DNA of 56,010 nucleotides from a virus: positions 1 to 56,010 of the IMG/VR virus record IMGVR_UViG_3300045282_000096. One strand, given 5' to 3'. Under the pieces are notes generated by a model that searched no databases, was not told where the DNA came from, and saw only the letters and a program-made list of their open reading frames with translations. The position numbers and the translations under genes were made by a program. Shown in pieces: positions 1-56,010 of this stretch (its first letter is position 1; each line of letters opens with the position of its first letter).

Positions 1-127
1 AGCATCAAGCGAGTGAAGCTCACAACCTACGTTAAGTCCTTTGGCGTGTGGCTTAAAGACCCAGAAGGAATGATTTGCAAAGTGGCCGAAGCTCAGAATG
101 TGCGTGACAGCTTCCCGACACTTATCG
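1..127. repeat. Direct terminal repeat, left copy (circular overlap)
   Basis: Bases 1-127 are identical to bases 55884-56010. Both copies lie inside one continuous recT reading frame, so the repeat is an overlap of a closed circle rather than two separate sites. The unit genome is 55,883 bp. A length of exactly 127 is a common assembler k-mer size, which points to an assembly overlap and not to a packaged terminal redundancy. Confidence 0.95.
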
Positions 128-663
128 GCGGAATGTATCTACGTGAGGAAATTGAGAGCGATGATTTCCAGCGGTTGGTAAATCAAGAGGTGAAGCGCCC
201 CGCATTCAATGGTCCCACACCTCCAAGAACTGAGGTTGCGGCTCCTGCCGAAGCTGTCACGCGAACAGCAGAAGGTGTGAGAACGCCCCGCAAACGCCCC
301 ACGATGGTGGAACAACCCCTTGACCCTCTCCCGTCTGTGCCTCAAGATGCACAGGCAAACCCCACGGCGGCACCGCTCGTCTCTGATTCTTCGACGGTGC
401 CGCCAACTCCTCCCGCAAACGAAACTCCCGGCGAAAAGGAATTGCGCGAGTTGAATGACGCGCTCACGAAGCTGTGCGCGGATGGGGGAGTGACCGAGGA
501 GCAAGTAATGGCGCACATGCGGTCAGAGAAATATGTGAAGCCCCACCACAAGCGACCCCCTGATCTTTCCACCACCATGCTCAAAGGATACGTAAGGTCT
601 TGGCAGGCGAATATGGCAGAGATGACGGCGAGGATTAAGAAAGTGAACGAGGTGAAGGCGTGA
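1..663 (+). CDS. recT: RecT-family single-strand annealing protein (C-terminal part)
   Basis: This is the downstream part of the gene that begins at 55356 and crosses the circle join; the joined frame is 1191 nt (396 residues). RecT/Bet proteins bind single-stranded DNA and pair it with a complementary strand during phage recombination and replication. The part here carries the end of the annealing core (an RVKLTTYVKSFGVW segment and a metabolically plain core) and then a Pro/Thr/Ala-rich linker and a basic, probably helical tail from about residue 290. The stop overlaps the next start as GTGA (660-663), so the downstream gene is translationally coupled. A partner exonuclease lies two genes downstream, the usual RecE/RecT arrangement. 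Family assignment is firm; the role of the tail is not known. Confidence 0.92.
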   Translation, partial: SIKRVKLTTYVKSFGVWLKDPEGMICKVAEAQNVRDSFPTLIGGMYLREEIESDDFQRLVNQEVKRPAFNGPTPPRTEVAAPAEAVTRTAEGVRTPRKRPTMVEQPLDPLPSVPQDAQANPTAAPLVSDSSTVPPTPPANETPGEKELRELNDALTKLCADGGVTEEQVMAHMRSEKYVKPHHKRPPDLSTTMLKGYVRSWQANMAEMTARIKKVNEVKA

Positions 664-1064
664 ACCAACAAGAACAATCCAACTTTTACGGCAAGGACGC
701 GGCGGAATGGTTGCGTCGTTGGGATGAGGGTAAAATAGTTCACACAATCGAAATGGGTGGACTTGGGCCGGGATACGAGCAGTGCATTGCGATCCTGACT
801 GCCGAAATCCTTCGAATCTATTTAGACAAGAAATACGATTTTGAGGCATTGGAAAAAGACGAAGCGGGTTGGGAGAAGGTCAGGAAAGAGCGGGATGACA
901 TTTTATTTTCAAACAAAACCATTTCAAACCTTGGTGTAAGTGGCGCTCAAATGGATGCTGCGGCAAACATCGCTGGCCATTTATATCGACACGGACCAGT
1001 TGGAGTGATGAATGACGAAGCGGTTAAAGACCGTCACATTCAAGTATCCAAAACGTTTCCATGA
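660..1064 (+). CDS. Conserved phage hypothetical protein between RecT and exonuclease
   Basis: A 134-residue soluble protein with a GTG start overlapping the recT stop and a stop overlapping the exonuclease start (ATGA at 1061). The central segment EMGGLGPGYEQCI is of a kind often seen in phage proteins of unknown function, and I do not recognise a catalytic motif. No signal peptide or membrane segment is visible. Being sandwiched and coupled between the annealase and the nuclease suggests an accessory role in recombination or in early host take-over, which is inference from position only. Confidence 0.8.
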   Translation: MNQQEQSNFYGKDAAEWLRRWDEGKIVHTIEMGGLGPGYEQCIAILTAEILRIYLDKKYDFEALEKDEAGWEKVRKERDDILFSNKTISNLGVSGAQMDAAANIAGHLYRHGPVGVMNDEAVKDRHIQVSKTFP

Positions 1065-2185
1065 ACGACGAGCGTTTGGGCAAGCCCTCTGCGTCCAGTT
1101 TTTCATTAACCGCCCTTTGCCCCGGCAGAGAAGAATTGCTTCGCTCCCTTCCCGACATTCCAGAGCCAGTTGATGAGGATGCAACACGTGGGGTACGTTT
1201 ACACAAAGCGTGGGAGAAAGAAGACCCAAGTGGATTGGATGCAGAAGACGTTGAGATTTATGAACGGGGGTTGAAGCTGGTTGAACAAGTTAAAGGCGAG
1301 TGGTGGCCGGAAGAAAAACAACCAGAAGTTACGGAGGGCACTCGTGAAGAACGATTTTACCTGCACAACTCAAACGGAATCGTTGCCGCCAGCGGTCAGG
1401 CGGATCGCCACTACATTTCTGGAAAGTGCATTCTCTGCATTGACTTCAAATCGCTATGGTGCCGCTCACTCGCCCCCGCCGAACTGAATTACCAAGCTCG
1501 CCTACTCTCTGTGTTGGTTGCCCGAGAATATGGCGCAACTCACGTTCGATTTGCCTTCCTTAAGGCACTATTTGGCAAAGCCGACATTGTTGACTACACC
1601 GCCGAAGACCTTGAACGGGCACAGTATGGTATACATCAGGTGCTTTGGGAGAGCCGCCAGAACGGGGCGCAGCGCCGCGCTGGCGCTCACTGTAGGCATT
1701 GTAAGGCGTCGGCAGGGTGTCCAGAGGCCGCAGCGTGGCAAATGCTCCCCTCAGTGCAAGCCAGAACGCAAGGCGATGGCATTACGCCCAAGGTTGCAAC
1801 TGAATTAGTCGAAAATATCAGTCTTTTGGACTGCGTTAAGATTTGGTCCAGTTCTACCGCGAGACACAACATCGAAGATGCGTGCAAGGCTCGTCTCAAA
1901 TCGCTGCCATCCGGCGAACTAGCCGAACTGGGTTTGATGTTTGGCAAGCCTAAAATTCTGCGCCATATCGTGAAGGTGGACAAGGCGTTTGAATTCTTGT
2001 TATCGTTAGGCATCCCCGTTGATAAACTTTGGGCTGCAACCAAGATGAGTAACGGCGAGCTAACGACCGTCATCCAGGAGTCGTTGGGATTGAAGTCTCA
2101 AAAGGAGGCGCAAGCGTGGGTGCGGGAAAAACTCAGCGCATTCATAACCGAGCAACCGACTGAGAAGCCGCTGGAGAAGATATGA
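1061..2185 (+). CDS. PD-(D/E)XK exonuclease, Cas4/RecB-like (DUF2800 type)
   Basis: A 374-residue protein likely to resect double-stranded DNA and hand single strands to RecT. The nuclease signature is visible: a GQAD segment with Asp115 followed by the CIDFKS strand with Asp128 and Lys130, matching the D...(D/E)xK core. A Cys group near residues 211, 214 and 220 (CRHCKASAGC) resembles the C-terminal Cys cluster of Cas4/AddB-type nucleases; whether it binds an Fe-S cluster or zinc cannot be told. The length is normal for the family. It overlaps both neighbours by ATGA and belongs to the recT operon. Confidence 0.85.
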   Translation: MNDERLGKPSASSFSLTALCPGREELLRSLPDIPEPVDEDATRGVRLHKAWEKEDPSGLDAEDVEIYERGLKLVEQVKGEWWPEEKQPEVTEGTREERFYLHNSNGIVAASGQADRHYISGKCILCIDFKSLWCRSLAPAELNYQARLLSVLVAREYGATHVRFAFLKALFGKADIVDYTAEDLERAQYGIHQVLWESRQNGAQRRAGAHCRHCKASAGCPEAAAWQMLPSVQARTQGDGITPKVATELVENISLLDCVKIWSSSTARHNIEDACKARLKSLPSGELAELGLMFGKPKILRHIVKVDKAFEFLLSLGIPVDKLWAATKMSNGELTTVIQESLGLKSQKEAQAWVREKLSAFITEQPTEKPLEKI

Positions 2186-2598
2186 GCCAACCCACAACCT
2201 CCCCAACCCTCGTCCAACGCTTGCGAAACATCCGGCAGGCTACGACTGATGAAGCGGCTACAAGGATCGGTGAGCTTGAGGATGAGAACACCAAAGCTCA
2301 CGCCTGCATTAAGTCGTTGACGGAACAGCTTTTCTCCGCGTCAACGAATATCACGGCAAACGAATTTACTTGGAACATGACCCCCAACATCGAACACACT
2401 ATTGAGGCATTAACTGCCGATTTACTGGGGCACACCCTTCATTCAACCATAAGGGGCATTGTCGCCCGCCACCTCAAAGACCTTGAGGAAGAGAACAAGA
2501 AGCTGAGGGAGGCGTTGAATCAGGCCGTGAACGAATTTGTCCCGGCACGCTCTGAGTTATACGAAGAAGTCCAAACACTCCTCACCAAACCCACATGA
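2182..2598 (+). CDS. Coiled-coil hypothetical protein
   Basis: 138 residues. Two heptad-like stretches (about residues 10-50 and 85-125, including LKDLEEENKKLREAL) flank a short non-helical middle, so an oligomeric rod is likely. No enzymatic motif is visible. It starts at an ATGA overlap with the exonuclease stop and ends in an ATGA overlap with the zinc-finger gene. Function unknown. Confidence 0.75.
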   Translation: MSQPTTSPTLVQRLRNIRQATTDEAATRIGELEDENTKAHACIKSLTEQLFSASTNITANEFTWNMTPNIEHTIEALTADLLGHTLHSTIRGIVARHLKDLEEENKKLREALNQAVNEFVPARSELYEEVQTLLTKPT

Positions 2599-2837
2599 AC
2601 TCACTCGAACCTAAATTAAGACTGTTCTGTTCCGTATGCGAAAAGGAATGGGAAAAGGATTTTATCAAAGATGGTGACTGTCCTTGCTGCGACTCACCGG
2701 CATATATCGGATGCACCTCTTGCGGATTGCGGCTTGTGCAGCTTGACCACGTTGTTCTCAATGACCCGCAAAAAGGATTGTTCTGTTACTCATGCTGCAA
2801 ATGTTCAATGGATTACTGCAAAAGGTGCTTACGATGA
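2595..2837 (+). CDS. Small multi-zinc-finger protein
   Basis: An 80-residue protein with many Cys-x2-Cys pairs (CSVC, CPCC, CTSC, CYSCC and a last pair at the C-terminus), enough for about three zinc sites of the ribbon or treble-clef kind. Such proteins bind nucleic acid or act as protein adaptors. The gene opens with the sequence ATGAACTCACTCGAA that also opens three other reading frames in this operon (see findings). It overlaps both neighbours by ATGA. Confidence 0.75.
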   Translation: MNSLEPKLRLFCSVCEKEWEKDFIKDGDCPCCDSPAYIGCTSCGLRLVQLDHVVLNDPQKGLFCYSCCKCSMDYCKRCLR

Positions 2838-3121
2838 ACTCACTCGATCAGGCTAAAGCTCTTTACCTAGCCCTTCCACGACTGGGGCACCGCGACACGA
2901 TGATTGCCATCATCCAAAAGCATCTAGATGAGTTTGACAGGGATCGGAAACAATCGCTCAAAGTTGCCATCAAAGTTTATATTCGGGAACAGGCCAAGAC
3001 CGCCGACGCCAACTCGCACGAGTGGCAACCAAATCAAGCAAGCGGCATCACCGACACAAATGCAGCTTACCGTGCTGGAATGTGGTATGCCTACAACGAT
3101 ATTCTTAATCGATTACCATGA
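2834..3121 (+). CDS. Small hypothetical protein
   Basis: 95 residues, soluble and mixed charge. I chose ATG 2834 rather than a start further upstream because it forms an ATGA overlap with the preceding stop and carries the recurrent start ATGAACTCACTCGA. The N-terminal half is helical and the C-terminal YRAGMWYAYNDIL segment is aromatic. Similar short proteins are common in phage early operons. No function assignable. Confidence 0.7.
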   Translation: MNSLDQAKALYLALPRLGHRDTMIAIIQKHLDEFDRDRKQSLKVAIKVYIREQAKTADANSHEWQPNQASGITDTNAAYRAGMWYAYNDILNRLP

Positions 3122-3279
3122 ACGCTTTAACGAGAGACGACTTAAAAGACTTTATTCAAGAGCTTTTGAACTTTGCTTATGCGTGTAGTTCTATTTCTGG
3201 CACAACCGCATTGGTGGAACTCTTTGAGAAAGGCGAACGGATAATTGAGCAACTCGATTCAGACCCAACTATTTTATGA
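3118..3279 (+). CDS. Very small hypothetical protein (53 aa)
   Basis: The frame opens at an ATGA overlap (3118-3121) with the previous gene and ends at TGA 3277-3279, which again overlaps a new ATG at 3276. The predicted peptide is helical and acidic (LKDFIQELLNFAYACSS then LFEKGERIIEQL). It is kept because it is part of an unbroken chain of stop/start overlaps; there is no other evidence of function. Confidence 0.6.
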   Translation: MNALTRDDLKDFIQELLNFAYACSSISGTTALVELFEKGERIIEQLDSDPTIL

Positions 3280-3319
3280 CAACCAACGAAATTATCACAT
3301 GAACTCACTCGAATTATGA
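3276..3319 (+). other. Two minimal overlapping ORFs linking neighbouring genes
   Basis: Between the stop of the 53-residue gene and the start of the next gene lie two tiny frames. ATG 3276 to TGA 3302 encodes 8 residues (MTTNEIIT) and ATG 3299 to TGA 3319 encodes 6 residues (MNSLEL). Each is joined to its neighbours by ATGA overlaps, so four starts and stops are strung together without a gap. MTTNEIIT matches the N-terminal style of the two following genes (VNELILQL, TTNEMILEL) and MNSLEL matches the start module of three other genes. They look like leftovers of gene starts after deletion, and could also pass ribosomes along by reinitiation. Confidence 0.5.
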
Positions 3320-3501
3320 CAGTAAACGAATTGATTCTGCAATTGATGGAACTGCCGCCAGATGATGAGGTTTACGCGGTAGATTCGGAAGGGGACGCAT
3401 ATCAGGCTTTCAGCGTGGAGGCAGCGTCAGAACTCCGACTCGCCAATAAGGAAACCGATATTCACGGCTGGGTTGGCATTTGCATAGACACAACCTCTTA
3501 A
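3316..3501 (+). CDS. Small acidic hypothetical protein
   Basis: 61 residues, strongly acidic, beginning MTVNELILQLMELPPDDEV. The N-terminal pattern (short helix, then PPD and a strand) is frequent in small phage proteins. ATG 3316 overlaps the stop of the 6-residue mini-ORF. Followed after one base by the next ATG at 3503. No function assignable. Confidence 0.65.
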   Translation: MTVNELILQLMELPPDDEVYAVDSEGDAYQAFSVEAASELRLANKETDIHGWVGICIDTTS

Positions 3502-3502
3502 C

Positions 3503-3976
3503 ATGAACTCAAACATTATAACAACTAATGAAATGATTCTCGAACTCCGGGCCATGCAAAAGCAAATCATTCATGGCACTGACTTCTTTGGCAAGACCGC
3601 TGACCGCATCGAAGAACTTCAAGAACTCTTGCGATCTGCTCATGCCATAGCGGACAGGAAAGGTGAGGAGACACACTGGGAGCGATTTGCGGCAGGCATC
3701 GCCAAGGTTGGTATTGGACCAGTGACAGCGAGGACTTATCGAATTCTTCCTTCTGATAGAAGAGACATCTATTGGTTCACACTGAACGATATGTCCTATG
3801 TCCAACACACGCCGATTTTGGGGGCTAATGTTCGCGCACAGCTCCCATCCAATTGTTCGAACTACAGTCTCGCCTTAATCAGGGACAACATTACCTCCCA
3901 TTACGTGGACGACTTAGAGGGTATAGAAAGTGGCTCCGAATTGTGGGCAATTCCTCCTTGCGGGTTTTCAAAATAA
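3503..3976 (+). CDS. Hypothetical early protein
   Basis: 157 residues. The N-terminus (TTNEMILELRAMQ followed by KTADRIEELQELL) is a helical module found at the start of many small phage proteins. The C-terminal part is richer in strands and aromatic residues (DIYWFTLNDMSYVQ). No signal peptide, membrane helix or catalytic motif. It starts one base after the preceding stop and is followed one base after its own stop by ATG 3978. Confidence 0.7.
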   Translation: MNSNIITTNEMILELRAMQKQIIHGTDFFGKTADRIEELQELLRSAHAIADRKGEETHWERFAAGIAKVGIGPVTARTYRILPSDRRDIYWFTLNDMSYVQHTPILGANVRAQLPSNCSNYSLALIRDNITSHYVDDLEGIESGSELWAIPPCGFSK

Positions 3977-3977
3977 C

Positions 3978-4616
3978 ATGAACTCACTCGAACAGGCAGC
4001 GAAGGCGTTGGCGTTAAAGGTTGGTAATTTGCTTTGCATAACTTCCCACAGCAGGGTCGTCTATGAGAGCGAGCTTGAAACCATCATCGCAAAGCACCTG
4101 GAGGCGTTTGCGAGGGAGCAGAACCCGCGTAACGGAAGCTGGACAGACAAATGGCTCACTTGCGTTTGCTGTGGTGGTGAAATACCTGCTGGTCATACTA
4201 ACAACTGTGGTGTTTACAAGCTGGAGCAACAGATCGCCCAACTCAAAGAGCAAAACCGCGAGTTGCTGAAGGATAAGGAGCAGTTAACGCGGGCGTGCGT
4301 TGCTGCGCGTGAGTGGCTGGGTAGATTCGGGGAGCACGCGCCAATAGTATTTGGTGGAGAACAGCAGTTAGACGACACGTTGAGGGAAGCCCTCGACAAA
4401 GCCGCCCTCGCAAAAGGGGATGAATCGGAAGGCATTGCGGAAAAAATCGCAGCTATGGGTTGGGAGCTTGTTAAGACTGCGAACATGACCTGTGACACCT
4501 ATTGGGCACATTGTCACGGTCGCCATCAAACGCCACAGAGAGCCACTCCCGCCGAAGTGCTCCAAGATGTTATGGGTCGCAAGGCATGGCTCGCAAAAGG
4601 GGAGAGGGGGGAATAA
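3978..4616 (+). CDS. Zinc-finger and coiled-coil hypothetical protein
   Basis: 212 residues from ATG 3978, which again uses the ATGAACTCACTCGAA start module. Domains in order: a helical N-terminus; a Cys pair in TCVCCGGEIPAGHTNNC near residue 60 that could bind zinc; a coiled coil (QQIAQLKEQNRELLKDKEQL); and a C-terminal region ending DVMGRKAWLAKG. No enzyme motif. Probably a nucleic-acid or protein-binding early factor, by inference only. Confidence 0.7.
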   Translation: MNSLEQAAKALALKVGNLLCITSHSRVVYESELETIIAKHLEAFAREQNPRNGSWTDKWLTCVCCGGEIPAGHTNNCGVYKLEQQIAQLKEQNRELLKDKEQLTRACVAAREWLGRFGEHAPIVFGGEQQLDDTLREALDKAALAKGDESEGIAEKIAAMGWELVKTANMTCDTYWAHCHGRHQTPQRATPAEVLQDVMGRKAWLAKGERGE

Positions 4617-4747
4617 AAGCTAAAACGAGCGAAGATAACTATTTTGAGGACTTTACTGGGCTACCTCTTAGAGAGTGGCTAGGCGTAAAAGAAAATCCAA
4701 AACCGAAGTCCAAACAGCAACGTAAGAAAAAACAACGCAAAAGCTGA
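4586..4747 (+). CDS. Small basic hypothetical protein
   Basis: 53 residues from ATG 4586 inside the end of the previous gene in another frame. The middle contains FEDFTGLPLREWLGV and the last 20 residues are almost all Lys, Arg, Gln and Pro, as in small DNA- or RNA-binding proteins. Chosen over a longer upstream start because that would overlap the previous gene by over 100 bases. Confidence 0.5.
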   Translation: MARKRGEGGIKAKTSEDNYFEDFTGLPLREWLGVKENPKPKSKQQRKKKQRKS

Positions 4748-4758
4748 AAGGTGATGAG

Positions 4759-4992
4759 ATGAAAGAAATAGAACCTCCACGACTAAAATGTTCCAACTGC
4801 GGCGGCAAGAAATGGTTTCCGAGCGCCGTTGGCGAAATAGCCTGCCAAGTATGCTACGGGACCGGCCTCGGAAGAATTGATATAGACGCTTTGGTTGCGG
4901 ACTGGCGAAGACTCAAAGCAAAAGAAGGTCGCGGTCAACCAGAATGGATTTCTGAGGCTTTGAACAGTGGCGATGGAACCTACAAGCCATAA
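4759..4992 (+). CDS. Zinc-ribbon hypothetical protein
   Basis: 77 residues, with a good ribosome site (AAAGGTGATGAG just before ATG 4759). Two Cys-x2-Cys knuckles, CSNC near residue 11 and CQVC near residue 30 followed by YGTGLG, resemble the DnaJ-type zinc domain half-repeat. The C-terminus is helical and polar. Likely a small nucleic-acid or chaperone-like adaptor; function unknown. Confidence 0.7.
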   Translation: MKEIEPPRLKCSNCGGKKWFPSAVGEIACQVCYGTGLGRIDIDALVADWRRLKAKEGRGQPEWISEALNSGDGTYKP

Positions 4993-4995
4993 CCC

Positions 4996-5223
4996 ATGCA
5001 ACCCCAACAAGACGAAATGAAAATTATATTTTGGAAAGCATCTGCACTCATCCTTTCGTGGGCGCTACTTGGCTTTGCGCTTTATGTGATTCGCACCAAG
5101 ATTACGGAAATTAGCTATGCCGAATTCGCAACACTGCTCCTTGCATCTGCCAGCTATTTAATTGGAACCACTGCAATGTTAAACCCCATAACTAAAAAGA
5201 AAGATGAAAACAAAATGCCATAA
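4996..5223 (+). CDS. Two-TM membrane protein, possible holin
   Basis: 75 residues with two hydrophobic helices (about residues 10-31 and 42-62, the second containing FATLLLASASYLIGTTA) joined by a short polar turn, and a charged lysine-rich tail (KKKDENK). Size and topology fit a class II holin, but many small phage membrane proteins look the same and no endolysin is recognisable nearby. Its stop overlaps the start of the next membrane protein by 20 bases. Confidence 0.6.
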   Translation: MQPQQDEMKIIFWKASALILSWALLGFALYVIRTKITEISYAEFATLLLASASYLIGTTAMLNPITKKKDENKMP

Positions 5224-5965
5224 TCCAATTCATTGGGCCGTCACGCTATTCACAGTACTCTACTTCTGCCAGCCCGGTCTTCTCCTTCGCGCCTGTGTCT
5301 CCACCAATTATTGCTCAAAGGCTGTCTCTGTTGATAAGGCGATAATCGTCCAGCAGATTGACGAGTCCCAACCACCCGATCCACCACCGCAGAAAAAGGT
5401 GTTCGCGCCGGTTATATTTTTCATCATCATTCTCGCAGTGTTCAGTTGGATTATTTACCAACTCATTAAGTTACTGGACAAAGTAATCCCGCCGCCAGAT
5501 AAGCAGCCCGATCCGCCGCCGAATTCAGGCAATACGAATTATCCGCCTATTGTAATCAACCCAACAGAAGGTCCAGGGCCAGCAACGGCGAGCTTGAATA
5601 GCCTTAAGATTGACAGCAACACACCATCGTGGGGTCCAGTGCAGCGTTACGACATTCGAGATTTGAACTACGAAAACGATTGCGAGAAGTTTCCATCCCG
5701 CATGAATTACGATGCGTTCTGGTCAACAGGCATGACGACGACCACTGACATGCTCCATTGGGAGGATAGCCATTACCAGGTTGATTGCTACGTGTGTTCT
5801 GGAGTTGGCGCAGTGCGTTACGTCTATTATCATTACAACACGAATTGGGCAAATGTGTATTTCACAAGTGATTACGTTGCGTCCAATCACATAGCGCCTG
5901 CGTGGTTCAATTTGAGCGATGGACCACCGAAACCGAATCAGTTTTTTAGATTGGACCCGAGATGA
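5204..5965 (+). CDS. Membrane-anchored protein with proline-rich linker
   Basis: 253 residues. An N-terminal hydrophobic segment (about 10-30) is followed by a polar loop, a strong membrane helix (VIFFIIILAVFSWIIYQLI, about 68-90), a Pro-rich linker (IPPPDKQPDPPP) and a Cys-containing domain of about 130 residues ending FFRLDPR. The topology suggests a domain projected into or across the periplasm. Its partner may be the two-TM protein encoded just upstream. Could be a spanin-like or superinfection-exclusion protein; neither is established. Confidence 0.65.
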   Translation: MKTKCHNPIHWAVTLFTVLYFCQPGLLLRACVSTNYCSKAVSVDKAIIVQQIDESQPPDPPPQKKVFAPVIFFIIILAVFSWIIYQLIKLLDKVIPPPDKQPDPPPNSGNTNYPPIVINPTEGPGPATASLNSLKIDSNTPSWGPVQRYDIRDLNYENDCEKFPSRMNYDAFWSTGMTTTTDMLHWEDSHYQVDCYVCSGVGAVRYVYYHYNTNWANVYFTSDYVASNHIAPAWFNLSDGPPKPNQFFRLDPR

Positions 5966-6141
5966 CCAACAAACAAAAAGAGATTATCACTCGGTGGGGA
6001 TATTGGGAAGAAGTAGAACCCGATATTTCCACAGAACAACTAATGGCTCGTGTTTGCGCGGACACCTTTTGCGATGCAGGCGAAGTTGCGGAAGCATTAG
6101 AGCAAGAAGCAATTGAGAAAAAGGATTTGGACCCAAGATGA
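5962..6141 (+). CDS. Small hypothetical protein (59 aa)
   Basis: Opens at an ATGA overlap with the previous stop. The peptide is acidic and helical (ITRWGYWEEVEPDISTEQL, then EVAEALEQEAIEKKDLDPR). The last residues DLDPR echo RLDPR at the end of the previous gene, and both are followed by ATGA, so the end/start junction may be duplicated. No function assignable. Confidence 0.6.
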   Translation: MTNKQKEIITRWGYWEEVEPDISTEQLMARVCADTFCDAGEVAEALEQEAIEKKDLDPR

Positions 6142-6278
6142 AGCAGCGAATCATCTGCCCTAAATGTGGTCGAGGAATTCACGCGAGTCCACACAAGCTA
6201 AAACTTCATTTGGATAAGCACACCAGAATCGAGGCAGGTGAAAAACCAAGACGAAAACTCAATGCCCATCACTCCTAA
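6138..6278 (+). CDS. C2H2-type zinc-finger mini-protein (46 aa)
   Basis: A 46-residue frame opening at an ATGA overlap. It contains CPKCGRG and then LKLHLDKHT, that is Cys-x2-Cys-x13-His-x3-His, the spacing of a classical C2H2 finger, followed by a basic tail. In bacteria such fingers occur in Ros/MucR-type regulators and in some phage mini-proteins. A DNA-binding role is plausible but not shown. Confidence 0.6.
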   Translation: MKQRIICPKCGRGIHASPHKLKLHLDKHTRIEAGEKPRRKLNAHHS

Positions 6279-6501
6279 TCGCTTCAAGCTATCCGTATTT
6301 AATGGCCGTTACAAAATCTATGTGGATGGCTTGCTGATGCTTTCCTTCAACCAGATTGATTTCAAAGGAGTGTATGCGTTCAAGGACGATCATTTGCTCT
6401 ACGGCATTGACTTCTATTTGGTCAACGGTGTAACTATCGAAACCGCATATAAGACGAAAGAAGTTTGGTTGGGTATACTCCAACTGTTAGACACCATATA
6501 A
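6262..6501 (+). CDS. Small beta-rich hypothetical protein
   Basis: 79 residues from ATG 6262 (an alternative GTG at 6238 would add 8 residues; neither has a clear ribosome site). The sequence is strand-rich and aromatic (FKLSVFNGRYKIYVDG, then YGIDFYLVNGVTI), suggesting a compact beta fold. No motif recognised. Confidence 0.6.
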   Translation: MPITPNRFKLSVFNGRYKIYVDGLLMLSFNQIDFKGVYAFKDDHLLYGIDFYLVNGVTIETAYKTKEVWLGILQLLDTI

Positions 6502-6520
6502 ACAACAAACGAAAGGAAAA

Positions 6521-6961
6521 ATGAAAACACTAATCGCAGCAGCAGTTCTGTTAATGGCAGCAGAAGCGTTCGCCATTCCAGGTTGTTTAACCAATCTGGA
6601 CATTTACTGCACTGGCAACAATCAAACCAGTGTCAGCACGAACGGAAGCAGCAGTGCCCCAACCAACGAAGTGCATGGGATGATCCTGTTAAATCCCACA
6701 GGAGACCAGAGCGGAGTTTACATAAATTTCTACTCGACTGGCTGTTCTCCAGCGGACGAAGTTGTTGCTGTGATAGTTTATTCATGCAGCGACAATTTTT
6801 GTGGATTTGGAGGACGTTGTGCTGCCGGATCGCATGAACTGAATATAACCATGCCAGCAGGATGCGACATAGTGAGTGGATACATCTCAATGCGTTATGG
6901 TGATTGTTGTGCTGTAACTTGGAATCCTCATTCGTGTCATCCATGCACGGTCGAACCATAG
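6521..6961 (+). CDS. Secreted Cys-rich protein
   Basis: 146 residues with a clear signal peptide (MKTLIAAAVLLMAAEAFA, cleavage after AFA) and a good AGGA ribosome site. The mature part has 11 Cys and resembles a small disulphide-bonded extracellular domain. Possible roles are a periplasmic toxin-like or exclusion factor, or a virion decoration; the sequence does not decide. Preceded by a 20-base gap and followed by about 65 non-coding bases. Confidence 0.7.
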   Translation: MKTLIAAAVLLMAAEAFAIPGCLTNLDIYCTGNNQTSVSTNGSSSAPTNEVHGMILLNPTGDQSGVYINFYSTGCSPADEVVAVIVYSCSDNFCGFGGRCAAGSHELNITMPAGCDIVSGYISMRYGDCCAVTWNPHSCHPCTVEP

Positions 6962-7025
6962 CAATGAGGGGATTCCCCCAAACTGATTGGTTGCTACACC
7001 CCATTGCACCGATTAAAGTTTTGAT

Positions 7026-7463
7026 GTGAGCAGTCATCATCCAGCAACCAAACACGACCTAGACCAAATGGAGCGGCGTCTCACAGCTTTAATCAAAGGC
7101 AAACCAGCGGACCTGTCTGGTCTGGTGGAAAGAGGCAACGCGCTTTCGGCGGAAAACGATGCCTTGCAAGCTGCCATTGACAAAAACAAACCACGCCGAT
7201 TATCAAGAGAACAAAGTATGGCTACAGCACAGGAACAAATCGCAACATTAACCACGCAGGTCACGACCGCCACAACGGTCGAGAAATCTGCTCAAACACT
7301 CATTGAAGGCATTCAGGCCCGTATAGATGCCGCCGTAACGGCTGCAATCGCAAATGGGGCGACTGCCGAACAACTCCAACCCGTGAGCGATCTGAGCGCG
7401 GTGCTGGACGCTGAATCAACGGCATTGGCTGCGGCAGTGCAGGCTAACACTCCAGCGGCGTAG
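7026..7463 (+). CDS. Coiled-coil, Ala/Thr-rich protein at the end of the early operon
   Basis: 145 residues from GTG 7026; the internal ATG at 7218 (MATAQEQIATLTTQV) may be the true start, as relatives of this helix often begin there. The C-terminal 80 residues form a long low-complexity helix rich in Ala, Thr and Gln, a style common in minor phage structural or scaffold-like proteins. Last gene before the terminator hairpin at 7488. Confidence 0.65.
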   Translation: MSSHHPATKHDLDQMERRLTALIKGKPADLSGLVERGNALSAENDALQAAIDKNKPRRLSREQSMATAQEQIATLTTQVTTATTVEKSAQTLIEGIQARIDAAVTAAIANGATAEQLQPVSDLSAVLDAESTALAAAVQANTPAA

Positions 7464-7487
7464 TAAACTTCTCCTGTAACAACCCAA

Positions 7488-7520
7488 ACCTCTCGTTCTA
7501 AGGAGCGAGGGGTTTTTATT
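7488..7520 (+). terminator. Rho-independent terminator of the early operon
   Basis: ACCTCTCGTTC (7488-7498) pairs with GAGCGAGGGGT (7503-7513), with G-U wobbles, around a TAAG loop and is followed by TTTTTATT. It lies 25 bases after the last plus-strand gene, exactly where the convergent minus-strand operon ends; the reverse-strand reading has only a weak T run. The stop codon of the minus-strand lipoprotein gene falls inside it. Confidence 0.8.
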
Positions 7521-7695
7521 TCACGTCAACAGTTCCAAGTCTCCCATCAGCGTCCATTACAAAACGGTGCTTCACTTTTGGGGAAGTTGTGGACTCAACC
7601 CTCGTGATCTTTACGGTCGCGCCGTTGGGAACAACGATGTTGATGGTTGAACAACCCACACACGCAATGAGTAAAACGAAGATGATCCTTTTCAT
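7516..7695 (-). CDS. Small lipoprotein, possible outer-membrane spanin
   Basis: 59 residues from ATG 7695. The N-terminus MKRIIFVLLIAC is a short signal peptide with a lipobox (LIAC), and a second Cys follows four residues later. The remaining 40 residues are polar. Small lipoproteins at the end of a late operon are often o-spanins that fuse the membranes during lysis, but no i-spanin partner is obvious. Confidence 0.6.
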   Translation of the reverse strand: MKRIIFVLLIACVGCSTINIVVPNGATVKITRVESTTSPKVKHRFVMDADGRLGTVDVK

Positions 7696-7698
7696 AAT

Positions 7699-7794
7699 TC
7701 AGTGTCCTCGCATCTCCAGCAACAAGTCAAGCGCCAGCTTGAGGTGCTTCTCGATTTTGGTGAGACGCTTGTTTATTGCCCAAAGTTTATTCAT
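7699..7794 (-). CDS. Tiny helical peptide (31 aa)
   Basis: ATG 7794 to TGA 7699, three bases before the lipoprotein start. The peptide (MNKLWAINKRLTKIEKHLKL then ALDLLLEMRGH) is a single amphipathic, basic helix. The compact operon spacing supports it; otherwise nothing is known. Confidence 0.45.
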   Translation of the reverse strand: MNKLWAINKRLTKIEKHLKLALDLLLEMRGH

Positions 7795-7820
7795 GGGCTT
7801 TCGCCGTGTAGTTTTAGATT

Positions 7821-8099
7821 TCACACAATCCCGTCGTCCCTGGCTATGAGAGCGATTTTAAAATGACTCTTTGTTCCAAACCTTTTAACGATCTGCTTCC
7901 AGTAATAATTAAACGACATTGGATTCTCGAAGTGAAGCGCCGAAGTAATTTGTTTACGAGTTAATCCTTGGGCCATGTGCTTTAAAATTGAATCCTGAAC
8001 CCTGAACTTAAGACCACGGCGACAGCGAATACACATAGTGGCAATGTTCCTTTTCCGAGCGCCACATGCACACTTATCATGCTGATTTTTCAATATCAC
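7821..8099 (-). CDS. LuxR/GerE-type helix-turn-helix protein
   Basis: 92 residues, GTG start directly after the stop of the upstream gene. An N-terminal Cys set (CACG and CIRCRRG) suggests a zinc knuckle. The C-terminal half, VQDSILKHMAQGLTRKQIT and onwards, has the form of the four-helix GerE DNA-binding domain. Located near the end of the late operon it may regulate late or lysis gene expression. The HTH call is from pattern, not alignment. Confidence 0.6.
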   Translation of the reverse strand: MILKNQHDKCACGARKRNIATMCIRCRRGLKFRVQDSILKHMAQGLTRKQITSALHFENPMSFNYYWKQIVKRFGTKSHFKIALIARDDGIV

Positions 8100-8438
8100 T
8101 CATGGCCATATAAAGCCCGCTCGGTAAAACCAACTTGGACCTTGATGATCAACAATCACGGCAACATTTCCATTAGCTACCACAGTGCCATTGGTGAGGA
8201 CTTGCCACACAGGATTAGTGGCGCTCTTTGTTGACTCAATCACCCATCGCTGACTGTTGGTATTTGGATTGTCGAACGAGAGAGTAAGTGTGATTGCCTT
8301 GGCTGGCGTAGGAGCCACTGATGCTTTTCTCTGCACAACTAAAGGCTCAGGCGGAAGTTCTACACGATGCTTGGAAACGTGATTGGCTACATCTCGCGGC
8401 GATCCGACTAATAATGCGATGAGTAGAAAACGAGTCAC
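8100..8438 (-). CDS. Small secreted protein downstream of the GH27 protein
   Basis: 112 residues from GTG 8438. A short hydrophobic N-terminus (FLLIALLVGS) looks like a signal peptide. The C-terminal 65 residues (LTLSFDNPN..., ending SWFYRAGFIWP) are strand-rich, in the style of small beta-sandwich domains that end in an FYRAG motif in secreted proteins of Verrucomicrobia-like bacteria. Follows the GH27 gene by 8 bases, so the two secreted proteins are probably made together. Confidence 0.6.
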   Translation of the reverse strand: MTRFLLIALLVGSPRDVANHVSKHRVELPPEPLVVQRKASVAPTPAKAITLTLSFDNPNTNSQRWVIESTKSATNPVWQVLTNGTVVANGNVAVIVDHQGPSWFYRAGFIWP

Positions 8439-8446
8439 AAGTCTAA

Positions 8447-11011
8447 TCAGAACACTCTCACCGCAACAATTTCCGCGCTATCGGTTTGCACACTTCCAGC
8501 AGAAGGCGTAGCACTTATGCTGCCAAAAATCTGAACTATATCGCCCGCAGTAGCAGTGTAGATTATCTCTGGAGTGGTCATCACATCTCCACCCGTAAAC
8601 GTCGTGAGGACTGGAAGTTCAACGGTTCTGCCGCCGTTCGTTAAATCTGCTGGAGTATTATTTGTTCTGCGGAGTTTCAGCGTGATCGTTTGTGCTCCAG
8701 CATAAGTTGCCGATACATACTTCACTCCGATACCCGCTCTGATTGTGTAGGTGCCAGCATTTTGAATCGTGATTGAAGGAGATGTTGTGCCAAATGCAAG
8801 CTGTGCCGGGGTTATTGTCAGCGTGTAAGCTGTGCCCGACGCGTAACTGGTAAAGTTTGTGTTAATAGGACAATTCGGAGCATAGAATATTCCATTCGTA
8901 GCAGTCAAAGCTCCCCCTACTCCTAATGGCGTTTTGAATCCAGATCCAACATTTCCAAAATAACCGCTAAACACACTTAAAGCCTGAAACCAAAATTGTA
9001 ACTCGGTTGAGTTGGCTGCGTTGCCGAAATTGGCAGACCTTCCCTCATCAAGTATAGCGTCTGCGCCCAATCCAAACGTTTTGAATCCCAATCCAACAAC
9101 ATTCCCAAAAGGTGCTGTCGTTTGTTCAAGGAGTGCGCCGGGACCGCTTCCGGTGTTTTGAACATGGAATGTAGATGCGCCACCACCCGCACCGGTTTGC
9201 CCTAAGAATGCCTCAGACATGGGAGAAATGGTGTCATTGGTCATGGAGAATGGCGGTTTTACGAAAAGGTAAAAAGCGGTATCATTGGCAGCAATGGAAG
9301 GCGTGACGAAGGCGTTGGTGGCCATACCAACAAAGGTCAGAGCCGGTGTGGCACTCCACACGTCATAGACTGCAATGGGCGTATTGGTGGGGATACCTAC
9401 CTGCCCCCATGTAACGGTGATGGTATGGCCGGAGGAATCGAAGTTGAAGACGCCAATAGCATTTGAAAGAGCACTTCCGAAAGTGGTATAGCCGTTCGTA
9501 TAGCCGATGATTCCAGACGACGCATTGCCACCCCCATTGAACCCGTTAGCGGTTGTCGGCGTGCCATTGAGCGGCCCCAACGGCCTTGCCCACGTAGCTG
9601 TTTTGTTCGCGGCATTCGTGGCGACAACATATCCAGGGAGGACAAGGGGATGCTGAAGGACACCTTGATTCACAATCGGATTCGTGAAGTAAGGCGAAAC
9701 TGCGGCATTGCCGATTACGTTAGTGCCGTTCCACACGCTGCAAGGCCCCAAGGCGGCAAGGGTCATGTAGCCTTTTGCCTCATTAGCCGTCGTGCCGCCG
9801 AAGGCTTGCAACCTGTGATAGTGGCCAGGGCGAGTCTCATGGAAATTCGGCATCTCGAAAACAATATTGGTAAACGTGCCCTTCCATGTGGTGTTCGCTC
9901 CGGGCGGACTTCCATTTTCGTAAGCATTATAACCGGCTAAAGTGTTCCACTTGTGCCATGCCGCCTCCCCAGATGAGAACACCTCAGTTGTCTCCATGTA
10001 GAGAGGCTTGCGACCAAGCCGGAAAGACATGTTATAATTCGCCTCTGGGAATAGTGAATAGTGGCGCGGCAACATCGTCCCACCCGGATCGTAGACTAAG
10101 CCTTGATACGTGCCGCTCCCGCAATAATCCACCTTCAGCAGGTCGAAACCCATCAGTCCAATGTCGTAAATGTCTTGAAAAACCAAGTCGTCAGTAGTGG
10201 GTAATCCTGGATTACCTGCGCAAAATTGATTGGCGTGCGCGACGTATGCTCCGATATTGAATCCATGCGAATGCGCATAGTTCACTATCCCGGCTACGCC
10301 CTGCGGGAACGCAGCCCCATTATTCGTGAGGTGGCCATTGATTCGGTTTGTTAATTGGCCGCAATCAATTATAATATTGATCCACCCACTCTTGAACCAG
10401 TTCGGGGCCACAGTATCGAGCAGTGCGATAGTGTTCGTTGGCCATGCTCCGTTCGGCGTGCAACCCATATCGGAATAGGTATCGAACGCAAGAATAGGGA
10501 CAGGATAAAGATGAGCAACTTCGTCGTAGTAAGGATTGATGTTCGTCATCATTCCGGCACTCATCGAAGCGTAAGGAGAGGTGAAATAATTGCTTCCCCT
10601 AGTTGGCCCGCCCCAATCAAAATTGCCAACATTGTCTATACCTCCATAAGCAACGGTGTTTGCCAGATTGTTCCATTGATAAGCGGTTGCTCTTTCCGTC
10701 CAAATTCCAGCGAAAACATACGGACCCGCCGCTCCCGAATTAGCGCCAAACGCAATCGGGTCAAGTCCACCGCCTGGAGTAAGCGTCAATTTCTCCGCGA
10801 GGGCAGCGCCTCCCGCCCGCGCATCGTTATTCGTCAGCGCGTTGGGATAGGCAACTCCGAGGGCAGGGAGCGAGCTTGCACTCAAATTTATCAATGTGGA
10901 TCCATCAATAAGGACCCCATCAGCGTTTGTCGTAAACCGATTGTACTGGTAGAACGCGGCATTTGCCGACAGGCACACGAACGAGAAAATGATGAGTATA
11001 AATGTTTTCAT
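8447..11011 (-). CDS. Secreted GH27 alpha-galactosidase-like protein with fibre-type C-terminus
   Basis: 854 residues. In order: a signal peptide (MKTFILIIFSFVCLSANA); an N-terminal beta region to about residue 150; a GH27-like barrel from about 165 to 480 with FPQGVAGIVNYAHSHGFNIG and the nucleophile strand LLKVDYC (Asp295); the PGHYHR segment and TNPIVNQGVLQHP, as in GH27; a beta-sandwich with TATWARPLG; and from about 600 a repetitive fibre-like region ending in a compact beta domain (AEIVAVRVF). GH27 enzymes remove terminal alpha-galactosyl or N-acetylgalactosaminyl groups. The usual acid/base region is not clearly matched, so activity is uncertain. The upstream neighbour is a fibre protein (ATGA overlap). 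It may be a receptor- or capsule-degrading tail protein, or a secreted auxiliary enzyme; the signal peptide is odd for a virion protein. Confidence 0.75.
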   Translation of the reverse strand: MKTFILIIFSFVCLSANAAFYQYNRFTTNADGVLIDGSTLINLSASSLPALGVAYPNALTNNDARAGGAALAEKLTLTPGGGLDPIAFGANSGAAGPYVFAGIWTERATAYQWNNLANTVAYGGIDNVGNFDWGGPTRGSNYFTSPYASMSAGMMTNINPYYDEVAHLYPVPILAFDTYSDMGCTPNGAWPTNTIALLDTVAPNWFKSGWINIIIDCGQLTNRINGHLTNNGAAFPQGVAGIVNYAHSHGFNIGAYVAHANQFCAGNPGLPTTDDLVFQDIYDIGLMGFDLLKVDYCGSGTYQGLVYDPGGTMLPRHYSLFPEANYNMSFRLGRKPLYMETTEVFSSGEAAWHKWNTLAGYNAYENGSPPGANTTWKGTFTNIVFEMPNFHETRPGHYHRLQAFGGTTANEAKGYMTLAALGPCSVWNGTNVIGNAAVSPYFTNPIVNQGVLQHPLVLPGYVVATNAANKTATWARPLGPLNGTPTTANGFNGGGNASSGIIGYTNGYTTFGSALSNAIGVFNFDSSGHTITVTWGQVGIPTNTPIAVYDVWSATPALTFVGMATNAFVTPSIAANDTAFYLFVKPPFSMTNDTISPMSEAFLGQTGAGGGASTFHVQNTGSGPGALLEQTTAPFGNVVGLGFKTFGLGADAILDEGRSANFGNAANSTELQFWFQALSVFSGYFGNVGSGFKTPLGVGGALTATNGIFYAPNCPINTNFTSYASGTAYTLTITPAQLAFGTTSPSITIQNAGTYTIRAGIGVKYVSATYAGAQTITLKLRRTNNTPADLTNGGRTVELPVLTTFTGGDVMTTPEIIYTATAGDIVQIFGSISATPSAGSVQTDSAEIVAVRVF

Positions 11012-11436
11012 GCAGGTTCAGTTCCAATTTGACCAGCGTCATCAAAAATTAGCCGGTATCGAATAGCTGATGGTCGAGAGCGGAGAATAAGCCCTTTATT
11101 TTGGTTGGTAATTTCAATATCGTTGCCAGAGCCAACCTGACCTGAAAATTGAGCATTGCCCACCGCATTGATAATAAAATTTCCGTTTGCAAATGAAGCA
11201 GATCCGTCGTTATTAATGAATGTCAATGCGGGTCCTACATTGATACCTGTGTTTGCAACTAAAATCGCACTATTGGAAAACTGAACTGGATTTGTGGTGT
11301 TGAGCGTTGCCGCAATGAGATTGTAAACCTGCTGACCTGTAATCTTAAGAGAGAGTGTGCCAGTATCAATCTCCAGTAAGTCCGTGAGTGCAAACGACCC
11401 CGCCGCCGTCAAATCTATGATTCTCTTGTTGGCCAT
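11008..11436 (-). CDS. Tail-fibre-like protein
   Basis: 142 residues. The N-terminus MANKRIIDLTAAGSFALTDL then EIDTG and KITGQQV is the attachment-type motif seen at the start of many phage fibre proteins. The rest is a repetitive strand pattern with FINNDGSASF and GLILRS, typical of fibre shafts. It overlaps the GH27-like gene by ATGA; the two may form one fibre complex. Start ATG overlaps the previous stop (TAATG). Confidence 0.7.
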   Translation of the reverse strand: MANKRIIDLTAAGSFALTDLLEIDTGTLSLKITGQQVYNLIAATLNTTNPVQFSNSAILVANTGINVGPALTFINNDGSASFANGNFIINAVGNAQFSGQVGSGNDIEITNQNKGLILRSRPSAIRYRLIFDDAGQIGTEPA

Positions 11437-11639
11437 TATTCAACAATCCTTAAATCTCCAGCCTCAGTGCTGCGAATCTCTAATAGTTCCGTGATGCGAA
11501 AATTACCCACTGGCACAACACTCCCCGCCAGATTCGCCCATTGACACAATAGGTACGTCCTTACCTGTATTAACTGCGCATCGGTCAGGCACCGAAGACA
11601 GGACGAAAGGCGAGAGATAGTTTGAGGATCGCATGTCAC
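11436..11639 (-). CDS. Cys-motif minor structural protein, short paralogue
   Basis: 67 residues from GTG 11639. The first 44 residues (MTCDPQT...SCLRCLTDAQL...YLLCQWANLAG) are a close copy of the start of the next gene upstream. The tail, FRITELLEIRSTEAGDLRI, matches fibre-attachment motifs. Possibly an adaptor between baseplate and fibre. Located in a run of three related Cys-motif genes. Confidence 0.65.
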   Translation of the reverse strand: MTCDPQTISRLSSCLRCLTDAQLIQVRTYLLCQWANLAGSVVPVGNFRITELLEIRSTEAGDLRIVE

Positions 11640-11640
11640 A

Positions 11641-12177
11641 TTAAATAACGACTATGTAACCCTCCCAACGAACGCTTTGTGGTGGCGTAACCCAAGCAGG
11701 TGTAGCTAACTTAAAAGCTACGGTATCGCCCGCTACCACAGCTTGATTCAACACCAGATTGCTTACATCAAGCACAGTCGAGTTGTAGGCCCCAGTTGCA
11801 ACGAGCACGTCAGTGGCATCGTTGATGCGTAAGGAGTGAGTGGCTAGCTCTGCTGTTCCGGGAGTTGTGATGCGGGCCTTTAAGAATGCGGCCCTGATTG
11901 TTCCCGACCTCAAGACTATCACCGATGCCATTGCATAGACGGTTTGAATGGATGAAATTGGATCGGCTCCAAAATAGTAAGTCGTGCTGGCTATTGGCTG
12001 GCCAGCCGCAACTGAGACAATTGGAATTGAGTATCCCACATCAACAACGGGAACTATTGTTCCCGCCAAATTCGCCCACTGGCACATCAAATACGTTCGA
12101 GCGTAAAGCAACTGTGCATCGCTCAAACAGCGTAAGCACGAAGTGAGTTGGCTGAGAGTTTGAGGGTCGCATGTCAT
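11641..12177 (-). CDS. Cys-motif minor structural protein with beta-sandwich domain
   Basis: 178 residues. The N-terminal 44 residues (MTCDPQTLSQL, SCLRCLSDAQL, MCQWANLAG) repeat those of the 67-residue gene. The C-terminal 120 residues form a strand-rich domain (PIASTTYYFGADPISSIQT ... WEGYIVVI) of the kind seen in phage decoration or fibre-tip proteins. Overlaps the next gene by ATGA. The shared head suggests a common docking helix pair. Confidence 0.65.
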   Translation of the reverse strand: MTCDPQTLSQLTSCLRCLSDAQLLYARTYLMCQWANLAGTIVPVVDVGYSIPIVSVAAGQPIASTTYYFGADPISSIQTVYAMASVIVLRSGTIRAAFLKARITTPGTAELATHSLRINDATDVLVATGAYNSTVLDVSNLVLNQAVVAGDTVAFKLATPAWVTPPQSVRWEGYIVVI

Positions 12178-12422
12178 CCGCCAAGGGCCGTTACTATGTT
12201 ACAAAGCAGTAGCGTCTGCATTGCGGGTTCGTTTCCATAGGCACAGTCAAAGCAACGCGCTTCGTTGGCAATCACACTCGGGTCTGTCGAAGCCCCAGGA
12301 ACCAATGCAGCACGAATTTGAGCAAGCAAATAGGTTTGAGCAGCCAAGTGCATTCCGTCAGGGAAGCAGCACTCAAATTGCTGAGAGGCAGTTGCAAGAG
12401 CTTGCGGCGTGCAATCGGCCAT
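12174..12422 (-). CDS. Cys-motif minor structural protein, double-repeat form
   Basis: 82 residues containing the same kind of helical unit twice: FECCFPDGMHLAAQTYLLAQ and CFDCAYGNEPAMQTLLLCN, each a Cys pair followed by a helix with YLL or LLL. It is therefore a paralogue of the two genes downstream. It overlaps both neighbours (TAATG and ATGA). Role in the tail or capsid is inferred from position after the capsid gene. Confidence 0.6.
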   Translation of the reverse strand: MADCTPQALATASQQFECCFPDGMHLAAQTYLLAQIRAALVPGASTDPSVIANEARCFDCAYGNEPAMQTLLLCNIVTALGG

Positions 12423-12688
12423 TAGTAACCCCCCTCACTGTCAGAACTCATTGCGTCCAGTTTTGAGTTGGCGTCACTTTCGTCGCTCTTGGACTTGGCC
12501 AACTTAATCTCTGCTTCATCTTCGTATTCACGAACGACTTCGACAGTGTACTTGTCTCCCGGTTTGCAATCGCCGCCAAGAAACTCTTTGGACACAAGAG
12601 CGGTATCGCTTTCGTCCTTTTCCTGTTTGTCGGTTTCGGGAGCTTCGGAGGATTCGTCTTCAGCGCCGGGATAGTTTTTGTCATCCAT
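12422..12688 (-). CDS. Acidic small structural-operon protein
   Basis: 88 residues from ATG 12688, chosen over a longer frame because TAAGG lies nine bases upstream. Extremely rich in Asp, Glu and Ser at both ends (ESSEAPETDKQEKDESD near the start), with a short ordered middle (EFLGGDCKPGDKYTVEVV) like a small beta strand pair. May be a capsid accessory protein. No function assignable. Confidence 0.6.
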   Translation of the reverse strand: MDDKNYPGAEDESSEAPETDKQEKDESDTALVSKEFLGGDCKPGDKYTVEVVREYEDEAEIKLAKSKSDESDANSKLDAMSSDSEGGY

Positions 12689-12863
12689 AAATTGCCTTAG
12701 AGAAAGCTTGGCACCGAAACCACTCGATGCCAAGCGTTGTATTTAGCCCACACCAGACACCGAATGAGGTTGATTGTGAAGTGAGATTTGGTAGAATCGC
12801 AGGAACTTCGGTTGTCGCCGAAGCCCTGCTAATCACAGCATTGAAATCAAACGCGAGAATGCC
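12689..12863. other. Intergenic stretch beside a homing endonuclease, two hairpins
   Basis: No convincing gene. It holds two perfect inverted repeats: GCTTGGCA (12706-12713) with TGCCAAGC (12728-12735), and CTTCGG (12806-12811) with CCGAAG (12818-12823). Neither has a T run on either strand. The minus strand has an open frame of about 50 codons here (ending at 12681) with no good start. The hairpins may be processing or weak stop sites after the capsid gene. Confidence 0.4.
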
Positions 12864-13592
12864 ATGACTAAAACGATCATAGTCCTCGGAGAGAGAATTG
12901 GAAAGCTCACAGTTATTGAAGAAGCCAAAGCTCGCTACATGAGCGGTGTTAGGTGTCGGTTCTGGCTTTGTGTATGCGAGTGTGGAACCCCCAAAATAGT
13001 CGCACAGGCCAAACTGTCCCGAGCCATCAGATATGACTTTAGAATCTCGTGCGGATGCTGGAAGAATCAGTTGAGTTCCGAAAGGCTCAAGGCATCCAAT
13101 CCGATTTTGAAAAGGACCCACGGACACAGGGCGGGGGAAATGAGAAAACGTAATTGGGCATACTCCAGTTGGCGTCTCGCTAAAAAGAGATGCTATGATA
13201 CCAAACATGAAAAATACTATTACTACGGAGCGCGTGGGGTGTTTATGTGTGATGGATGGAGAGAATCTTTTTCGAAATTCCTTTCCGATATGGGAGAATG
13301 TCCTGCGAATAAATCCATCGACCGAATTAACACGAAGGGTAGCTATACCTGTGGTACATGTGAGCAATGTGTCGCAAACAGTTGGCCGATGAATTGCAAA
13401 TGGTCCACCGCCAAAGAGCAGGCCAGAAATAGAACCAGCAATCGAATTCTTACGGTTCATGGATTTACCGCGTGCCTTTCAGCAATTGCTGAACGTTATG
13501 GCGTTATTGCCGAAACAATTGCAGAGCGTCTTCGACGGGATTGGACCATCGAAGACGCCGTTACAAAGCCTAGATTTGGAAGGGTAGGCTGA
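12864..13592 (+). CDS. Free-standing homing endonuclease, HNH-like, inserted after the capsid gene
   Basis: 242 residues on the strand opposite to the surrounding structural operon. An N-terminal zinc region (LCVCECG, SCGCW) is followed by a core with YSSWRLAKKRCYD, YYYYGARGVFMC, DMGECPANKSIDRINTKGSY and NCKWSTAKEQARN, the pattern of a widespread phage HNH-like nuclease family. A C-terminal helix-turn-helix (LTVHGFTACLSAIAERYGV, then ERLRRDWTIEDAV) is a typical DNA-recognition module. It overlaps the 3' end of the capsid gene by 23 bases. A paralogue splits the primase at 48885. Confidence 0.8.
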   Translation: MTKTIIVLGERIGKLTVIEEAKARYMSGVRCRFWLCVCECGTPKIVAQAKLSRAIRYDFRISCGCWKNQLSSERLKASNPILKRTHGHRAGEMRKRNWAYSSWRLAKKRCYDTKHEKYYYYGARGVFMCDGWRESFSKFLSDMGECPANKSIDRINTKGSYTCGTCEQCVANSWPMNCKWSTAKEQARNRTSNRILTVHGFTACLSAIAERYGVIAETIAERLRRDWTIEDAVTKPRFGRVG

Positions 13593-15219
13593 CGGTTGCA
13601 CAAGGTCCCGTCACCGTTATCGTTGTGGCCGATGCTACGGCCCAAACGCCTAATTCTGGTAATTGGGCATTGAGTTGAACAACGAGCGCGGCAAGGGTTG
13701 TCGAGCCGCTGATTTGAGAGTTGGCCACCGGACCCCCATCGCACAAAACGCTGAACGCCGGAATCTCATAATCCCCATTGAGCACGTTCTTCGTCGGCGT
13801 GAACGTGGTGGTGATGTTGATCGGAATCGGACTCGTCCCGCTGTGCTCATCCGGGCACTGCGTGTTGGCCGAATTGTAAACCTGAGCAGGATAGCCAGGA
13901 TCGGCATTGCAGGTATTGATTTCAATCACACAGAACGGCTCTGCCTTATGGAAGATCGCCACAAGGAATTCTGTGTAACGCGGCTTGGTAGCCAGTTCAT
14001 GGCTGGACACCCACAGACCTTTGTTGCGGTCGATGTTTTCAATCACGCAACCGTTTACATCGGCTCCGAGATTGTCCATCGCAAAGCGCCATTTGCCGCC
14101 GAAGTTGCGGTTCAGGAACGGCATTTCACTGTTGATTTGCTCGCTCTCCAATGTCTGGAATTCCAATCCCATCGGATGCCAGACGAATGAGACTCGGAAT
14201 TGGGCGTTGTCGAAATCAGGATTGCGCTGGCTCTTGAGTCCTGCCGCGCTGCCCGCGCCCGACGACGGCACATTCTTATACGGTTGAACCACCTGATAAC
14301 GGAACAAACCACCAACAACACCCACGAAGTTGAATCGCAGGCCGTTTACATCGGTGCGAATGGTATAATTTCCCATCTGCCCGGAGAAGCCGTATTTCCA
14401 ATACTTGCTGGCAGCATCCCATTCGGTAAAGCGCCAGTTGCCGGTGACAGACGGCACGCCCCCAACGCCGGTAAATCCACTGAGACGGTCCAGTTCCCAG
14501 GTCGTCTGCGTATCGGTAACAAGCTCCAACATTGGCGGGAATTTGTCAGACCACGGGTTTTTACCGCCGTAACCGACTGACATGAGCGGTTCAACAAGGC
14601 GCTGCAACATCTGCGGCGTCAGTTTGAACACCTGTGCCGGATTGATATTCGTGTCGATGTATTGTTCTTCGTCACCATTGACGATGACCCAATTGAAGAT
14701 GAAGCTTCCAGCGGGATTGGCCGTCGCAAAAAAGCGGTTGGCGATGAACTTGTTGTCGGCATACTGCATCCCGCGTTTGCGCATGTAATTCGACAACACC
14801 CAAACGGTGGTCGGTCGCAGAATGTCCGAGATGATGTAGCTCCATTGTTCCTTGGCCTTTGTGACCGTGAACATATTGTCGAAGCAGAGCAGTTGCGTGC
14901 GCCAGTGCTGTTCCTCAAGGAAGTAAGTCAGCCGCGTGCTGCCGAACCCGATTTCATGGCGATTCTTATCGCACGGCGTCCCAAGACAGTTGCCGGTAGC
15001 AACCTGCGTCCACGTCTTGGTGGTATTTGGAAAGACGCTGTTAAAACGGTCAAGGGTATGTTGGGTGCCAGTGAAAGGATCGAATACCCCCATACTGACG
15101 TGACCGAGCCAGTTAGCGGGATCTTCGGGACGAATGTCCTTGAGGATTTCCTTGTCATAAACCGGCTGTTGATCGGTGAGGAAGCTTGTGAACTGACTGC
15201 ACGAAATTATTCTGGCCAT
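13570..15219 (-). CDS. Probable major capsid protein
   Basis: 549 residues from ATG 15219 (MARIISCSQFTSFL); an upstream start would add 12 residues. No signal peptide. The long body with a late beta-rich domain (TFTPTKNVLNGDYEIPAFS, TTITVTG) and its place directly after the scaffold in the portal-scaffold order make capsid the natural call, as in related environmental podovirus-like genomes. No HK97 motif can be cited from memory with confidence. The 190 bases upstream of the start carry only a short inverted repeat, GTCCAG/CTGGAC. Confidence 0.7.
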   Translation of the reverse strand: MARIISCSQFTSFLTDQQPVYDKEILKDIRPEDPANWLGHVSMGVFDPFTGTQHTLDRFNSVFPNTTKTWTQVATGNCLGTPCDKNRHEIGFGSTRLTYFLEEQHWRTQLLCFDNMFTVTKAKEQWSYIISDILRPTTVWVLSNYMRKRGMQYADNKFIANRFFATANPAGSFIFNWVIVNGDEEQYIDTNINPAQVFKLTPQMLQRLVEPLMSVGYGGKNPWSDKFPPMLELVTDTQTTWELDRLSGFTGVGGVPSVTGNWRFTEWDAASKYWKYGFSGQMGNYTIRTDVNGLRFNFVGVVGGLFRYQVVQPYKNVPSSGAGSAAGLKSQRNPDFDNAQFRVSFVWHPMGLEFQTLESEQINSEMPFLNRNFGGKWRFAMDNLGADVNGCVIENIDRNKGLWVSSHELATKPRYTEFLVAIFHKAEPFCVIEINTCNADPGYPAQVYNSANTQCPDEHSGTSPIPINITTTFTPTKNVLNGDYEIPAFSVLCDGGPVANSQISGSTTLAALVVQLNAQLPELGVWAVASATTITVTGPCATVSLPFQI

Positions 15220-15411
15220 ACTCGCTAAAAGTTTTGCGTTTATTGCTCGCTGCACACCATGTGCGCGATGCTACTTTTAGGAGTGCCTCTCCCTCTTTGA
15301 AGGCTACGCCGTGTCAATAGGCGTCTAACAAGACTGTCCAGCGGCCTACTGGACGACTGCGGGCCAATGATTGAGGACTAATCGACTATTGGAAAGAAGT
15401 CAAAGGAAATT

Positions 15412-15597
15412 TTATCTTGATTCTATTTCATCTGCGTAAAGCCATGTATTTTTACGGTCACTATTATCCCAATAAGCGATTCTGTATTGCATTCCAACGC
15501 TATCAATTTGAATCATATCGACTCGTCCGGGGCGTTGAATTTCCCTTACAAGAACCTTTTGACCAATCTCAAAATCAATTTTGATATTTTTTTCCAT
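15412..15597 (-). CDS. Small beta-rich hypothetical protein
   Basis: 61 residues, beginning MEKNIKIDFEIGQKVLV. The strand pattern with VREIQRPGRV, YRIAYWDNSD and WLYADEIES resembles small KOW- or Tudor-like barrels, a loose resemblance only. It sits between the tRNA-like gene and the capsid start. No ribosome site is visible before ATG 15597. Confidence 0.5.
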   Translation of the reverse strand: MEKNIKIDFEIGQKVLVREIQRPGRVDMIQIDSVGMQYRIAYWDNSDRKNTWLYADEIESR

Positions 15598-15604
15598 TAA
15601 AAAC

Positions 15605-15747
15605 TGGCAGGGAAGGCAGGAATCGAACCTGCGGTGATTGCGGCGTCCGTTCGGCGGGCCTATCGCATAGGGAATTACCCGTTTCGTTTGCCCCGCCGCG
15701 TCGGAAAACGCTGTCTAACGCTGAGTCCACCATTTCTCTACTTCCCT
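15605..15747 (-). tRNA. tRNA-like gene with greatly expanded anticodon/variable region
   Basis: On the minus strand the outer parts are textbook: acceptor AGGGAAG (15747-15741) pairs with CTTCCCT, followed by G and encoded CCA (15607-15605); positions 8-9 are TA; a D arm (GAG, ten-base loop with GG, CTC); and a T arm GCAGG-TTCGATT-CCTGC. Between base 26 and the T stem lie 89 bases instead of about 22-40. They contain a CGGCGGG/CCCGCCG helix, a CCTATGCGATAGG hairpin and a possible anticodon stem GCGTT/GACGC, but no clear seven-base anticodon loop. Discriminator G and a 3-bp D stem lean to serine. It sits in the late operon between scaffold-side genes and the capsid gene. Whether it is charged or works in translation is unknown. 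Confidence 0.6.
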
Positions 15748-15769
15748 GAAAATCAAGCCTCTGCGATGG

Positions 15770-15988
15770 TCATGGAGCTAATCCCATTTGATTAGCTGCC
15801 ATTTCAATACACTGACAACAAGCATCTCCACCCATTAAGTGGTGGTGGTGAATGTCGTCAGCCTTAGTCTTAAGTTCGGGGTTAGAGTTGTAAAGGTCAC
15901 GCCACTTTTTATATTCAGCACGCTGCAATTCACGACCCTTAGAACAATCTTCACACTTGCATCCGTCTGGATGAATGACTGCTCTCAC
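15770..15988 (-). CDS. Small Cys/His-rich protein
   Basis: 72 residues. Cys pairs CKCEDC near residue 10 and CCQC near residue 57, with a run of four His between, could bind one or two metal ions. The middle is helical. ATG overlaps the scaffold stop by ATGA, so it is the last gene before the tRNA-like element. Function unknown. Confidence 0.6.
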   Translation of the reverse strand: MRAVIHPDGCKCEDCSKGRELQRAEYKKWRDLYNSNPELKTKADDIHHHHLMGGDACCQCIEMAANQMGLAP

Positions 15989-17250
15989 GCTTCTCTCCCC
16001 ATCTTATCAATCAATGACATTGGATCTTCCGGTTCTGCCGCCGCCGTGCGTCCGTTGCCATTGCCGTTCGCGGGTTTGCTAGCCTTGAATTGCTCCAGTT
16101 CCTTCTCAAGCTCTTTGATGCGCTTGCCGCGTGTTGAAGCCAGATAAGCCACTCGGTCAAAGCCCATGGCCTTGTTGCGAACAGCGGCCACAGCAATCGC
16201 ATATTCTTCACCCGACATTTGTTGCTCTCCGTCTGCTACCGGAGCGCCGTTCTTTAGCACTCGCTCAAGAAGATGCGAACCTTTTGCGAGCAACTCATTT
16301 CCCTTTGGATCGGAATCGTCGGGTTTGAACAATGCCGGATATTTCTCTACTGCCGCCTTTTGAAACTTGTCCACCATTGAGGTGTATTCCTTGGATTGTT
16401 TCTCAACCTGCTCCCGATTTGTCTTCTCCCACTCAGTGCCCTTCTGCCGATATTCTTCAATGGCAGCATCCGCACGAGATTGAATGTCCCGAATCTTTTC
16501 GCGGTGATGCAGGATGATGGACGCCTTGTTACCAAACAATTCAGTTGCCTTCTCAGCAGCAAGATCATCCTCTGCGATGGACATGATTGAATCAAAATCA
16601 GCGACGGTTCCTTGACGCGCCTGCTGAATTACCGAACCATCTTCTTCGTTCTTGCGCTCAATCACCTTCATGGAAGCCGCACGCGATTGGCCGGTCTTCC
16701 AGCTTTCAACGTAGGGCTTTTCAAAGGTGTCCTTGTAATGCTGAGACTTCGTGAAATTAGTGAACTGCAACGTCTGCTCATAATCAGCAACGCGCTTGTT
16801 ATACTCCTCAATCTTCTTCTCGCGTTCAGCCAACCGTTCTTCGTAAGTCTTTTTCTCAGGCCATTCGGGAGGAGTTTTGAGTTTCTTTTCATAGTCCTCT
16901 TTGGCCTTGAGCCATTCCTTTTGTTCGGCCTTGAGTTTGTGGTAGTGCTTGGCCAACTCACTCGTCTTAAGCTTCGTTGGGTCAATGTCATCGTCAGGCT
17001 TCGGAGGTTCAGCTTTCGCTGGTTCGGCCTTCGGTGCTGACTTCTCAACAGCCTTGTCCTTTGGAATGAACTTGCCGTCAGCACCGCGCACACGGCCATC
17101 TCCAGGTGGTGGTTGCCCTGGTGGAGTTGGCGTGCCTTCTTCTCTGCCAAGCGCGTCTATCGCGCCAAAGGCTTCTTCGTAACCCTTCGGCGGTTCAACG
17201 TCCATTACGGGCGCTGCGGGAGGGGCTTCTACTGCGGTTGCATCAGCCAT
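15985..17250 (-). CDS. Scaffolding-type coiled-coil protein
   Basis: 421 residues, highly charged. A Pro/Ala-rich N-terminus (PPAAPVMDVEPPKGY) leads into GRVRGADGKFIPKD, a segment seen in scaffold or prohead proteins, then long coiled coils (residues about 105-260) and a basic, helical C-terminus with ELEKELEQFK. Scaffolds shape the procapsid and leave before maturation. Position between portal and capsid supports the call; no protease motif is visible. Confidence 0.7.
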   Translation of the reverse strand: MADATAVEAPPAAPVMDVEPPKGYEEAFGAIDALGREEGTPTPPGQPPPGDGRVRGADGKFIPKDKAVEKSAPKAEPAKAEPPKPDDDIDPTKLKTSELAKHYHKLKAEQKEWLKAKEDYEKKLKTPPEWPEKKTYEERLAEREKKIEEYNKRVADYEQTLQFTNFTKSQHYKDTFEKPYVESWKTGQSRAASMKVIERKNEEDGSVIQQARQGTVADFDSIMSIAEDDLAAEKATELFGNKASIILHHREKIRDIQSRADAAIEEYRQKGTEWEKTNREQVEKQSKEYTSMVDKFQKAAVEKYPALFKPDDSDPKGNELLAKGSHLLERVLKNGAPVADGEQQMSGEEYAIAVAAVRNKAMGFDRVAYLASTRGKRIKELEKELEQFKASKPANGNGNGRTAAAEPEDPMSLIDKMGREA

Positions 17251-17515
17251 GGATTAAGTTGTCGTTTGTTTCTCGCTTCGGCGTCTCAGTAGGAGGAGTC
17301 GTAAGATTCATCAGGATTGACAGAAAGATGCGAGCGCCTTCCATCTTGAAATTGTTGGCGGCGGCATCATTGAAATTTGATACAAAACCGCTTCTGGCCT
17401 GCATCTCCAGCATCGCAGCGCCAGCAGATTCACGAAGCAACGCAGACGAGGCAATCTCAGTCCACGCGGCGGCGGATGGGCCTTTGGCGAAGTTAGACTT
17501 GGGGGAAAATTCCAT
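17243..17515 (-). CDS. Small helical hypothetical protein
   Basis: 90 residues from ATG 17515, which is preferred over an upstream start lying deep inside the previous gene. Predicted mostly helical (AAAWTEIASSALLRESAGAA, then EGARIFLSILMNLT). Overlaps both neighbours. Likely a minor capsid or assembly protein, from position alone. Confidence 0.55.
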   Translation of the reverse strand: MEFSPKSNFAKGPSAAAWTEIASSALLRESAGAAMLEMQARSGFVSNFNDAAANNFKMEGARIFLSILMNLTTPPTETPKRETNDNLIHG

Positions 17516-17780
17516 TTGCTCGTTCGTAGGTGGCTTCGAAAATATCAGGCTTGCATGGGTAGAACTCGCCTTTAATACCTTTGATAACAAAGTCTCCCAA
17601 GGTCGCGTACATATTCCCATCTTTGGTGCGGATTAGCAACCCATCCCGTTCTGCTGGAGAAATAATTACATTAGCTTCTGGTGGGTATCCTTCGTGTGCC
17701 CATTGAATTATTTCAAAGGCATTCTCCTTGGTAAGCTGAAACGCCTCAATTACCACTGGCTTCTTTCGGTACTTTGGCAT
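17493..17780 (-). CDS. PGDYG-like small phage protein
   Basis: 95 residues. The start MPKYRKKPVVIEAFQLTKEN and the later LLIRTKDGNMYATLGDFVIKG follow the pattern of a small protein very common in phage structural and lysogeny regions (often named for its GD-V-x-P-GDY region). Its biochemical role is not established. The start shares the module AAGTGATATGCC with the nuclease gene at 21182. Confidence 0.65.
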   Translation of the reverse strand: MPKYRKKPVVIEAFQLTKENAFEIIQWAHEGYPPEANVIISPAERDGLLIRTKDGNMYATLGDFVIKGIKGEFYPCKPDIFEATYERANGIFPQV

Positions 17781-17781
17781 A

Positions 17782-18162
17782 TCACTTCACCTCCGCAAGT
17801 TCAGGTGCATCGCCAATGATTTCAGCGATGGTTTTGGGGGTAACTTTTTCCCCATCGACAATTGCTTCAACAGTTTTGTCTGTGCCGGGAATGGCCATAT
17901 CAACACCGATGGTTTTCATCCCTTTCGCCACTGTCACTTTCAAAGGCGCTGTTTCCAAACCACGAATCGCCATTGCTGAATTGCCGTATCTCACAGCGAG
18001 AGCACCCGCTTGATCGTGATTCACTTTGCCGACTGCGAGTTGCCATTTGACGATTTCGCGCAAGGCGGCGGCGATGAAACTGTCACGAGCATTGGAGTCA
18101 GAAAGAGATGCTTTTACTTCGGGAGGTTTGGCGACAGGTGTGGACTTATCAGTTATTGCCAT
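17782..18162 (-). CDS. Small protein of the portal-scaffold block
   Basis: 126 residues. N-terminal Pro/Lys stretch, a helix around FIAAALREIVKWQLAVGKV, then an alternating strand region with AMAIRGLETAPLKVTVAK. No motif recognised. It follows the portal gene after 70 bases and precedes the PGDYG-like gene by 1 base. Possibly a head completion protein. Confidence 0.55.
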   Translation of the reverse strand: MAITDKSTPVAKPPEVKASLSDSNARDSFIAAALREIVKWQLAVGKVNHDQAGALAVRYGNSAMAIRGLETAPLKVTVAKGMKTIGVDMAIPGTDKTVEAIVDGEKVTPKTIAEIIGDAPELAEVK

Positions 18163-18232
18163 AAGAATGGACGGCGAGTTGTGACTGGTGGTTCAGCCAT
18201 TAAGTTACGTTATCGTTACCGAAGCGAAAATG

Positions 18233-20359
18233 TCAAGCGGATTCAGGATTTGGCGTGGGTTTCAACCGAAGCTTCTCAAGTTCAATCTGCGCCATTTGCA
18301 ATTGTTGCTGCAAGTCGGCAGCATGTTTCTCCGCGTCCTGACGCTGCTTTTGCTCGAACTGTAACTGGCGTTGAGCGGTTTTTTGTGCATGACTTTCGCT
18401 CGCCAATTGAGCCTTGGTCTGAGCGAGAATAACCGTCGCCTGTGCCTTGGCTGCATCCTGCGGATCGCCGCCCTGTTGTTGAGCAGCTTGTTCTGCTGCC
18501 TGCTGTTGACGTTGGGAAAACCCTTTGATTTCGTTCTCAGCTTTACCAAGTATATCTCCAGCCTCTTTAACAAGAGCCTTTTGGGATTTGTCTTGAGCGA
18601 GTTGCTGAATGAAAGCGTTCGTGTATTGCGCCGCCGCCTCAAGACCCTTTACTTCCTGAGGTGTGCCCATGCCGTTGGTTTGAAGTATCTCCTGCACCTT
18701 GCCTTCGATTTGTCTCAGCATCGTGCCAATAACTTCAATCGGATTAAGTCCCGGACGTGGAGTGACAGAACCACCAGCAAGGAATACTCCAAAAGTCTTT
18801 TCAGCATCATTCACCGAATCACTGACCACTGGCATTTCAGGCACCCAACTATTTGCCAGCTTCCAATCGCCAGTAATGCTTCCAGCGTAGAGCCGTAGAA
18901 TTTCATTCTGAGCCTCGGGCGGATAAGCGACACGAGCAGCCATCATCTTGTCAGCAATTTGTGCCTGCAACATTTGATTCCCGCCACCCATGATACGGTT
19001 CACTTGAATATCCCAACGGTCGGAATTCAATGCTTCTTCTGGCACACCTTGCTTGAGCACCTCGACACGAAATTCCCGCACATCGGCGTCCTTGGAATCT
19101 TTGATGCAGAAGCGGCGGCAGATTTCACGATACCTCGATTCCTCCCGATAGTAGATCGTGTTCATCATGCTACTGACGAGTGATGCCTGACTGTTGACCT
19201 TGGCCATCGTGCGGGTGGCCGTCTCGCCTTCACCGCTTTGTTCATCGTAATCCTGAGAGAATGACGTGCTCTTATCGGCCATGCTCTGGCGATTCATGCC
19301 GATGGCTTCGCTTACAAGGGCTTGATCAATCTTCCATCGCTCCTCGGGTTTAACGAACTGCAATCCTTCTGGAAGGATTCCCATGTGAACAAGATCAATC
19401 TTTTGCAATCGGTCACGGTCGGATGGATCGTTGACTCGGAAGTATTGCATCAACGCCTCAAATACAGCGTCGTTGAATTTGCACTTGAGGCGATTTTGTA
19501 GGTGGCAGACGGAATAAGTGAGAAAGCCCAAAGAACGTATTGACTTATAACGAGCGGGTCGAACTGCGCTAGCATCTCCGAACTGGAAGTGGATAAACTT
19601 GTCCAGCTTATCGGCGTATATACGATCCCCACTCGTGTAGAGGAATTTACCTTTGGAGAAATCAAGATGCTTCTTTCGTTCGAAGGTTCTGCTTTTGAGA
19701 CTGTTTGCCGGAACGCCACCAACCCCAGGTTGACCCCATGCGTCTATGATGATGCGCCGTTTCCATCCCTGTTGCTCATCATCATCGTCCCAATAGAAAA
19801 GATCGTAGGCGTCAACAGTCGGCAGCAGGTCTGAACAATACATTCCGCCATCTTCTTTGAATCGCTCTGTCCACTTTTCTGGAAACCATTGGTCTTTCCA
19901 ATTGTCGGAGTAAAGGCGCGTCGTTTCTTTGTCCACCCATTCAAGAGCGCCGTCAACAACCTCCATGTTCCAACCGGGGTCCGTTCTTGGGCCATGCGTC
20001 ATCTTCCAAAGTTGATTAACGCTGTAACTGCGATAGATGGCAAATGCCGGAAGGTTGCGAAGTGAGCGCAGTGTGTTTGACGGCATCAGCACGTCTTCGA
20101 TACCAAGCTCAGTTTGCAGCCAGCGTTGATCGTCTTCCCACACCGATGGACCCACACCGTGGAGCACGATACTGCCAGCAATGCCCTCACGCAGATCGTA
20201 AAACTCCGAAGACTTGATGAGGCATTTGTTAATCGCCTTCTCAATCGCCTTACCCCATGTCATGCGCTTGTGAGCTGGCCCGTAATCGAGATTTACGCTG
20301 AATAGGGGATTGGCCGAACAGATGGCATTGGACACATGGCGGCGGGCGTCCAGAAGCAA
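18233..20359 (-). CDS. Portal protein (start uncertain, frame open to 20542 or beyond)
   Basis: A very large portal: 708 codons from TTG 20359, but the frame stays open upstream to the TGA at 20578 and the extra 60-70 residues look like real portal sequence (INFATPTSVEAFVWNLLL, then APPWTAEEAATNHIA). Portals form the dodecameric DNA gate of the capsid. Features seen: a helical N-terminus, a beta wing with YDLFYWDDDDEQQGWKR, the stem/clip region, and a long Gln/Ala-rich coi led-coil barrel at the C-terminus (about 560-700). No ATG, GTG or TTG exists between the stop at 20578 and TTG 20359; ATA 20542 sits behind AGGGGT. See findings. Confidence 0.8.
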   Translation of the reverse strand: MLLDARRHVSNAICSANPLFSVNLDYGPAHKRMTWGKAIEKAINKCLIKSSEFYDLREGIAGSIVLHGVGPSVWEDDQRWLQTELGIEDVLMPSNTLRSLRNLPAFAIYRSYSVNQLWKMTHGPRTDPGWNMEVVDGALEWVDKETTRLYSDNWKDQWFPEKWTERFKEDGGMYCSDLLPTVDAYDLFYWDDDDEQQGWKRRIIIDAWGQPGVGGVPANSLKSRTFERKKHLDFSKGKFLYTSGDRIYADKLDKFIHFQFGDASAVRPARYKSIRSLGFLTYSVCHLQNRLKCKFNDAVFEALMQYFRVNDPSDRDRLQKIDLVHMGILPEGLQFVKPEERWKIDQALVSEAIGMNRQSMADKSTSFSQDYDEQSGEGETATRTMAKVNSQASLVSSMMNTIYYREESRYREICRRFCIKDSKDADVREFRVEVLKQGVPEEALNSDRWDIQVNRIMGGGNQMLQAQIADKMMAARVAYPPEAQNEILRLYAGSITGDWKLANSWVPEMPVVSDSVNDAEKTFGVFLAGGSVTPRPGLNPIEVIGTMLRQIEGKVQEILQTNGMGTPQEVKGLEAAAQYTNAFIQQLAQDKSQKALVKEAGDILGKAENEIKGFSQRQQQAAEQAAQQQGGDPQDAAKAQATVILAQTKAQLASESHAQKTAQRQLQFEQKQRQDAEKHAADLQQQLQMAQIELEKLRLKPTPNPESA

Positions 20360-20562
20360 CTCGGTGGTATCGAGGAAGTTAGTGTTGGTAGCAATGTGAT
20401 TGGTCGCGGCTTCCTCAGCAGTCCATGGTGGAGCACCATTGGCCTGCGCGTTAATTAGTGCGCGATTCTCCGAAGTGATTTGGGCGTTAAGTAATAAATT
20501 CCAAACGAACGCCTCGACAGAAGTTGGAGTTGCAAAATTTATACCCCTGATGTATCGGGGAT

Positions 20563-20805
20563 TTAACGCTTGCGGTCAAGGCTTGAGAACGTCTTACCGT
20601 TTCGGTGCCACATCCACCGCAATCCTAATTTACGGAAATCACTCCAATAAAATCCAATGTGAATAGGGTTTTCAAGCTGACCTCCCCAATTGTTTGAAAG
20701 TGAAATACCGACTTTGTTGGCATACAGATACAATCGCGTGTGAGCCTTTGATTTCCAATCAATCACGAATAGATGCCGCCGCGTCGGATACAATTGAAAG
20801 TTCAT
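20563..20805 (-). CDS. Small aromatic hypothetical protein before portal
   Basis: 80 residues, rich in Trp, Tyr and Arg, ending MWHRNGKTFSSLDRKR. The RNGKTF...DRKR tail recurs in small phage proteins of unknown role. ATG overlaps the nuclease stop (ATGA). Its stop at 20563 lies inside the open upstream part of the portal frame. Confidence 0.6.
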   Translation of the reverse strand: MNFQLYPTRRHLFVIDWKSKAHTRLYLYANKVGISLSNNWGGQLENPIHIGFYWSDFRKLGLRWMWHRNGKTFSSLDRKR

Positions 20806-21182
20806 ACAAACAACATATCAAACTCCTCCATCGATCTAATGACATGTACGGTATGTCCATTGCGGGCTGCGTGAGCTATAAACCCTTGCTGCTCTACGGT
20901 AAGCTTGCCAGTCTTGGTTTTGCACTCCACGAGGAAGCTTCGACCACCATTGGCAAGGATATTGAAATCCATTTCGCCCTCGGTTCGAAAAGTTTTATGC
21001 GCCATGCTCCCATGCAAATACTGCCACCCCTTCGATTTGCAGTAGTCGATGATTTGATTGTGCAGATCGCATTCATCATCAACCAAAATGTTTCGAAGCT
21101 GCTCGGGGCCTAGGTTGGGCGTTACGCCTTGCATCTGACGCGCTTGAAAGGCTCTATACTGTTCTGGAGTTATGTTCGGCAT
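20802..21182 (-). CDS. VRR-NUC domain nuclease
   Basis: 126 residues, a stand-alone VRR-NUC protein of the PD-(D/E)XK superfamily. The pattern is visible: DLHNQIIDYCKSKGWQYLHG, the FRTEGEMDFNI strand with the metal-binding Asp, and FLVECKTKTGKLTVEQQGFI with the ExK pair (Glu-Cys-Lys). Such proteins cut branched DNA, and in phages this size class is often used as a Holliday-junction or packaging-linked nuclease. Close to the portal, it may clear branches before packaging. Confidence 0.8.
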   Translation of the reverse strand: MPNITPEQYRAFQARQMQGVTPNLGPEQLRNILVDDECDLHNQIIDYCKSKGWQYLHGSMAHKTFRTEGEMDFNILANGGRSFLVECKTKTGKLTVEQQGFIAHAARNGHTVHVIRSMEEFDMLFV

Positions 21183-21183
21183 A

Positions 21184-21759
21184 TCACTTCTTCCTTATCA
21201 CGCACAACTCGCGGGCAAAGTAAATGGAATCGGCAGTGCTGGTTCCTGCAATGATTCCATTTGCCCACGCCTGTATGTGCTTTGCCGCCTCTGGTGCTGA
21301 GTTAAGGTCTTCAATCTCGTAGATGCCTCCAGACTTGATGTGCGGCCACATGCAACTGATTGTTGTCATTATGTCATCGCTCTGGTGAGAGCCATCGTCA
21401 ATGAACACATCGAAGTCACCGTAAGTTTGAACGAACTTGCTCCAGAACTTTGGATCTGACTGATTGCCGCAGGAGAAAGTGTACCGCTCGTGAGTTGGAA
21501 TGCCGGGTGTGTTCCACTCGTTGGTTCCAGAAACTAAGTCGATCCCAAAGATTTTGGCTCTTGGGAAGTATTCCAGCCAGCCACGAATGGACTCCCCGCC
21601 TCCAACCCCAACTTCCACGAGCTTGATTGGATTGCTTCGCCAAAGCTCAAAGAATCTCTCAAGATGAACGCAGTAATTGTGAGGGCGTGCATACGTTCGT
21701 GAGAATTGGGAGGCTTTGTCACTTTCAACTGCTACCATAATCTCATCAAGAGTCTTCAT
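21184..21759 (-). CDS. SAM-dependent methyltransferase (sugar or small-molecule type)
   Basis: 191 residues from ATG 21759 (ATGA overlap with the radical SAM gene). A class I Rossmann fold is readable: motif I as KLVEVGVGGGESIRGW, then IFGIDLVSG, FDVFIDDGSHQSDD and GGIYEIEDLN. This set (acidic IDDGSH plus EDL) is typical of O-methyltransferases related to macrolide/rhamnosyl methyltransferases. In context it probably methylates a sugar built by the neighbouring glycosyltransferases. Confidence 0.8.
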   Translation of the reverse strand: MKTLDEIMVAVESDKASQFSRTYARPHNYCVHLERFFELWRSNPIKLVEVGVGGGESIRGWLEYFPRAKIFGIDLVSGTNEWNTPGIPTHERYTFSCGNQSDPKFWSKFVQTYGDFDVFIDDGSHQSDDIMTTISCMWPHIKSGGIYEIEDLNSAPEAAKHIQAWANGIIAGTSTADSIYFARELCVIRKK

Positions 21760-22841
21760 GGCTCCCACTTCTCCCTGTCAACCAAATGAAAATACATATT
21801 CAATTTCCTACTCTTGCACTCTTTGCAAAAACTGTGATTCACCCGCTGTTCAATGAATTGCTCTGGCGTCGTGTCTAGATAATCCGTGAGCTTCAATCGC
21901 CTGTCAGCCGTGCAAGCGCACAGCGAAGTCTGTCCATCGTGACGGATGAAAGTAAAAAGGCCACCAGCGCCAACTGGACAAATCTCTGACTCTGGAATGT
22001 CAGCATACATCTCACGCGCCTTCGTCGGTGGTATCTTCAAGCGAGCCATTGCCTTTTCGTAAGTCTCACCAGATGGAGGCAATATCCAATTCAGATTAGG
22101 CTCTCCTTTGTATACCTCAAATGGTTCTGATTTTGGATCGTGGGCGCGACAATACTGAACGGCATTCTCCATTGAAATCGCACGCGCCATTGACGTGAAG
22201 AAACCAAGACCGAGATTCTGAGCATACTCCCGCATTGGTTCAATCTCGTGTTCGTTATCGTTATAGACGTGGTAGTTGACTGAGATTCGAACGCGCTTTT
22301 CTTCTGGAATGCGATTGTTGGTTTCGGCCAACGTTCGCATGTTCTCTTTGACTCGTTCGATATTCCCGCCAGCGTGACCGCGCACGTAAATGTCTTGGGT
22401 GAATCCTGAGAGCGAGATGATTATGAAGTCGGGTTTCGCCGCTAGCAGGTCATCAATGCGATTGAGCACATTTAGATTGGTGGACATTTCGGGGTGCAGT
22501 CCGTAACGATGAATGGCCAATATGCACTCGGGTAATTTTGGGTGTAGCAGGGGTTCAGAATTACCGTAACACATGACCATTGCATTTGGATTTTCGTGCG
22601 AAATCTTTTCAAGAATGGCATCCATCAACATCGGGTCCATGAATCCACTCTTGTGCTCATAACGAAGCCCTTGGATTGGACGTTGGTTGCCCTTCGTGCA
22701 CGTTGGGCAGAACAAATTACACGCGGAATTTATTTCGAGGAATACCCGCCACGGTTTCAGCTTCACCGTCTCCGCACTGATAGCGCCGTCGATGAACGGG
22801 AGGCAAGAGTCAGTGTAGGCTTGTTGGAGAGCGGGGGTCAT
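21756..22841 (-). CDS. Radical SAM protein with SPASM-like C-terminus
   Basis: 361 residues from ATG 22841 (overlapping the preceding stop as TAATG; GGGGAGG lies 12 bases upstream). The Fe-S motif Cys41-x3-Cys45-x2-Cys48 (CNLFCPTC) and the YGNSEPLLHP strand identify a radical SAM fold. A second Cys set near the end (CPVGAGGLF ... CACTADRR ... CKECKSR) looks like a SPASM-type auxiliary cluster domain. Such enzymes modify peptides or sugars by radical chemistry. It lies between glycosyltransferase-like genes and a methyltransferase, which suggests sugar or virion-protein modification. Confidence 0.85.
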   Translation of the reverse strand: MTPALQQAYTDSCLPFIDGAISAETVKLKPWRVFLEINSACNLFCPTCTKGNQRPIQGLRYEHKSGFMDPMLMDAILEKISHENPNAMVMCYGNSEPLLHPKLPECILAIHRYGLHPEMSTNLNVLNRIDDLLAAKPDFIIISLSGFTQDIYVRGHAGGNIERVKENMRTLAETNNRIPEEKRVRISVNYHVYNDNEHEIEPMREYAQNLGLGFFTSMARAISMENAVQYCRAHDPKSEPFEVYKGEPNLNWILPPSGETYEKAMARLKIPPTKAREMYADIPESEICPVGAGGLFTFIRHDGQTSLCACTADRRLKLTDYLDTTPEQFIEQRVNHSFCKECKSRKLNMYFHLVDREKWEP

Positions 22842-23194
22842 TAAACGTGCCATCCTCCCCACTGTCGGTCAAAATGAATTCGGATCGGAAGGCATGGAAT
22901 TAAACAAACCCAAATCTCCAAATCGGAAGTTGAGCTTTCGTCCATTGGCAGAGTTTGTCGTCTCCAAAAAATACCAATCCATAAATCAGCAAGCTTCCAT
23001 TCTATCGCAACACTTGTTTTCCACGACCACCCATCAGTTCCGATACCAGGACCAAGGCCATGAATTCCCATTATTCTAAAAAGCCTCAATCGTTTCTCAT
23101 ACTTACTAAATCTTCCAACCCATTTGAACCTCCGCCAACCGCTTGGGCGTTTTGATGATGGGCGATGCTGATGCTGCGTCGTTTCTGTTTTCAT
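22841..23194 (-). CDS. Small hypothetical protein in the glycan cassette
   Basis: 117 residues, rich in Trp and Arg. The segments LADLWIGIFWRR and DLEIWVCLIPCLPIRIHF resemble a small protein that recurs in phages of this kind, apparently beta-rich. No signal peptide. Start ATG 23194 lies three bases after the stop of the glycosyltransferase-like gene. Function unknown. Confidence 0.6.
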   Translation of the reverse strand: MKTETTQHQHRPSSKRPSGWRRFKWVGRFSKYEKRLRLFRIMGIHGLGPGIGTDGWSWKTSVAIEWKLADLWIGIFWRRQTLPMDESSTSDLEIWVCLIPCLPIRIHFDRQWGGWHV

Positions 23195-23197
23195 AAA

Positions 23198-23884
23198 TTA
23201 AGTTCCAATCCCTCCCGCATAATAATTCTTCACTTTCGGCAACCGTGGACCAATGCTCAAAATGACTTCCGCCTCATAGCGACTGTCAATTGAATCAATA
23301 CCAGAGTCTTTGATACGCTGCCGCGTCATCACACTTGGAAGCGTTCTCAGAAACGAAGCGCGGACCCAGTAACAGGTGCCAGCGAAATAGAACTGGCTCT
23401 TGTCCCAACCTTGGTGTTCCAGCCAATGGCAACCCACCGCTTCATGGCCATTTCGTAAGTCCTTTACACACTGCCTCCAATCTTCAACGCAATGCTTCAT
23501 CATTCTTCGACGCCATGGAGTTGATGTATTTTTTCCGTAATCAGAATCGGGGCCGTGAGAAGCTCCTTTTGAGTGGAGCAGTAAAATGTAAGCCTCTCCA
23601 GCATGGGTTTTGCACCAGTCTTCGACCATCAGCAGCGTGCGAAGCTCATTACGGCACTGAGAGCCGTGATAAACAATTTTGGTCACTGGTGGAATTATTC
23701 CGGCAGCGTGTATGCTGTCGCTTTCATCTCCATTGATGCCAACGTGTATCTCGTAGGCGGCATCATACAGTCCACTCTCTTTCAATGCCTTCATTTGCTC
23801 GTGAACGATGGGACGAGAAGAAGGCAAATGCTTGCCGTCTATGTTGAACACCGCATGATAAAAAATTACGATAGGGTGACTCAT
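23198..23884 (-). CDS. Glycosyltransferase-like protein (nucleotide-sugar fold)
   Basis: 228 residues from ATG 23884 (TGATG overlap). Features: VIFYHAVFNIDG at the start, YEIHVGINGDES, LLLHSKGASHG, then a HCVEDWRQCVKDL helix and FYFAGTCYWVRASFLR. This order is that of GT-A-like proteins annotated in polysaccharide and rhamnan synthesis loci. A simple DxD is not evident. Acts with the next gene upstream, its probable partner in building the same glycan. Confidence 0.65.
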   Translation of the reverse strand: MSHPIVIFYHAVFNIDGKHLPSSRPIVHEQMKALKESGLYDAAYEIHVGINGDESDSIHAAGIIPPVTKIVYHGSQCRNELRTLLMVEDWCKTHAGEAYILLLHSKGASHGPDSDYGKNTSTPWRRRMMKHCVEDWRQCVKDLRNGHEAVGCHWLEHQGWDKSQFYFAGTCYWVRASFLRTLPSVMTRQRIKDSGIDSIDSRYEAEVILSIGPRLPKVKNYYAGGIGT

Positions 23885-24567
23885 CACGAACAATGAAAAT
23901 AAGGCACGCAAGATAATGTGTCGCCCACAATGAGTTGTTCTTGATTTGCATTATGGAACCCGCCAACAAGCGAATCACACTGATTGAGTGGCTTCACGTC
24001 ATTGAACGTTGCCACCCATGCGGACCTTCCAGTGTTAAGCACCCACGTCGTCAATCCCTCAGCACCGTGTTCGTAAGGATACCTTTGCGAGTTATCCGTG
24101 ACCCGAAACGGATGTTCGTTGATTAGTTTTGGCGAGCACCAAAAGCCAGTGGTTCTGATGTGAGGCCAAACCCTGACTTTTCCATCTCCCTGATTTCCGC
24201 TGGCCCCATAAAGCCCATCTCCAAGGCTCTGATAGACTTCAACCATTCGCCGCAACCATCCTGGTCCGCGAAAGTAAGTGCCTCCACCAAAGAACACCAT
24301 CAGATCACAGATCACATTCTGAGCCGCGTATTGGTAGCTGCCAATATCCATGCCAACGTTTTCACGAAAGAGAAACTTCGTGGGTTTGATTGGCGCGAAG
24401 ATTTTGTAAGCCTCTCCATTCGGACGACCGCCGTTGCTGACGACAATCATCATGTGATCCATCAGCGGCGGATTGGCCACATACGTGGACACGAAGCGTT
24501 CAGCAAGGCGTGCGTGTTGGGGGCCGAAGATAGGAACGGGATAATTATATATAACTGCGATCTTCAT
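23884..24567 (-). CDS. Glycosyltransferase-like protein, rhamnan-synthesis style
   Basis: 227 residues from ATG 24567. The N-terminus MKIAVIYNYPVP leads a Rossmann-like region; FRENVGMDIGSYQYAAQNV and DLMVFFGGGTYFRGPGWL are the characteristic pair of motifs of GT-like proteins found in O-antigen and rhamnan loci. The tail ends at a stop overlapping the next start. The upstream neighbour is an HNH-AP2 endonuclease whose stop is two bases away. Confidence 0.7.
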   Translation of the reverse strand: MKIAVIYNYPVPIFGPQHARLAERFVSTYVANPPLMDHMMIVVSNGGRPNGEAYKIFAPIKPTKFLFRENVGMDIGSYQYAAQNVICDLMVFFGGGTYFRGPGWLRRMVEVYQSLGDGLYGASGNQGDGKVRVWPHIRTTGFWCSPKLINEHPFRVTDNSQRYPYEHGAEGLTTWVLNTGRSAWVATFNDVKPLNQCDSLVGGFHNANQEQLIVGDTLSCVPYFHCS

Positions 24568-24568
24568 T

Positions 24569-25018
24569 TTAATTCGACCGCGCAAAATCTCCGTGATATT
24601 TCAAAACGGCTTCATTCCGAGCAGTTTTAGCCTCCTCAGGTGTTTTGAATGTTCCAAGATGGATGGTCTTCCCTTCGTGCCCAATATCTGCAACGTATTT
24701 ATTTCGCTTCTTCCAAAACCACACTCCTTTTACACCGAGTTTGTTCCTTTTTGTGACTGCTGTATTCCGAAGATTTTGTTTGTGGGTAACAATTCTCAAA
24801 TTGCATTTTCGGTTATCTAATCGGTTTCCATTGATGTGGTCCGTATCAAAACCATCGGGCGTGTTCATCACCACCCTGTGCATGTAAACAGATTTTCCGT
24901 TCGCGTTTCTATGGGCATATCCCTTGCCGACATAAGTCCAATGATACTGAGCAATTTTCTCAAAATCCTCATCATCAACGATTGCGACGTGACCCTTATT
25001 AAGTTCAATAACTTTCAT
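24569..25018 (-). CDS. HNH-AP2 homing endonuclease
   Basis: 149 residues. HNH core: YMHRVVM, DTDHINGNRLDNRKCNLR with the His-Asn pattern; followed by an AP2 DNA-binding domain (KGVWFWKKRNKYVADI, GTFKTPEEAKTARNEAV). A free-standing homing endonuclease of the type common in phages. It is fitted without gap into the operon (ATGA overlap upstream, two bases downstream), so it does not break the flanking genes. Confidence 0.88.
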   Translation of the reverse strand: MKVIELNKGHVAIVDDEDFEKIAQYHWTYVGKGYAHRNANGKSVYMHRVVMNTPDGFDTDHINGNRLDNRKCNLRIVTHKQNLRNTAVTKRNKLGVKGVWFWKKRNKYVADIGHEGKTIHLGTFKTPEEAKTARNEAVLKYHGDFARSN

Positions 25019-25209
25019 CGCACAGTCCTTATCAAAAGCTTAATGATGCAGTAGATTGAGATAGCAGCGCATATCCCCGCACACACAATGTAAAACGATT
25101 CGCTTTTCCAAGCGCGTTCGATTTTTAACGAGCACCACACGTAGGCGGCATAGACAATCAACACGAGTTGCTTGAAGATGCCGCGTTCTTCGTATTCGTC
25201 GTTGTTCAT
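25015..25209 (-). CDS. Small membrane protein
   Basis: 64 residues from ATG 25209. Two hydrophobic stretches: LVLIVYAAYVWCSL and FYIVCAGICAAISIYCIIKL, separated by a charged linker (KIERAWKSES). Possible holin or membrane anchor; no other evidence. TGATG overlap with the preceding gene. Confidence 0.6.
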   Translation of the reverse strand: MNNDEYEERGIFKQLVLIVYAAYVWCSLKIERAWKSESFYIVCAGICAAISIYCIIKLLIRTVR

Positions 25210-25409
25210 CAGTATCTCACCTTCCTCACCCCCGGCATTTTGAAATCGGAGATGACCGCTGTTCGACACTGAGACCCCCAATCAATCGTCGCATATTCAA
25301 GAGCCTGATGTGCGGTATCGGCAGCGACTTCACCAATAAGCTTCCAGTCCTTGTCACGCACGGCATAGACCTTCGTTGGGAATGCGGGGTTAACGAGTCG
25401 GGCGGTCAT
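25209..25409 (-). CDS. Small hypothetical protein (66 aa)
   Basis: 66 residues, mixed strand and helix (KVYAVRDKDWKLIGEVAADT). ATG overlaps the preceding stop by ATGA and its own stop overlaps the membrane-protein start. No recognised motif. Confidence 0.6.
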   Translation of the reverse strand: MTARLVNPAFPTKVYAVRDKDWKLIGEVAADTAHQALEYATIDWGSQCRTAVISDFKMPGVRKVRY

Positions 25410-25693
25410 GGAATAGGGCGATTCTTTCGAATTAAGTATTGAACGCTTTTTAGCTGCTCGGAAACATCATCTGGTAACACCCAAAAATCCGATATGGATG
25501 GGATTACTGGTATGATGTTAGAATTAAATATCAGGATTTCTCCACACTTCGCGCAACAAGAAAAGTCTCCCTCTCTGGGTCTGTGATCCCCGTCGGCGCA
25601 CGTTGCCGCATCCATGGCATATCCACACGTTGGACACGGTGTCTCTTTTATCACCGAACCATCCGCTGCCGTTCTGCACTTTTGAACACTCAC
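25406..25693 (-). CDS. Zinc-ribbon hypothetical protein
   Basis: 95 residues from GTG 25693. Cys pairs CPTCG and CCAKCG, with one extra Cys between, form a plausible zinc ribbon in the first half; the second half (FWVLPDDVSEQLKSVQYLI) is helical. GTGA overlap with the gene upstream. Function unknown. Confidence 0.6.
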   Translation of the reverse strand: MSVQKCRTAADGSVIKETPCPTCGYAMDAATCADGDHRPREGDFSCCAKCGEILIFNSNIIPVIPSISDFWVLPDDVSEQLKSVQYLIRKNRPIP

Positions 25694-25902
25694 GGCTTTT
25701 GCGCTCCAATCTTCGCAAGTATCTGCCTGCCGATTTTAGAGTTTATGTAAACCTCTTGGTATTTCTTCATCACACAAAATATCTGCGCGGATTTCAGTAA
25801 GTTGAAAGTGGCCACATCTCCATTATCCCAATTGACACGACCGTACGGTGAGAAGACTCGATACACTTCAAACACATGGTCCCAAAGTATGATGACATTC
25901 AT
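25690..25902 (-). CDS. Small hypothetical protein (70 aa)
   Basis: 70 residues from ATG 25902, chosen because it overlaps the glycosyltransferase stop by ATGA; the longer frame upstream lies inside that gene. Strand-rich start (MNVIILWDHVFEVYRVF) and helical, basic end. No function assignable. Confidence 0.55.
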   Translation of the reverse strand: MNVIILWDHVFEVYRVFSPYGRVNWDNGDVATFNLLKSAQIFCVMKKYQEVYINSKIGRQILAKIGAQKP

Positions 25903-27284
25903 GCCAGCATTTCCCCTGTCAATTCGTAGAAGGCTCCCGGTCGATGCAGTCTCGTGTTGGGATTTGCGGTCCATTCTTCGACTATCACATTTTTGTGAAG
26001 CCCATGGGCGATTGCCAGCGGCAAGCTTTGGTTTCCAATAAACAGTTTGCAGCCAGCAATTGCTTGAGCCAAATGCAGCGCGTTGTCTGTTTTCCAATAA
26101 GGCACTTTGCAATGTGGCGCTAATCCGCAAAACAGTCCATGCTCTAACTCGGTCCCAACAAACACCATATCATTGTGGTGCTTTTCAATCAGTCTTGGCC
26201 AGTTGAAATCGTGATTCAAATATCTCTGAGTCCGGTTGACCACGATGGGTCTTCCGCCAAACGGAATCGACTTTGGAACTGTCAACCACGGTTCCGTTGG
26301 CATCGGCAGGTTGAACGCATCCATGTGCAGCTTGAGGATTGAATCGTTGTCCTTGGCGCTGCGTTGCTTCCACGGAATGCGGAAGCGGTTAAGGTCGTAA
26401 TCTGTGCTAAAGGGAAAACCATGTGTGTATTGGACCTTCCAAATATATGGCTGCGCTTCGAATAGTGGCCGCAGATTGTCCATAAATTCAGGCGATCCGC
26501 CCGTCCGTGTCCATCGTGAGTCGAGTGGGTGGGGATAACGATTAAACGGCGTCAGGAATAGAACACCTTCGCCAAGAGCCTTGATGACTGGAAGTGCGTA
26601 CACGCAATCCCCCGCGTCCCCAGAATGGCAATAGACTTTGCACGGTTTCTTTTCTCGTGGAATAACCGAGAGCATCGAATGAAACCCGAAAGAATTGCTC
26701 CACTTGTTCGGTATGCCTTGCCATTCCTTCCCGTCATAAGCGCGTCCCTCAAACGACAAGCGACGAGCCAACGGAGCGGGCATGAACTTCATGCCTTGAG
26801 ATTCAAGGTCTTTTCTAAACCTCACCGATATTGCGGCGTCTTCAGCGTGGTCCTCGCCCTCGGGAAGCTTTGAGCAGGCCTCCATCAAACGCTTCGATCT
26901 AATTCCAAAACCGCCATTCCCCACCGTGTCACTTGGCTGGAATGGTGCCCCACCAAAGTCATACCGCAAGAATTCATCAGTCCACGATTCGGCATGAATC
27001 GGGAAACCGTCCCACTGGACAATCAATGCGTGAGATGTGCCCACATACTTATGAAGCTCTCGCATCATAAATTTGCTGTATCCATCAAGCCCTGTGATGC
27101 GTGGAATCTTTACCGCAAACGGTTGGGATAAATCGTGAGTGAGTAATTTAACAGCGGGAAACTCGCATTGCTCCAACGTCCTTTTAATTGCACGGCTCGC
27201 CAGATTCACTTTGTCAGTGCAATCAACCGAAATCAGAGTTGTGTCAAAAATATGAGTCACAAAGACAGGAGTAATTGTCCGCAA
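25899..27284 (-). CDS. Two-domain glycosyltransferase (DUF5672-like plus GT9/GT-B-like)
   Basis: 461 residues from TTG 27284. The N-terminal 200 residues carry the DUF5672-type signature: ALIVQWDGFPI, EFLRYDFGGAPFQPSD and VGNGGFGIRSKRLMEA. The C-terminal 250 residues look like a GT9-style acceptor/donor domain (VYCHSGDAGDCVYALPVIKAL, ending around CKLFIGNQSLPLAIAHGL). Such a fusion could attach two sugars in turn. The start is overlapped by an HNH endonuclease gene. Heads the glycan cassette. Which glycan and acceptor it uses cannot be read from sequence. Confidence 0.75.
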   Translation of the reverse strand: MRTITPVFVTHIFDTTLISVDCTDKVNLASRAIKRTLEQCEFPAVKLLTHDLSQPFAVKIPRITGLDGYSKFMMRELHKYVGTSHALIVQWDGFPIHAESWTDEFLRYDFGGAPFQPSDTVGNGGFGIRSKRLMEACSKLPEGEDHAEDAAISVRFRKDLESQGMKFMPAPLARRLSFEGRAYDGKEWQGIPNKWSNSFGFHSMLSVIPREKKPCKVYCHSGDAGDCVYALPVIKALGEGVLFLTPFNRYPHPLDSRWTRTGGSPEFMDNLRPLFEAQPYIWKVQYTHGFPFSTDYDLNRFRIPWKQRSAKDNDSILKLHMDAFNLPMPTEPWLTVPKSIPFGGRPIVVNRTQRYLNHDFNWPRLIEKHHNDMVFVGTELEHGLFCGLAPHCKVPYWKTDNALHLAQAIAGCKLFIGNQSLPLAIAHGLHKNVIVEEWTANPNTRLHRPGAFYELTGEMLA

Positions 27285-27781
27285 AATACCAATTCACTCA
27301 GAGATAATTCGCCTTTAGGTTCATTACATTTGGAACAAGCCTTGCAAACATTATCCGTGGTGTGATTTCCGCCTTTTGAGTAAGGAACAATGTGGTCAAC
27401 TTGAAGTTCCTGTGTCGGAAATTGCTTCTGGCAGTAGTAGCAATAAAAAGATGACTCATGCCTCCATTGAGTGATGATTCTGTTAAGTCTTTTGTCTCCA
27501 AATTTCTTTTTGTTGGCTCTAAGGTCATTTCTTTCTTTAGTTCTAGCCTTGTAAAGTTCTGGATTCTTTTTCTTGTATTCCCGTTCCCAATTTACCGAGT
27601 ATCCTGGATTTTTGTCCCGCCACCGTTTCTTTGCGGCCCTTCTTAAACGGATTCTTTCCGACACTGCCTTTGGGCCTGCCGCCAAGTTGTCCATTCTTTC
27701 TAACAGCGGCTCTCTTGGCAGCAGACGTGGAACTTCCACCCTTCCGGCCAATTCTGGACAGATAGGCTGAAATTGTTCCAT
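27257..27781 (-). CDS. HNH endonuclease, N-terminus probably frameshifted
   Basis: The intact HNH core is in this frame: YCYYCQKQF, QVDHIVPYSKGGNH, TDNVCKACSKCNEPKG. The first 35 codons look unlike a protein. A second frame (27543-27821) encodes instead a typical N-terminus (LSRIGRKGGSSTSAAKRAA, then NGQLGGRPKG) that leads into this frame around 27660-27690. The joined protein would need a +1 shift. So the gene may be frameshifted, carry a base error, or be two overlapping genes. It sits between a coiled-coil gene and the glycosyltransferase, overlapping the latter by 28 bases. Confidence 0.65.
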   Translation of the reverse strand: MEQFQPICPELAGRVEVPRLLPREPLLERMDNLAAGPKAVSERIRLRRAAKKRWRDKNPGYSVNWEREYKKKNPELYKARTKERNDLRANKKKFGDKRLNRIITQWRHESSFYCYYCQKQFPTQELQVDHIVPYSKGGNHTTDNVCKACSKCNEPKGELSLSELVFCGQLLLSL

Positions 27782-27822
27782 TCGTGCTCATATTACCTAA
27801 CCCGATTTGGTTGTCAAGCATT

Positions 27823-28209
27823 TCATTTCACTGCCATGGATTTATATTCCCCCAACACCTCACTAAACGTCCCTGTCCTGAACGCGCTGAGAACTTTAAC
27901 CAACCTTGGAAGTGTTGAATTGATTGCGCGGTGGTAGGCAGCAGCATACGCATCAGCTTTGTCCTTTTCCTTCGCCGCTGTAATTTCAGCAGAGCGAATC
28001 TTGCCCTCAAAGGACTCGCGTTGATAGCCAGTCAGTTTCGACTGCATTAGCTCAAACCGAAGTGCCTCACATCTTCCGAACTTCTCTTTGACCTTTTCCG
28101 CAAGCTCCTGCGACTTCTTTAGCTTCCGTTCAGCCATGCGCTTCGTGCGGTCGATGGCGGCGATGATTTCATCCTCAGTGCGCCACACCTTTGGCCTGCG
28201 AGAATTCAT
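27823..28209 (-). CDS. Charged coiled-coil hypothetical protein
   Basis: 128 residues, very rich in Lys, Glu and Arg, with long coiled coil (RMAERKLKKSQELAEKVKEK onwards). ATGA overlap with the upstream gene. Likely a structural or assembly factor; no motif recognised. Confidence 0.65.
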   Translation of the reverse strand: MNSRRPKVWRTEDEIIAAIDRTKRMAERKLKKSQELAEKVKEKFGRCEALRFELMQSKLTGYQRESFEGKIRSAEITAAKEKDKADAYAAAYHRAINSTLPRLVKVLSAFRTGTFSEVLGEYKSMAVK

Positions 28210-28517
28210 TTCTTCAACCTTTCAAGCAGTGCATCAGCCATCTGGCAACATCTTGCAGCGAGGTCTTCCTGTTCGGCATCCAATGGAAACTGTCTATTAT
28301 CGCCATACGAGGCTAACCAACCCTGCATTGCAGCCATTGCGAATCGTTCACGTTTCGTCATGCCCATTGAGAACCAAATCGTAGGTTCTCCGCTTTCAGT
28401 TTTACCAACCTCCACTTGCATTGGATGAGCGGGGCCACCTCCGTATGTAGCCATCTTCTGAAACATATCAGCCATCGCTTTGCTCTGCTCTGATGGGGTG
28501 GGGGTTTCGTTTGTCAT
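28206..28517 (-). CDS. Conserved small phage protein
   Basis: 103 residues from ATG 28517 (ATGA overlap with the preceding stop). The motif MTKRERFAMAAMQGWLAS, followed by AARCCQMADALLERL, is a frequent pattern in small phage proteins of unknown function often placed near early or terminase genes. No membrane segment. Confidence 0.65.
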   Translation of the reverse strand: MTNETPTPSEQSKAMADMFQKMATYGGGPAHPMQVEVGKTESGEPTIWFSMGMTKRERFAMAAMQGWLASYGDNRQFPLDAEQEDLAARCCQMADALLERLKK

Positions 28518-29203
28518 ATAGCCTCCTTCGTTATCCAGCACCGTTGGTCCAACTTCGCCTTAACTTCCTCACTCATGTGAGCCAAGATAAACTTAATTGG
28601 AAAAAAAATCTTGAGCTTCAAAGGACAAAAACAGGCTGAACATACGTTGAGTTGATTATCCAGCGCCGTCGTCAGCTTCATCTCATGCGCTCGCTCCAGT
28701 TGCTTCTTAATAAGCTCTGACGCGGGTATGGTGAAGAAGCGAGACAACCCGCCAGTTTCATTCTTTGGGCAAGTAACGCAAATCTCCGCACGTTTGGTTG
28801 CTTGTTCATTGGATACTGGAGGTTCTCCAGATTCTTCGAAGTCCAAAATTGTTCGCGCCCCGGCATTAAGGCTTTTTACCGCAGCAGGCAGCAGCAAGCT
28901 TGGTGTCGGGGCTTGGTGAAAAGACGCCGATCCTCCCACGTCCATCAAATACACGTCGCTGGCCCCTGGAATCGCAGCGATGCGAGCAACGTTCACGCGC
29001 TCAAGTTCCTCCTCTATGGCTGGCATACTCGTGCTCAACTTAAACTGCGGATTCGCCATGCGATGCTGACGAATGGCCTGTGCCACAGCGTAGAAGTCGT
29101 TGTTCGTGTAAGGCATCACCTTGGATATGTCGAAACCTGTCTCGCGCTGAACGTATAAGTAGCCATTCGGGACATTGGCTCGCTTGTTTTTAATTCTCAA
29201 CAT
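28514..29203 (-). CDS. Conserved Cys-motif protein heading the late operon
   Basis: 229 residues, the first gene of the minus-strand late operon. The C-terminal half carries a Cys set (ICVTCPKN, NVCSACFCPLKLKIFFP, CWITKEA) suggestive of a zinc or Fe-S site; the N-terminal half is alpha/beta. A homologue-like organisation occurs in other environmental phages near terminase. Predicted promoter bases lie directly before ATG 29203. Function unknown. Confidence 0.65.
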   Translation of the reverse strand: MLRIKNKRANVPNGYLYVQRETGFDISKVMPYTNNDFYAVAQAIRQHRMANPQFKLSTSMPAIEEELERVNVARIAAIPGASDVYLMDVGGSASFHQAPTPSLLLPAAVKSLNAGARTILDFEESGEPPVSNEQATKRAEICVTCPKNETGGLSRFFTIPASELIKKQLERAHEMKLTTALDNQLNVCSACFCPLKLKIFFPIKFILAHMSEEVKAKLDQRCWITKEAI

Positions 29204-29209
29204 TCCGAT

Positions 29210-29274
29210 GGTTTACACCAACCGTAATTCTCTGTCAATATAATTGTTGACTTTATTGCGCAAGGTGATACGGT
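29210..29274. promoter_or_regulatory. Divergent promoter pair between late operon and Dam island
   Basis: Minus strand: TTGACA (29238-29233), 17-base spacer, TAAACC (29215-29210), pointing at ATG 29203. Plus strand: TTGACT (29247-29252), 16-base spacer, TACGGT (29269-29274), pointing at ATG 29282. The -35 boxes are good, the -10 boxes weak. In both directions the start codon lies about where transcription would begin, leaving little or no leader. Confidence 0.45.
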
Positions 29275-29281
29275 TGCGTTC

Positions 29282-29422
29282 ATGGCAAAAACCTACAAAC
29301 AAATTCGAGTTAAGATTCCCGCCGAAGTTCACAAGAAAATCAAGCTCAGTGCCGTCCAATCAGGCAAGACACTGGCAGAGAGAATTGTGGACATTTTGAC
29401 AGCGAGAGTTGAACGGGAATGA
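29282..29422 (+). CDS. Ribbon-helix-helix protein (46 aa)
   Basis: A 46-residue frame beginning MAKTYKQIRVKIPAEVHKKI and continuing KLSAVQSGKTLAERIVDILT. A short basic strand followed by two helices is the ribbon-helix-helix (Arc/MetJ) form, so it probably binds DNA as a dimer and may control the operon it heads. Stop overlaps the Dam start (ATGA). Confidence 0.7.
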   Translation: MAKTYKQIRVKIPAEVHKKIKLSAVQSGKTLAERIVDILTARVERE

Positions 29423-29904
29423 ATGCCGTCCACTATAGTTCCAACAAAGACGAGTGGGAGACACCTCCTGAGATATTCGATCCATTGGATGCGGAGTTTG
29501 ATTTTGACATTGACGTGTGCGCCTCAAATGAGAACAGGAAGTGTCAGATTTATATTTCTGAACGAGTGGATGGGTTGATCGAAGAATGGACCACTGCTGG
29601 CTACAAGTCATCTTGGTGCAACCCGCCATATTCAAACCTCAAGGCGTGGATTGCAAAGAACGCTACCGAAGCCAAGAAAGGCATGACCTGCGTCATGCTC
29701 ATCCCCTCGCGCACTGACACCAAAGCTTGGCACACGTACATCTACGACGCCAAGTTGTGGAGATTCAGGCCGGGTGTTGAAGTGCGGTTCATTCCGGGCA
29801 GGGTAACATTTTGGGAGAATGGCAAACCGGCAGTGTCAAAGAAGACCGGGAAGCCTCAATGCGCTCCATTTCCGTCGTGTATCGCGATTTTTAGACCTGT
29901 ATGA
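29419..29904 (+). CDS. Phage DNA N6-adenine methyltransferase (Dam type)
   Basis: 161 residues, the compact phage Dam family (Pfam PF05869 style). N-terminal YSSNKDEWETPPEIFD, DVCASNEN and the catalytic NPPYS (Asn68-Pro-Pro-Tyr71) are present, followed by LIPSRTDTKAWH. It transfers a methyl group to adenine N6 in DNA, protecting the phage against restriction or marking it for packaging. Preceded by a ribbon-helix-helix gene; both overlap. Confidence 0.9.
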   Translation: MNAVHYSSNKDEWETPPEIFDPLDAEFDFDIDVCASNENRKCQIYISERVDGLIEEWTTAGYKSSWCNPPYSNLKAWIAKNATEAKKGMTCVMLIPSRTDTKAWHTYIYDAKLWRFRPGVEVRFIPGRVTFWENGKPAVSKKTGKPQCAPFPSCIAIFRPV

Positions 29905-30107
29905 GCGACTCCACTTCCACCATACGGTTGTGGTTTGTAAGCGACACCGATAAGGCTCGCCTCTATTCGCGTGTGCCTCCTGAGCGCAATCCGCAACGTG
30001 AAGACATGCTTTGGATACCCCTATCGGTAATCGAACATACGACGCGCCGTCAAAATGAGCACATGGTAACGATTCCAGAATGGTTTGTTCAGGCGAGGGG
30101 ATTATGA
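29901..30107 (+). CDS. Small hypothetical protein downstream of Dam
   Basis: 68 residues, ATGA overlap with the Dam stop. Strand-rich (TIRLWFVSDTDKARLYS, then MLWIPLSVIEHTT and WFVQARG). Possibly a small DNA-binding or regulatory protein. Nothing more can be said. Confidence 0.6.
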   Translation: MSDSTSTIRLWFVSDTDKARLYSRVPPERNPQREDMLWIPLSVIEHTTRRQNEHMVTIPEWFVQARGL

Positions 30108-30322
30108 GAGCAAGTGAGGCTATAAAAAAGCTTGAAGAAGCTATTAAAAAATACGGCGATCTCCACATTTGGGCTGATAGTGGAATGACCTATTATCAAG
30201 AGGCTGACGATGCCAGTGCGCTAATCTTTGAAGATGGAAGATTGCGGTTCAGCAGCCAACATGATGATGATTCTACGCCACCTGCTTCAACTGATGCGCC
30301 TCCCTCAACTTCTGGCTCTTAG
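30104..30322 (+). CDS. Small hypothetical protein converging on terL
   Basis: 72 residues from ATG 30104 (ATGA overlap). An amphipathic helix (EAIKKLEEAIKKYGDL) is followed by an acidic Ser/Pro-rich tail. The tail overlaps the last 50 bases of terL on the other strand, which may explain its low-complexity end. Convergent overlap with no terminator visible. Confidence 0.55.
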   Translation: MRASEAIKKLEEAIKKYGDLHIWADSGMTYYQEADDASALIFEDGRLRFSSQHDDDSTPPASTDAPPSTSGS

Positions 30323-32126
30323 CCGCAAGGTCGTCAAGCCATCTCATATCCCTTCGAATCAGCGTCTTGTTGGCTAGTGTGCCGATGACAAATCCACGTC
30401 GTCGTGCGCCTTCAATTCCAATTGCAGCCATATCCGCCAAGTCGGGGCTGCAACCCGTTCGTTTCTTCATCACGTCCTTTGGCTCAATCTCCATTCTGTC
30501 GCCAGCAACTTTATACCACTCACGCGGATGAGCGTCGGCCACAATGTCACGCTGCATACCGCGAATCTGGTCGGCTTGTGTTGCGTAAAGCCAACTAAAC
30601 CACAATTCGGATACAAACTTTGAGTAGTGCTCGTTGCACAATTTCAACCGCTTTTGTTTACTCTCTTTATCAATCGTGTAAATGTCGCCACCAACAGGGC
30701 GATTAGTAGCTGGCCCACCAAACTCAACGGCATTCACCCTGGGACTCCAGACTGCGGCCATGGCCATTGCAAAACTTCCGCGACCGTCAAAAAAGAAATT
30801 CTCTGGAGGCACTCCAACTTCTTCCATCTTGGCCTTGGTAAACATCGCGATCTGATATTCTGGTGATACCTCGGGGTTGACGATGATTGGCACCAACCAA
30901 TACTGGTTGAATTTGATTCTTATTTTCCCGTCAACGCATTTTCCAAATTCCAGCCAACCGACAGGACAACGATCACCACCTCCGTAAGAAGCGTCCACCA
31001 TTCCGATCTTGGTTGTTGGTGCCCCTTCCCAAATTAAATCCTGAAATGCACTGAACTGTTCGCAGATTTCAGGTGTGATAATTTTGAATGCCGCCAGTCC
31101 GAACTTGAAAGACCCACGACCTTGTGACCAATACGATTCAGATCCTTCGGTGTATGCGCCAAGTTTGTTTGGACCGGCAAGATGAGGCCACCGTGGATTA
31201 TCAACCGGATACGGAGTATTTGGAGAATCCATGGCGTCCAAATTGATACACACGCATTGAACGGGATGGTTTATGAGCTTCTTGCACTTCCAAACCTTCG
31301 TCTTGCCGTCTTCTTTGATGGAACCCCAACCATGCTCCGGTTCGGAAACAACATCGGTGGGATTGCCTGGTCGAGATGGATTGGTATTAGCAATGAAAAT
31401 ACACTTGTAACCACGTAGCGGCTTTCCAACTTCGGGACTATCCTTGTCAGTGATAACTCCGGGAACCAAATTTGGCCCGTTGCTGATGAGATTGTCTTGT
31501 GCGTTTAATATCGCCAACTCCATGAACTGAAATTCATCGGCAATACACCACAGACGACGGTTTTTGCGTCCAGAATAAGCGCCCATACCCACAAACTTTC
31601 CAGTGGAGGCTTTGCACGGAACGCCAACAATTGAATCACGAAGGTCGCGTGCAAGTTCTTCTGCAATGTTTCCATTAGTGATGACGCACTTGCTGTCGAT
31701 GGGATTACCGGGAAACCATGGGTGCAGCATTTTTGCCGAATGCCACATCTTGGTTGTCTCAGCGTAAATGCGCTGCCGAAGCTCGTTCATTGTGGTTGAG
31801 CTTTGCAGGACGGTTGTGCATTCAGGGAAACACGACCAATCCATGAGTGCGATACGTGAGACAGTTCCAGTCTTCCAACTTGAGGCTGGCCCAACCAACG
31901 ACACGAATTGATTTTCAAGAATGGTTTTGAGAATTAAATCCGTCCACCACGTCTGAGAATCATCTGGCCAAAGCAGTTTCCAGTATTCCTTGAAATGAAA
32001 CATCAATCCGTTGCCAACCTTAACCCCTTTGTATTCAAAAAAACCTCCATCTTGGATTAAAGTTCTTTCGATCTGAGCGTCAGTAACCTCATCGCTCCAA
32101 TTTACGCCATACTTTTCACGCGGCAT
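30273..32126 (-). CDS. terL: Terminase large subunit
   Basis: 617 residues from ATG 32126; upstream frame to 32300 lies inside the divergent tail gene and is rejected. The packaging ATPase: an adapted Walker A GPASSWKTG (79-87), the Walker B strand with LWCIADEFQFM, and a C-terminal nuclease-like domain with VDASYGGGD and FDGRGSFAMAMAAV and MKKRTGCSPDLADM. The usual Gly before Lys in the P-loop is Trp here. No small terminase is recognised. Only about 40 bases separate it from the divergent plus-strand tail gene; AGGAGG lies 14 bases upstream. Confidence 0.88.
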   Translation of the reverse strand: MPREKYGVNWSDEVTDAQIERTLIQDGGFFEYKGVKVGNGLMFHFKEYWKLLWPDDSQTWWTDLILKTILENQFVSLVGPASSWKTGTVSRIALMDWSCFPECTTVLQSSTTMNELRQRIYAETTKMWHSAKMLHPWFPGNPIDSKCVITNGNIAEELARDLRDSIVGVPCKASTGKFVGMGAYSGRKNRRLWCIADEFQFMELAILNAQDNLISNGPNLVPGVITDKDSPEVGKPLRGYKCIFIANTNPSRPGNPTDVVSEPEHGWGSIKEDGKTKVWKCKKLINHPVQCVCINLDAMDSPNTPYPVDNPRWPHLAGPNKLGAYTEGSESYWSQGRGSFKFGLAAFKIITPEICEQFSAFQDLIWEGAPTTKIGMVDASYGGGDRCPVGWLEFGKCVDGKIRIKFNQYWLVPIIVNPEVSPEYQIAMFTKAKMEEVGVPPENFFFDGRGSFAMAMAAVWSPRVNAVEFGGPATNRPVGGDIYTIDKESKQKRLKLCNEHYSKFVSELWFSWLYATQADQIRGMQRDIVADAHPREWYKVAGDRMEIEPKDVMKKRTGCSPDLADMAAIGIEGARRRGFVIGTLANKTLIRRDMRWLDDLAAKSQKLREAHQLKQVA

Positions 32127-32166
32127 TGAAGTTGACGATACCTCCTGACAGGTCCACAGTCGAGAT

Positions 32167-33060
32167 ATGTCCGACTTAGCTGGATGCTGCCCGGTTTGCC
32201 AATCACAGATAGCCCCCTTATCCATACCGGGGCCGCAAGGTCCAGCGGGAAGTAATGGTGCTGCTGGGACTAATGGAACTTCCGCAACAACTATAACCAC
32301 CGCTCAGTTCGGACCGACTCCCGGTGACACGACTACGGCCTTTAGTATTTCAGTGGCAAGCTCCGTCATGTTCGTCGTAGGCACTGACATTATCGTTGGT
32401 CAAGGGCCGGGTGCGGTGCTCGCAAATCCGGGTCCATGGTCGGGCATCATCACAGCGATACCATCTCCGAATACAATCACGGTCAAGAATCTCAGAACAG
32501 TTGACCAAGGATTGACGGTAAGCAGCGGCGCGTTGGTTGCGCCGATTGGGTTTCTGCCAGCAGTGCCGTTGACAATCGCGCAAGGCGGCACCAATGCAAT
32601 TACGAAGGCTGCGGCTCAAATCAGTTTAGCATTGGGGCAAGATTCAGTGGTGTCCAGTGGTGCTGCACTTGCTCAGGCAATCACTGCGGCAAGTCTTCAG
32701 GTTGGAGCAATAGATGTTCAATTGCCAGCGGGTCTTCTTGGAACTGGCGCTTTGCAATTGCGTGGGTTTGTTTCTATAGACATGGCCGCAGTTACTTTCG
32801 CGGCAGCACCAAGAACAATTACTGTCACTATTCGAAATATCACTCAAGCTTTGAACATTGTGAGCGGAGTTCTCCACACACAAAACACAGCAGCAGGAAG
32901 TTTTCCAACTCATTTCTTAGTCATACCACCATTCAAATACACTGCTGGCGTTGCCGGGGACCATCTACAACTTTTCATTTTGGTCGATGTTGCGATCACT
33001 GGAGGCGCGTTGACGGTCGATGCGGGTAGCCTTGAGGCAGTGCCACTTCGGTTGAGTTAA
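32167..33060 (+). CDS. Collagen-like tail protein
   Basis: 297 residues. N-terminal Cys pair (CCPVC), a short collagen-type Gly-x-y run (PGPQGPAGSNGAAGTNG), then a repetitive strand region and a C-terminal beta-sandwich domain ending EAVPLRLS. Trimeric collagen-like fibres with such heads are common in phage adsorption apparatus. First gene of the plus-strand tail operon. Confidence 0.75.
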   Translation: MSDLAGCCPVCQSQIAPLSIPGPQGPAGSNGAAGTNGTSATTITTAQFGPTPGDTTTAFSISVASSVMFVVGTDIIVGQGPGAVLANPGPWSGIITAIPSPNTITVKNLRTVDQGLTVSSGALVAPIGFLPAVPLTIAQGGTNAITKAAAQISLALGQDSVVSSGAALAQAITAASLQVGAIDVQLPAGLLGTGALQLRGFVSIDMAAVTFAAAPRTITVTIRNITQALNIVSGVLHTQNTAAGSFPTHFLVIPPFKYTAGVAGDHLQLFILVDVAITGGALTVDAGSLEAVPLRLS

Positions 33061-33677
33061 TGAGTGCCAGAAAGATAAATCCAAATAGAGATAATCGAAA
33101 AGTCTTTCCGCATTGTTTGATTCCCAAATCTGGAAAATGCGGTGTCTACGGAATTATATGCAATTCTGACGGCAGACTTTACGTAGGCGGTGCTAAAGAT
33201 TTATATGACCGCTATTCCACCCATAAGTATAAGCTGAATAAAAAAGAGCACTGCAATCGGTATCTTCAACAATTGCATAATGAAAATCCCGAGTGTTTGG
33301 AGTTTTTCGTCATTGAGGAAATACGCGACGCTTCAACACTTAGAGAGCGGGAACAATTCTGGATGGATTTCTACCAATCTTACCAGATTGAACATGGCTT
33401 CAATATCAATCCAAATTCCAAATCTCCGTTGGGATTTAAGATGACAGAAGAAGGAAAGGCAAAAATTGGAGCCGCTCATCGAGGCGTGCCAAATGTCAAA
33501 TGCTCTAAGCCCGTAACGCAGTGGTCGTTGGACGGTAAAGAATTGAAAACTTTTCCATCTTCATCCGAGGCAGGCAGGCAATTAGGAATGCCCATATCGG
33601 CAGTCAGTCATTGCCTTCAAGGAAAGTCCAAAATAACACACGGATTCAAATGGACTTATGCCGCCCCCACAATCTAG
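33060..33677 (+). CDS. GIY-YIG homing endonuclease
   Basis: 205 residues. The nuclease module is clear: GVYGIICNSDGRLYVGGAKDLYDR (GIY...YVG with the catalytic Arg), then a helical linker. C-terminal DNA-binding part contains a NUMOD3-like segment (MTEEGKAKIGAAHRG) and a final region (QWSLDGKELKTFPSSSEAG) of the kind that contacts target DNA. TAATG overlap with the collagen-like gene; overlaps the next gene by 20 bases. Free-standing, as Seg-type enzymes are. Confidence 0.85.
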   Translation: MSARKINPNRDNRKVFPHCLIPKSGKCGVYGIICNSDGRLYVGGAKDLYDRYSTHKYKLNKKEHCNRYLQQLHNENPECLEFFVIEEIRDASTLREREQFWMDFYQSYQIEHGFNINPNSKSPLGFKMTEEGKAKIGAAHRGVPNVKCSKPVTQWSLDGKELKTFPSSSEAGRQLGMPISAVSHCLQGKSKITHGFKWTYAAPTI

Positions 33678-35748
33678 CCAGTTTTCGGCAAACACAATTT
33701 TTGATAGTCTAAGCGGCTTCGATGCGGGAATGAACGCAGGCATCTCGCCGCTTTTACTTCCGCGCAATCAACTCGCATGGGGGTCCAATCTCACCACTCG
33801 CGGTTCGTTAATTCACCCCCGACCACCACGACGGATTCTCACGCTCAATTTTCCAAGTCAGGCGATTCAAACGGCAGTCACTAAAGGACTGTATCAGGGC
33901 AGCACATATTATAAGCCCGACGCAGGTAGTGAAACACTCGTAGCTTCAATTGCGGGGCGATTGTATCAGTTTACGCCCATCGGCACCGTCGCCACTGTCA
34001 CCGACATTACTGGGGGCAATCCACAGAGTGCTACAGCCCTTCAAGCGTGGTTGATTCAGGCAGAGAACTATGTGATTTGGAATGATGGGATTAACCTTCC
34101 GGTGTTTTTTAATGGGACGACGACTGCTCGTTCAAACGGCACTCCTGCGCCTTCTCCAACTTTCACAACTTTGACTAAGTTTTTCATTCCGGGAGGTTAC
34201 AATATCCTTTCCAATCCGCCTCCACCCCCACCGAACATCACAATAAATCTCACCAGCAATTTCACTGGAGCAAATGGCGATCTATTCGTTATCAACGGAG
34301 GAAGCACGTTGGCAATCTCTGGAACCGTGCTCAATGGGGCCGGGACTCCAAACATTCAAGTTACTCTCAACATAATCACCCCTCTCGCCATTCCGGTTGC
34401 GGCGGGATCGATATTAACCTCTCCACCAACAGTAGCCGTTCGCCAATTCCCCATTGGCCGAATGATGGCCTACGGTCGTGGTCGTGTTTGGATGGTGTTG
34501 GCCAATGGCAAAGACTTCATCGCTGGCGATATTGTCCACGGACCAAGCGGAACCAAAGCTCTTGATTATCGGGATTCGATTCTGAACGTCACCGAGAATG
34601 ATTACCTTGTCGGAGGTGGGATATTCACCGTGCCGGGTTCCATTGGTGACATTAAGGCAATCATCTTCACCGCTCAATTGGACGTTGCTCTTGGCCAAGG
34701 GCCGTTGATGATTTACACGCCAACCCACGTCTTTAGCTGTAATGCACCGATAGACCGACTGACATGGCAATCGCTGACCAATCCCATTCTCACTGAGGCA
34801 GCAATCGGCAACGGTGGCCTTGGTCAGAACAACACTTACATCGTCAACAGTGACACTCATTCGCGTTCGATGGATGGGATTCGTTCGTTGATTCTTTCAA
34901 CTCAAGATTTCAACAGTTGGATTAGAACCCCAATCAGTCATGAAGTTGAGCGCGTGTTGAGCCGCGACAATCAGGCGTTGCTGCAATATGGCAGCGGAGT
35001 TTTCTTCGACAATCGCACGCTGATGACCGCCAGCCCGATTTCAACTCCTCAAGGTGTTTATTTTCAGGCGTTAATTGCACTCAACACGGATTTGATAACG
35101 ACAGTGAGGGACAAGCATCCACCCGCTTACGATGGGGTTTGGCCGGGGATGAACATTTTCCAAATTCTCATCGGGCAATTCTCACTGGTGGAGCGTTGTT
35201 ATCAATTTGTGTATAACTCAGTGCTGGCCACAACCGAGCTTTGGGAATTGATGCCATCGGCAGCCGCAGATGTTCAGAATCAAAATAACCTGCCAATCAT
35301 CGGAGACAACGGTGTGCAGGCAATAGAATGGTGGTTTGAGTCCCCAACTATTTTCAGAGAAACCGATCCGGCACGCAGGACGTTCAAAAGTTTGGTCAAT
35401 GGCGAAATCATGGTGGATAACTTGATTGGGAGAGTTGATTTTCAGGCGTTTTACAAACCCGATCAATATCCGTGTTGGATACCATGGCTCAATTGGAGTG
35501 AATGTGCTGTGAAGAATGCGGGTACTTCGACTGACATAAATAAACCCCAGTTTCGTCCGAGGATGGGCATGGGTTCACCCTCATCAACGCCCTGCGATCC
35601 GTCCACTAACAGGCCGCTCAATCAAGGCTACTCGTACCAGTTCAAGTTGGTGGTGACAGGTCAATGTGAATTTATAGGAGCACGGTTTGCGGCGGTAATT
35701 ATTCCTGAGGCTACGTTCGCAAAGCCTGCGTGCGATCCAATTTGTTGA
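33658..35748 (+). CDS. Large tail / stabilisation-type structural protein
   Basis: 696 residues. Begins with an FDAGMNAGISPLLLPRNQLA segment seen in tail proteins of similar podovirus-like genomes, followed by a long strand-rich body with a proline-rich insert (NPPPPPPNITI) and a late beta domain. Size and context (between fibre-type and connector-type genes) suggest a tail tube, nozzle or stabilisation protein. No enzymatic motif. The role is inferred. Confidence 0.65.
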   Translation: MPPPQSSQFSANTIFDSLSGFDAGMNAGISPLLLPRNQLAWGSNLTTRGSLIHPRPPRRILTLNFPSQAIQTAVTKGLYQGSTYYKPDAGSETLVASIAGRLYQFTPIGTVATVTDITGGNPQSATALQAWLIQAENYVIWNDGINLPVFFNGTTTARSNGTPAPSPTFTTLTKFFIPGGYNILSNPPPPPPNITINLTSNFTGANGDLFVINGGSTLAISGTVLNGAGTPNIQVTLNIITPLAIPVAAGSILTSPPTVAVRQFPIGRMMAYGRGRVWMVLANGKDFIAGDIVHGPSGTKALDYRDSILNVTENDYLVGGGIFTVPGSIGDIKAIIFTAQLDVALGQGPLMIYTPTHVFSCNAPIDRLTWQSLTNPILTEAAIGNGGLGQNNTYIVNSDTHSRSMDGIRSLILSTQDFNSWIRTPISHEVERVLSRDNQALLQYGSGVFFDNRTLMTASPISTPQGVYFQALIALNTDLITTVRDKHPPAYDGVWPGMNIFQILIGQFSLVERCYQFVYNSVLATTELWELMPSAAADVQNQNNLPIIGDNGVQAIEWWFESPTIFRETDPARRTFKSLVNGEIMVDNLIGRVDFQAFYKPDQYPCWIPWLNWSECAVKNAGTSTDINKPQFRPRMGMGSPSSTPCDPSTNRPLNQGYSYQFKLVVTGQCEFIGARFAAVIIPEATFAKPACDPIC

Positions 35749-36417
35749 TTAAGTTTTTAACATCTGTTTTGCGAGTTTCCAATTAAGCTTACGCGACTCC
35801 AGCTCCTCTTTGGGATATTTTCTAAACCCGTTCTTATCCCTTTTCAAAACAGGAACAAGCCCCCTCCTTCTTCTTGATTCGTAATGCGCTTTGCAATAGC
35901 CACGAATAACCCTTGTTTCACTGCCGCATACTTTGCATTTTCCAAGACCCCTTTCCGGCACTCCTCTGTTTTTTCTCCACTCATCTTGGTAGTGCTTTGG
36001 GCACAATCCCTTGCAAATGTAAAATCCCTGATTCGCCTTAACTCCACATACCTTGCATTCCAATTGAGTTCGGTGGAGAAACATATGAGTACGACGACTA
36101 GTTAAAACTAAATTTTCAATCCGGTTGTCGTTTTTAACTCCGTTTACATGATGCACCACTTCTTCTGGCAATAGGTGTCGTCCAATTTTTTTCTCCATTA
36201 TCAAGCGGTGTTCCGCGACATATCCCCTTCCATCGGAATATGGATGAAGTGAATCTCTAACGTATATGTAGCCACCGTTGAGCCAAATTCCGGTTTTGAA
36301 ACATGGATGGTTTTTGCCTCGATTCCATTTATGGTAACAATCCCTGCATCTAATAGCTCGCCTTTGACGAATAGATTTGCCGCAGTCGGTGCATTTAGAG
36401 TAGTGTTTATATGACAT
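35749..36417 (-). CDS. HNH endonuclease with zinc fingers, opposite strand
   Basis: 222 residues on the minus strand between two plus-strand tail genes. N-terminal zinc set (CTDCGKSIRQRRAIRCRDC), a central HNH fold (AEHRLIMEKKIGRHLLPEEVVHHVNGVKNDN then NLVLTSRRTHMFLH), and further Cys pairs (CKVCG x2) with a basic C-terminus. A homing endonuclease of the H-N-H type; its 3' end abuts the tail-gene stop by one base. Confidence 0.85.
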   Translation of the reverse strand: MSYKHYSKCTDCGKSIRQRRAIRCRDCYHKWNRGKNHPCFKTGIWLNGGYIYVRDSLHPYSDGRGYVAEHRLIMEKKIGRHLLPEEVVHHVNGVKNDNRIENLVLTSRRTHMFLHRTQLECKVCGVKANQGFYICKGLCPKHYQDEWRKNRGVPERGLGKCKVCGSETRVIRGYCKAHYESRRRRGLVPVLKRDKNGFRKYPKEELESRKLNWKLAKQMLKT

Positions 36418-36460
36418 ACATCACAATGCTACACAAAACATTGCGTTGTGCAAGATAAAT

Positions 36461-37366
36461 ATGATTTGTAGGCCGTGTATTGGACTCGGGTGTGAAAACC
36501 CAGACGATTTGGAGACTGGGATCGATTCGGCTTTATATTCGCAATTGGACTACAGCTTCCAAGTTACTTGCCCCCCGCTGTGTTTTTGCCCCGTCGGTAC
36601 ATTCCCTCGCACCATCTCTATCCTCGCATCGACCATTCCGCCAGTCGTGCCTCCAATTCCCGAACCCGGTGCTCCAATCATCCTTCGCCTTCAAGGGTGC
36701 TCTGCGCTCATCACGCGCACACTAGACGCCACTGCCACTCAATCGCAAATCGCTGCCGCCGCGCAATCAATGCAAGCGGAGTGGGCAGGCCAACAAGCTC
36801 TGTGCAACGCCCTCTTGGTGCCGGGAGTCAACTGCAACACTGGCTCCGATTCAATTTCAGTTTGCAACGATGGCCAGACAATTTGCTGTCCAGGATTTGG
36901 TCCAGTCACAATCGCCGCCAATCAGTTTTGCCAAGACCTGAACATCACTGGACTTAATCAAGGGCAGATTGATTCTGCGACCGCCGCTCTCAAGGCGAAT
37001 CTCAACGCTCAGGCCATTGATGTGATTTGTCCGGCGTTTAAAATTTCCTGTTCGATAACACACACAACTCAAGATCCGGGCAGTTTAATTTTGGTTCAGG
37101 TTCACAACCAATCGGCCATCATTACTTTTGACTCATCTACCTTTCAGCTTTGCAGTAGTGCTGGAGTTGCTTACCAAAATTCCATATTCGCCACAATCGC
37201 TCCATTGGCTCAGGCTCCGTGCTTAAACGCCCTTGGTCCTCCGACTGTGCTTCCGTTCAAAGTAAAGTATCAAGGATATGTCATATACACCGATCCGAAT
37301 CCCAATGCTGGATTCGACAGACGGGTTGATGTGTTCGTAGGTTGCGGGTTTCCAGCACCATGTTAA
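36461..37366 (+). CDS. Cys-rich structural protein
   Basis: 301 residues from ATG 36461 (a TTG 15 bases upstream is possible). Cys pairs at the start (ICRPCIGLGC, CPPLCFCPVG) and a helical repeat (QSMQAEWAGQQALCNALLVPG, and VTIAANQFCQDLN) recall the Cys-motif minor structural genes at 11.4-12.4 kb. A beta-rich C-terminal third. Likely a tail component; name uncertain. Confidence 0.6.
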   Translation: MICRPCIGLGCENPDDLETGIDSALYSQLDYSFQVTCPPLCFCPVGTFPRTISILASTIPPVVPPIPEPGAPIILRLQGCSALITRTLDATATQSQIAAAAQSMQAEWAGQQALCNALLVPGVNCNTGSDSISVCNDGQTICCPGFGPVTIAANQFCQDLNITGLNQGQIDSATAALKANLNAQAIDVICPAFKISCSITHTTQDPGSLILVQVHNQSAIITFDSSTFQLCSSAGVAYQNSIFATIAPLAQAPCLNALGPPTVLPFKVKYQGYVIYTDPNPNAGFDRRVDVFVGCGFPAPC

Positions 37367-37409
37367 TTAGATTGACCAACCGAACAATCAGGACTATTGA
37401 GGCTTTGCC

Positions 37410-38411
37410 ATGCTGACATTAGGTGCCGCCAAAAATTCACGTTTGAAACGCATCTCAGGTGTCTGCACAAGCTCTCCTGAATTTGTTGATCTTTTGAACG
37501 ACGGAGTTAACGAGTTAATGGATGCTGGTAATTGGTGGGGAACCGTGAAGGTGATGCGTGGTTGCATTTATAATCAATGCCTGACTTTTCCAAGACAAGT
37601 CGGAACAGTGCTTGCCCTTAACCACTGTGGCGGTTCTATTCCACCCAAGAATCAATGGTTCTCATTCGGCAGCGTTTTGCCAGAGCACGTTGGCCTGTGG
37701 AACAGGACTGGTAGTTTTTCATGTGCTAGCGACTTGGCATTGGCTGATACAGGAACGTCTCCAGTCTTCAATCAAATCCCCTGCCTTTTGCCGCGCTTTC
37801 TGAGATTCTATATAACCCAACCAAGCGATGCTGGAAAAACGATCACGATTTTCGGAAAAAGTGCGGGTGTTGAAGTATTAACCACAAGAGCGGATGGCAC
37901 TATTCAACCGGGCCTTGTTGTCACACTCGCCATACCGTTCGTTACAACCACAATTGCTTTCGACAACGTTGATAGAGTGATTAAAGACCCCACAGATGGG
38001 GTGACGTACGGTTATCAGTGGGACGGTCTTCATCTCTATCCATTGGCAACATATTCCCCATCCGAAACCTCTCCTGAATATCGAACATCAAGAATTATTC
38101 AGTCTGGCTGCGGAACCAACTGCGATAATTGGCCTACTCAAATCTCAGCGTTCGTAAAAATCCAATTCATACCAGTCGTTCACGATGACGATGAGGTTCA
38201 GATTGATAGCATCGAAGCGTTGGCTTTGGCGATTCAGTCAATAAAATTGGGAGACGCGTTCGACAGCATTGGAGCGCAGACGATGATGGCAAGGGCGATT
38301 CGCGCACTTAATCTGCAACTTCGAAACAAGCTCCCCATCGACACGATCCCGGTGCGGTTTGCGCCCTTTGGGACTGCCCGCCTCGAACGCAGACGCATTT
38401 CTATGCAATAG
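37410..38411 (+). CDS. Connector/tail adaptor-type protein
   Basis: 333 residues. Opening LGAAKNSRLKRISGVCTSSP and NDGVNELMDAGNWWGTV matches a protein type that recurs before internal virion genes in podovirus-like genomes; it has been compared with connector (gp11-like) adaptors. Body is beta-rich with a helical C-terminal third. Call is from pattern and place. Confidence 0.6.
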   Translation: MLTLGAAKNSRLKRISGVCTSSPEFVDLLNDGVNELMDAGNWWGTVKVMRGCIYNQCLTFPRQVGTVLALNHCGGSIPPKNQWFSFGSVLPEHVGLWNRTGSFSCASDLALADTGTSPVFNQIPCLLPRFLRFYITQPSDAGKTITIFGKSAGVEVLTTRADGTIQPGLVVTLAIPFVTTTIAFDNVDRVIKDPTDGVTYGYQWDGLHLYPLATYSPSETSPEYRTSRIIQSGCGTNCDNWPTQISAFVKIQFIPVVHDDDEVQIDSIEALALAIQSIKLGDAFDSIGAQTMMARAIRALNLQLRNKLPIDTIPVRFAPFGTARLERRRISMQ

Positions 38412-38417
38412 TGATTT

Positions 38418-39239
38418 ATGCCATTCGGAATTTCAACAAGCGGCGGTGGTCGAACGGGTTTTGGAACCGTCCCAAGTCCCATAAATCTTCCTCCAAACCT
38501 GTTCACACAATTGGGTCAGGTGCCGGGTTTCTCAGGCAACACCACAGGCACAGGCAATGTCATCAGTAGCCAGCTTGCGGGCACTGTTTCTCCAATGACG
38601 CTGAATGCGCTCAAGACTGGCGCTGCTCAATTCGGTGTCGCCAGTGGTATGCCGGGGTCTGGGCTTGAGACAAATCAACTATTTGGAAACATCGCCGGTT
38701 TCAGTGAAGGTCAACAACAGAAAGGCGTTCAGAATTATCTTGCCCAAGTCGGCGCATTAGGCCCAACGATGACCTCACCTGGATTAGCCGCTGAGATTGC
38801 TGCTCACAATGCGGACCTTGCGGCGGCACCAGATCCAAAGCTCGCGGCACAAGAGCAGTTCAATCAATGGCTCAAGGGATTTCAATATACTTCGGGCGCT
38901 GGTGGCTATGGCAATGTCGGACGTTGGCCGGGAGGTGGGACGCTTGGCCCCGCTCCCTACGGAGCCACTATTGGAAGAACTTACGCCGGTGCCGGTGGGG
39001 TGTTGCCGGGAACAGACGCACTTGGATTTCCATCATACGACATGAGTAGTCAGCAAGGTTACGGCACGGCTGTAGCCACAGCCTCTCCACCACCAGGGGG
39101 TTGGCCGGGAGCATCAGCGCCATGGAACGCTGGTTTCGCCACTGGACCACGCTCGAATCTATTCAGCGGATTCCCTGACCTTGGTGGCTTCTATCCCGGC
39201 ATCAGTGATGAGGAAGCAATCGCCGCAGGAGGTGGATGA
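38418..39239 (+). CDS. Gly/Pro/Ala-rich structural protein
   Basis: 273 residues, very rich in Gly (FGISTSGGGRTGFGTVPSP; later YTSGAGGYGNVGRWPGGG) with one helical stretch in the middle. Low-complexity proteins of this kind sit beside internal virion proteins in podoviruses. No signal peptide. Stop overlaps the next start (ATGA). Confidence 0.6.
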   Translation: MPFGISTSGGGRTGFGTVPSPINLPPNLFTQLGQVPGFSGNTTGTGNVISSQLAGTVSPMTLNALKTGAAQFGVASGMPGSGLETNQLFGNIAGFSEGQQQKGVQNYLAQVGALGPTMTSPGLAAEIAAHNADLAAAPDPKLAAQEQFNQWLKGFQYTSGAGGYGNVGRWPGGGTLGPAPYGATIGRTYAGAGGVLPGTDALGFPSYDMSSQQGYGTAVATASPPPGGWPGASAPWNAGFATGPRSNLFSGFPDLGGFYPGISDEEAIAAGGG

Positions 39240-39430
39240 TGCCACCTGATTACACTTTTGAGATTGTTGGAGGGCCGGATTGCGGTTCTGAATATCAATG
39301 CTTTTTCACAGGTACTTGCATCACTGAATTAAAGAAACGCCAAGGGCAGAAGCCAATGAAGTTTAAAAACCATCATTACAAAGTTCAAAGAATAAACAAA
39401 ACGAAGAAAACAATGAAGTTTGTTTACTAA
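39236..39430 (+). CDS. Small hypothetical protein between structural genes
   Basis: 64 residues with two Cys at the start (GPDCGSEYQC) and a basic C-terminal tail (KRQGQKPMKFKNHHYKVQ). ATGATG at the start; overlap with both neighbours (ATGA, TAATG). Unknown. Confidence 0.55.
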   Translation: MMPPDYTFEIVGGPDCGSEYQCFFTGTCITELKKRQGQKPMKFKNHHYKVQRINKTKKTMKFVY

Positions 39431-40335
39431 TGCCACTTGGTTCATTACCTCCATGGGTTCGCGGTGTTGATGCCGAAGCTGGCATATCATCCGGAGCTTC
39501 TGCGGGTCTTGGCGTGGCTCGACTCCAACAGGAACAACAGAGTGATGCTGCACGTCAGGGCATGGAGGCAATGCGCCTCAAACAAGCTGCTGGATTGGAG
39601 CAAGCGCGATTGCAGCAGGCAGCAGAGCAATCTCAAATGGAGTTTCAGGCTCGCCAAGAGGTTGCCAAACAACAGCAGTTGCGCCAACAGCAGGCGATGA
39701 ACATTGATGCGGCCTACAAGACTGCCACACTTGGCCTTGCTCAAGGACGATTGGAAGAAGTTCAAAAAGCTGCGGATGAAAAAGCTCGCAATGCTGCTTT
39801 GCAATTTCAGCGCGAACAAGGTTTTGCTCGTGACGTTGCTGCTGGTGTGCCTGTGATGGAGGCGTATCAGCGCAATCCAGTGGCAGCGAGTGTGTTGAGT
39901 GCTGTTGGACGCACACAACTGAAAGAAGGCACGGAAGCAAAGCCTCTTATCCGAGAAGGAAAATTCCCACTCATCGAATACGATCCGAAAACTGGCACAA
40001 CTCGACAGGTTTATACGCCTCCCGCGCCAGTTGGACTCAGCAAGTCCGACACCGAGGATTTGAAAGACCTTCGACATGAGCGGGATTTGCTAACCAAAGG
40101 CATGGGCGACCGATTGATGAATCAAATTTCCCCCATGAAGCCCGAGGAGCAGAAGGCTCAACAGGATAAGCTGAATGAAATCAATCAGCGCATTGAAGCC
40201 ATCAAGCGACCGAAATTGCAGCCGCCTCCAACCAACAGCACGGACAAAATTACTCGCGCTCACGCATTGGGAATAGCTCATCCAGATTGGACTAAAGAAC
40301 AAATCATTGATGCGGTGATGAAGGAAATGCAGTAA
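39430..40335 (+). CDS. Internal virion/ejection-type coiled-coil protein
   Basis: 301 residues. The first third is a long Gln/Ala/Arg-rich coiled coil (ARLQQEQQSDAARQGMEAMR onwards), then a helix-rich middle with FARDVAAGVPVMEAYQRN and a C-terminal helix (MKEMQ). Position before the giant internal protein matches podovirus ejection proteins (gp14/15-like). Function is inferred. Confidence 0.65.
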   Translation: MPLGSLPPWVRGVDAEAGISSGASAGLGVARLQQEQQSDAARQGMEAMRLKQAAGLEQARLQQAAEQSQMEFQARQEVAKQQQLRQQQAMNIDAAYKTATLGLAQGRLEEVQKAADEKARNAALQFQREQGFARDVAAGVPVMEAYQRNPVAASVLSAVGRTQLKEGTEAKPLIREGKFPLIEYDPKTGTTRQVYTPPAPVGLSKSDTEDLKDLRHERDLLTKGMGDRLMNQISPMKPEEQKAQQDKLNEINQRIEAIKRPKLQPPPTNSTDKITRAHALGIAHPDWTKEQIIDAVMKEMQ

Positions 40336-40344
40336 TGGTGTTCC

Positions 40345-43300
40345 GTGGCATTCAATTTCACAGAAGAAGACTTCGCGCCGAAAAGTAAGTTCGATTTCAC
40401 TGAGGAGGATTTCAAACCAAGTGGGTTGCCTAAGTTTTCGTCAGACCTTGCCTTAATTCCACCCACTGAACAGGACACTCAGGAAGCTCTAGCGCAGTCA
40501 CATCCACTCACCGCACTCAGTAAACCGATAGTTAATCTCATTCCCAAAATCGGTCAGGAAACAATGGGAAGGATTTTGTCTCTGCCTGCTGCATTGGCCC
40601 GTCAGCGCATTGAGGAAACTCCAGACGAAATAATTGAGACTCCAGAAGGTTCAACAGCAGTCGCTCCAAAACAGCCCGCCCTTGAAGCTGTGGCCAAGGC
40701 TGTTCCATCAGACAAGGCTGTAGCTGTTGCAACAGGCGTTCAGCACGCAGCAGCGGACACTGCTAACTTTTTCACCTCACCAATCGGAATAGCCACACTT
40801 GGAATTGGATCGCTTCCTGCGGCAGTGGGAAGAACGGTTGCATTAGGATTTGCCGCACAAATGGCTAAAGATGTTCCAGAAATTGCCAAACAATTGGGGG
40901 AAGAACTTGGCAAACCAGAAGACCAACGCGATTACGAAAAGATTTCAGAACTGACAGCCAATGCCGTGGCTAACACCACGTTTGTGGGATTGGGTGTTAA
41001 GCACGGACTGGCTGAACCCGTTGCTGGAAAATTAGGAGCGTTACCAAGTGAACAAACCGCAGTTATACCGACTGCACAACCAAAGGAAGAAAATGCCAGC
41101 ACTCAGCAAAAAGCAGCAGAAATTTATGGCGATGTGTTACCACAACCCCGGCAGGGCGAAGGGGAAGTGCCCATCAAAGAAGGTGAGTCACGAGTTCAGT
41201 TACAAACCGAAGGGGGGATACAAAAAGAAGTAACACCTGCCACCACTCTCGAAAATGTAATCCGCGATCCAAATGCAAAGGCCAACAACCATAACTCGAC
41301 TGAGGCTGGAATGGCCGTTAAGTCAGTCGATGACTTGGAGAAATTAGCTGCACTTCGTGAACAGCTTTACAAAGAACGCCAAGACCTTTTGGAACAGGTG
41401 AGGACTGAAACCGATCCTGCCAAAAAAGAGTCGCTGATGAATCAGGCGTTGATTCTGTCCAACAAGCTACAGCTACCACGCGAGGCGATTGAAGTCGCAA
41501 CCAATACTGGAGGATGGGCGGAAGAAGCTGGCAAGACAGAACTTGGCGAGCGTCCTCTTGATTGGAAGAAAAATCCCGAAGTTGCTAATTGGTTGGAGAA
41601 GAATTCAAAACGCATTGGCACTTCCTTTGAACGACCAAAAGAAGCCGCTCCCACTGAAACAGTTCTCGCATCCCAAACAACACCCACTCACGGCCTTCCC
41701 GTTGGAGTCCCTGACCGTGGACCGACTTTCGCCGCTGATTTGATGGAGGCATCTCGTCAACTTGGCGCTCTCGTCCGTAGTCGCGCCACACTTCGTCCGG
41801 GTGTTCTTGGCCAATTCGTTCGCACCAAACTCGCTGGCATCAAACAGGCCGACAAAATTGAAGTTGGTGACATTCGAAATCAAAACACCGTCGCCCACGA
41901 GATTGGTCATAGCCTTGATGGAATTTTGTGGCCGCAAATTAACTTCGGTGAGAGCCAAAAGAGTTTGGCTGCGCGGGTTGGCACCGGCACGCCAAAAGAA
42001 ATCACCTCAGAACTTACCAAAGTAAGTGAGTTGATGCGTGGACCAATGACCGGCAGCAAAGGACACGTTGCCTATCGCAAACGTGCTACCGAATTGATTG
42101 CCGATTACTTCTCACTCTACGCGCACGACCGCGACCGTGCTGCGGCCATGGCTCCGAAGTTCACTAAAGGGTTTGAAGCGTCATTGGCAAAAGACCAAAA
42201 CACTGCTGATGTGGTGAAAGGTGTCGTCAGTGGTAATGTCATTCCCAAACCACCAGACCCCACGCTCAAGAAGCAACTGGCGGGTATCACTGGCACTCCA
42301 CCACAACCTGGAACGGCCTTGCCCGGACAAGTTCCAGCAGCGCCAGTCCTTCCACCTCCAGCGCGAGAGCGTGTAGCGGCAGTTGCCGCCGAAGGATTGG
42401 TGAAAGATGCGGTCAGAACATTCGAGTCCAAAGTTCAAAAGGCACGCATCGTTGGCGATAACTGGAGAAAGTTGGTTGGAAGCCAATCAGACCGTAATGA
42501 CGTTGGCGCTTTTGTTGAAGGCATCGGCAATTTGGAGAAACCCGGTGACACCATCGACCGCGTTCGAACAAGAATGACTCCAGACAAGGAACGATTGGCC
42601 AAAGACTACCGTTTTCGTCAGGAGTTGGAGCGTCAGGAGATTAACAAATATCTCAAGGACAGTGAGGAAGGTGAGTACCTTAAATTCCTTGAAGATTATC
42701 TTGGCCACTTCTATGTGGACAACGCGGCCAAACGTCAGGCCGCAGTATCACGTTGGGCTAAAGAATCTCCGCACGCAAAGCAACGCAAGTTGCCCACGTT
42801 GAAAGAGGCGGTTGACATGGGACTCACCCCCATCACTCAAGACCCTGCCGTGACTTACGAATTGAATTCACGAATCAACTGGCAGGTGGCTACAAACCGT
42901 AAATTCGTTGCGAAGCTCAAGGACATTAAGACTGGCGCTGGTCAGGACGTTGTTGTTCCGGCGAAGGACGCTCCTGCTGGATGGGAAGTCACCAACAATC
43001 CACTCATCCAACGAGTGTATGCCCGACAAACTCCCAGTGGTTTGATGCTGTGGCGGGGTGGCGCGGCAATTCACCCTGACATTTGGCGTTCTGCCCGTCA
43101 GATTTTGGAAGCTCCACAATCAGGCGACTTGGGAAAAGCTTATGATGCTATCAATGGGTTCACACGAGCAAATGCGTTTGCCTTCTCACTATTCCACGAC
43201 CTTACACTCAGAAGTGCCGCCGTTGGATCGCAATCGACCTTGGCTAATCCACTGCGAGGATTGGTTCGTTTATTCGAACGTCACCCAATCACCGGAGAAC

Positions 43301-44715
43301 GCCAAGTGTTTGTTTCAACCCGTGGACTTGGAAAAGAGCTTTTACAAAATGAAGAAGCTGTTTCTGACGCCGCCGAACACGGATTGAAATTCTCCTACAC
43401 CGATAGCGAAGCCTATCAACACAACGCCCGCACATTTCTTGAGAAGAACGCCGCACGATTACGCGATGTTCCCGTTCTTGGAAAAGCAACACGGCTCGCA
43501 CGCGACATTCAGCAATGGCGTCAGGAAGGGTTGTGGAAAAACACTCACGATGCGTTCAAAATTATCACCTACAACGATATGGTTTCCAAAGCATTGGATG
43601 GCGCACCACCCGGAACTGATGTAAAGGCTGTCAAAGAGAACATCGCATCATTTTTGAACGACGCTTATGGCGGTCAGGAATGGCAAACCAAGTTTTGGTT
43701 GGACCCCGGCACGAGAAAAGTGCTGTCGAGATTCTTCCTTGCTCCCGACTGGACGCTTTCCACCCTTCGCAGCGTCCCTGGATTATCTGATGTTGCCTCG
43801 ACCGTGCGAGAGCAGGCACCTCGCATTGCCGGTAGAGAATCGTTTCCAACACCAAAGGAAGGTCTTGCTGGCGCTGGCAAACGACTCCGCTTTTGGGGCA
43901 CCGAAGTTGCAGCCTTGGCAATGGCTACTGCCGCCGCTCAATACGCAATCTACAAAGCGTTTGGCGACGACAAGAAAGGAGACAAGGCTTTTCCATGGGA
44001 CAATGAGTTGAATCAGAAGATGCGTGTCGATGTGACGCCGCTGATGAGGAAACTTCCATGGGCCGATCCTAAAGACCCAACACGTCACTATGTCAACCTT
44101 GGCAAGCGACCACAGGAGATTCTCAATTGGTTCACCGAACCCGACAAGCAAGTGTTGTCCAAAGCGTCTCGTCCAGTTGCCATGATATTCGAGCAGGTGA
44201 CGGGCAGCGAGGGCGATTTCAAAGCGCCGTGGAAACAAGACCACGAAAGTTTTATGGAGAGCCTCCCATCACGCGCCAAGGCCATTGGCACTGAGGCGTT
44301 GCCGTTTACCTTTCGTGGAAATCAATTCGCGCTCTCTGCCCCCGTTCGCAAGGGCATGACCAAATACAAAGCACAGCAGGCTTATGAAAGCGTGTTCGAA
44401 CTGGCGACCAATCCCAATCGGATTAAATCTCTGTTGCGTGGCCAGCAACCGTCAGAAGGCACGTTGTCTGAAATGACCAGTCAGATCACCGACGCCGCCA
44501 AACGCAACGGTGTGCCTGCCGAAGAAGTGTTAAAGCGTTCGCTGTCGGTTGTTCGCGGTCATCATTATGACGAATTTTTCAAGGCGTTCAGTAAAGGCGA
44601 CCGCAAGAAGATGGATGAGGAAGCGAAAGCACTCATCACACTTGGCGCAACCGGGCGTGGAATTGAAGAATCAGTTAAGCGCCGGTTGGAGTTGCAGCCG
44701 GTGGCACCTGAGTGA
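40345..44715 (+). CDS. Giant internal/ejection protein with HExxH metallopeptidase motif
   Basis: 1456 residues from GTG 40345. N-terminus has a short repeat (FNFTEEDFAPKSK, FDFTEEDFKPSG); hydrophobic segments near 130-175; then a region around 500-600 with NTVAHEIGHSLDG (His518, Glu519, His522) and ATELIADYFSLYAHDRDR, which could supply the third ligand as in gluzincin-type zinc peptidases. A Pro-rich linker (PPQPGTALPGQVPAAPV) follows and the rest is mainly helical. Such giant proteins are ejected with the DNA and may cut cell wall or host proteins. The motif is from pattern. Mini-ORF ATG 40335 precedes the true start. Confidence 0.75.
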   Translation: MAFNFTEEDFAPKSKFDFTEEDFKPSGLPKFSSDLALIPPTEQDTQEALAQSHPLTALSKPIVNLIPKIGQETMGRILSLPAALARQRIEETPDEIIETPEGSTAVAPKQPALEAVAKAVPSDKAVAVATGVQHAAADTANFFTSPIGIATLGIGSLPAAVGRTVALGFAAQMAKDVPEIAKQLGEELGKPEDQRDYEKISELTANAVANTTFVGLGVKHGLAEPVAGKLGALPSEQTAVIPTAQPKEENASTQQKAAEIYGDVLPQPRQGEGEVPIKEGESRVQLQTEGGIQKEVTPATTLENVIRDPNAKANNHNSTEAGMAVKSVDDLEKLAALREQLYKERQDLLEQVRTETDPAKKESLMNQALILSNKLQLPREAIEVATNTGGWAEEAGKTELGERPLDWKKNPEVANWLEKNSKRIGTSFERPKEAAPTETVLASQTTPTHGLPVGVPDRGPTFAADLMEASRQLGALVRSRATLRPGVLGQFVRTKLAGIKQADKIEVGDIRNQNTVAHEIGHSLDGILWPQINFGESQKSLAARVGTGTPKEITSELTKVSELMRGPMTGSKGHVAYRKRATELIADYFSLYAHDRDRAAAMAPKFTKGFEASLAKDQNTADVVKGVVSGNVIPKPPDPTLKKQLAGITGTPPQPGTALPGQVPAAPVLPPPARERVAAVAAEGLVKDAVRTFESKVQKARIVGDNWRKLVGSQSDRNDVGAFVEGIGNLEKPGDTIDRVRTRMTPDKERLAKDYRFRQELERQEINKYLKDSEEGEYLKFLEDYLGHFYVDNAAKRQAAVSRWAKESPHAKQRKLPTLKEAVDMGLTPITQDPAVTYELNSRINWQVATNRKFVAKLKDIKTGAGQDVVVPAKDAPAGWEVTNNPLIQRVYARQTPSGLMLWRGGAAIHPDIWRSARQILEAPQSGDLGKAYDAINGFTRANAFAFSLFHDLTLRSAAVGSQSTLANPLRGLVRLFERHPITGERQVFVSTRGLGKELLQNEEAVSDAAEHGLKFSYTDSEAYQHNARTFLEKNAARLRDVPVLGKATRLARDIQQWRQEGLWKNTHDAFKIITYNDMVSKALDGAPPGTDVKAVKENIASFLNDAYGGQEWQTKFWLDPGTRKVLSRFFLAPDWTLSTLRSVPGLSDVASTVREQAPRIAGRESFPTPKEGLAGAGKRLRFWGTEVAALAMATAAAQYAIYKAFGDDKKGDKAFPWDNELNQKMRVDVTPLMRKLPWADPKDPTRHYVNLGKRPQEILNWFTEPDKQVLSKASRPVAMIFEQVTGSEGDFKAPWKQDHESFMESLPSRAKAIGTEALPFTFRGNQFALSAPVRKGMTKYKAQQAYESVFELATNPNRIKSLLRGQQPSEGTLSEMTSQITDAAKRNGVPAEEVLKRSLSVVRGHHYDEFFKAFSKGDRKKMDEEAKALITLGATGRGIEESVKRRLELQPVAPE

Positions 44716-44845
44716 TGATTTCCTTAGGAGGGGTTTTACCAAACTCAATTCTGTCGGCCACAGTCCTAAGAAACGCTGAATCTCTTGGATCTTTTAAGCA
44801 CCACGCAAGCCCCCGAAGTCGGTCGATAATCTCTTGGTCGTTCAT
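44675..44845 (-). CDS. Small hypothetical protein (56 aa), converging
   Basis: On the minus strand, ATG 44845 to TAA 44675: MNDQEIIDRLRGLAWCLKDP then LRTVADRIEFGKTPPKEII. The RLRGL ... VADRIE pattern resembles the N-terminus of the early gene at 3503. Its last 41 bases overlap the end of the giant ejection gene. An inverted repeat with a T run sits directly before the ATG. Kept with caution. Confidence 0.4.
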   Translation of the reverse strand: MNDQEIIDRLRGLAWCLKDPRDSAFLRTVADRIEFGKTPPKEIITQVPPAATPTGA

Positions 44846-44852
44846 ATAAAAA

Positions 44853-44876
44853 CCGCGCTACCACTCAGTAGCGCGG
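44853..44876 (-). terminator. Hairpin with T run, minus strand
   Basis: CCGCGCTAC (44853-44861) pairs perfectly with GTAGCGCGG (44868-44876) around CACTCA. On the minus strand the hairpin is followed by TTTTTATA, an intrinsic terminator form. On the plus strand there is only a weak T run, though A's precede it, so it may also stop late plus-strand transcripts after 44715. It lies directly before ATG 44845 of the small minus gene. Confidence 0.6.
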
Positions 44877-45119
44877 ACTGTTGCTTTCCCTCTATGCACA
44901 CCGTTCTTCTATGACTAGACGGTTGGAGACTCTCAAATAAATCCTCGCCTATCAAGCATTTTGTTCTTGCAATTTGCGCCATGATTTTGTAACAATTCGT
45001 TGCAGTGATTCCGGCCATTCACAAAATCACTTTTACCGAGCACCGTATCTTGCGGGGGCGCTACTTCGATTGCGCTTTCTCCCTTGGCCGGGATAGATGC
45101 GGTGTCTCGGGAATTTTAT
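44877..45119. other. Non-coding stretch before the tRNA
   Basis: About 240 bases between the hairpin and the tRNA. No convincing ORF on either strand. No clear -35/-10 pair is seen; the sequence just before the tRNA (around 45090) has no consensus. A short inverted repeat CCGT/ACGG is present near 44905. Probably leader or promoter region for the replication operon. Confidence 0.4.
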
Positions 45120-45219
45120 GGGCGAGTAGCTTAATTGGTAGAGCGCAGCGGTACTTAATGCGGGAGAAATCCGCAAGATTCCGGTGCGGTTACGGGTTCG
45201 AATCCCGCCTCGTCCACCA
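45120..45219 (+). tRNA. tRNA with 24-base insertion in the anticodon loop
   Basis: All parts of a class I tRNA are in place: acceptor GGGCGAG with CTCGTCC (one G-U), A and encoded CCA (45217-45219); TA; D arm GCTTAATTGGTAGAGC; G26; anticodon stem CAGCG (45146-45150) with CGGTG (45182-45186, one G-G mismatch); variable CGGTT; T arm ACGGG-TTCGAAT-CCCGC (last pair open). The loop between the two stem strands is 31 bases instead of 7, that is exactly 24 extra (100 against 76). The insert holds the hairpin TGCGG-GAGAAAT-CCGCA (45159-45175). The anticodon cannot be assigned without knowing the mature loop. The gene precedes the replication operon. Confidence 0.7.
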
Positions 45220-45237
45220 TTTACAGAAAGGACCACC

Positions 45238-45513
45238 GTGACCCTCGCTGAACGCGACCGCAAACTCAAATGCCTCGAAGACATTCTCGAACAACCTCGC
45301 AACGATCAAAACGTAGTAGCCGTCGCGCTGTTCAAAATCTGGCACGACGCGCTGTGGGAAGTGTCCGACGACAGCTTTGATGAATTCACACAGAACGAAT
45401 TCGAGATGAGCGAGGTTGATGCGTTCATCATTATGAAAGCTGCGGCAAGCGCCGGTCAATTTCCTGAGTATGAAGCGGAGAAGATTAACGCGGAATTTGA
45501 AAGGTTGGGATGA
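45238..45513 (+). CDS. Small hypothetical protein, start of the replication operon
   Basis: 91 residues from GTG 45238, with AGAAAGGA seven bases upstream. Mostly helical and acidic (ERDRKLKCLEDILEQ, SDDSFDEFTQNEFEMSE). The first gene after the tRNA. No motif recognised. Confidence 0.65.
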   Translation: MTLAERDRKLKCLEDILEQPRNDQNVVAVALFKIWHDALWEVSDDSFDEFTQNEFEMSEVDAFIIMKAAASAGQFPEYEAEKINAEFERLG

Positions 45514-45785
45514 GCAACGAAGAACGACACAAAGAACTTACTGAAAAATTGAAAAAGGCGGCAGATGGATTTGTTTCATCAACCATCAAGATGGGAGACG
45601 CCTTAAAAGAGTTGGAAGACGACGGTCATTGGAAAGACACTCACTCATCGTTCGACTCTTTCTGTAGAGACACTTTTGGATTTGATGAACAAAAAGCTAG
45701 AATCATTATGCACGATGCGGCGATTCTGAAACACGATCCATCAAGAATTTTGGACTGCATCGGATTTCAAGAACCCACCAACTGA
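45510..45785 (+). CDS. Small DNA-binding-type protein, short paralogue
   Basis: 91 residues. The middle, KMGDALKELEDDGHWKDTHS then SFCRDTFGFDEQKARIIMH, is the same helical module as in the next, longer gene (LGNLLTEYRDKGYWKKHHS then YCESIGISKTHVYRLL). That module pairs a growth-fitness type helix with a helix-turn-helix in many phage and bacterial proteins. ATGA overlap with the previous gene. Confidence 0.65.
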   Translation: MSNEERHKELTEKLKKAADGFVSSTIKMGDALKELEDDGHWKDTHSSFDSFCRDTFGFDEQKARIIMHDAAILKHDPSRILDCIGFQEPTN

Positions 45786-45786
45786 T

Positions 45787-46653
45787 GTGAAGTCACTAAC
45801 AGCTTTTTCAGAACGAGTTGCGTCCAAGCTCGACCGTCAAATAAGGTCCAAATGGAAAGATTTCGAAAACTGCTCGATAGAACTTGGAAACCTTCTCACT
45901 GAATATCGGGACAAGGGTTATTGGAAAAAACATCACTCCACGTTTAGAGACTACTGTGAGTCGATTGGAATTAGCAAAACTCATGTTTATCGGCTTCTTC
46001 AATGTTCAGGGATGGTTGAAGCTCTGCCAGATAATCTGAAAGAAAAAATTATCCAGCAGGCCCAAGCCAGAGTGCTGATCGATGTTCCAGAAAAAGATCG
46101 TCCAGAGGTTATACAAAGAGCGGAAAAGAACGGGGATCTTACTCCCAAAAACCTCACGCTGGCGCGTCAACAATTAGAGCAAAGTCATCACACCGAAAGT
46201 GTCCCCAAAGGGGACAAACGAGTTTCGGTAAAACCAGAGCCTAAAACACTCAAAAAGGTGTATTATGATGAAATTGGAATCCCCCTTCCCGACGACGCAA
46301 TTCCTTATTGGGAACGCCGCCAAGAGGTGCAAGATGTTTTGACCCAAATCAGCAAACTAAAATCCATCGTCGTCACTGGTCGTGAAGCGCAGGACCACCA
46401 GTGGTTAAAGGTGAGCAATTCCATTGCTGACACCTTTGATTCATTGCGCTCTTTAATTAGTGAAGCTAAACCATATGCGGTCTGCACGACATGCCAAGGT
46501 GTTCCATCAATGAGCGAAACTGGATGCAATTTCTGTCGTTCAACCGGCCTAATTTCCAAGTGGCAATGGGACACCCAGAGCCGCAAAGAGATAAAAGACA
46601 TGATGCTGATGCGTGCTGCCGATCTTAAAAAGGAGAGAGAAAATGTTCATTGA
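45787..46653 (+). CDS. HTH protein with C-terminal zinc ribbon
   Basis: 288 residues from GTG 45787. Residues about 15-75 hold the module described for the shorter paralogue; then a helical region reminiscent of KorB/ParB-type HTH segments (RVLIDVPEKDRPEVIQRAEK, LTPKNLTLARQQLEQ), a linker, and a C-terminal zinc ribbon (VCTTCQG, GCNFCRS). Likely binds DNA, perhaps at an origin or in replication control. Placed directly before the helicase, overlapping it by 11 bases. Confidence 0.65.
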   Translation: MKSLTAFSERVASKLDRQIRSKWKDFENCSIELGNLLTEYRDKGYWKKHHSTFRDYCESIGISKTHVYRLLQCSGMVEALPDNLKEKIIQQAQARVLIDVPEKDRPEVIQRAEKNGDLTPKNLTLARQQLEQSHHTESVPKGDKRVSVKPEPKTLKKVYYDEIGIPLPDDAIPYWERRQEVQDVLTQISKLKSIVVTGREAQDHQWLKVSNSIADTFDSLRSLISEAKPYAVCTTCQGVPSMSETGCNFCRSTGLISKWQWDTQSRKEIKDMMLMRAADLKKERENVH

Positions 46654-48274
46654 GCGAGAGTACCAAACGAAGTGTGAGAACGCCATTTTCGAAGCGTGGA
46701 AAAAGTTTCAATCTACACTTGTCGAGATGGCCACTGGCTGCGGCAAGACCATTATATTCGCCAAGGTCATCAAGACAATGGCCCCGCGCCGCGCACTGGT
46801 GCTCGCCCATCGCAATGAGCTAATCGTTCAGGCAAAGGAGAAGATCGAGGCTGTCACCGGACTAAGTTGCCAGATTGAAAAGGCCGAACAATACGCGAGC
46901 ACCAACATCTTCGACCGCAGCCCGGTCGTCGTGTCCTCCATTCAAAGCCAGATTTCGGGTGATGCACTTCACCGCCGTTACATGCGATTCAAGCGTGATG
47001 AATTTGGCGTGGTGATTGCCGACGAATGTCACCACAGCACCTCCGCATCATGGAAAGAAGTCATCGGCTATTATCTCAGCAACAAGGAAACGAAGTTGCT
47101 TGGTGTCACTGCGACAGCAGATCGTTCGGATGGCGCTGCCCTTGGCCAGATGTTTCAATCGTGCGCATTCAAATACGGAATTCTGGACGCGATCAACGAC
47201 GGCTGGCTGGTGGACATTACCCAGCAGTTCGTGTCGGTAAAGTCGCTGGACTTCTCTCACATCAGGACGACGTGCGGGGATCTTAACGAAGGCGATCTGG
47301 CGAAGGTCATGGAAGCAGAGGAAAACATTCAAGGCGTTTGCCAGCCGACGCTGGAGGCAATTTTTGGCCTTGCGCCAAAGACTTTGAGCACGGTGCCTGT
47401 TCCTCAGTGGCGTGAGTATTTGAAGGCACTCAACAAAGTTCCACGTAGAACCATCGTGTTCACCGTGTCGGTGGCTCAAGCTGAGATGTGCGCGAACATC
47501 TTCCTACGTGCCATGGACGGCGTTGAGTGGGTGTGCGGTGAAACCAACAAACGGAAACGCGCCGACATTTTGAAACGATTTCTCATTGGAGAAACGTCGG
47601 TGGTCGTCAACTGCGGCGTGCTCACCGAGGGCTACGACAATCCTCAAGTGGAATTGATTTCAGTCGCTCGCCCCACCAAGAGCCGCTCTCTCTACTGCCA
47701 AATCATTGGGCGAAGCACACGCACATTGCCGGGGATCGTGGATGGTATTCCAACAGCAGATGATCGGCGCAAGGCGATTGCTGACAGCGCAAAACCCTTT
47801 TGCCGCATCCTGGATTTCGTTGGCAACAGTGGTCGTCACAAGATGGTGTCGTGCGTTGATGCTCTTGGCGGTCACGTCAGTGAAGCTGCTGCCGAAGCTG
47901 CGAAGAAAAAAGCGATGGATGGTGGCAAGCCGGTTCGCATTATGATCACGATGACTAATGCGGAGATTGAATTGGAGCGCAAGCGAGCAGAGGCAGCAGA
48001 GCGTGCGCGATTGGAGAAGGAAGCGCGGCGAAGTCACTTGGTTGCACGTTCAAATTACTCAACTCAGGACGTTGATCCATTCGGAAACACCTCAAAGATT
48101 CCATTCACCTCCAGAGTGTCACGCGATGGCCGCGCATTCTCCGACAAGCAGTGCAAGGTGCTACGCATCGCTGGCTGCGACCCAAACAAAGTCGCGTACC
48201 GACAGGGACAGGCAATCATCGCCAAACAAATTGCGAAGTGGCAGGCGGATAAAGATGCGAGGACGGCAGCATGA
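46643..48274 (+). CDS. SF2 DEAD/DEAH-type helicase, RadD-like
   Basis: 543 residues from ATG 46643 (AAGGAGAGAG upstream). Motifs: Walker A ATGCGKT (residues 30-36), DEAH-type box DECHH (127-131), GVTATADRSDG (motif III), and QIIGRSTRTLPG (motif VI). A C-terminal Lys/Glu-rich region about 430-500 is followed by a short conserved tail. It resembles repair helicases such as RadD/YejH. In a phage without a DnaB-like helicase it may be the replicative or recombination helicase. Overlaps the primase start (ATGA). Confidence 0.88.
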   Translation: MFIEREYQTKCENAIFEAWKKFQSTLVEMATGCGKTIIFAKVIKTMAPRRALVLAHRNELIVQAKEKIEAVTGLSCQIEKAEQYASTNIFDRSPVVVSSIQSQISGDALHRRYMRFKRDEFGVVIADECHHSTSASWKEVIGYYLSNKETKLLGVTATADRSDGAALGQMFQSCAFKYGILDAINDGWLVDITQQFVSVKSLDFSHIRTTCGDLNEGDLAKVMEAEENIQGVCQPTLEAIFGLAPKTLSTVPVPQWREYLKALNKVPRRTIVFTVSVAQAEMCANIFLRAMDGVEWVCGETNKRKRADILKRFLIGETSVVVNCGVLTEGYDNPQVELISVARPTKSRSLYCQIIGRSTRTLPGIVDGIPTADDRRKAIADSAKPFCRILDFVGNSGRHKMVSCVDALGGHVSEAAAEAAKKKAMDGGKPVRIMITMTNAEIELERKRAEAAERARLEKEARRSHLVARSNYSTQDVDPFGNTSKIPFTSRVSRDGRAFSDKQCKVLRIAGCDPNKVAYRQGQAIIAKQIAKWQADKDARTAA

Positions 48275-48777
48275 CTTGGGTTCGAGTTACCAAACAGTTC
48301 CCTTGTGGGATTTGCAAGCGTCCCGACTGGTGCACTTACTGCCCTGACTCCAAATCGTGGTGCTGCATGAGGGTCCATTCTGCGCGCCCGGCAAAAAATG
48401 GGGGATTTTGGCATAGTTTGGGAGAAAAACCCACGTTTATACCTCGCCCCGCGCCCGCCGCGCCTGAAATCGACGCTGGTGCCCTCATGCAACGCTTTCG
48501 GTCGAACACCCGGCCTGAACACCTCGACCGACTATCGAGAAACTTGGGTGTCTCGACCGACTCTTTAACCCGCACGGGTTGCGCGTGGGCGGGTTGCCAT
48601 AACGCTTTTGCGTTTCCCATGTTCAACAGTGCTGGTCATGTGGTTGGAATACGCCTTCGAAATGATCGTGGTGAAAAATGGGCCGTGCGTGGTGGACATG
48701 AGGGGCTTTTCATTCCCGACTATTTGGTTTCACGATTGACAAACGGTCACTTAAAATGGGAGAGTTGTTCAGGCTAA
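48271..48777 (+). CDS. Primase-like protein, N-terminal part (zinc ribbon and start of TOPRIM)
   Basis: 168 residues. A zinc ribbon at the start (CGICKRPDWCTYC with Cys12, 15, 21, 24 and CC31-32) precedes a region like the N-terminal half of a TOPRIM-type primase, ending GGHEGLFIPDYLVSR and then RLTNGHLKWESCSG. In intact relatives GLFIP-type strands lead straight into the (V)EG-D TOPRIM motif, which here is encoded by a separate gene at 49391. A homing endonuclease lies between. The last 14 residues are probably insert-derived. The split may still yield a working two-chain enzyme. Confidence 0.75.
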   Translation: MTWVRVTKQFPCGICKRPDWCTYCPDSKSWCCMRVHSARPAKNGGFWHSLGEKPTFIPRPAPAAPEIDAGALMQRFRSNTRPEHLDRLSRNLGVSTDSLTRTGCAWAGCHNAFAFPMFNSAGHVVGIRLRNDRGEKWAVRGGHEGLFIPDYLVSRLTNGHLKWESCSG

Positions 48778-48862
48778 GAATGAGTGCTAGAAGTTTCAGA
48801 ACTGTCAACGGCGCAATCTTCACCGATTGCTCATTCTTAGCCGAATCCGTTGGCAGTTTTGA
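48772..48862 (+). ncRNA. Candidate structured RNA element at the split-primase junction
   Basis: Three helices are readable. A: GGCTAAGAATGAG (48772-48784) with CTCATTCTTAGCC (48830-48842), 13 perfect pairs. B: 48796-48811 with 48847-48862, 16 pairs of which 2 are G-U. C: CAATC (48814-48818) with GATTG (48825-48829), six-base loop. A and B are interleaved (A-B-A'-B'). The stop codon of the primase fragment (48775-48777) lies inside A. Four bases between A' and B' make simultaneous formation strained, so a pseudoknot or an A/B switch are both possible. The endonuclease ribosome site AAAGGA (48875-48880) follows. Confidence 0.6.
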
Positions 48863-48884
48863 GGTTTCAATTCAAAGGAATCCA

Positions 48885-49394
48885 ATGTCAAAATTTATTG
48901 ACCTTAGCGGTCAAACTTTTGATTGTCTCAAGGTAATTAAAAGAGGTTACAACACCCGAAAGGGAGCGGCTCAGTTTTGGTGTTTGTGCTCGTGCGGAAT
49001 TGGGGAATTAAAAACTTCTCGTGGTTTGTTAAAAAAAGATTCGAAGCGCTGCTTGTTCTGTAATGGTAAAGAGCACTCCATCAGAACAAAAACAAGGAGC
49101 ACTCGTCATGGGCATTGCACCCACACCAATCAATCCCGTGAATATAAATCGTGGGCGAGCATGAAAAAACGGTGCTTGAATCCCAACGATTCCAAATTTG
49201 ATGACTATGGTGGGAGGGGAATAACTATCTGCGAGAGTTGGTTGAAGTTTGAGAACTTTTTTGCCGACATGGGAAATAGGCCAGCAGGTCTTACGTTGGA
49301 TAGAATAGATAACGATGGAAATTACGAACCCGGAAACTGCAAGTGGAGCACATGGAGCGAGCAACAGAAAAATAAAAGAGCCGCGAAGTTATGA
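48885..49394 (+). CDS. Homing endonuclease splitting the primase (HNH-like family)
   Basis: 169 residues from ATG 48885 (AAAGGA upstream). Same family as the enzyme at 12864: LCSCGIGE and CLFCNG at the zinc-like start, then YKSWASMKKRCLNP, YGGRGITICESWL, MGNRPAGLTLDRIDNDG and NCKWSTWSEQQKN. It lies between the two halves of the primase and ends at an ATGA overlap with the second half, so no intron 3' region is present. Likely a recent mobile insertion. Confidence 0.85.
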   Translation: MSKFIDLSGQTFDCLKVIKRGYNTRKGAAQFWCLCSCGIGELKTSRGLLKKDSKRCLFCNGKEHSIRTKTRSTRHGHCTHTNQSREYKSWASMKKRCLNPNDSKFDDYGGRGITICESWLKFENFFADMGNRPAGLTLDRIDNDGNYEPGNCKWSTWSEQQKNKRAAKL

Positions 49395-49723
49395 TTCAAA
49401 CAATTTACATTGTGGAGGGCTGCACAGATCTAGCCGCTGCACTTACATTAGGATTAAATGCTATTGGCCGTCCGAGTTGTCGCGGGAGCGTGTCGCATAC
49501 GCAAGTGGCTATCAATCGCCTTCACATTCAACGAGCCATCCTCATCAGCGACAACGATGGTCCGGGGATTGAGGGGGCCAAAGCCCTCACCGGTGAGTTA
49601 CAGATCCCCGTCGCGGCGATGCTGTTACCGGCGAAAGATTTGAGACAGTTCCTGGCCTATGGAGGGACGAGGATGCTGCTGGATAGTTTGGAGCGGCAGT
49701 TGGTGTGGAGGCAACCTGCTTGA
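49391..49723 (+). CDS. Primase-like protein, C-terminal TOPRIM part
   Basis: 110 residues beginning MIQTIYIVEGCTDLAAALTL. TOPRIM residues are visible: Glu9 in VEG, and Asp54/Asp56 in ISDNDGPGIEGAK. The rest continues to a helical, basic tail (RQFLAYGGTRMLLDSLER). Together with 48271-48777 it forms one primase-like protein; a separate ATG follows the endonuclease by ATGA. Confidence 0.75.
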   Translation: MIQTIYIVEGCTDLAAALTLGLNAIGRPSCRGSVSHTQVAINRLHIQRAILISDNDGPGIEGAKALTGELQIPVAAMLLPAKDLRQFLAYGGTRMLLDSLERQLVWRQPA

Positions 49724-49747
49724 CAATGAGATTTGGTTTGATAAATT
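49720..49747 (+). promoter_or_regulatory. Promoter after the primase gene
   Basis: TTGACA (49720-49725), 16-base spacer, TAAATT (49742-49747). A full consensus -35 with a 4/6 -10. Transcription would start near 49754 and run through a 36-codon ORF and a hairpin-rich region to the terminator at 50038. Confidence 0.55.
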
Positions 49748-49780
49748 CAGTGTGTTCAATTGGCACTACGCCGCGAACAC

Positions 49781-49891
49781 ATGAAAAACAATTTAGAGAC
49801 GATGGATCAGTCGCCGCAAGGCCGATTGAACACCTACCTAAACATGCGCTCGCGTGGTGGCGACTTCCGTCGAATCTTCCCCGTTGCTTAA
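49781..49891 (+). CDS. Possible 36-residue peptide
   Basis: ATG 49781 to TAA 49891: MKNNLETMDQSPQGRLNTYL, continuing NMRSRGGDFRRIFPVA. It reads like a genuine basic peptide with no low complexity, and a promoter lies 30-60 bases upstream. No ribosome site is clear. It overlaps the structured RNA candidate. Confidence 0.4.
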   Translation: MKNNLETMDQSPQGRLNTYLNMRSRGGDFRRIFPVA

Positions 49892-50037
49892 CCGCTTCGG
49901 GGGTTCTTTGCCGTTTGAACCGTGAGACAGCCTCACGGTATACGGTCGCTGAAACATGCGTGGCCCCGCTTCGGCGGGTGCTGCGGTTAGGGTACGCGAG
50001 GACATACCGACTCACCGGCCAACGAAAGGGAAAAGTT

Positions 50038-50071
50038 GTGGCTCTTGAACGGGCTACACCTTTTCTTTTTT
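50038..50071 (+). terminator. Rho-independent terminator
   Basis: GTG and GCTC (50038-50044) pair with GGGC and CAC (50051-50059, with two bulged bases) around TTGAAC, followed by TTTTCTTTTTT (50061-50071). Confidence 0.6.
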
Positions 50072-50225
50072 GGCTCTCACTTTATGGATGGCGCATAGCA
50101 GTGTCCCCACAAACCCATTGCCGTGCTTTCAACTCAGGAACACCTGACCAATTGGAAACCATCCTGGTTCTTTCTGGGGGGTCTTTCTGTTTTCTGCTCT
50201 GTCTTTTCTCTTTTACATTCTTCTT

Positions 50226-50522
50226 ATGAGAGGCCTTCGTCACGGTCCTTGGCTCCAATTCGTTCCCATGCACAACGAGATTACGAACATCAATGTGTAT
50301 CCGCACACGCCGGAAGAAATCGAAGCTGAACGTCGGTATCGCATTGAAGAACGCCTTGGAATTATGTGCGGTGCTGATGCTCCGACTGATGAGCAGTTGG
50401 AGATTGCTGTGCGTGAGGCTGATGAGTGGGTGAGAGATTATCTCACTCGCTGTCCTTCCACTCCCACTCGCAGCCAAGCTTCTCCAAGTCATTCTTCGCC
50501 TCAGACGGAGTTCGGCCCATGA
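50226..50522 (+). CDS. Small hypothetical protein
   Basis: 98 residues from ATG 50226 (an internal ATG at 50268, MHNEITNINVYPHTPEEIEA, is an alternative start). The helical middle (RRYRIEERLGIMCGADAPTD then IAVREADEWVRDYLT) looks real; the C-terminal 30 residues are Ser/Pro-rich and overlap a minus-strand gene tail to tail. About 150 bases of T-rich non-coding sequence separate it from the terminator upstream. Confidence 0.5.
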   Translation: MRGLRHGPWLQFVPMHNEITNINVYPHTPEEIEAERRYRIEERLGIMCGADAPTDEQLEIAVREADEWVRDYLTRCPSTPTRSQASPSHSSPQTEFGP

Positions 50523-50640
50523 GGAAGCACAGTCGGCCTTTGGATGGTCCGACGCACGTCCAGCAGCCTTCGAATAGAATCCATTTGAAGACGCCACTCC
50601 AGTATTTGTTGGAGGCGTGAAGGTAGCGGGTTTTACTCAT
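50443..50640 (-). CDS. Small aromatic hypothetical protein
   Basis: 65 residues from ATG 50640 (ATGA overlap with the PAPS-reductase-like gene). Trp- and Cys-containing (SGVFKWILFEGCWTCVG, ending EKLGCEWEWKDSE), with one Gly-Arg segment. The end overlaps the plus-strand gene. Unknown function. Confidence 0.5.
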   Translation of the reverse strand: MSKTRYLHASNKYWSGVFKWILFEGCWTCVGPSKGRLCFLMGRTPSEAKNDLEKLGCEWEWKDSE

Positions 50641-51434
50641 CTCGCACACCACGAGCACATTGACGCTCGTTGTTTCCCATTCCGAGTATCCTTCGGCACT
50701 CGACCACGTTCAAATTCCAATCTCAAACCCTTCATGGAAGCAGGCCATGTGTCACGCTGGTCTGAACGAAATGTAAATCCAGTGAATGACTCGTAAGCCT
50801 CCCCTTCCTGCCATCGGTCAGGATGGTCCCGCCAAAGTTCGAACCACTCAATGAGTCGTTGGTAAAAGCAAATATCACAGTCGGTTCGCGGTGGAATCGT
50901 GACTCCTTTTTCTTTCAGATACGACTTCACCTTTTCCAGCCCCCAACCCCAACGAACCAAAGGAAAATCCTGAGTGATGCCATCAATACCTTTCCAGTCG
51001 GTGCCTTCTCGTGGGGCGTCACCAACCACCTCATCAGCACGAATTCCAATGCAGGTTGTGGCTGGAGACTGAGATGCCGCCCACGCCATGAATGGTTGAA
51101 TCTTGACCGTGCGGGTACACCACCTCATTTGGAAATTGGGCAGCGCACGCTGGCGAATTATCAAGTCGTTCAGCGTCGGAGCCGGAACCCGAATCAAGGG
51201 CGCGTTTAGTAAATCCTCCAATCGTTTCCAGTGGTCTATCATTACTGGCAACTCTCGTCCTGTTGGAGTAATCGCAAATGAATAATCGTGGCGAGGCTCC
51301 AGTTCTCGCAAGGCAATCGCCATGGCCGTGGAGTCTTTTCCGCCAGATACCCCAACCAGACGCTTGGTGGGCTGTTTGAATCCGCTCTCTGCCCAATCCA
51401 AGTAACCTTCGGGACTGTAATTCTCTGTTTTCAT
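50637..51434 (-). CDS. PP-loop ATPase, PAPS-reductase-like
   Basis: 265 residues. The PP-loop is exact: SGGKDS at residues 30-35 in LVGVSGGKDSTAMAIALREL; later GIRADEVVGDAPREG and a Cys pair (DCDICF, CSWCAR at the C-terminus). PP-loop enzymes of this shape adenylylate a substrate; phage and defence-island members include PAPS-reductase-like proteins and DndC-type DNA sulphur enzymes. No second Dnd gene is here, so DNA modification is only one possibility. Confidence 0.75.
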   Translation of the reverse strand: MKTENYSPEGYLDWAESGFKQPTKRLVGVSGGKDSTAMAIALRELEPRHDYSFAITPTGRELPVMIDHWKRLEDLLNAPLIRVPAPTLNDLIIRQRALPNFQMRWCTRTVKIQPFMAWAASQSPATTCIGIRADEVVGDAPREGTDWKGIDGITQDFPLVRWGWGLEKVKSYLKEKGVTIPPRTDCDICFYQRLIEWFELWRDHPDRWQEGEAYESFTGFTFRSDQRDTWPASMKGLRLEFERGRVPKDTRNGKQRASMCSWCAR

Positions 51435-51622
51435 CCCACCTGTTTCAAGATGCGTTCGAGGGTTTCGAGTGTTCTCTCGGTATCAACATCGCGTCGCTTA
51501 ATGTCGCGCTTCCAGAACCATGTTCGGTATTCATCCCTCAACAATTTCAGCGTGAGAATGTCGTCGGGGGTGAGGGAGACGAATGTGTGGGTTTGGATTT
51601 TGGTTGAGGGTGTGGGGTGCAT
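51431..51622 (-). CDS. Small hypothetical protein
   Basis: 63 residues from ATG 51622, placed just after the previous stop. Helical C-terminal half (EYRTWFWKRDIKRRDVDTER). ATGA overlap with the PP-loop gene. Unknown. Confidence 0.55.
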   Translation of the reverse strand: MHPTPSTKIQTHTFVSLTPDDILTLKLLRDEYRTWFWKRDIKRRDVDTERTLETLERILKQVG

Positions 51623-51624
51623 GG

Positions 51625-51939
51625 TTATTTCATGTCTTCGATGACGTGTACGATTTGACAAGCCTGACATTCTTTTACCGGGAGTTCTTTTGAAACCTTA
51701 ATACTCGCTCCGTGATTCAGGCACCACGCCAACCACCATTCACGAGGAGTTCTCCTAACGCGCACCTCCCATGATGCTGTATCAAACAGAATTGAGATTG
51801 AGCCTTCCCATGGGTCCCAGTGTTCGGGGGGTTGGTAAATATCTTTCTTTCTGCGTTGTTCAAGTGGTTTGCTTTCGATGATGGCGTCAATGAGGCCAGT
51901 ATCTTTGAGGTGTTTTAGGATTTGTGAGAGTTGGTGCAT
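51625..51939 (-). CDS. Small hypothetical protein
   Basis: 104 residues from ATG 51939. Begins with a helix (MHQLSQILKHLKDTGLIDAI), then a strand-rich part with VRVRRTPREWWLAWCLN and a late Cys pair (KECQACQIVH) that could bind metal. Compact operon spacing. Function unknown. Confidence 0.6.
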   Translation of the reverse strand: MHQLSQILKHLKDTGLIDAIIESKPLEQRRKKDIYQPPEHWDPWEGSISILFDTASWEVRVRRTPREWWLAWCLNHGASIKVSKELPVKECQACQIVHVIEDMK

Positions 51940-51941
51940 GG

Positions 51942-52169
51942 TTAGTGGAATGTTTCGTCGCAATCGCAGCGTATGTGTGCCATCACTTCCATCATCCAGT
52001 CAAGGCACCACGATTCTTCTTTCTTTGAGGCGATCCCTTGTTCTCCAGTGTGAATGCCTTCCCGGTCGGCAATGACAATGTAGCGAAAATCTTTTTCACC
52101 GAACAACATGAACAAACGCTCGTAATCATCGGGGATTTTGAAATTCGGTTGGATGGTACGGAGGGGCAC
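51942..52169 (-). CDS. Small hypothetical protein, first gene of the minus operon
   Basis: 75 residues from GTG 52169. Short alpha/beta protein (FKIPDDYERLFMLFGEKDFR then YIVIADREG) with two Cys near the end (CDCD). A promoter with a strong -10 (TATCAT) lies about 30 bases upstream. Unknown. Confidence 0.6.
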   Translation of the reverse strand: MPLRTIQPNFKIPDDYERLFMLFGEKDFRYIVIADREGIHTGEQGIASKKEESWCLDWMMEVMAHIRCDCDETFH

Positions 52170-52184
52170 AATTCACGAAAGGTG

Positions 52185-52231
52185 TTGACACATAACGGCG
52201 TGATGATAAATACCTAGTAGTTATGTGTCAA
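52185..52231. promoter_or_regulatory. Palindromic operator with divergent promoters
   Basis: TTGACACATAAC (52185-52196) and GTTATGTGTCAA (52220-52231) are perfect inverted repeats 23 bases apart. Both arms contain a -35 (TTGACA) facing outwards on opposite strands. Minus promoter: TTGACA (52231-52226), 17-base spacer, TATCAT (52208-52203), a 5/6 -10, driving the operon at 52169. Plus promoter: TTGACA (52185-52190), 16-base spacer, TAAATA (52207-52212), weaker, starting near 52220. A third half-site occurs at 52289-52300. A dimeric repressor could shut both directions. Confidence 0.65.
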
Positions 52232-52332
52232 GACGTATTACAGTGCGTCAAAGCGTTCGCCGCTGTGCGAACCCGCCGTGAGGCGTCTTCAACACATAAC
52301 ACCCCGTCGCTCTCCAAGCCTCGGGGATTTTT
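52220..52332 (+). ncRNA. Candidate 113-nt structured RNA with own promoter and terminator
   Basis: Transcript from the plus promoter would begin at about 52220 and stop at the T run 52328-52332. The 5' end GUUAUGUGU (52220-52228) pairs with ACACAUAAC (52292-52300), and AAGACG (52230-52235) with CGUCUU (52284-52289). Enclosed are GUUCGC-CGCUGU-GCGAAC (52255-52272, 6 pairs) and CGCC-GUGA-GGCG (52274-52285, which competes in part with the outer helix). A terminator hairpin follows at once. No protein frame of note lies inside. Could be an antisense or regulatory RNA; no family recognised. Confidence 0.55.
52302..52332 (+). terminator. Terminator of the structured RNA
   Basis: CCCCG (52302-52306) pairs with CGGGG (52322-52326), with an inner GCT/AGC pair across an internal loop, and is followed by ATTTTT ending at 52332. 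Confidence 0.6.
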
Positions 52333-52982
52333 CACTATGGCAAGGCCCTCAGAAGCTTATCCTGTGAACTTCGGCTGTCATGGAACGGGAGTGTCTTTCT
52401 GTCCTCCCCTAACCTTCCTCAAAGGCATTCGTGCCCTTGGAAACCGGAACATGCTCCAGTCTCAGCAACCCCGTCCTGTGGCCACCCGCTGCCGGTCGAG
52501 ATGCGAATCACCCCACACAAAAGGTCTGTCCGCACAGTGAAAACGTAGCCCAATCTCCGACGCCTGATTACCAGTCAGGCTTGTGCAAGGTTCGATTGGA
52601 ACCGGGTTCGGAAGCTCTCCGACAAAAACCCGGACTTCTTCTAACGTGTGGGGTGTATTCTGCTCCGATGACTTTCTGACTTCGAACGTCCCACTGTTCG
52701 GAATCGCATCTCCGTCGTTCGCTCACAACCGTGTTCGAGCCAGCGAAGAAATCTGTTCTCTCATTGTGGACTTCGGCAGCACCCTTCTCGGGTCGTGCGG
52801 TCGTGGTGAAAAGATCAGCCAGAAAAATGGGCTTGGGAAATTGTGGGGTATTTGACCACCCGCGCCGGCCCAACGTTTCGGGGGCCAGGGCCGGTATACA
52901 CCCCACGGTTACGGATTTACAAGAGATTCCTTAAGCATGCTTTCTCCGTGACAATGGGCAGGGTTTCTGACAGGGTGTGGGG
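52333..52982. other. Long non-coding stretch with hairpins
   Basis: About 650 bases with no convincing gene; the open frames are short, with poor starts and biased composition. Hairpins seen: GCCTGA-TTACCAG-TCAGGC (52562-52580), GGTTC-GATTG-GAACC just after it, CCGGGT[TCGGA-agctc-TCCGA]caaaaACCCGG (52602-52633), and CCGGCCC/GGGCCGG (52865-52894). Read on the minus strand the first hairpin is a seven-base loop CTGGTAA on a six-pair stem, like a tRNA-Thr(GGU) anticodon arm, but the other tRNA arms are absent. Possibly an origin or RNA region. Confidence 0.45.
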
Positions 52983-53252
52983 ATGGACTCAGAAACGATT
53001 GGCAACGATGACTTGTGTGCATGGCAGGTTGCGCGGGGTGTGACCTGGGTGCAGACTCGCAATCCAAAGCACGCCAATAGGCTGGCAAGGCGACAGGATT
53101 CAAGGCTGGTTGCTCATGGCGTGGCTGGCGGATACCTAAGAACCTTTGAGTTTATCCAACCCCTGTCATGGGCAAGGCGGTTAATCGACCGTTACACTTC
53201 CAATGTCCCAGTCACTAATGACGCGGGAAACTTAATAGAACCCCTCACGTAG
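52983..53252 (+). CDS. Conserved small phage protein
   Basis: 89 residues from ATG 52983 (GTG 52977 would add two). Contains RGVTWVQTRNPKHANRLARR and SRLVAHGVAGGYLRTFEFIQ then SWARRLIDRY, a segment I have seen as conserved in similar phages but without known function. The first real gene after the non-coding stretch. Ends in an 8-base overlap with the minus gene. Confidence 0.65.
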   Translation: MDSETIGNDDLCAWQVARGVTWVQTRNPKHANRLARRQDSRLVAHGVAGGYLRTFEFIQPLSWARRLIDRYTSNVPVTNDAGNLIEPLT

Positions 53253-53838
53253 GCGATTTGACATCCTGAACGGGTAAAGGGGCACAAACACCACTTTCGG
53301 GTGAAATCATACCTTCTGCCTTGACCCCAGACGCACTTTGATCAACTGGGCTAACAGATTGTATGGTCGAAATTGGAGCGACTTTTGCCATGGGTGCGAC
53401 ATGGGCTAAGTGTGGTTTTTTCGTGGATTTATGACTTTTGGGATTGTGGCCGAGAAGGGATTGCCAACACTCGAATGCATCCTTGGCTGCACGTGCCCAT
53501 TGAGCAGCTTCTTTTCCGCTCGTGGAAGCAACGCAAGCAGCCATACATCTTCGGTATTGCCTCAGTGAAGCCGATATGAGAGCGGCAATCTCTACTGTTG
53601 CGCTAGGGATTTGACCTGCCTTTTGGAATTCCAGTGCAGAGCGTTGCCGGGCTTGGCGGTTTAGCTGTCGGGCAATGTGACCTTTAATTGATGCGGCCTT
53701 ACCCGTTTCAGAATTGAACGGTGGACGATAACCAGGGAGTATCGGGGGTAATGGCTTGGATGGTAGCGTGCCCTTTGTTTTGGCATTAGCTTGATCGCAC
53801 TTCTCCAATACTTGAAGTTGTCTGTCTCTCGTTTTCAT
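53245..53838 (-). CDS. Helical, basic protein with Ser/Pro tail, possible regulator
   Basis: 197 residues from ATG 53838, chosen because the predicted -10 leaves the upstream ATG at 53859 outside the transcript. The N-terminal half is basic and helical (QLNRQARQRSALEFQKAG); the middle has a second helix region (RRCMAACVAST) and the C-terminal 50 residues are Ser/Pro/Val-rich. Divergently transcribed from the early operon with a palindromic site between them, so it may be the repressor of that promoter. No HTH clearly seen. Confidence 0.55.
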   Translation of the reverse strand: MKTRDRQLQVLEKCDQANAKTKGTLPSKPLPPILPGYRPPFNSETGKAASIKGHIARQLNRQARQRSALEFQKAGQIPSATVEIAALISASLRQYRRCMAACVASTSGKEAAQWARAAKDAFECWQSLLGHNPKSHKSTKKPHLAHVAPMAKVAPISTIQSVSPVDQSASGVKAEGMISPESGVCAPLPVQDVKSPT

Positions 53839-53847
53839 CTTCCACAC

Positions 53848-53917
53848 ACTAAACACCATTGTGCGAAATATGTCAAGAAAGTATTTGACACTTTTGTGCG
53901 GAGTGTGCTAAAGTGTC
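53848..53917. promoter_or_regulatory. Divergent early promoters with palindromic operator
   Basis: Plus: TTGACA (53885-53890), 18-base spacer, TAAAGT (53909-53914), driving the early operon from about 53921. Minus: TTGACA (53876-53871), 17-base spacer, TTTAGT (53853-53848), driving the gene at 53838. GACACTTT (53887-53894) and AAAGTGTC (53910-53917) form a perfect inverted repeat that covers both plus-strand elements, a good repressor site; TTGTGCG occurs twice nearby. Confidence 0.6.
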
Positions 53918-53923
53918 ATTGTC

Positions 53924-53971
53924 ATGCAAAACACTACTTCAAACGAGACGGCGAACACGGATACTGAGTGA
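53924..53971 (+). CDS. 15-residue leader peptide
   Basis: ATG 53924 to TGA 53971: MQNTTSNETANTDTE, very rich in Thr, Asn and Glu. The ATG lies two to four bases from the predicted transcription start, so it would be leaderless, and its stop is six bases before the next ATG (53977). A short leader of this kind can couple or attenuate the next gene. Speculative but compact. Confidence 0.4.
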   Translation: MQNTTSNETANTDTE

Positions 53972-53976
53972 GGATT

Positions 53977-54207
53977 ATGAAAACAAACGAATCAATTGGG
54001 AACATTTCAGCCGAAAAACTCAACCGGGCTTTGCGGCGATGTCACGAACGCCAATTTGCTGGCGAAGATTGGCAGGCCGTTGCAATTGATGCTTGGAACG
54101 AATTTGGGAGTCCCGATGGCGACGAGGTATTTAACTTTCTCACCAGCACGCCAGACCACGGCTGTGATTGCGGATTTTGTGCTCACGCAGCATGGCAAGA
54201 CTACTGA
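53977..54207 (+). CDS. Small early protein
   Basis: 76 residues from ATG 53977 (GAGG just upstream). Starts MKTNESIGNISAEKLNRALR and has a helical basic part, then acidic SPDGDEVFNFL and two Cys (CDCGFC) near the end that could bind metal. First full gene of the early operon. Unknown. Confidence 0.6.
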   Translation: MKTNESIGNISAEKLNRALRRCHERQFAGEDWQAVAIDAWNEFGSPDGDEVFNFLTSTPDHGCDCGFCAHAAWQDY

Positions 54208-54275
54208 CCTCCCCATTCCACCCCTCCCCAAATGGGGGTGGACTGAGGCGATCGTGCCTTAACGAAAGAATCAAT

Positions 54276-54557
54276 ATGACAACTACCGAACTAAGAAGGC
54301 TTCAACACTTTGTTGGAGCAATCGAACTACAGCCCGAAACAATGCTGGCCATTGCCAAACTCGATCCGAAGTGCGTTGACGCACATTCGACAAGGTTAGG
54401 CATTAACGATGCGGAACCACTGCTTGTCGCCATGGACGGCCTCTTGCGCTACGCCAAGGCATACGAGAAACGGTTTGAGGGCAAGCTGGCGGAGGATTAC
54501 GCCCTTGGTGATTATTGGGTTGATGCAATCAAAGGACTTCACGGCCTGCTTAAGTAA
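54276..54557 (+). CDS. Small early protein
   Basis: 93 residues from ATG 54276 with a weak AACGAAAGA ribosome site. Mostly helical (MTTTELRRLQHFVGAIEL, LLVAMDGLLRYAKAYEKRF). A tail open frame after it (to 54633) has no start and is not called. Unknown function. Confidence 0.6.
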   Translation: MTTTELRRLQHFVGAIELQPETMLAIAKLDPKCVDAHSTRLGINDAEPLLVAMDGLLRYAKAYEKRFEGKLAEDYALGDYWVDAIKGLHGLLK

Positions 54558-54674
54558 TGGGGTAATTGAGGAGATATATCACGCTGCGTTGAAAACCGCC
54601 GGATTCAATGACCAAGGCGAAAGGGGCGACTAACCCAGGACCAGAAAGCGGTTGTCTAGCTCTCGGTAAAATCT

Positions 54675-54695
54675 TTCGTAGAAACTTCGTAGAAA
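54675..54695 (+). repeat. Tandem repeat TTCGTAGAAA, two copies
   Basis: TTCGTAGAAA at 54675-54684 and again at 54686-54695, period 11 bases. Two helical-turn-spaced copies directly before the next gene look like a regulatory binding site. Confidence 0.4.
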
Positions 54696-54699
54696 ATCA

Positions 54700-54897
54700 T
54701 TGACAGAAACTCTCAAATGTGATTTTATTATTCGCGTGAAGCTACAGGACAAAGTTAAGAGGCTTAAACCCGGTAGGAGTTTTTATGTAAAGAGCGATAC
54801 GGAGCGCAAAGAGGCGTTGAAGATCGCTGGCATACTGGACTTTAGAATCAGGACCGCTCTCGGGTTGAGGGGTTTCAAAGTAACAAGAGTTTTATGA
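54700..54897 (+). CDS. Small conserved early protein
   Basis: 65 residues from TTG 54700; a GTG 36 bases downstream is possible. Conserved-looking core: DKVKRLKPGRSFYVKSDTER and KIAGILDFRIRTALG with FKVTRVL at the end, a pattern seen in small phage or plasmid proteins. The TTGACA at the start may also be a -35. Unknown. Confidence 0.55.
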   Translation: MTETLKCDFIIRVKLQDKVKRLKPGRSFYVKSDTERKEALKIAGILDFRIRTALGLRGFKVTRVL

Positions 54898-55054
54898 TTT
54901 GCTTGGGAGTAAATTCTGGTGACGACCGGCAAGTAAAGACTGCGATAAATACTCCAAAACGCAGTTTAGCGTGGGCCTGCGGGCTGGTTAATGGTCCCGG
55001 TAAAACACTGCGACTCCAGGCGAAGATCAGCACACGCTCTTTAATTTCAAGTGT

Positions 55055-55222
55055 ATGAAAATCTTCATCGTCATCTCCTCTGGCTGCGTCTCTGCCGTTT
55101 ACGCTGACTCAAACGCGGTTGAAGTGGAAATCATCGACCAGGATTCGCAAGAGGAAGGCGAGCGCGAAAGGCTGTTGACGCGAGAGGATGAAATTGCGGG
55201 GGAATTTGTTAAGGTCGCATGA
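55055..55222 (+). CDS. Small hypothetical protein
   Basis: 55 residues, beginning MKIFIVISSGCVSAVYADSN with a strand-turn and then EVEIIDQDSQEEGERERL. The pattern VISSGCV...VYAD, EIID is found in small phage proteins of unknown role. The 157 bases before it carry no clear promoter; ACTGCG/CGCAGT forms a short inverted repeat. ATGA overlap with the next gene. Confidence 0.6.
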   Translation: MKIFIVISSGCVSAVYADSNAVEVEIIDQDSQEEGERERLLTREDEIAGEFVKVA

Positions 55223-55353
55223 AATCTCTAATACTTTACGGCTCACCAACGAAGCTGACCAACTCGCCTGTTGGCATCGACCAAGCCCTTGTGAAGGCTG
55301 GTCAAGGAATGATGGAAGGCGAAACCGTTCTTAATACCGTTCCTATAGAATAA
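55219..55353 (+). CDS. Tiny hypothetical protein (44 aa) before recT
   Basis: ATG 55219 to TAA 55353: starts MKSLILYGSPTKLTNSP and ends ETVLNTVPIE. ATGA overlap with the previous gene and two bases before the recT start, so it is part of the operon. Function unknown. Confidence 0.5.
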   Translation: MKSLILYGSPTKLTNSPVGIDQALVKAGQGMMEGETVLNTVPIE

Positions 55354-55355
55354 TT

Positions 55356-56010
55356 ATGAACCCACAAACCACACCACAGGCACAGACTGCGCCCACTTCA
55401 AGGGGCATGTCCAAGAGCGACTTCGAAATGCTCTTGGAAAAGGACGTTAAAACAAGTGTTTGGATTGAGCCGTTCGGCGCTCAACCCGGCGACGAAATCA
55501 AAATGAGCGTCCCGCTCATTCGTCGCTACATCGCGGTACCAGCTTGGGACAAACAGAAGCAGGAGGAGATTCAACCAAGCGACGAGGAATGCGTAAAGTT
55601 CCTGATGCTGTGCAACGCTCGCAGGCTCAATCCGTTTGAGGGTGACGCCTACATGATTCCGTTTTACGACACGAGCAGCGGCAAGCACAAGTGGAGCCTA
55701 ATTACCGCACACAGTGCATTTCTCAAGCGAGCCGAATTGCATCCGTATTACGATGGAATGGAAAGTGGGATCATCGTTGAGCGCAAGGGCGACATTTTAG
55801 ACCTTCCCGGCGACTTCCGGTTGGATAACGACAAGCTGCTTGGAGGCTGGTCAATCGTTCACAACAAAAACCACACCCACCCAAGCATCAAGCGAGTGAA
55901 GCTCACAACCTACGTTAAGTCCTTTGGCGTGTGGCTTAAAGACCCAGAAGGAATGATTTGCAAAGTGGCCGAAGCTCAGAATGTGCGTGACAGCTTCCCG
56001 ACACTTATCG
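55356..56010 (+). CDS. recT: RecT-family annealing protein (N-terminal part)
   Basis: The upstream part of the recT gene from ATG 55356 to the map join; continues in frame at 1. Contains the family core: FLMLCNARRLNPFEGDAYMI, then KWSLITAHSAFLKRAELHPY and LLGGWSIVHNKNHTHPSIK. The first 20 residues are Gln/Thr-rich and disordered. The frame is continuous through the 127-base overlap. Confidence 0.92.
   Translation, partial: MNPQTTPQAQTAPTSRGMSKSDFEMLLEKDVKTSVWIEPFGAQPGDEIKMSVPLIRRYIAVPAWDKQKQEEIQPSDEECVKFLMLCNARRLNPFEGDAYMIPFYDTSSGKHKWSLITAHSAFLKRAELHPYYDGMESGIIVERKGDILDLPGDFRLDNDKLLGGWSIVHNKNHTHPSIKRVKLTTYVKSFGVWLKDPEGMICKVAEAQNVRDSFPTLI
55884..56010. repeat. Direct terminal repeat, right copy
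   Basis: Identical to bases 1-127; see the left copy. The frame crosses it without a break. Confidence 0.95.

Follow-up and report, generated by a model that had tools for sequence, protein, structure and literature searches.

A phage tRNA-like element with a predicted two-tier hairpin in place of the anticodon arm and a core alanine identity set

The tRNA-like locus and its surroundings

The DNA analyzed here (the window) is a whole IMG/VR virus record of 56,010 bases. A tRNA-like element was detected on its plus strand (Table 1), and the position and base count given for it in a first-pass annotation were confirmed by two programs. In Rfam, the tRNA family (RF00005) matched at 45120-45216 with 42.3 bits and was the only family above threshold; 37 nt between the two sides of the anticodon stem were omitted from this alignment, compared to 13 in the model. 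When introns were allowed, ARAGORN modeled a tRNA-Ser(act) of 76 bases interrupted at 37/38 by a 24-nt insert. The 31-base loop with 24 extra bases that had been read from the sequence is present. By contrast, ARAGORN did not find the element at 45120-45219 under default settings, and such genes may therefore be under-counted.

The element is ordered GGGCGAG-TA-GCTTAATTGGTAGAGC-G-CAGCGG TACTTAA TGCGG GAGAAAT CCGCA AGATT CCGGTG-CGGTT-ACGGG TTCGAAT CCCGC-CTCGTCC-A-CCA. The frame of a canonical elongator tRNA (7-bp acceptor, D arm, T arm and CCA) was found with one T-stem mismatch, and acceptor pair 3-70 is a G-U pair formed by bases 45122 and 45213. The earlier claim that all tRNA arms fit held for the acceptor stem, D arm, five-base variable loop and CCA, but not for the proximal stem at the anticodon position (4/5 pairs of the anticodon-type stem, G29-G41 mismatch) or for the T stem (4/5 pairs, A49-C65 mismatch). 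The canonical seven-base anticodon loop with U33 and a purine at 37 is absent, and the 31-base region is instead predicted to form an extended hairpin.

Table 1. Features of the tRNA-like element and its immediate neighbors (window coordinates)
Feature	Position	Strand	Basis
tRNA-like RNA gene, 100 nt including encoded CCA	45120..45219	+	Rfam tRNA; ARAGORN with introns
Acceptor stem, 5' side GGGCGAG, pairs with CTCGTCC at 45209-45215 (7/7)	45120..45126	+	pair probabilities 0.97-1.0
D arm, GCTTAATTGGTAGAGC	45129..45144	+	sequence; Rfam alignment
Proximal (anticodon-position) stem CAGCGG, pairs with CCGGTG at 45181-45186, G-G mismatch	45146..45151	+	pair probabilities 1.0
24 bases extra relative to a 76-nt tRNA (ARAGORN 'intron' AATGCGGGAGAAATCCGCAAGATT)	45157..45180	+	ARAGORN
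Distal hairpin TGCGG-GAGAAAT-CCGCA	45159..45175	+	pair probabilities 0.87-1.0
Variable loop CGGTT, five bases	45187..45191	+	sequence
T arm ACGGG-TTCGAAT-CCCGC, A-C mismatch at 49-65	45192..45208	+	sequence; Rfam; ARAGORN
Discriminator A73 and encoded CCA	45216..45219	+	sequence
Small ORF, GTG start after AAAGGA, 20 nt downstream of the element	45240..45513	+	sequence; 45184-45513 with first possible start
Terminator-like hairpin just upstream of the element	45088..45110	+	3 found vs 1.4 expected, weak

The small ORF downstream of the element had no Pfam match. Upstream, the tRNA-like gene is separated from a strong inverted repeat (44853-44876) by about 240 bases without an obvious gene (44877-45119). 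Large proteins encoded at 30273-32300, 18233-20359 and 13570-15255 on the minus strand, and at 33658-35748 and 40345-44715 on the plus strand, are likely to be structural, judging from their position (terminase, portal or capsid type). Pfam and PHROG matches were not found for these five proteins, and the phage seems to come from a divergent lineage. Near the structural genes, an 854-residue protein (8447-11011, minus strand) matched alpha-galactosidase families (Melibiase_2, Melibiase_C), and a minus-strand cluster at 21184-28500 encodes a radical SAM protein (21756-22862), a methyltransferase-like protein, a DUF5672 protein and an HNH/AP2 homing-type endonuclease (24569-25018).

As tRNA genes are common integration sites and the encoded CCA points to a gene of bacterial origin, an integrating ancestor might have left the element behind as an attachment-site copy of a host tRNA gene. 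We consider this origin very improbable: attachment copies usually keep one end whereas the whole gene is present here, including its 5' half; an integrase was not seen among the searched part of the proteome; and pattern searches of genomes did not find a host tRNA with the same insert.

Fold of the middle and readings that restore an anticodon

The five-pair hairpin noted earlier at 45159-45175, which has a seven-nucleotide loop, was recovered by fold prediction as the distal part of a single extended two-tier arm, made up of the proximal stem, a 7x5 internal loop and the 5-bp hairpin. A class II-like reading, in which the distal hairpin would serve as the anticodon arm, was rejected, as it was 4.1 kcal/mol worse than the extended arm in a comparison of three models, all of which placed the T stem one base off such that only the difference is meaningful. 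The distal hairpin by itself was not unusual (25/200 shuffles were equally stable). By comparison, 2/200 shuffles of the whole 100-mer were equally stable (z -2.28), and of 3,000 dinucleotide shuffles of the 47-nt middle, 2.1% were as stable, 8% had an in-register stem and 0.17% had both. In the fold preferred by these models, a longer two-tier hairpin takes the place of a normal anticodon arm. This continuous hairpin and the lack of an anticodon loop support the earlier proposal that the molecule is not an adaptor.

The geometry of the distal hairpin, with five well-predicted pairs and a seven-base loop, could nonetheless suggest a decoding tRNA with an elongated arm, in which GAGAAAT would present GAA (Phe) followed by A37. 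Position 33 of this loop is A, however, while the U33 position is occupied by T in 1,047/1,093 ordinary phage tRNAs drawn from the loci searched. In addition, the extra helix would put the distal-loop anticodon far from the decoding site, and the acceptor carries alanine identity, which argues against a Phe reading. Decoding from the distal loop was rejected on the basis of A33, and we regard it as hardly credible.

A second way to obtain an anticodon would be a real tRNA with a 24-nt anticodon-loop intron removed by protein machinery, as ARAGORN models with an insert of exactly this length at 37/38. To examine this, all eight contiguous 24-nt excisions that give a seven-base loop were compared. 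The resulting anticodons were ACU, AAU or GAU, with U33 in six of the eight; every excision left U37, a base found in only 22/1,093 ordinary phage tRNAs, and in most of them G32-C38 could pair across the spliced loop. The ACU reading would yield a serine tRNA without a long variable arm, and because serine tRNAs cannot have a five-base variable loop, the Ser(act) identity does not fit. An intron leaving a usable spliced loop was thus rejected. Bulge-helix-bulge introns are cut in 3-nt bulges separated by a 4-bp helix and leave a functional anticodon loop. By contrast, the predicted cut in the element falls in the large 7x5 internal loop and all spliced loops have U37. Thus, the element resembles archaeal and eukaryal protein-spliced tRNA introns in having extra bases at or near 37/38, but differs from them in having neither a usable spliced anticodon loop nor a bulge-helix-bulge, and in residing in a phage. 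Given these features, together with a class I body of alanine acceptor identity, the earlier suggestion that the insert is removed was left unsupported.

Two other loci do resemble genuine 37/38 insertions and lend the intron reading some plausibility. One is tRNA-Gly(GCC) plus 44 nt (L095, a gap-70 element) and the other tRNA-Arg(TCT) plus 20 nt (L283, G437:C47:4916-4985, minus strand). Both inserts start with GAAC and end with GTTCNGGA, and, from their sequences, they may represent a class of small tRNA introns present in phages or bacteria. The insert in the window has neither this start nor this end, and overall we judge an intron at this locus to be improbable.

Anticodon-less tRNA frames in viral contigs

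Viral contigs were searched for GGTAGAGC and GGTTCGAATC separated by 43-70 bases (the spacing is 26 in common class I tRNA), and at least 120 stretches were found. Matches were filtered for at least 6/7 acceptor pairs and at least 4/5 T-stem pairs, and decoders were removed, chiefly from a tRNA-Ile(tat) family whose variable arm is long. Among the matches listed, this left about 70 distinct viral elements without an anticodon, possibly including a few class II decoders, and a stricter scan gave 47 distinct valid elements that partially overlap the first set. By this approach, tRNA frames in which the acceptor and T stems are perfect and the middle has no anticodon were found in dozens of IMG/VR contigs. 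In many of them, as in the window element, position 26 and a five-base variable loop are kept and the anticodon arm is replaced by an unrelated longer hairpin. The window element itself has the required acceptor and T-stem pairs, a spacing within 43-70 nt from GGTAGAGC to GGTTCGA and no decoding arm. Rfam release 15 assigned only 'tRNA' to the class elements tested.

A cluster with a gap of 42-46 and the motif TTATACC was removed from the class, as it proved to be ordinary tRNA-Ile(tat) with a long variable arm. This class II-like arm, often with CAGATTA in its loop, is an unusual shape for an isoleucine tRNA and was observed in L012, L037, L045, L064, L078, L092, L115, L297 and others.

The anticodon-less design is rare in genomes. 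The pattern occurred in 5/388 Verrucomicrobiota and 4/296 Bacteroidota, with several of the matches being adjacent ordinary tRNAs, and most genome matches were set aside as class II tRNA-Ser or archaeal intron tRNAs. An element from a Verrucomicrobiales MAG (L188) adjoins tRNA-Gly and a short ORF that, judged by eye, looks like an excisionase; the motif TTAATG, common to L188 and the window element, was dismissed as a sign of kinship, being within chance expectation.

Several families recur among the viral elements. Family a, which is apparently widespread, consists of frames with middles of 61-72 nt that contain ACAGCAA or GTTCCT (L073, L077, L004, L022, L051, L023, L038, L028, L044, L050, L094, L281, L282 and others). 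Family b, with a GGTGAAGGACC middle, comprises L042, L081, L137 and L003. In these four sequences only, 11/23 pairs were changed on both sides compared to 4.3 in shuffles, a value reached by 0/500 shuffles; 96.7% of cells pair, and the changed pairs lie in the acceptor, T and replacement helices. Family d, with a AAAAGGAGTGCAAAT middle, was found in at least nine contigs, five of which (L292, L293, L299, L311 and L321) carry elements of 117 nt each, with about 90% aligned identity and mostly unalignable flanks. Taken across families b and d, element identity is 90-100% where the neighboring DNA diverges or fails to align, which by sequence comparison means constraint or transfer as a unit. The covariation in family b and the conservation in families b and d indicate that a phage tRNA frame can be maintained as an RNA even when it lacks an anticodon.

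BLAST clustering of the middles linked the window element to none of families a, b and d. A homolog of it was likewise not found in phage records searched by DNA and by two proteins, in viral contigs searched with two element-specific patterns and two protein scans, or in genomes searched with a D-arm-specific pattern. Since no homolog was detected, support for selection on the window element, including its hairpin and G3-U70 pair, comes by analogy with the class.

The single copy without a detected homolog is also what would be expected of the main rival explanation, in which the element is a decaying phage tRNA pseudogene, now inert, whose anticodon arm was broken by a small insertion or rearrangement. 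The mismatches in the anticodon-position and T stems would suit a decaying gene, and mobile elements often carry tRNA fragments and remnants (PMC9897764). By contrast, the acceptor stem is fully paired, the D arm is intact and CCA is encoded; only 0.17% of shuffles match the middle in both stability and register; and dozens of phage contigs carry elements of the same general design, some families of which are conserved. We therefore view decay as unlikely, while taking it seriously.

Published descriptions of such a class of phage frames were not found in the literature searched, which covered few subscription papers, so that this absence is weak evidence for novelty. A 2020 review of non-canonical tRNAs leaves phages unmentioned (PMC7609411). 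The phage tRNAs described as evading tRNA-targeting defenses are decoding tRNAs (PMC10264068, PMC11555353). The window element is probably one of a broad range of phage RNAs that have apparently gone undescribed.

Alanine identity and a possible role without decoding

The acceptor end of the element has, beside G1-C72, the core alanine identity set of G2-C71, G3-U70 and A73 (45121-45122, 45213-45214 and 45216). The identity set of bacterial alanine tRNA is A73, G2-C71, G3-U70, G4-C69 and G20 (PMC9976931); of these, G4-C69 is absent from the element (C4-G69), and G20 is probably absent (U20 by D-loop alignment). Among ordinary phage tRNAs, G3-U70 was present in 33/38 alanine compared to 9/898 non-alanine tRNAs. 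In tests made after the pattern had been noticed, and with uncorrected p values, G3-U70 was found in 7/70 anticodon-less elements among the matches listed (6/69 minus one Ser-type decoder; Fisher p = 0.0003), while in the strict scan GGG acceptors had G3-U70 and G3-C70 at 10:29 compared to 1:22 among non-alanine tRNAs that share the flanking identity (p = 0.04), or at 7:10 compared to 1:22 when family a was left out (p = 0.006). The enrichment is modest in the stricter comparison, and it could reflect descent from alanine tRNAs. An unusual middle, G3-U70 and A73 occur together in L348, L341, L087, L055, L062, L147, L346 and L188, of which L341 is read by ARAGORN as tRNA-Leu and may decode.

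Judged by its sequence, the locus is a tRNA frame that is missing the anticodon loop, carries an alanine identity core and has many similarly built counterparts among phage RNAs. We find it moderately probable that it encodes a non-decoding class I tRNA mimic in which the anticodon arm has become a two-tier hairpin and which the host may charge with alanine. Expression, charging and function of such a mimic are what we infer from these features. The element would be transcribed with or beside the small genes downstream, the next start being 20 bases on, and its transcript would be trimmed by tRNA-type end processing. Host alanyl-tRNA synthetase (AlaRS) could then alanylate it through G2-C71, G3-U70 and A73, since AlaRS needs no anticodon, as for tmRNA, which is charged through G3-U70 and A73 despite having none (PMC3968760). 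As the element cannot decode codons, it would act through proteins that bind the acceptor end or elbow (AlaRS, EF-Tu or tRNA-directed defense enzymes) as a decoy, sink or amino-acid donor, and the extended hairpin may serve as an optional binding arm. The decoy proposed in the first-pass annotation, one for host anticodon nucleases, fits poorly; such enzymes are an unlikely target because the element lacks the part of a tRNA that they recognize. A better fit is a decoy for enzymes binding at the acceptor end or the elbow.

Phage tRNA genes are usually explained by decoding. If correct, a broad non-decoding set, conserved and covarying in part, would show another use of the tRNA body, as a stable carrier or as a mimic directed at proteins that bind tRNA, and the G3-U70 mark predicts alanylation without an anticodon. 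More tentatively, phages may widely encode anticodon-less frames as natural scaffolds, with a subset that includes the window element being charged with alanine and interfering with, or feeding, alanyl-tRNA processes such as translation rescue, tRNA-directed defense or amino-acid transfer; in this general form we hold the idea possible rather than probable.

Stable non-tRNA phage RNAs with tRNA-like features have a precedent in species 1 and 2 of the T4 tRNA cluster. Similarly to tmRNA, the window element is tRNA-like, has no anticodon, carries G3-U70 and A73 alanine identity and has a helix at the place of the anticodon arm. By contrast to tmRNA, it has a complete D arm rather than a reduced one, is 100 nt long, has neither a tag reading frame nor pseudoknots and is classed by Rfam as tRNA. 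It shares a phage-encoded tRNA frame and an altered anticodon region with the defense-evading phage tRNAs, but those (PMC10264068, PMC11555353) keep a seven-base loop and decode, whereas the element has no anticodon loop. In topology it matches the engineered tRNA scaffold, in which a foreign hairpin replaces the anticodon arm within a tRNA frame; unlike that scaffold, the class to which the element belongs is natural and occurs in phage genomes.
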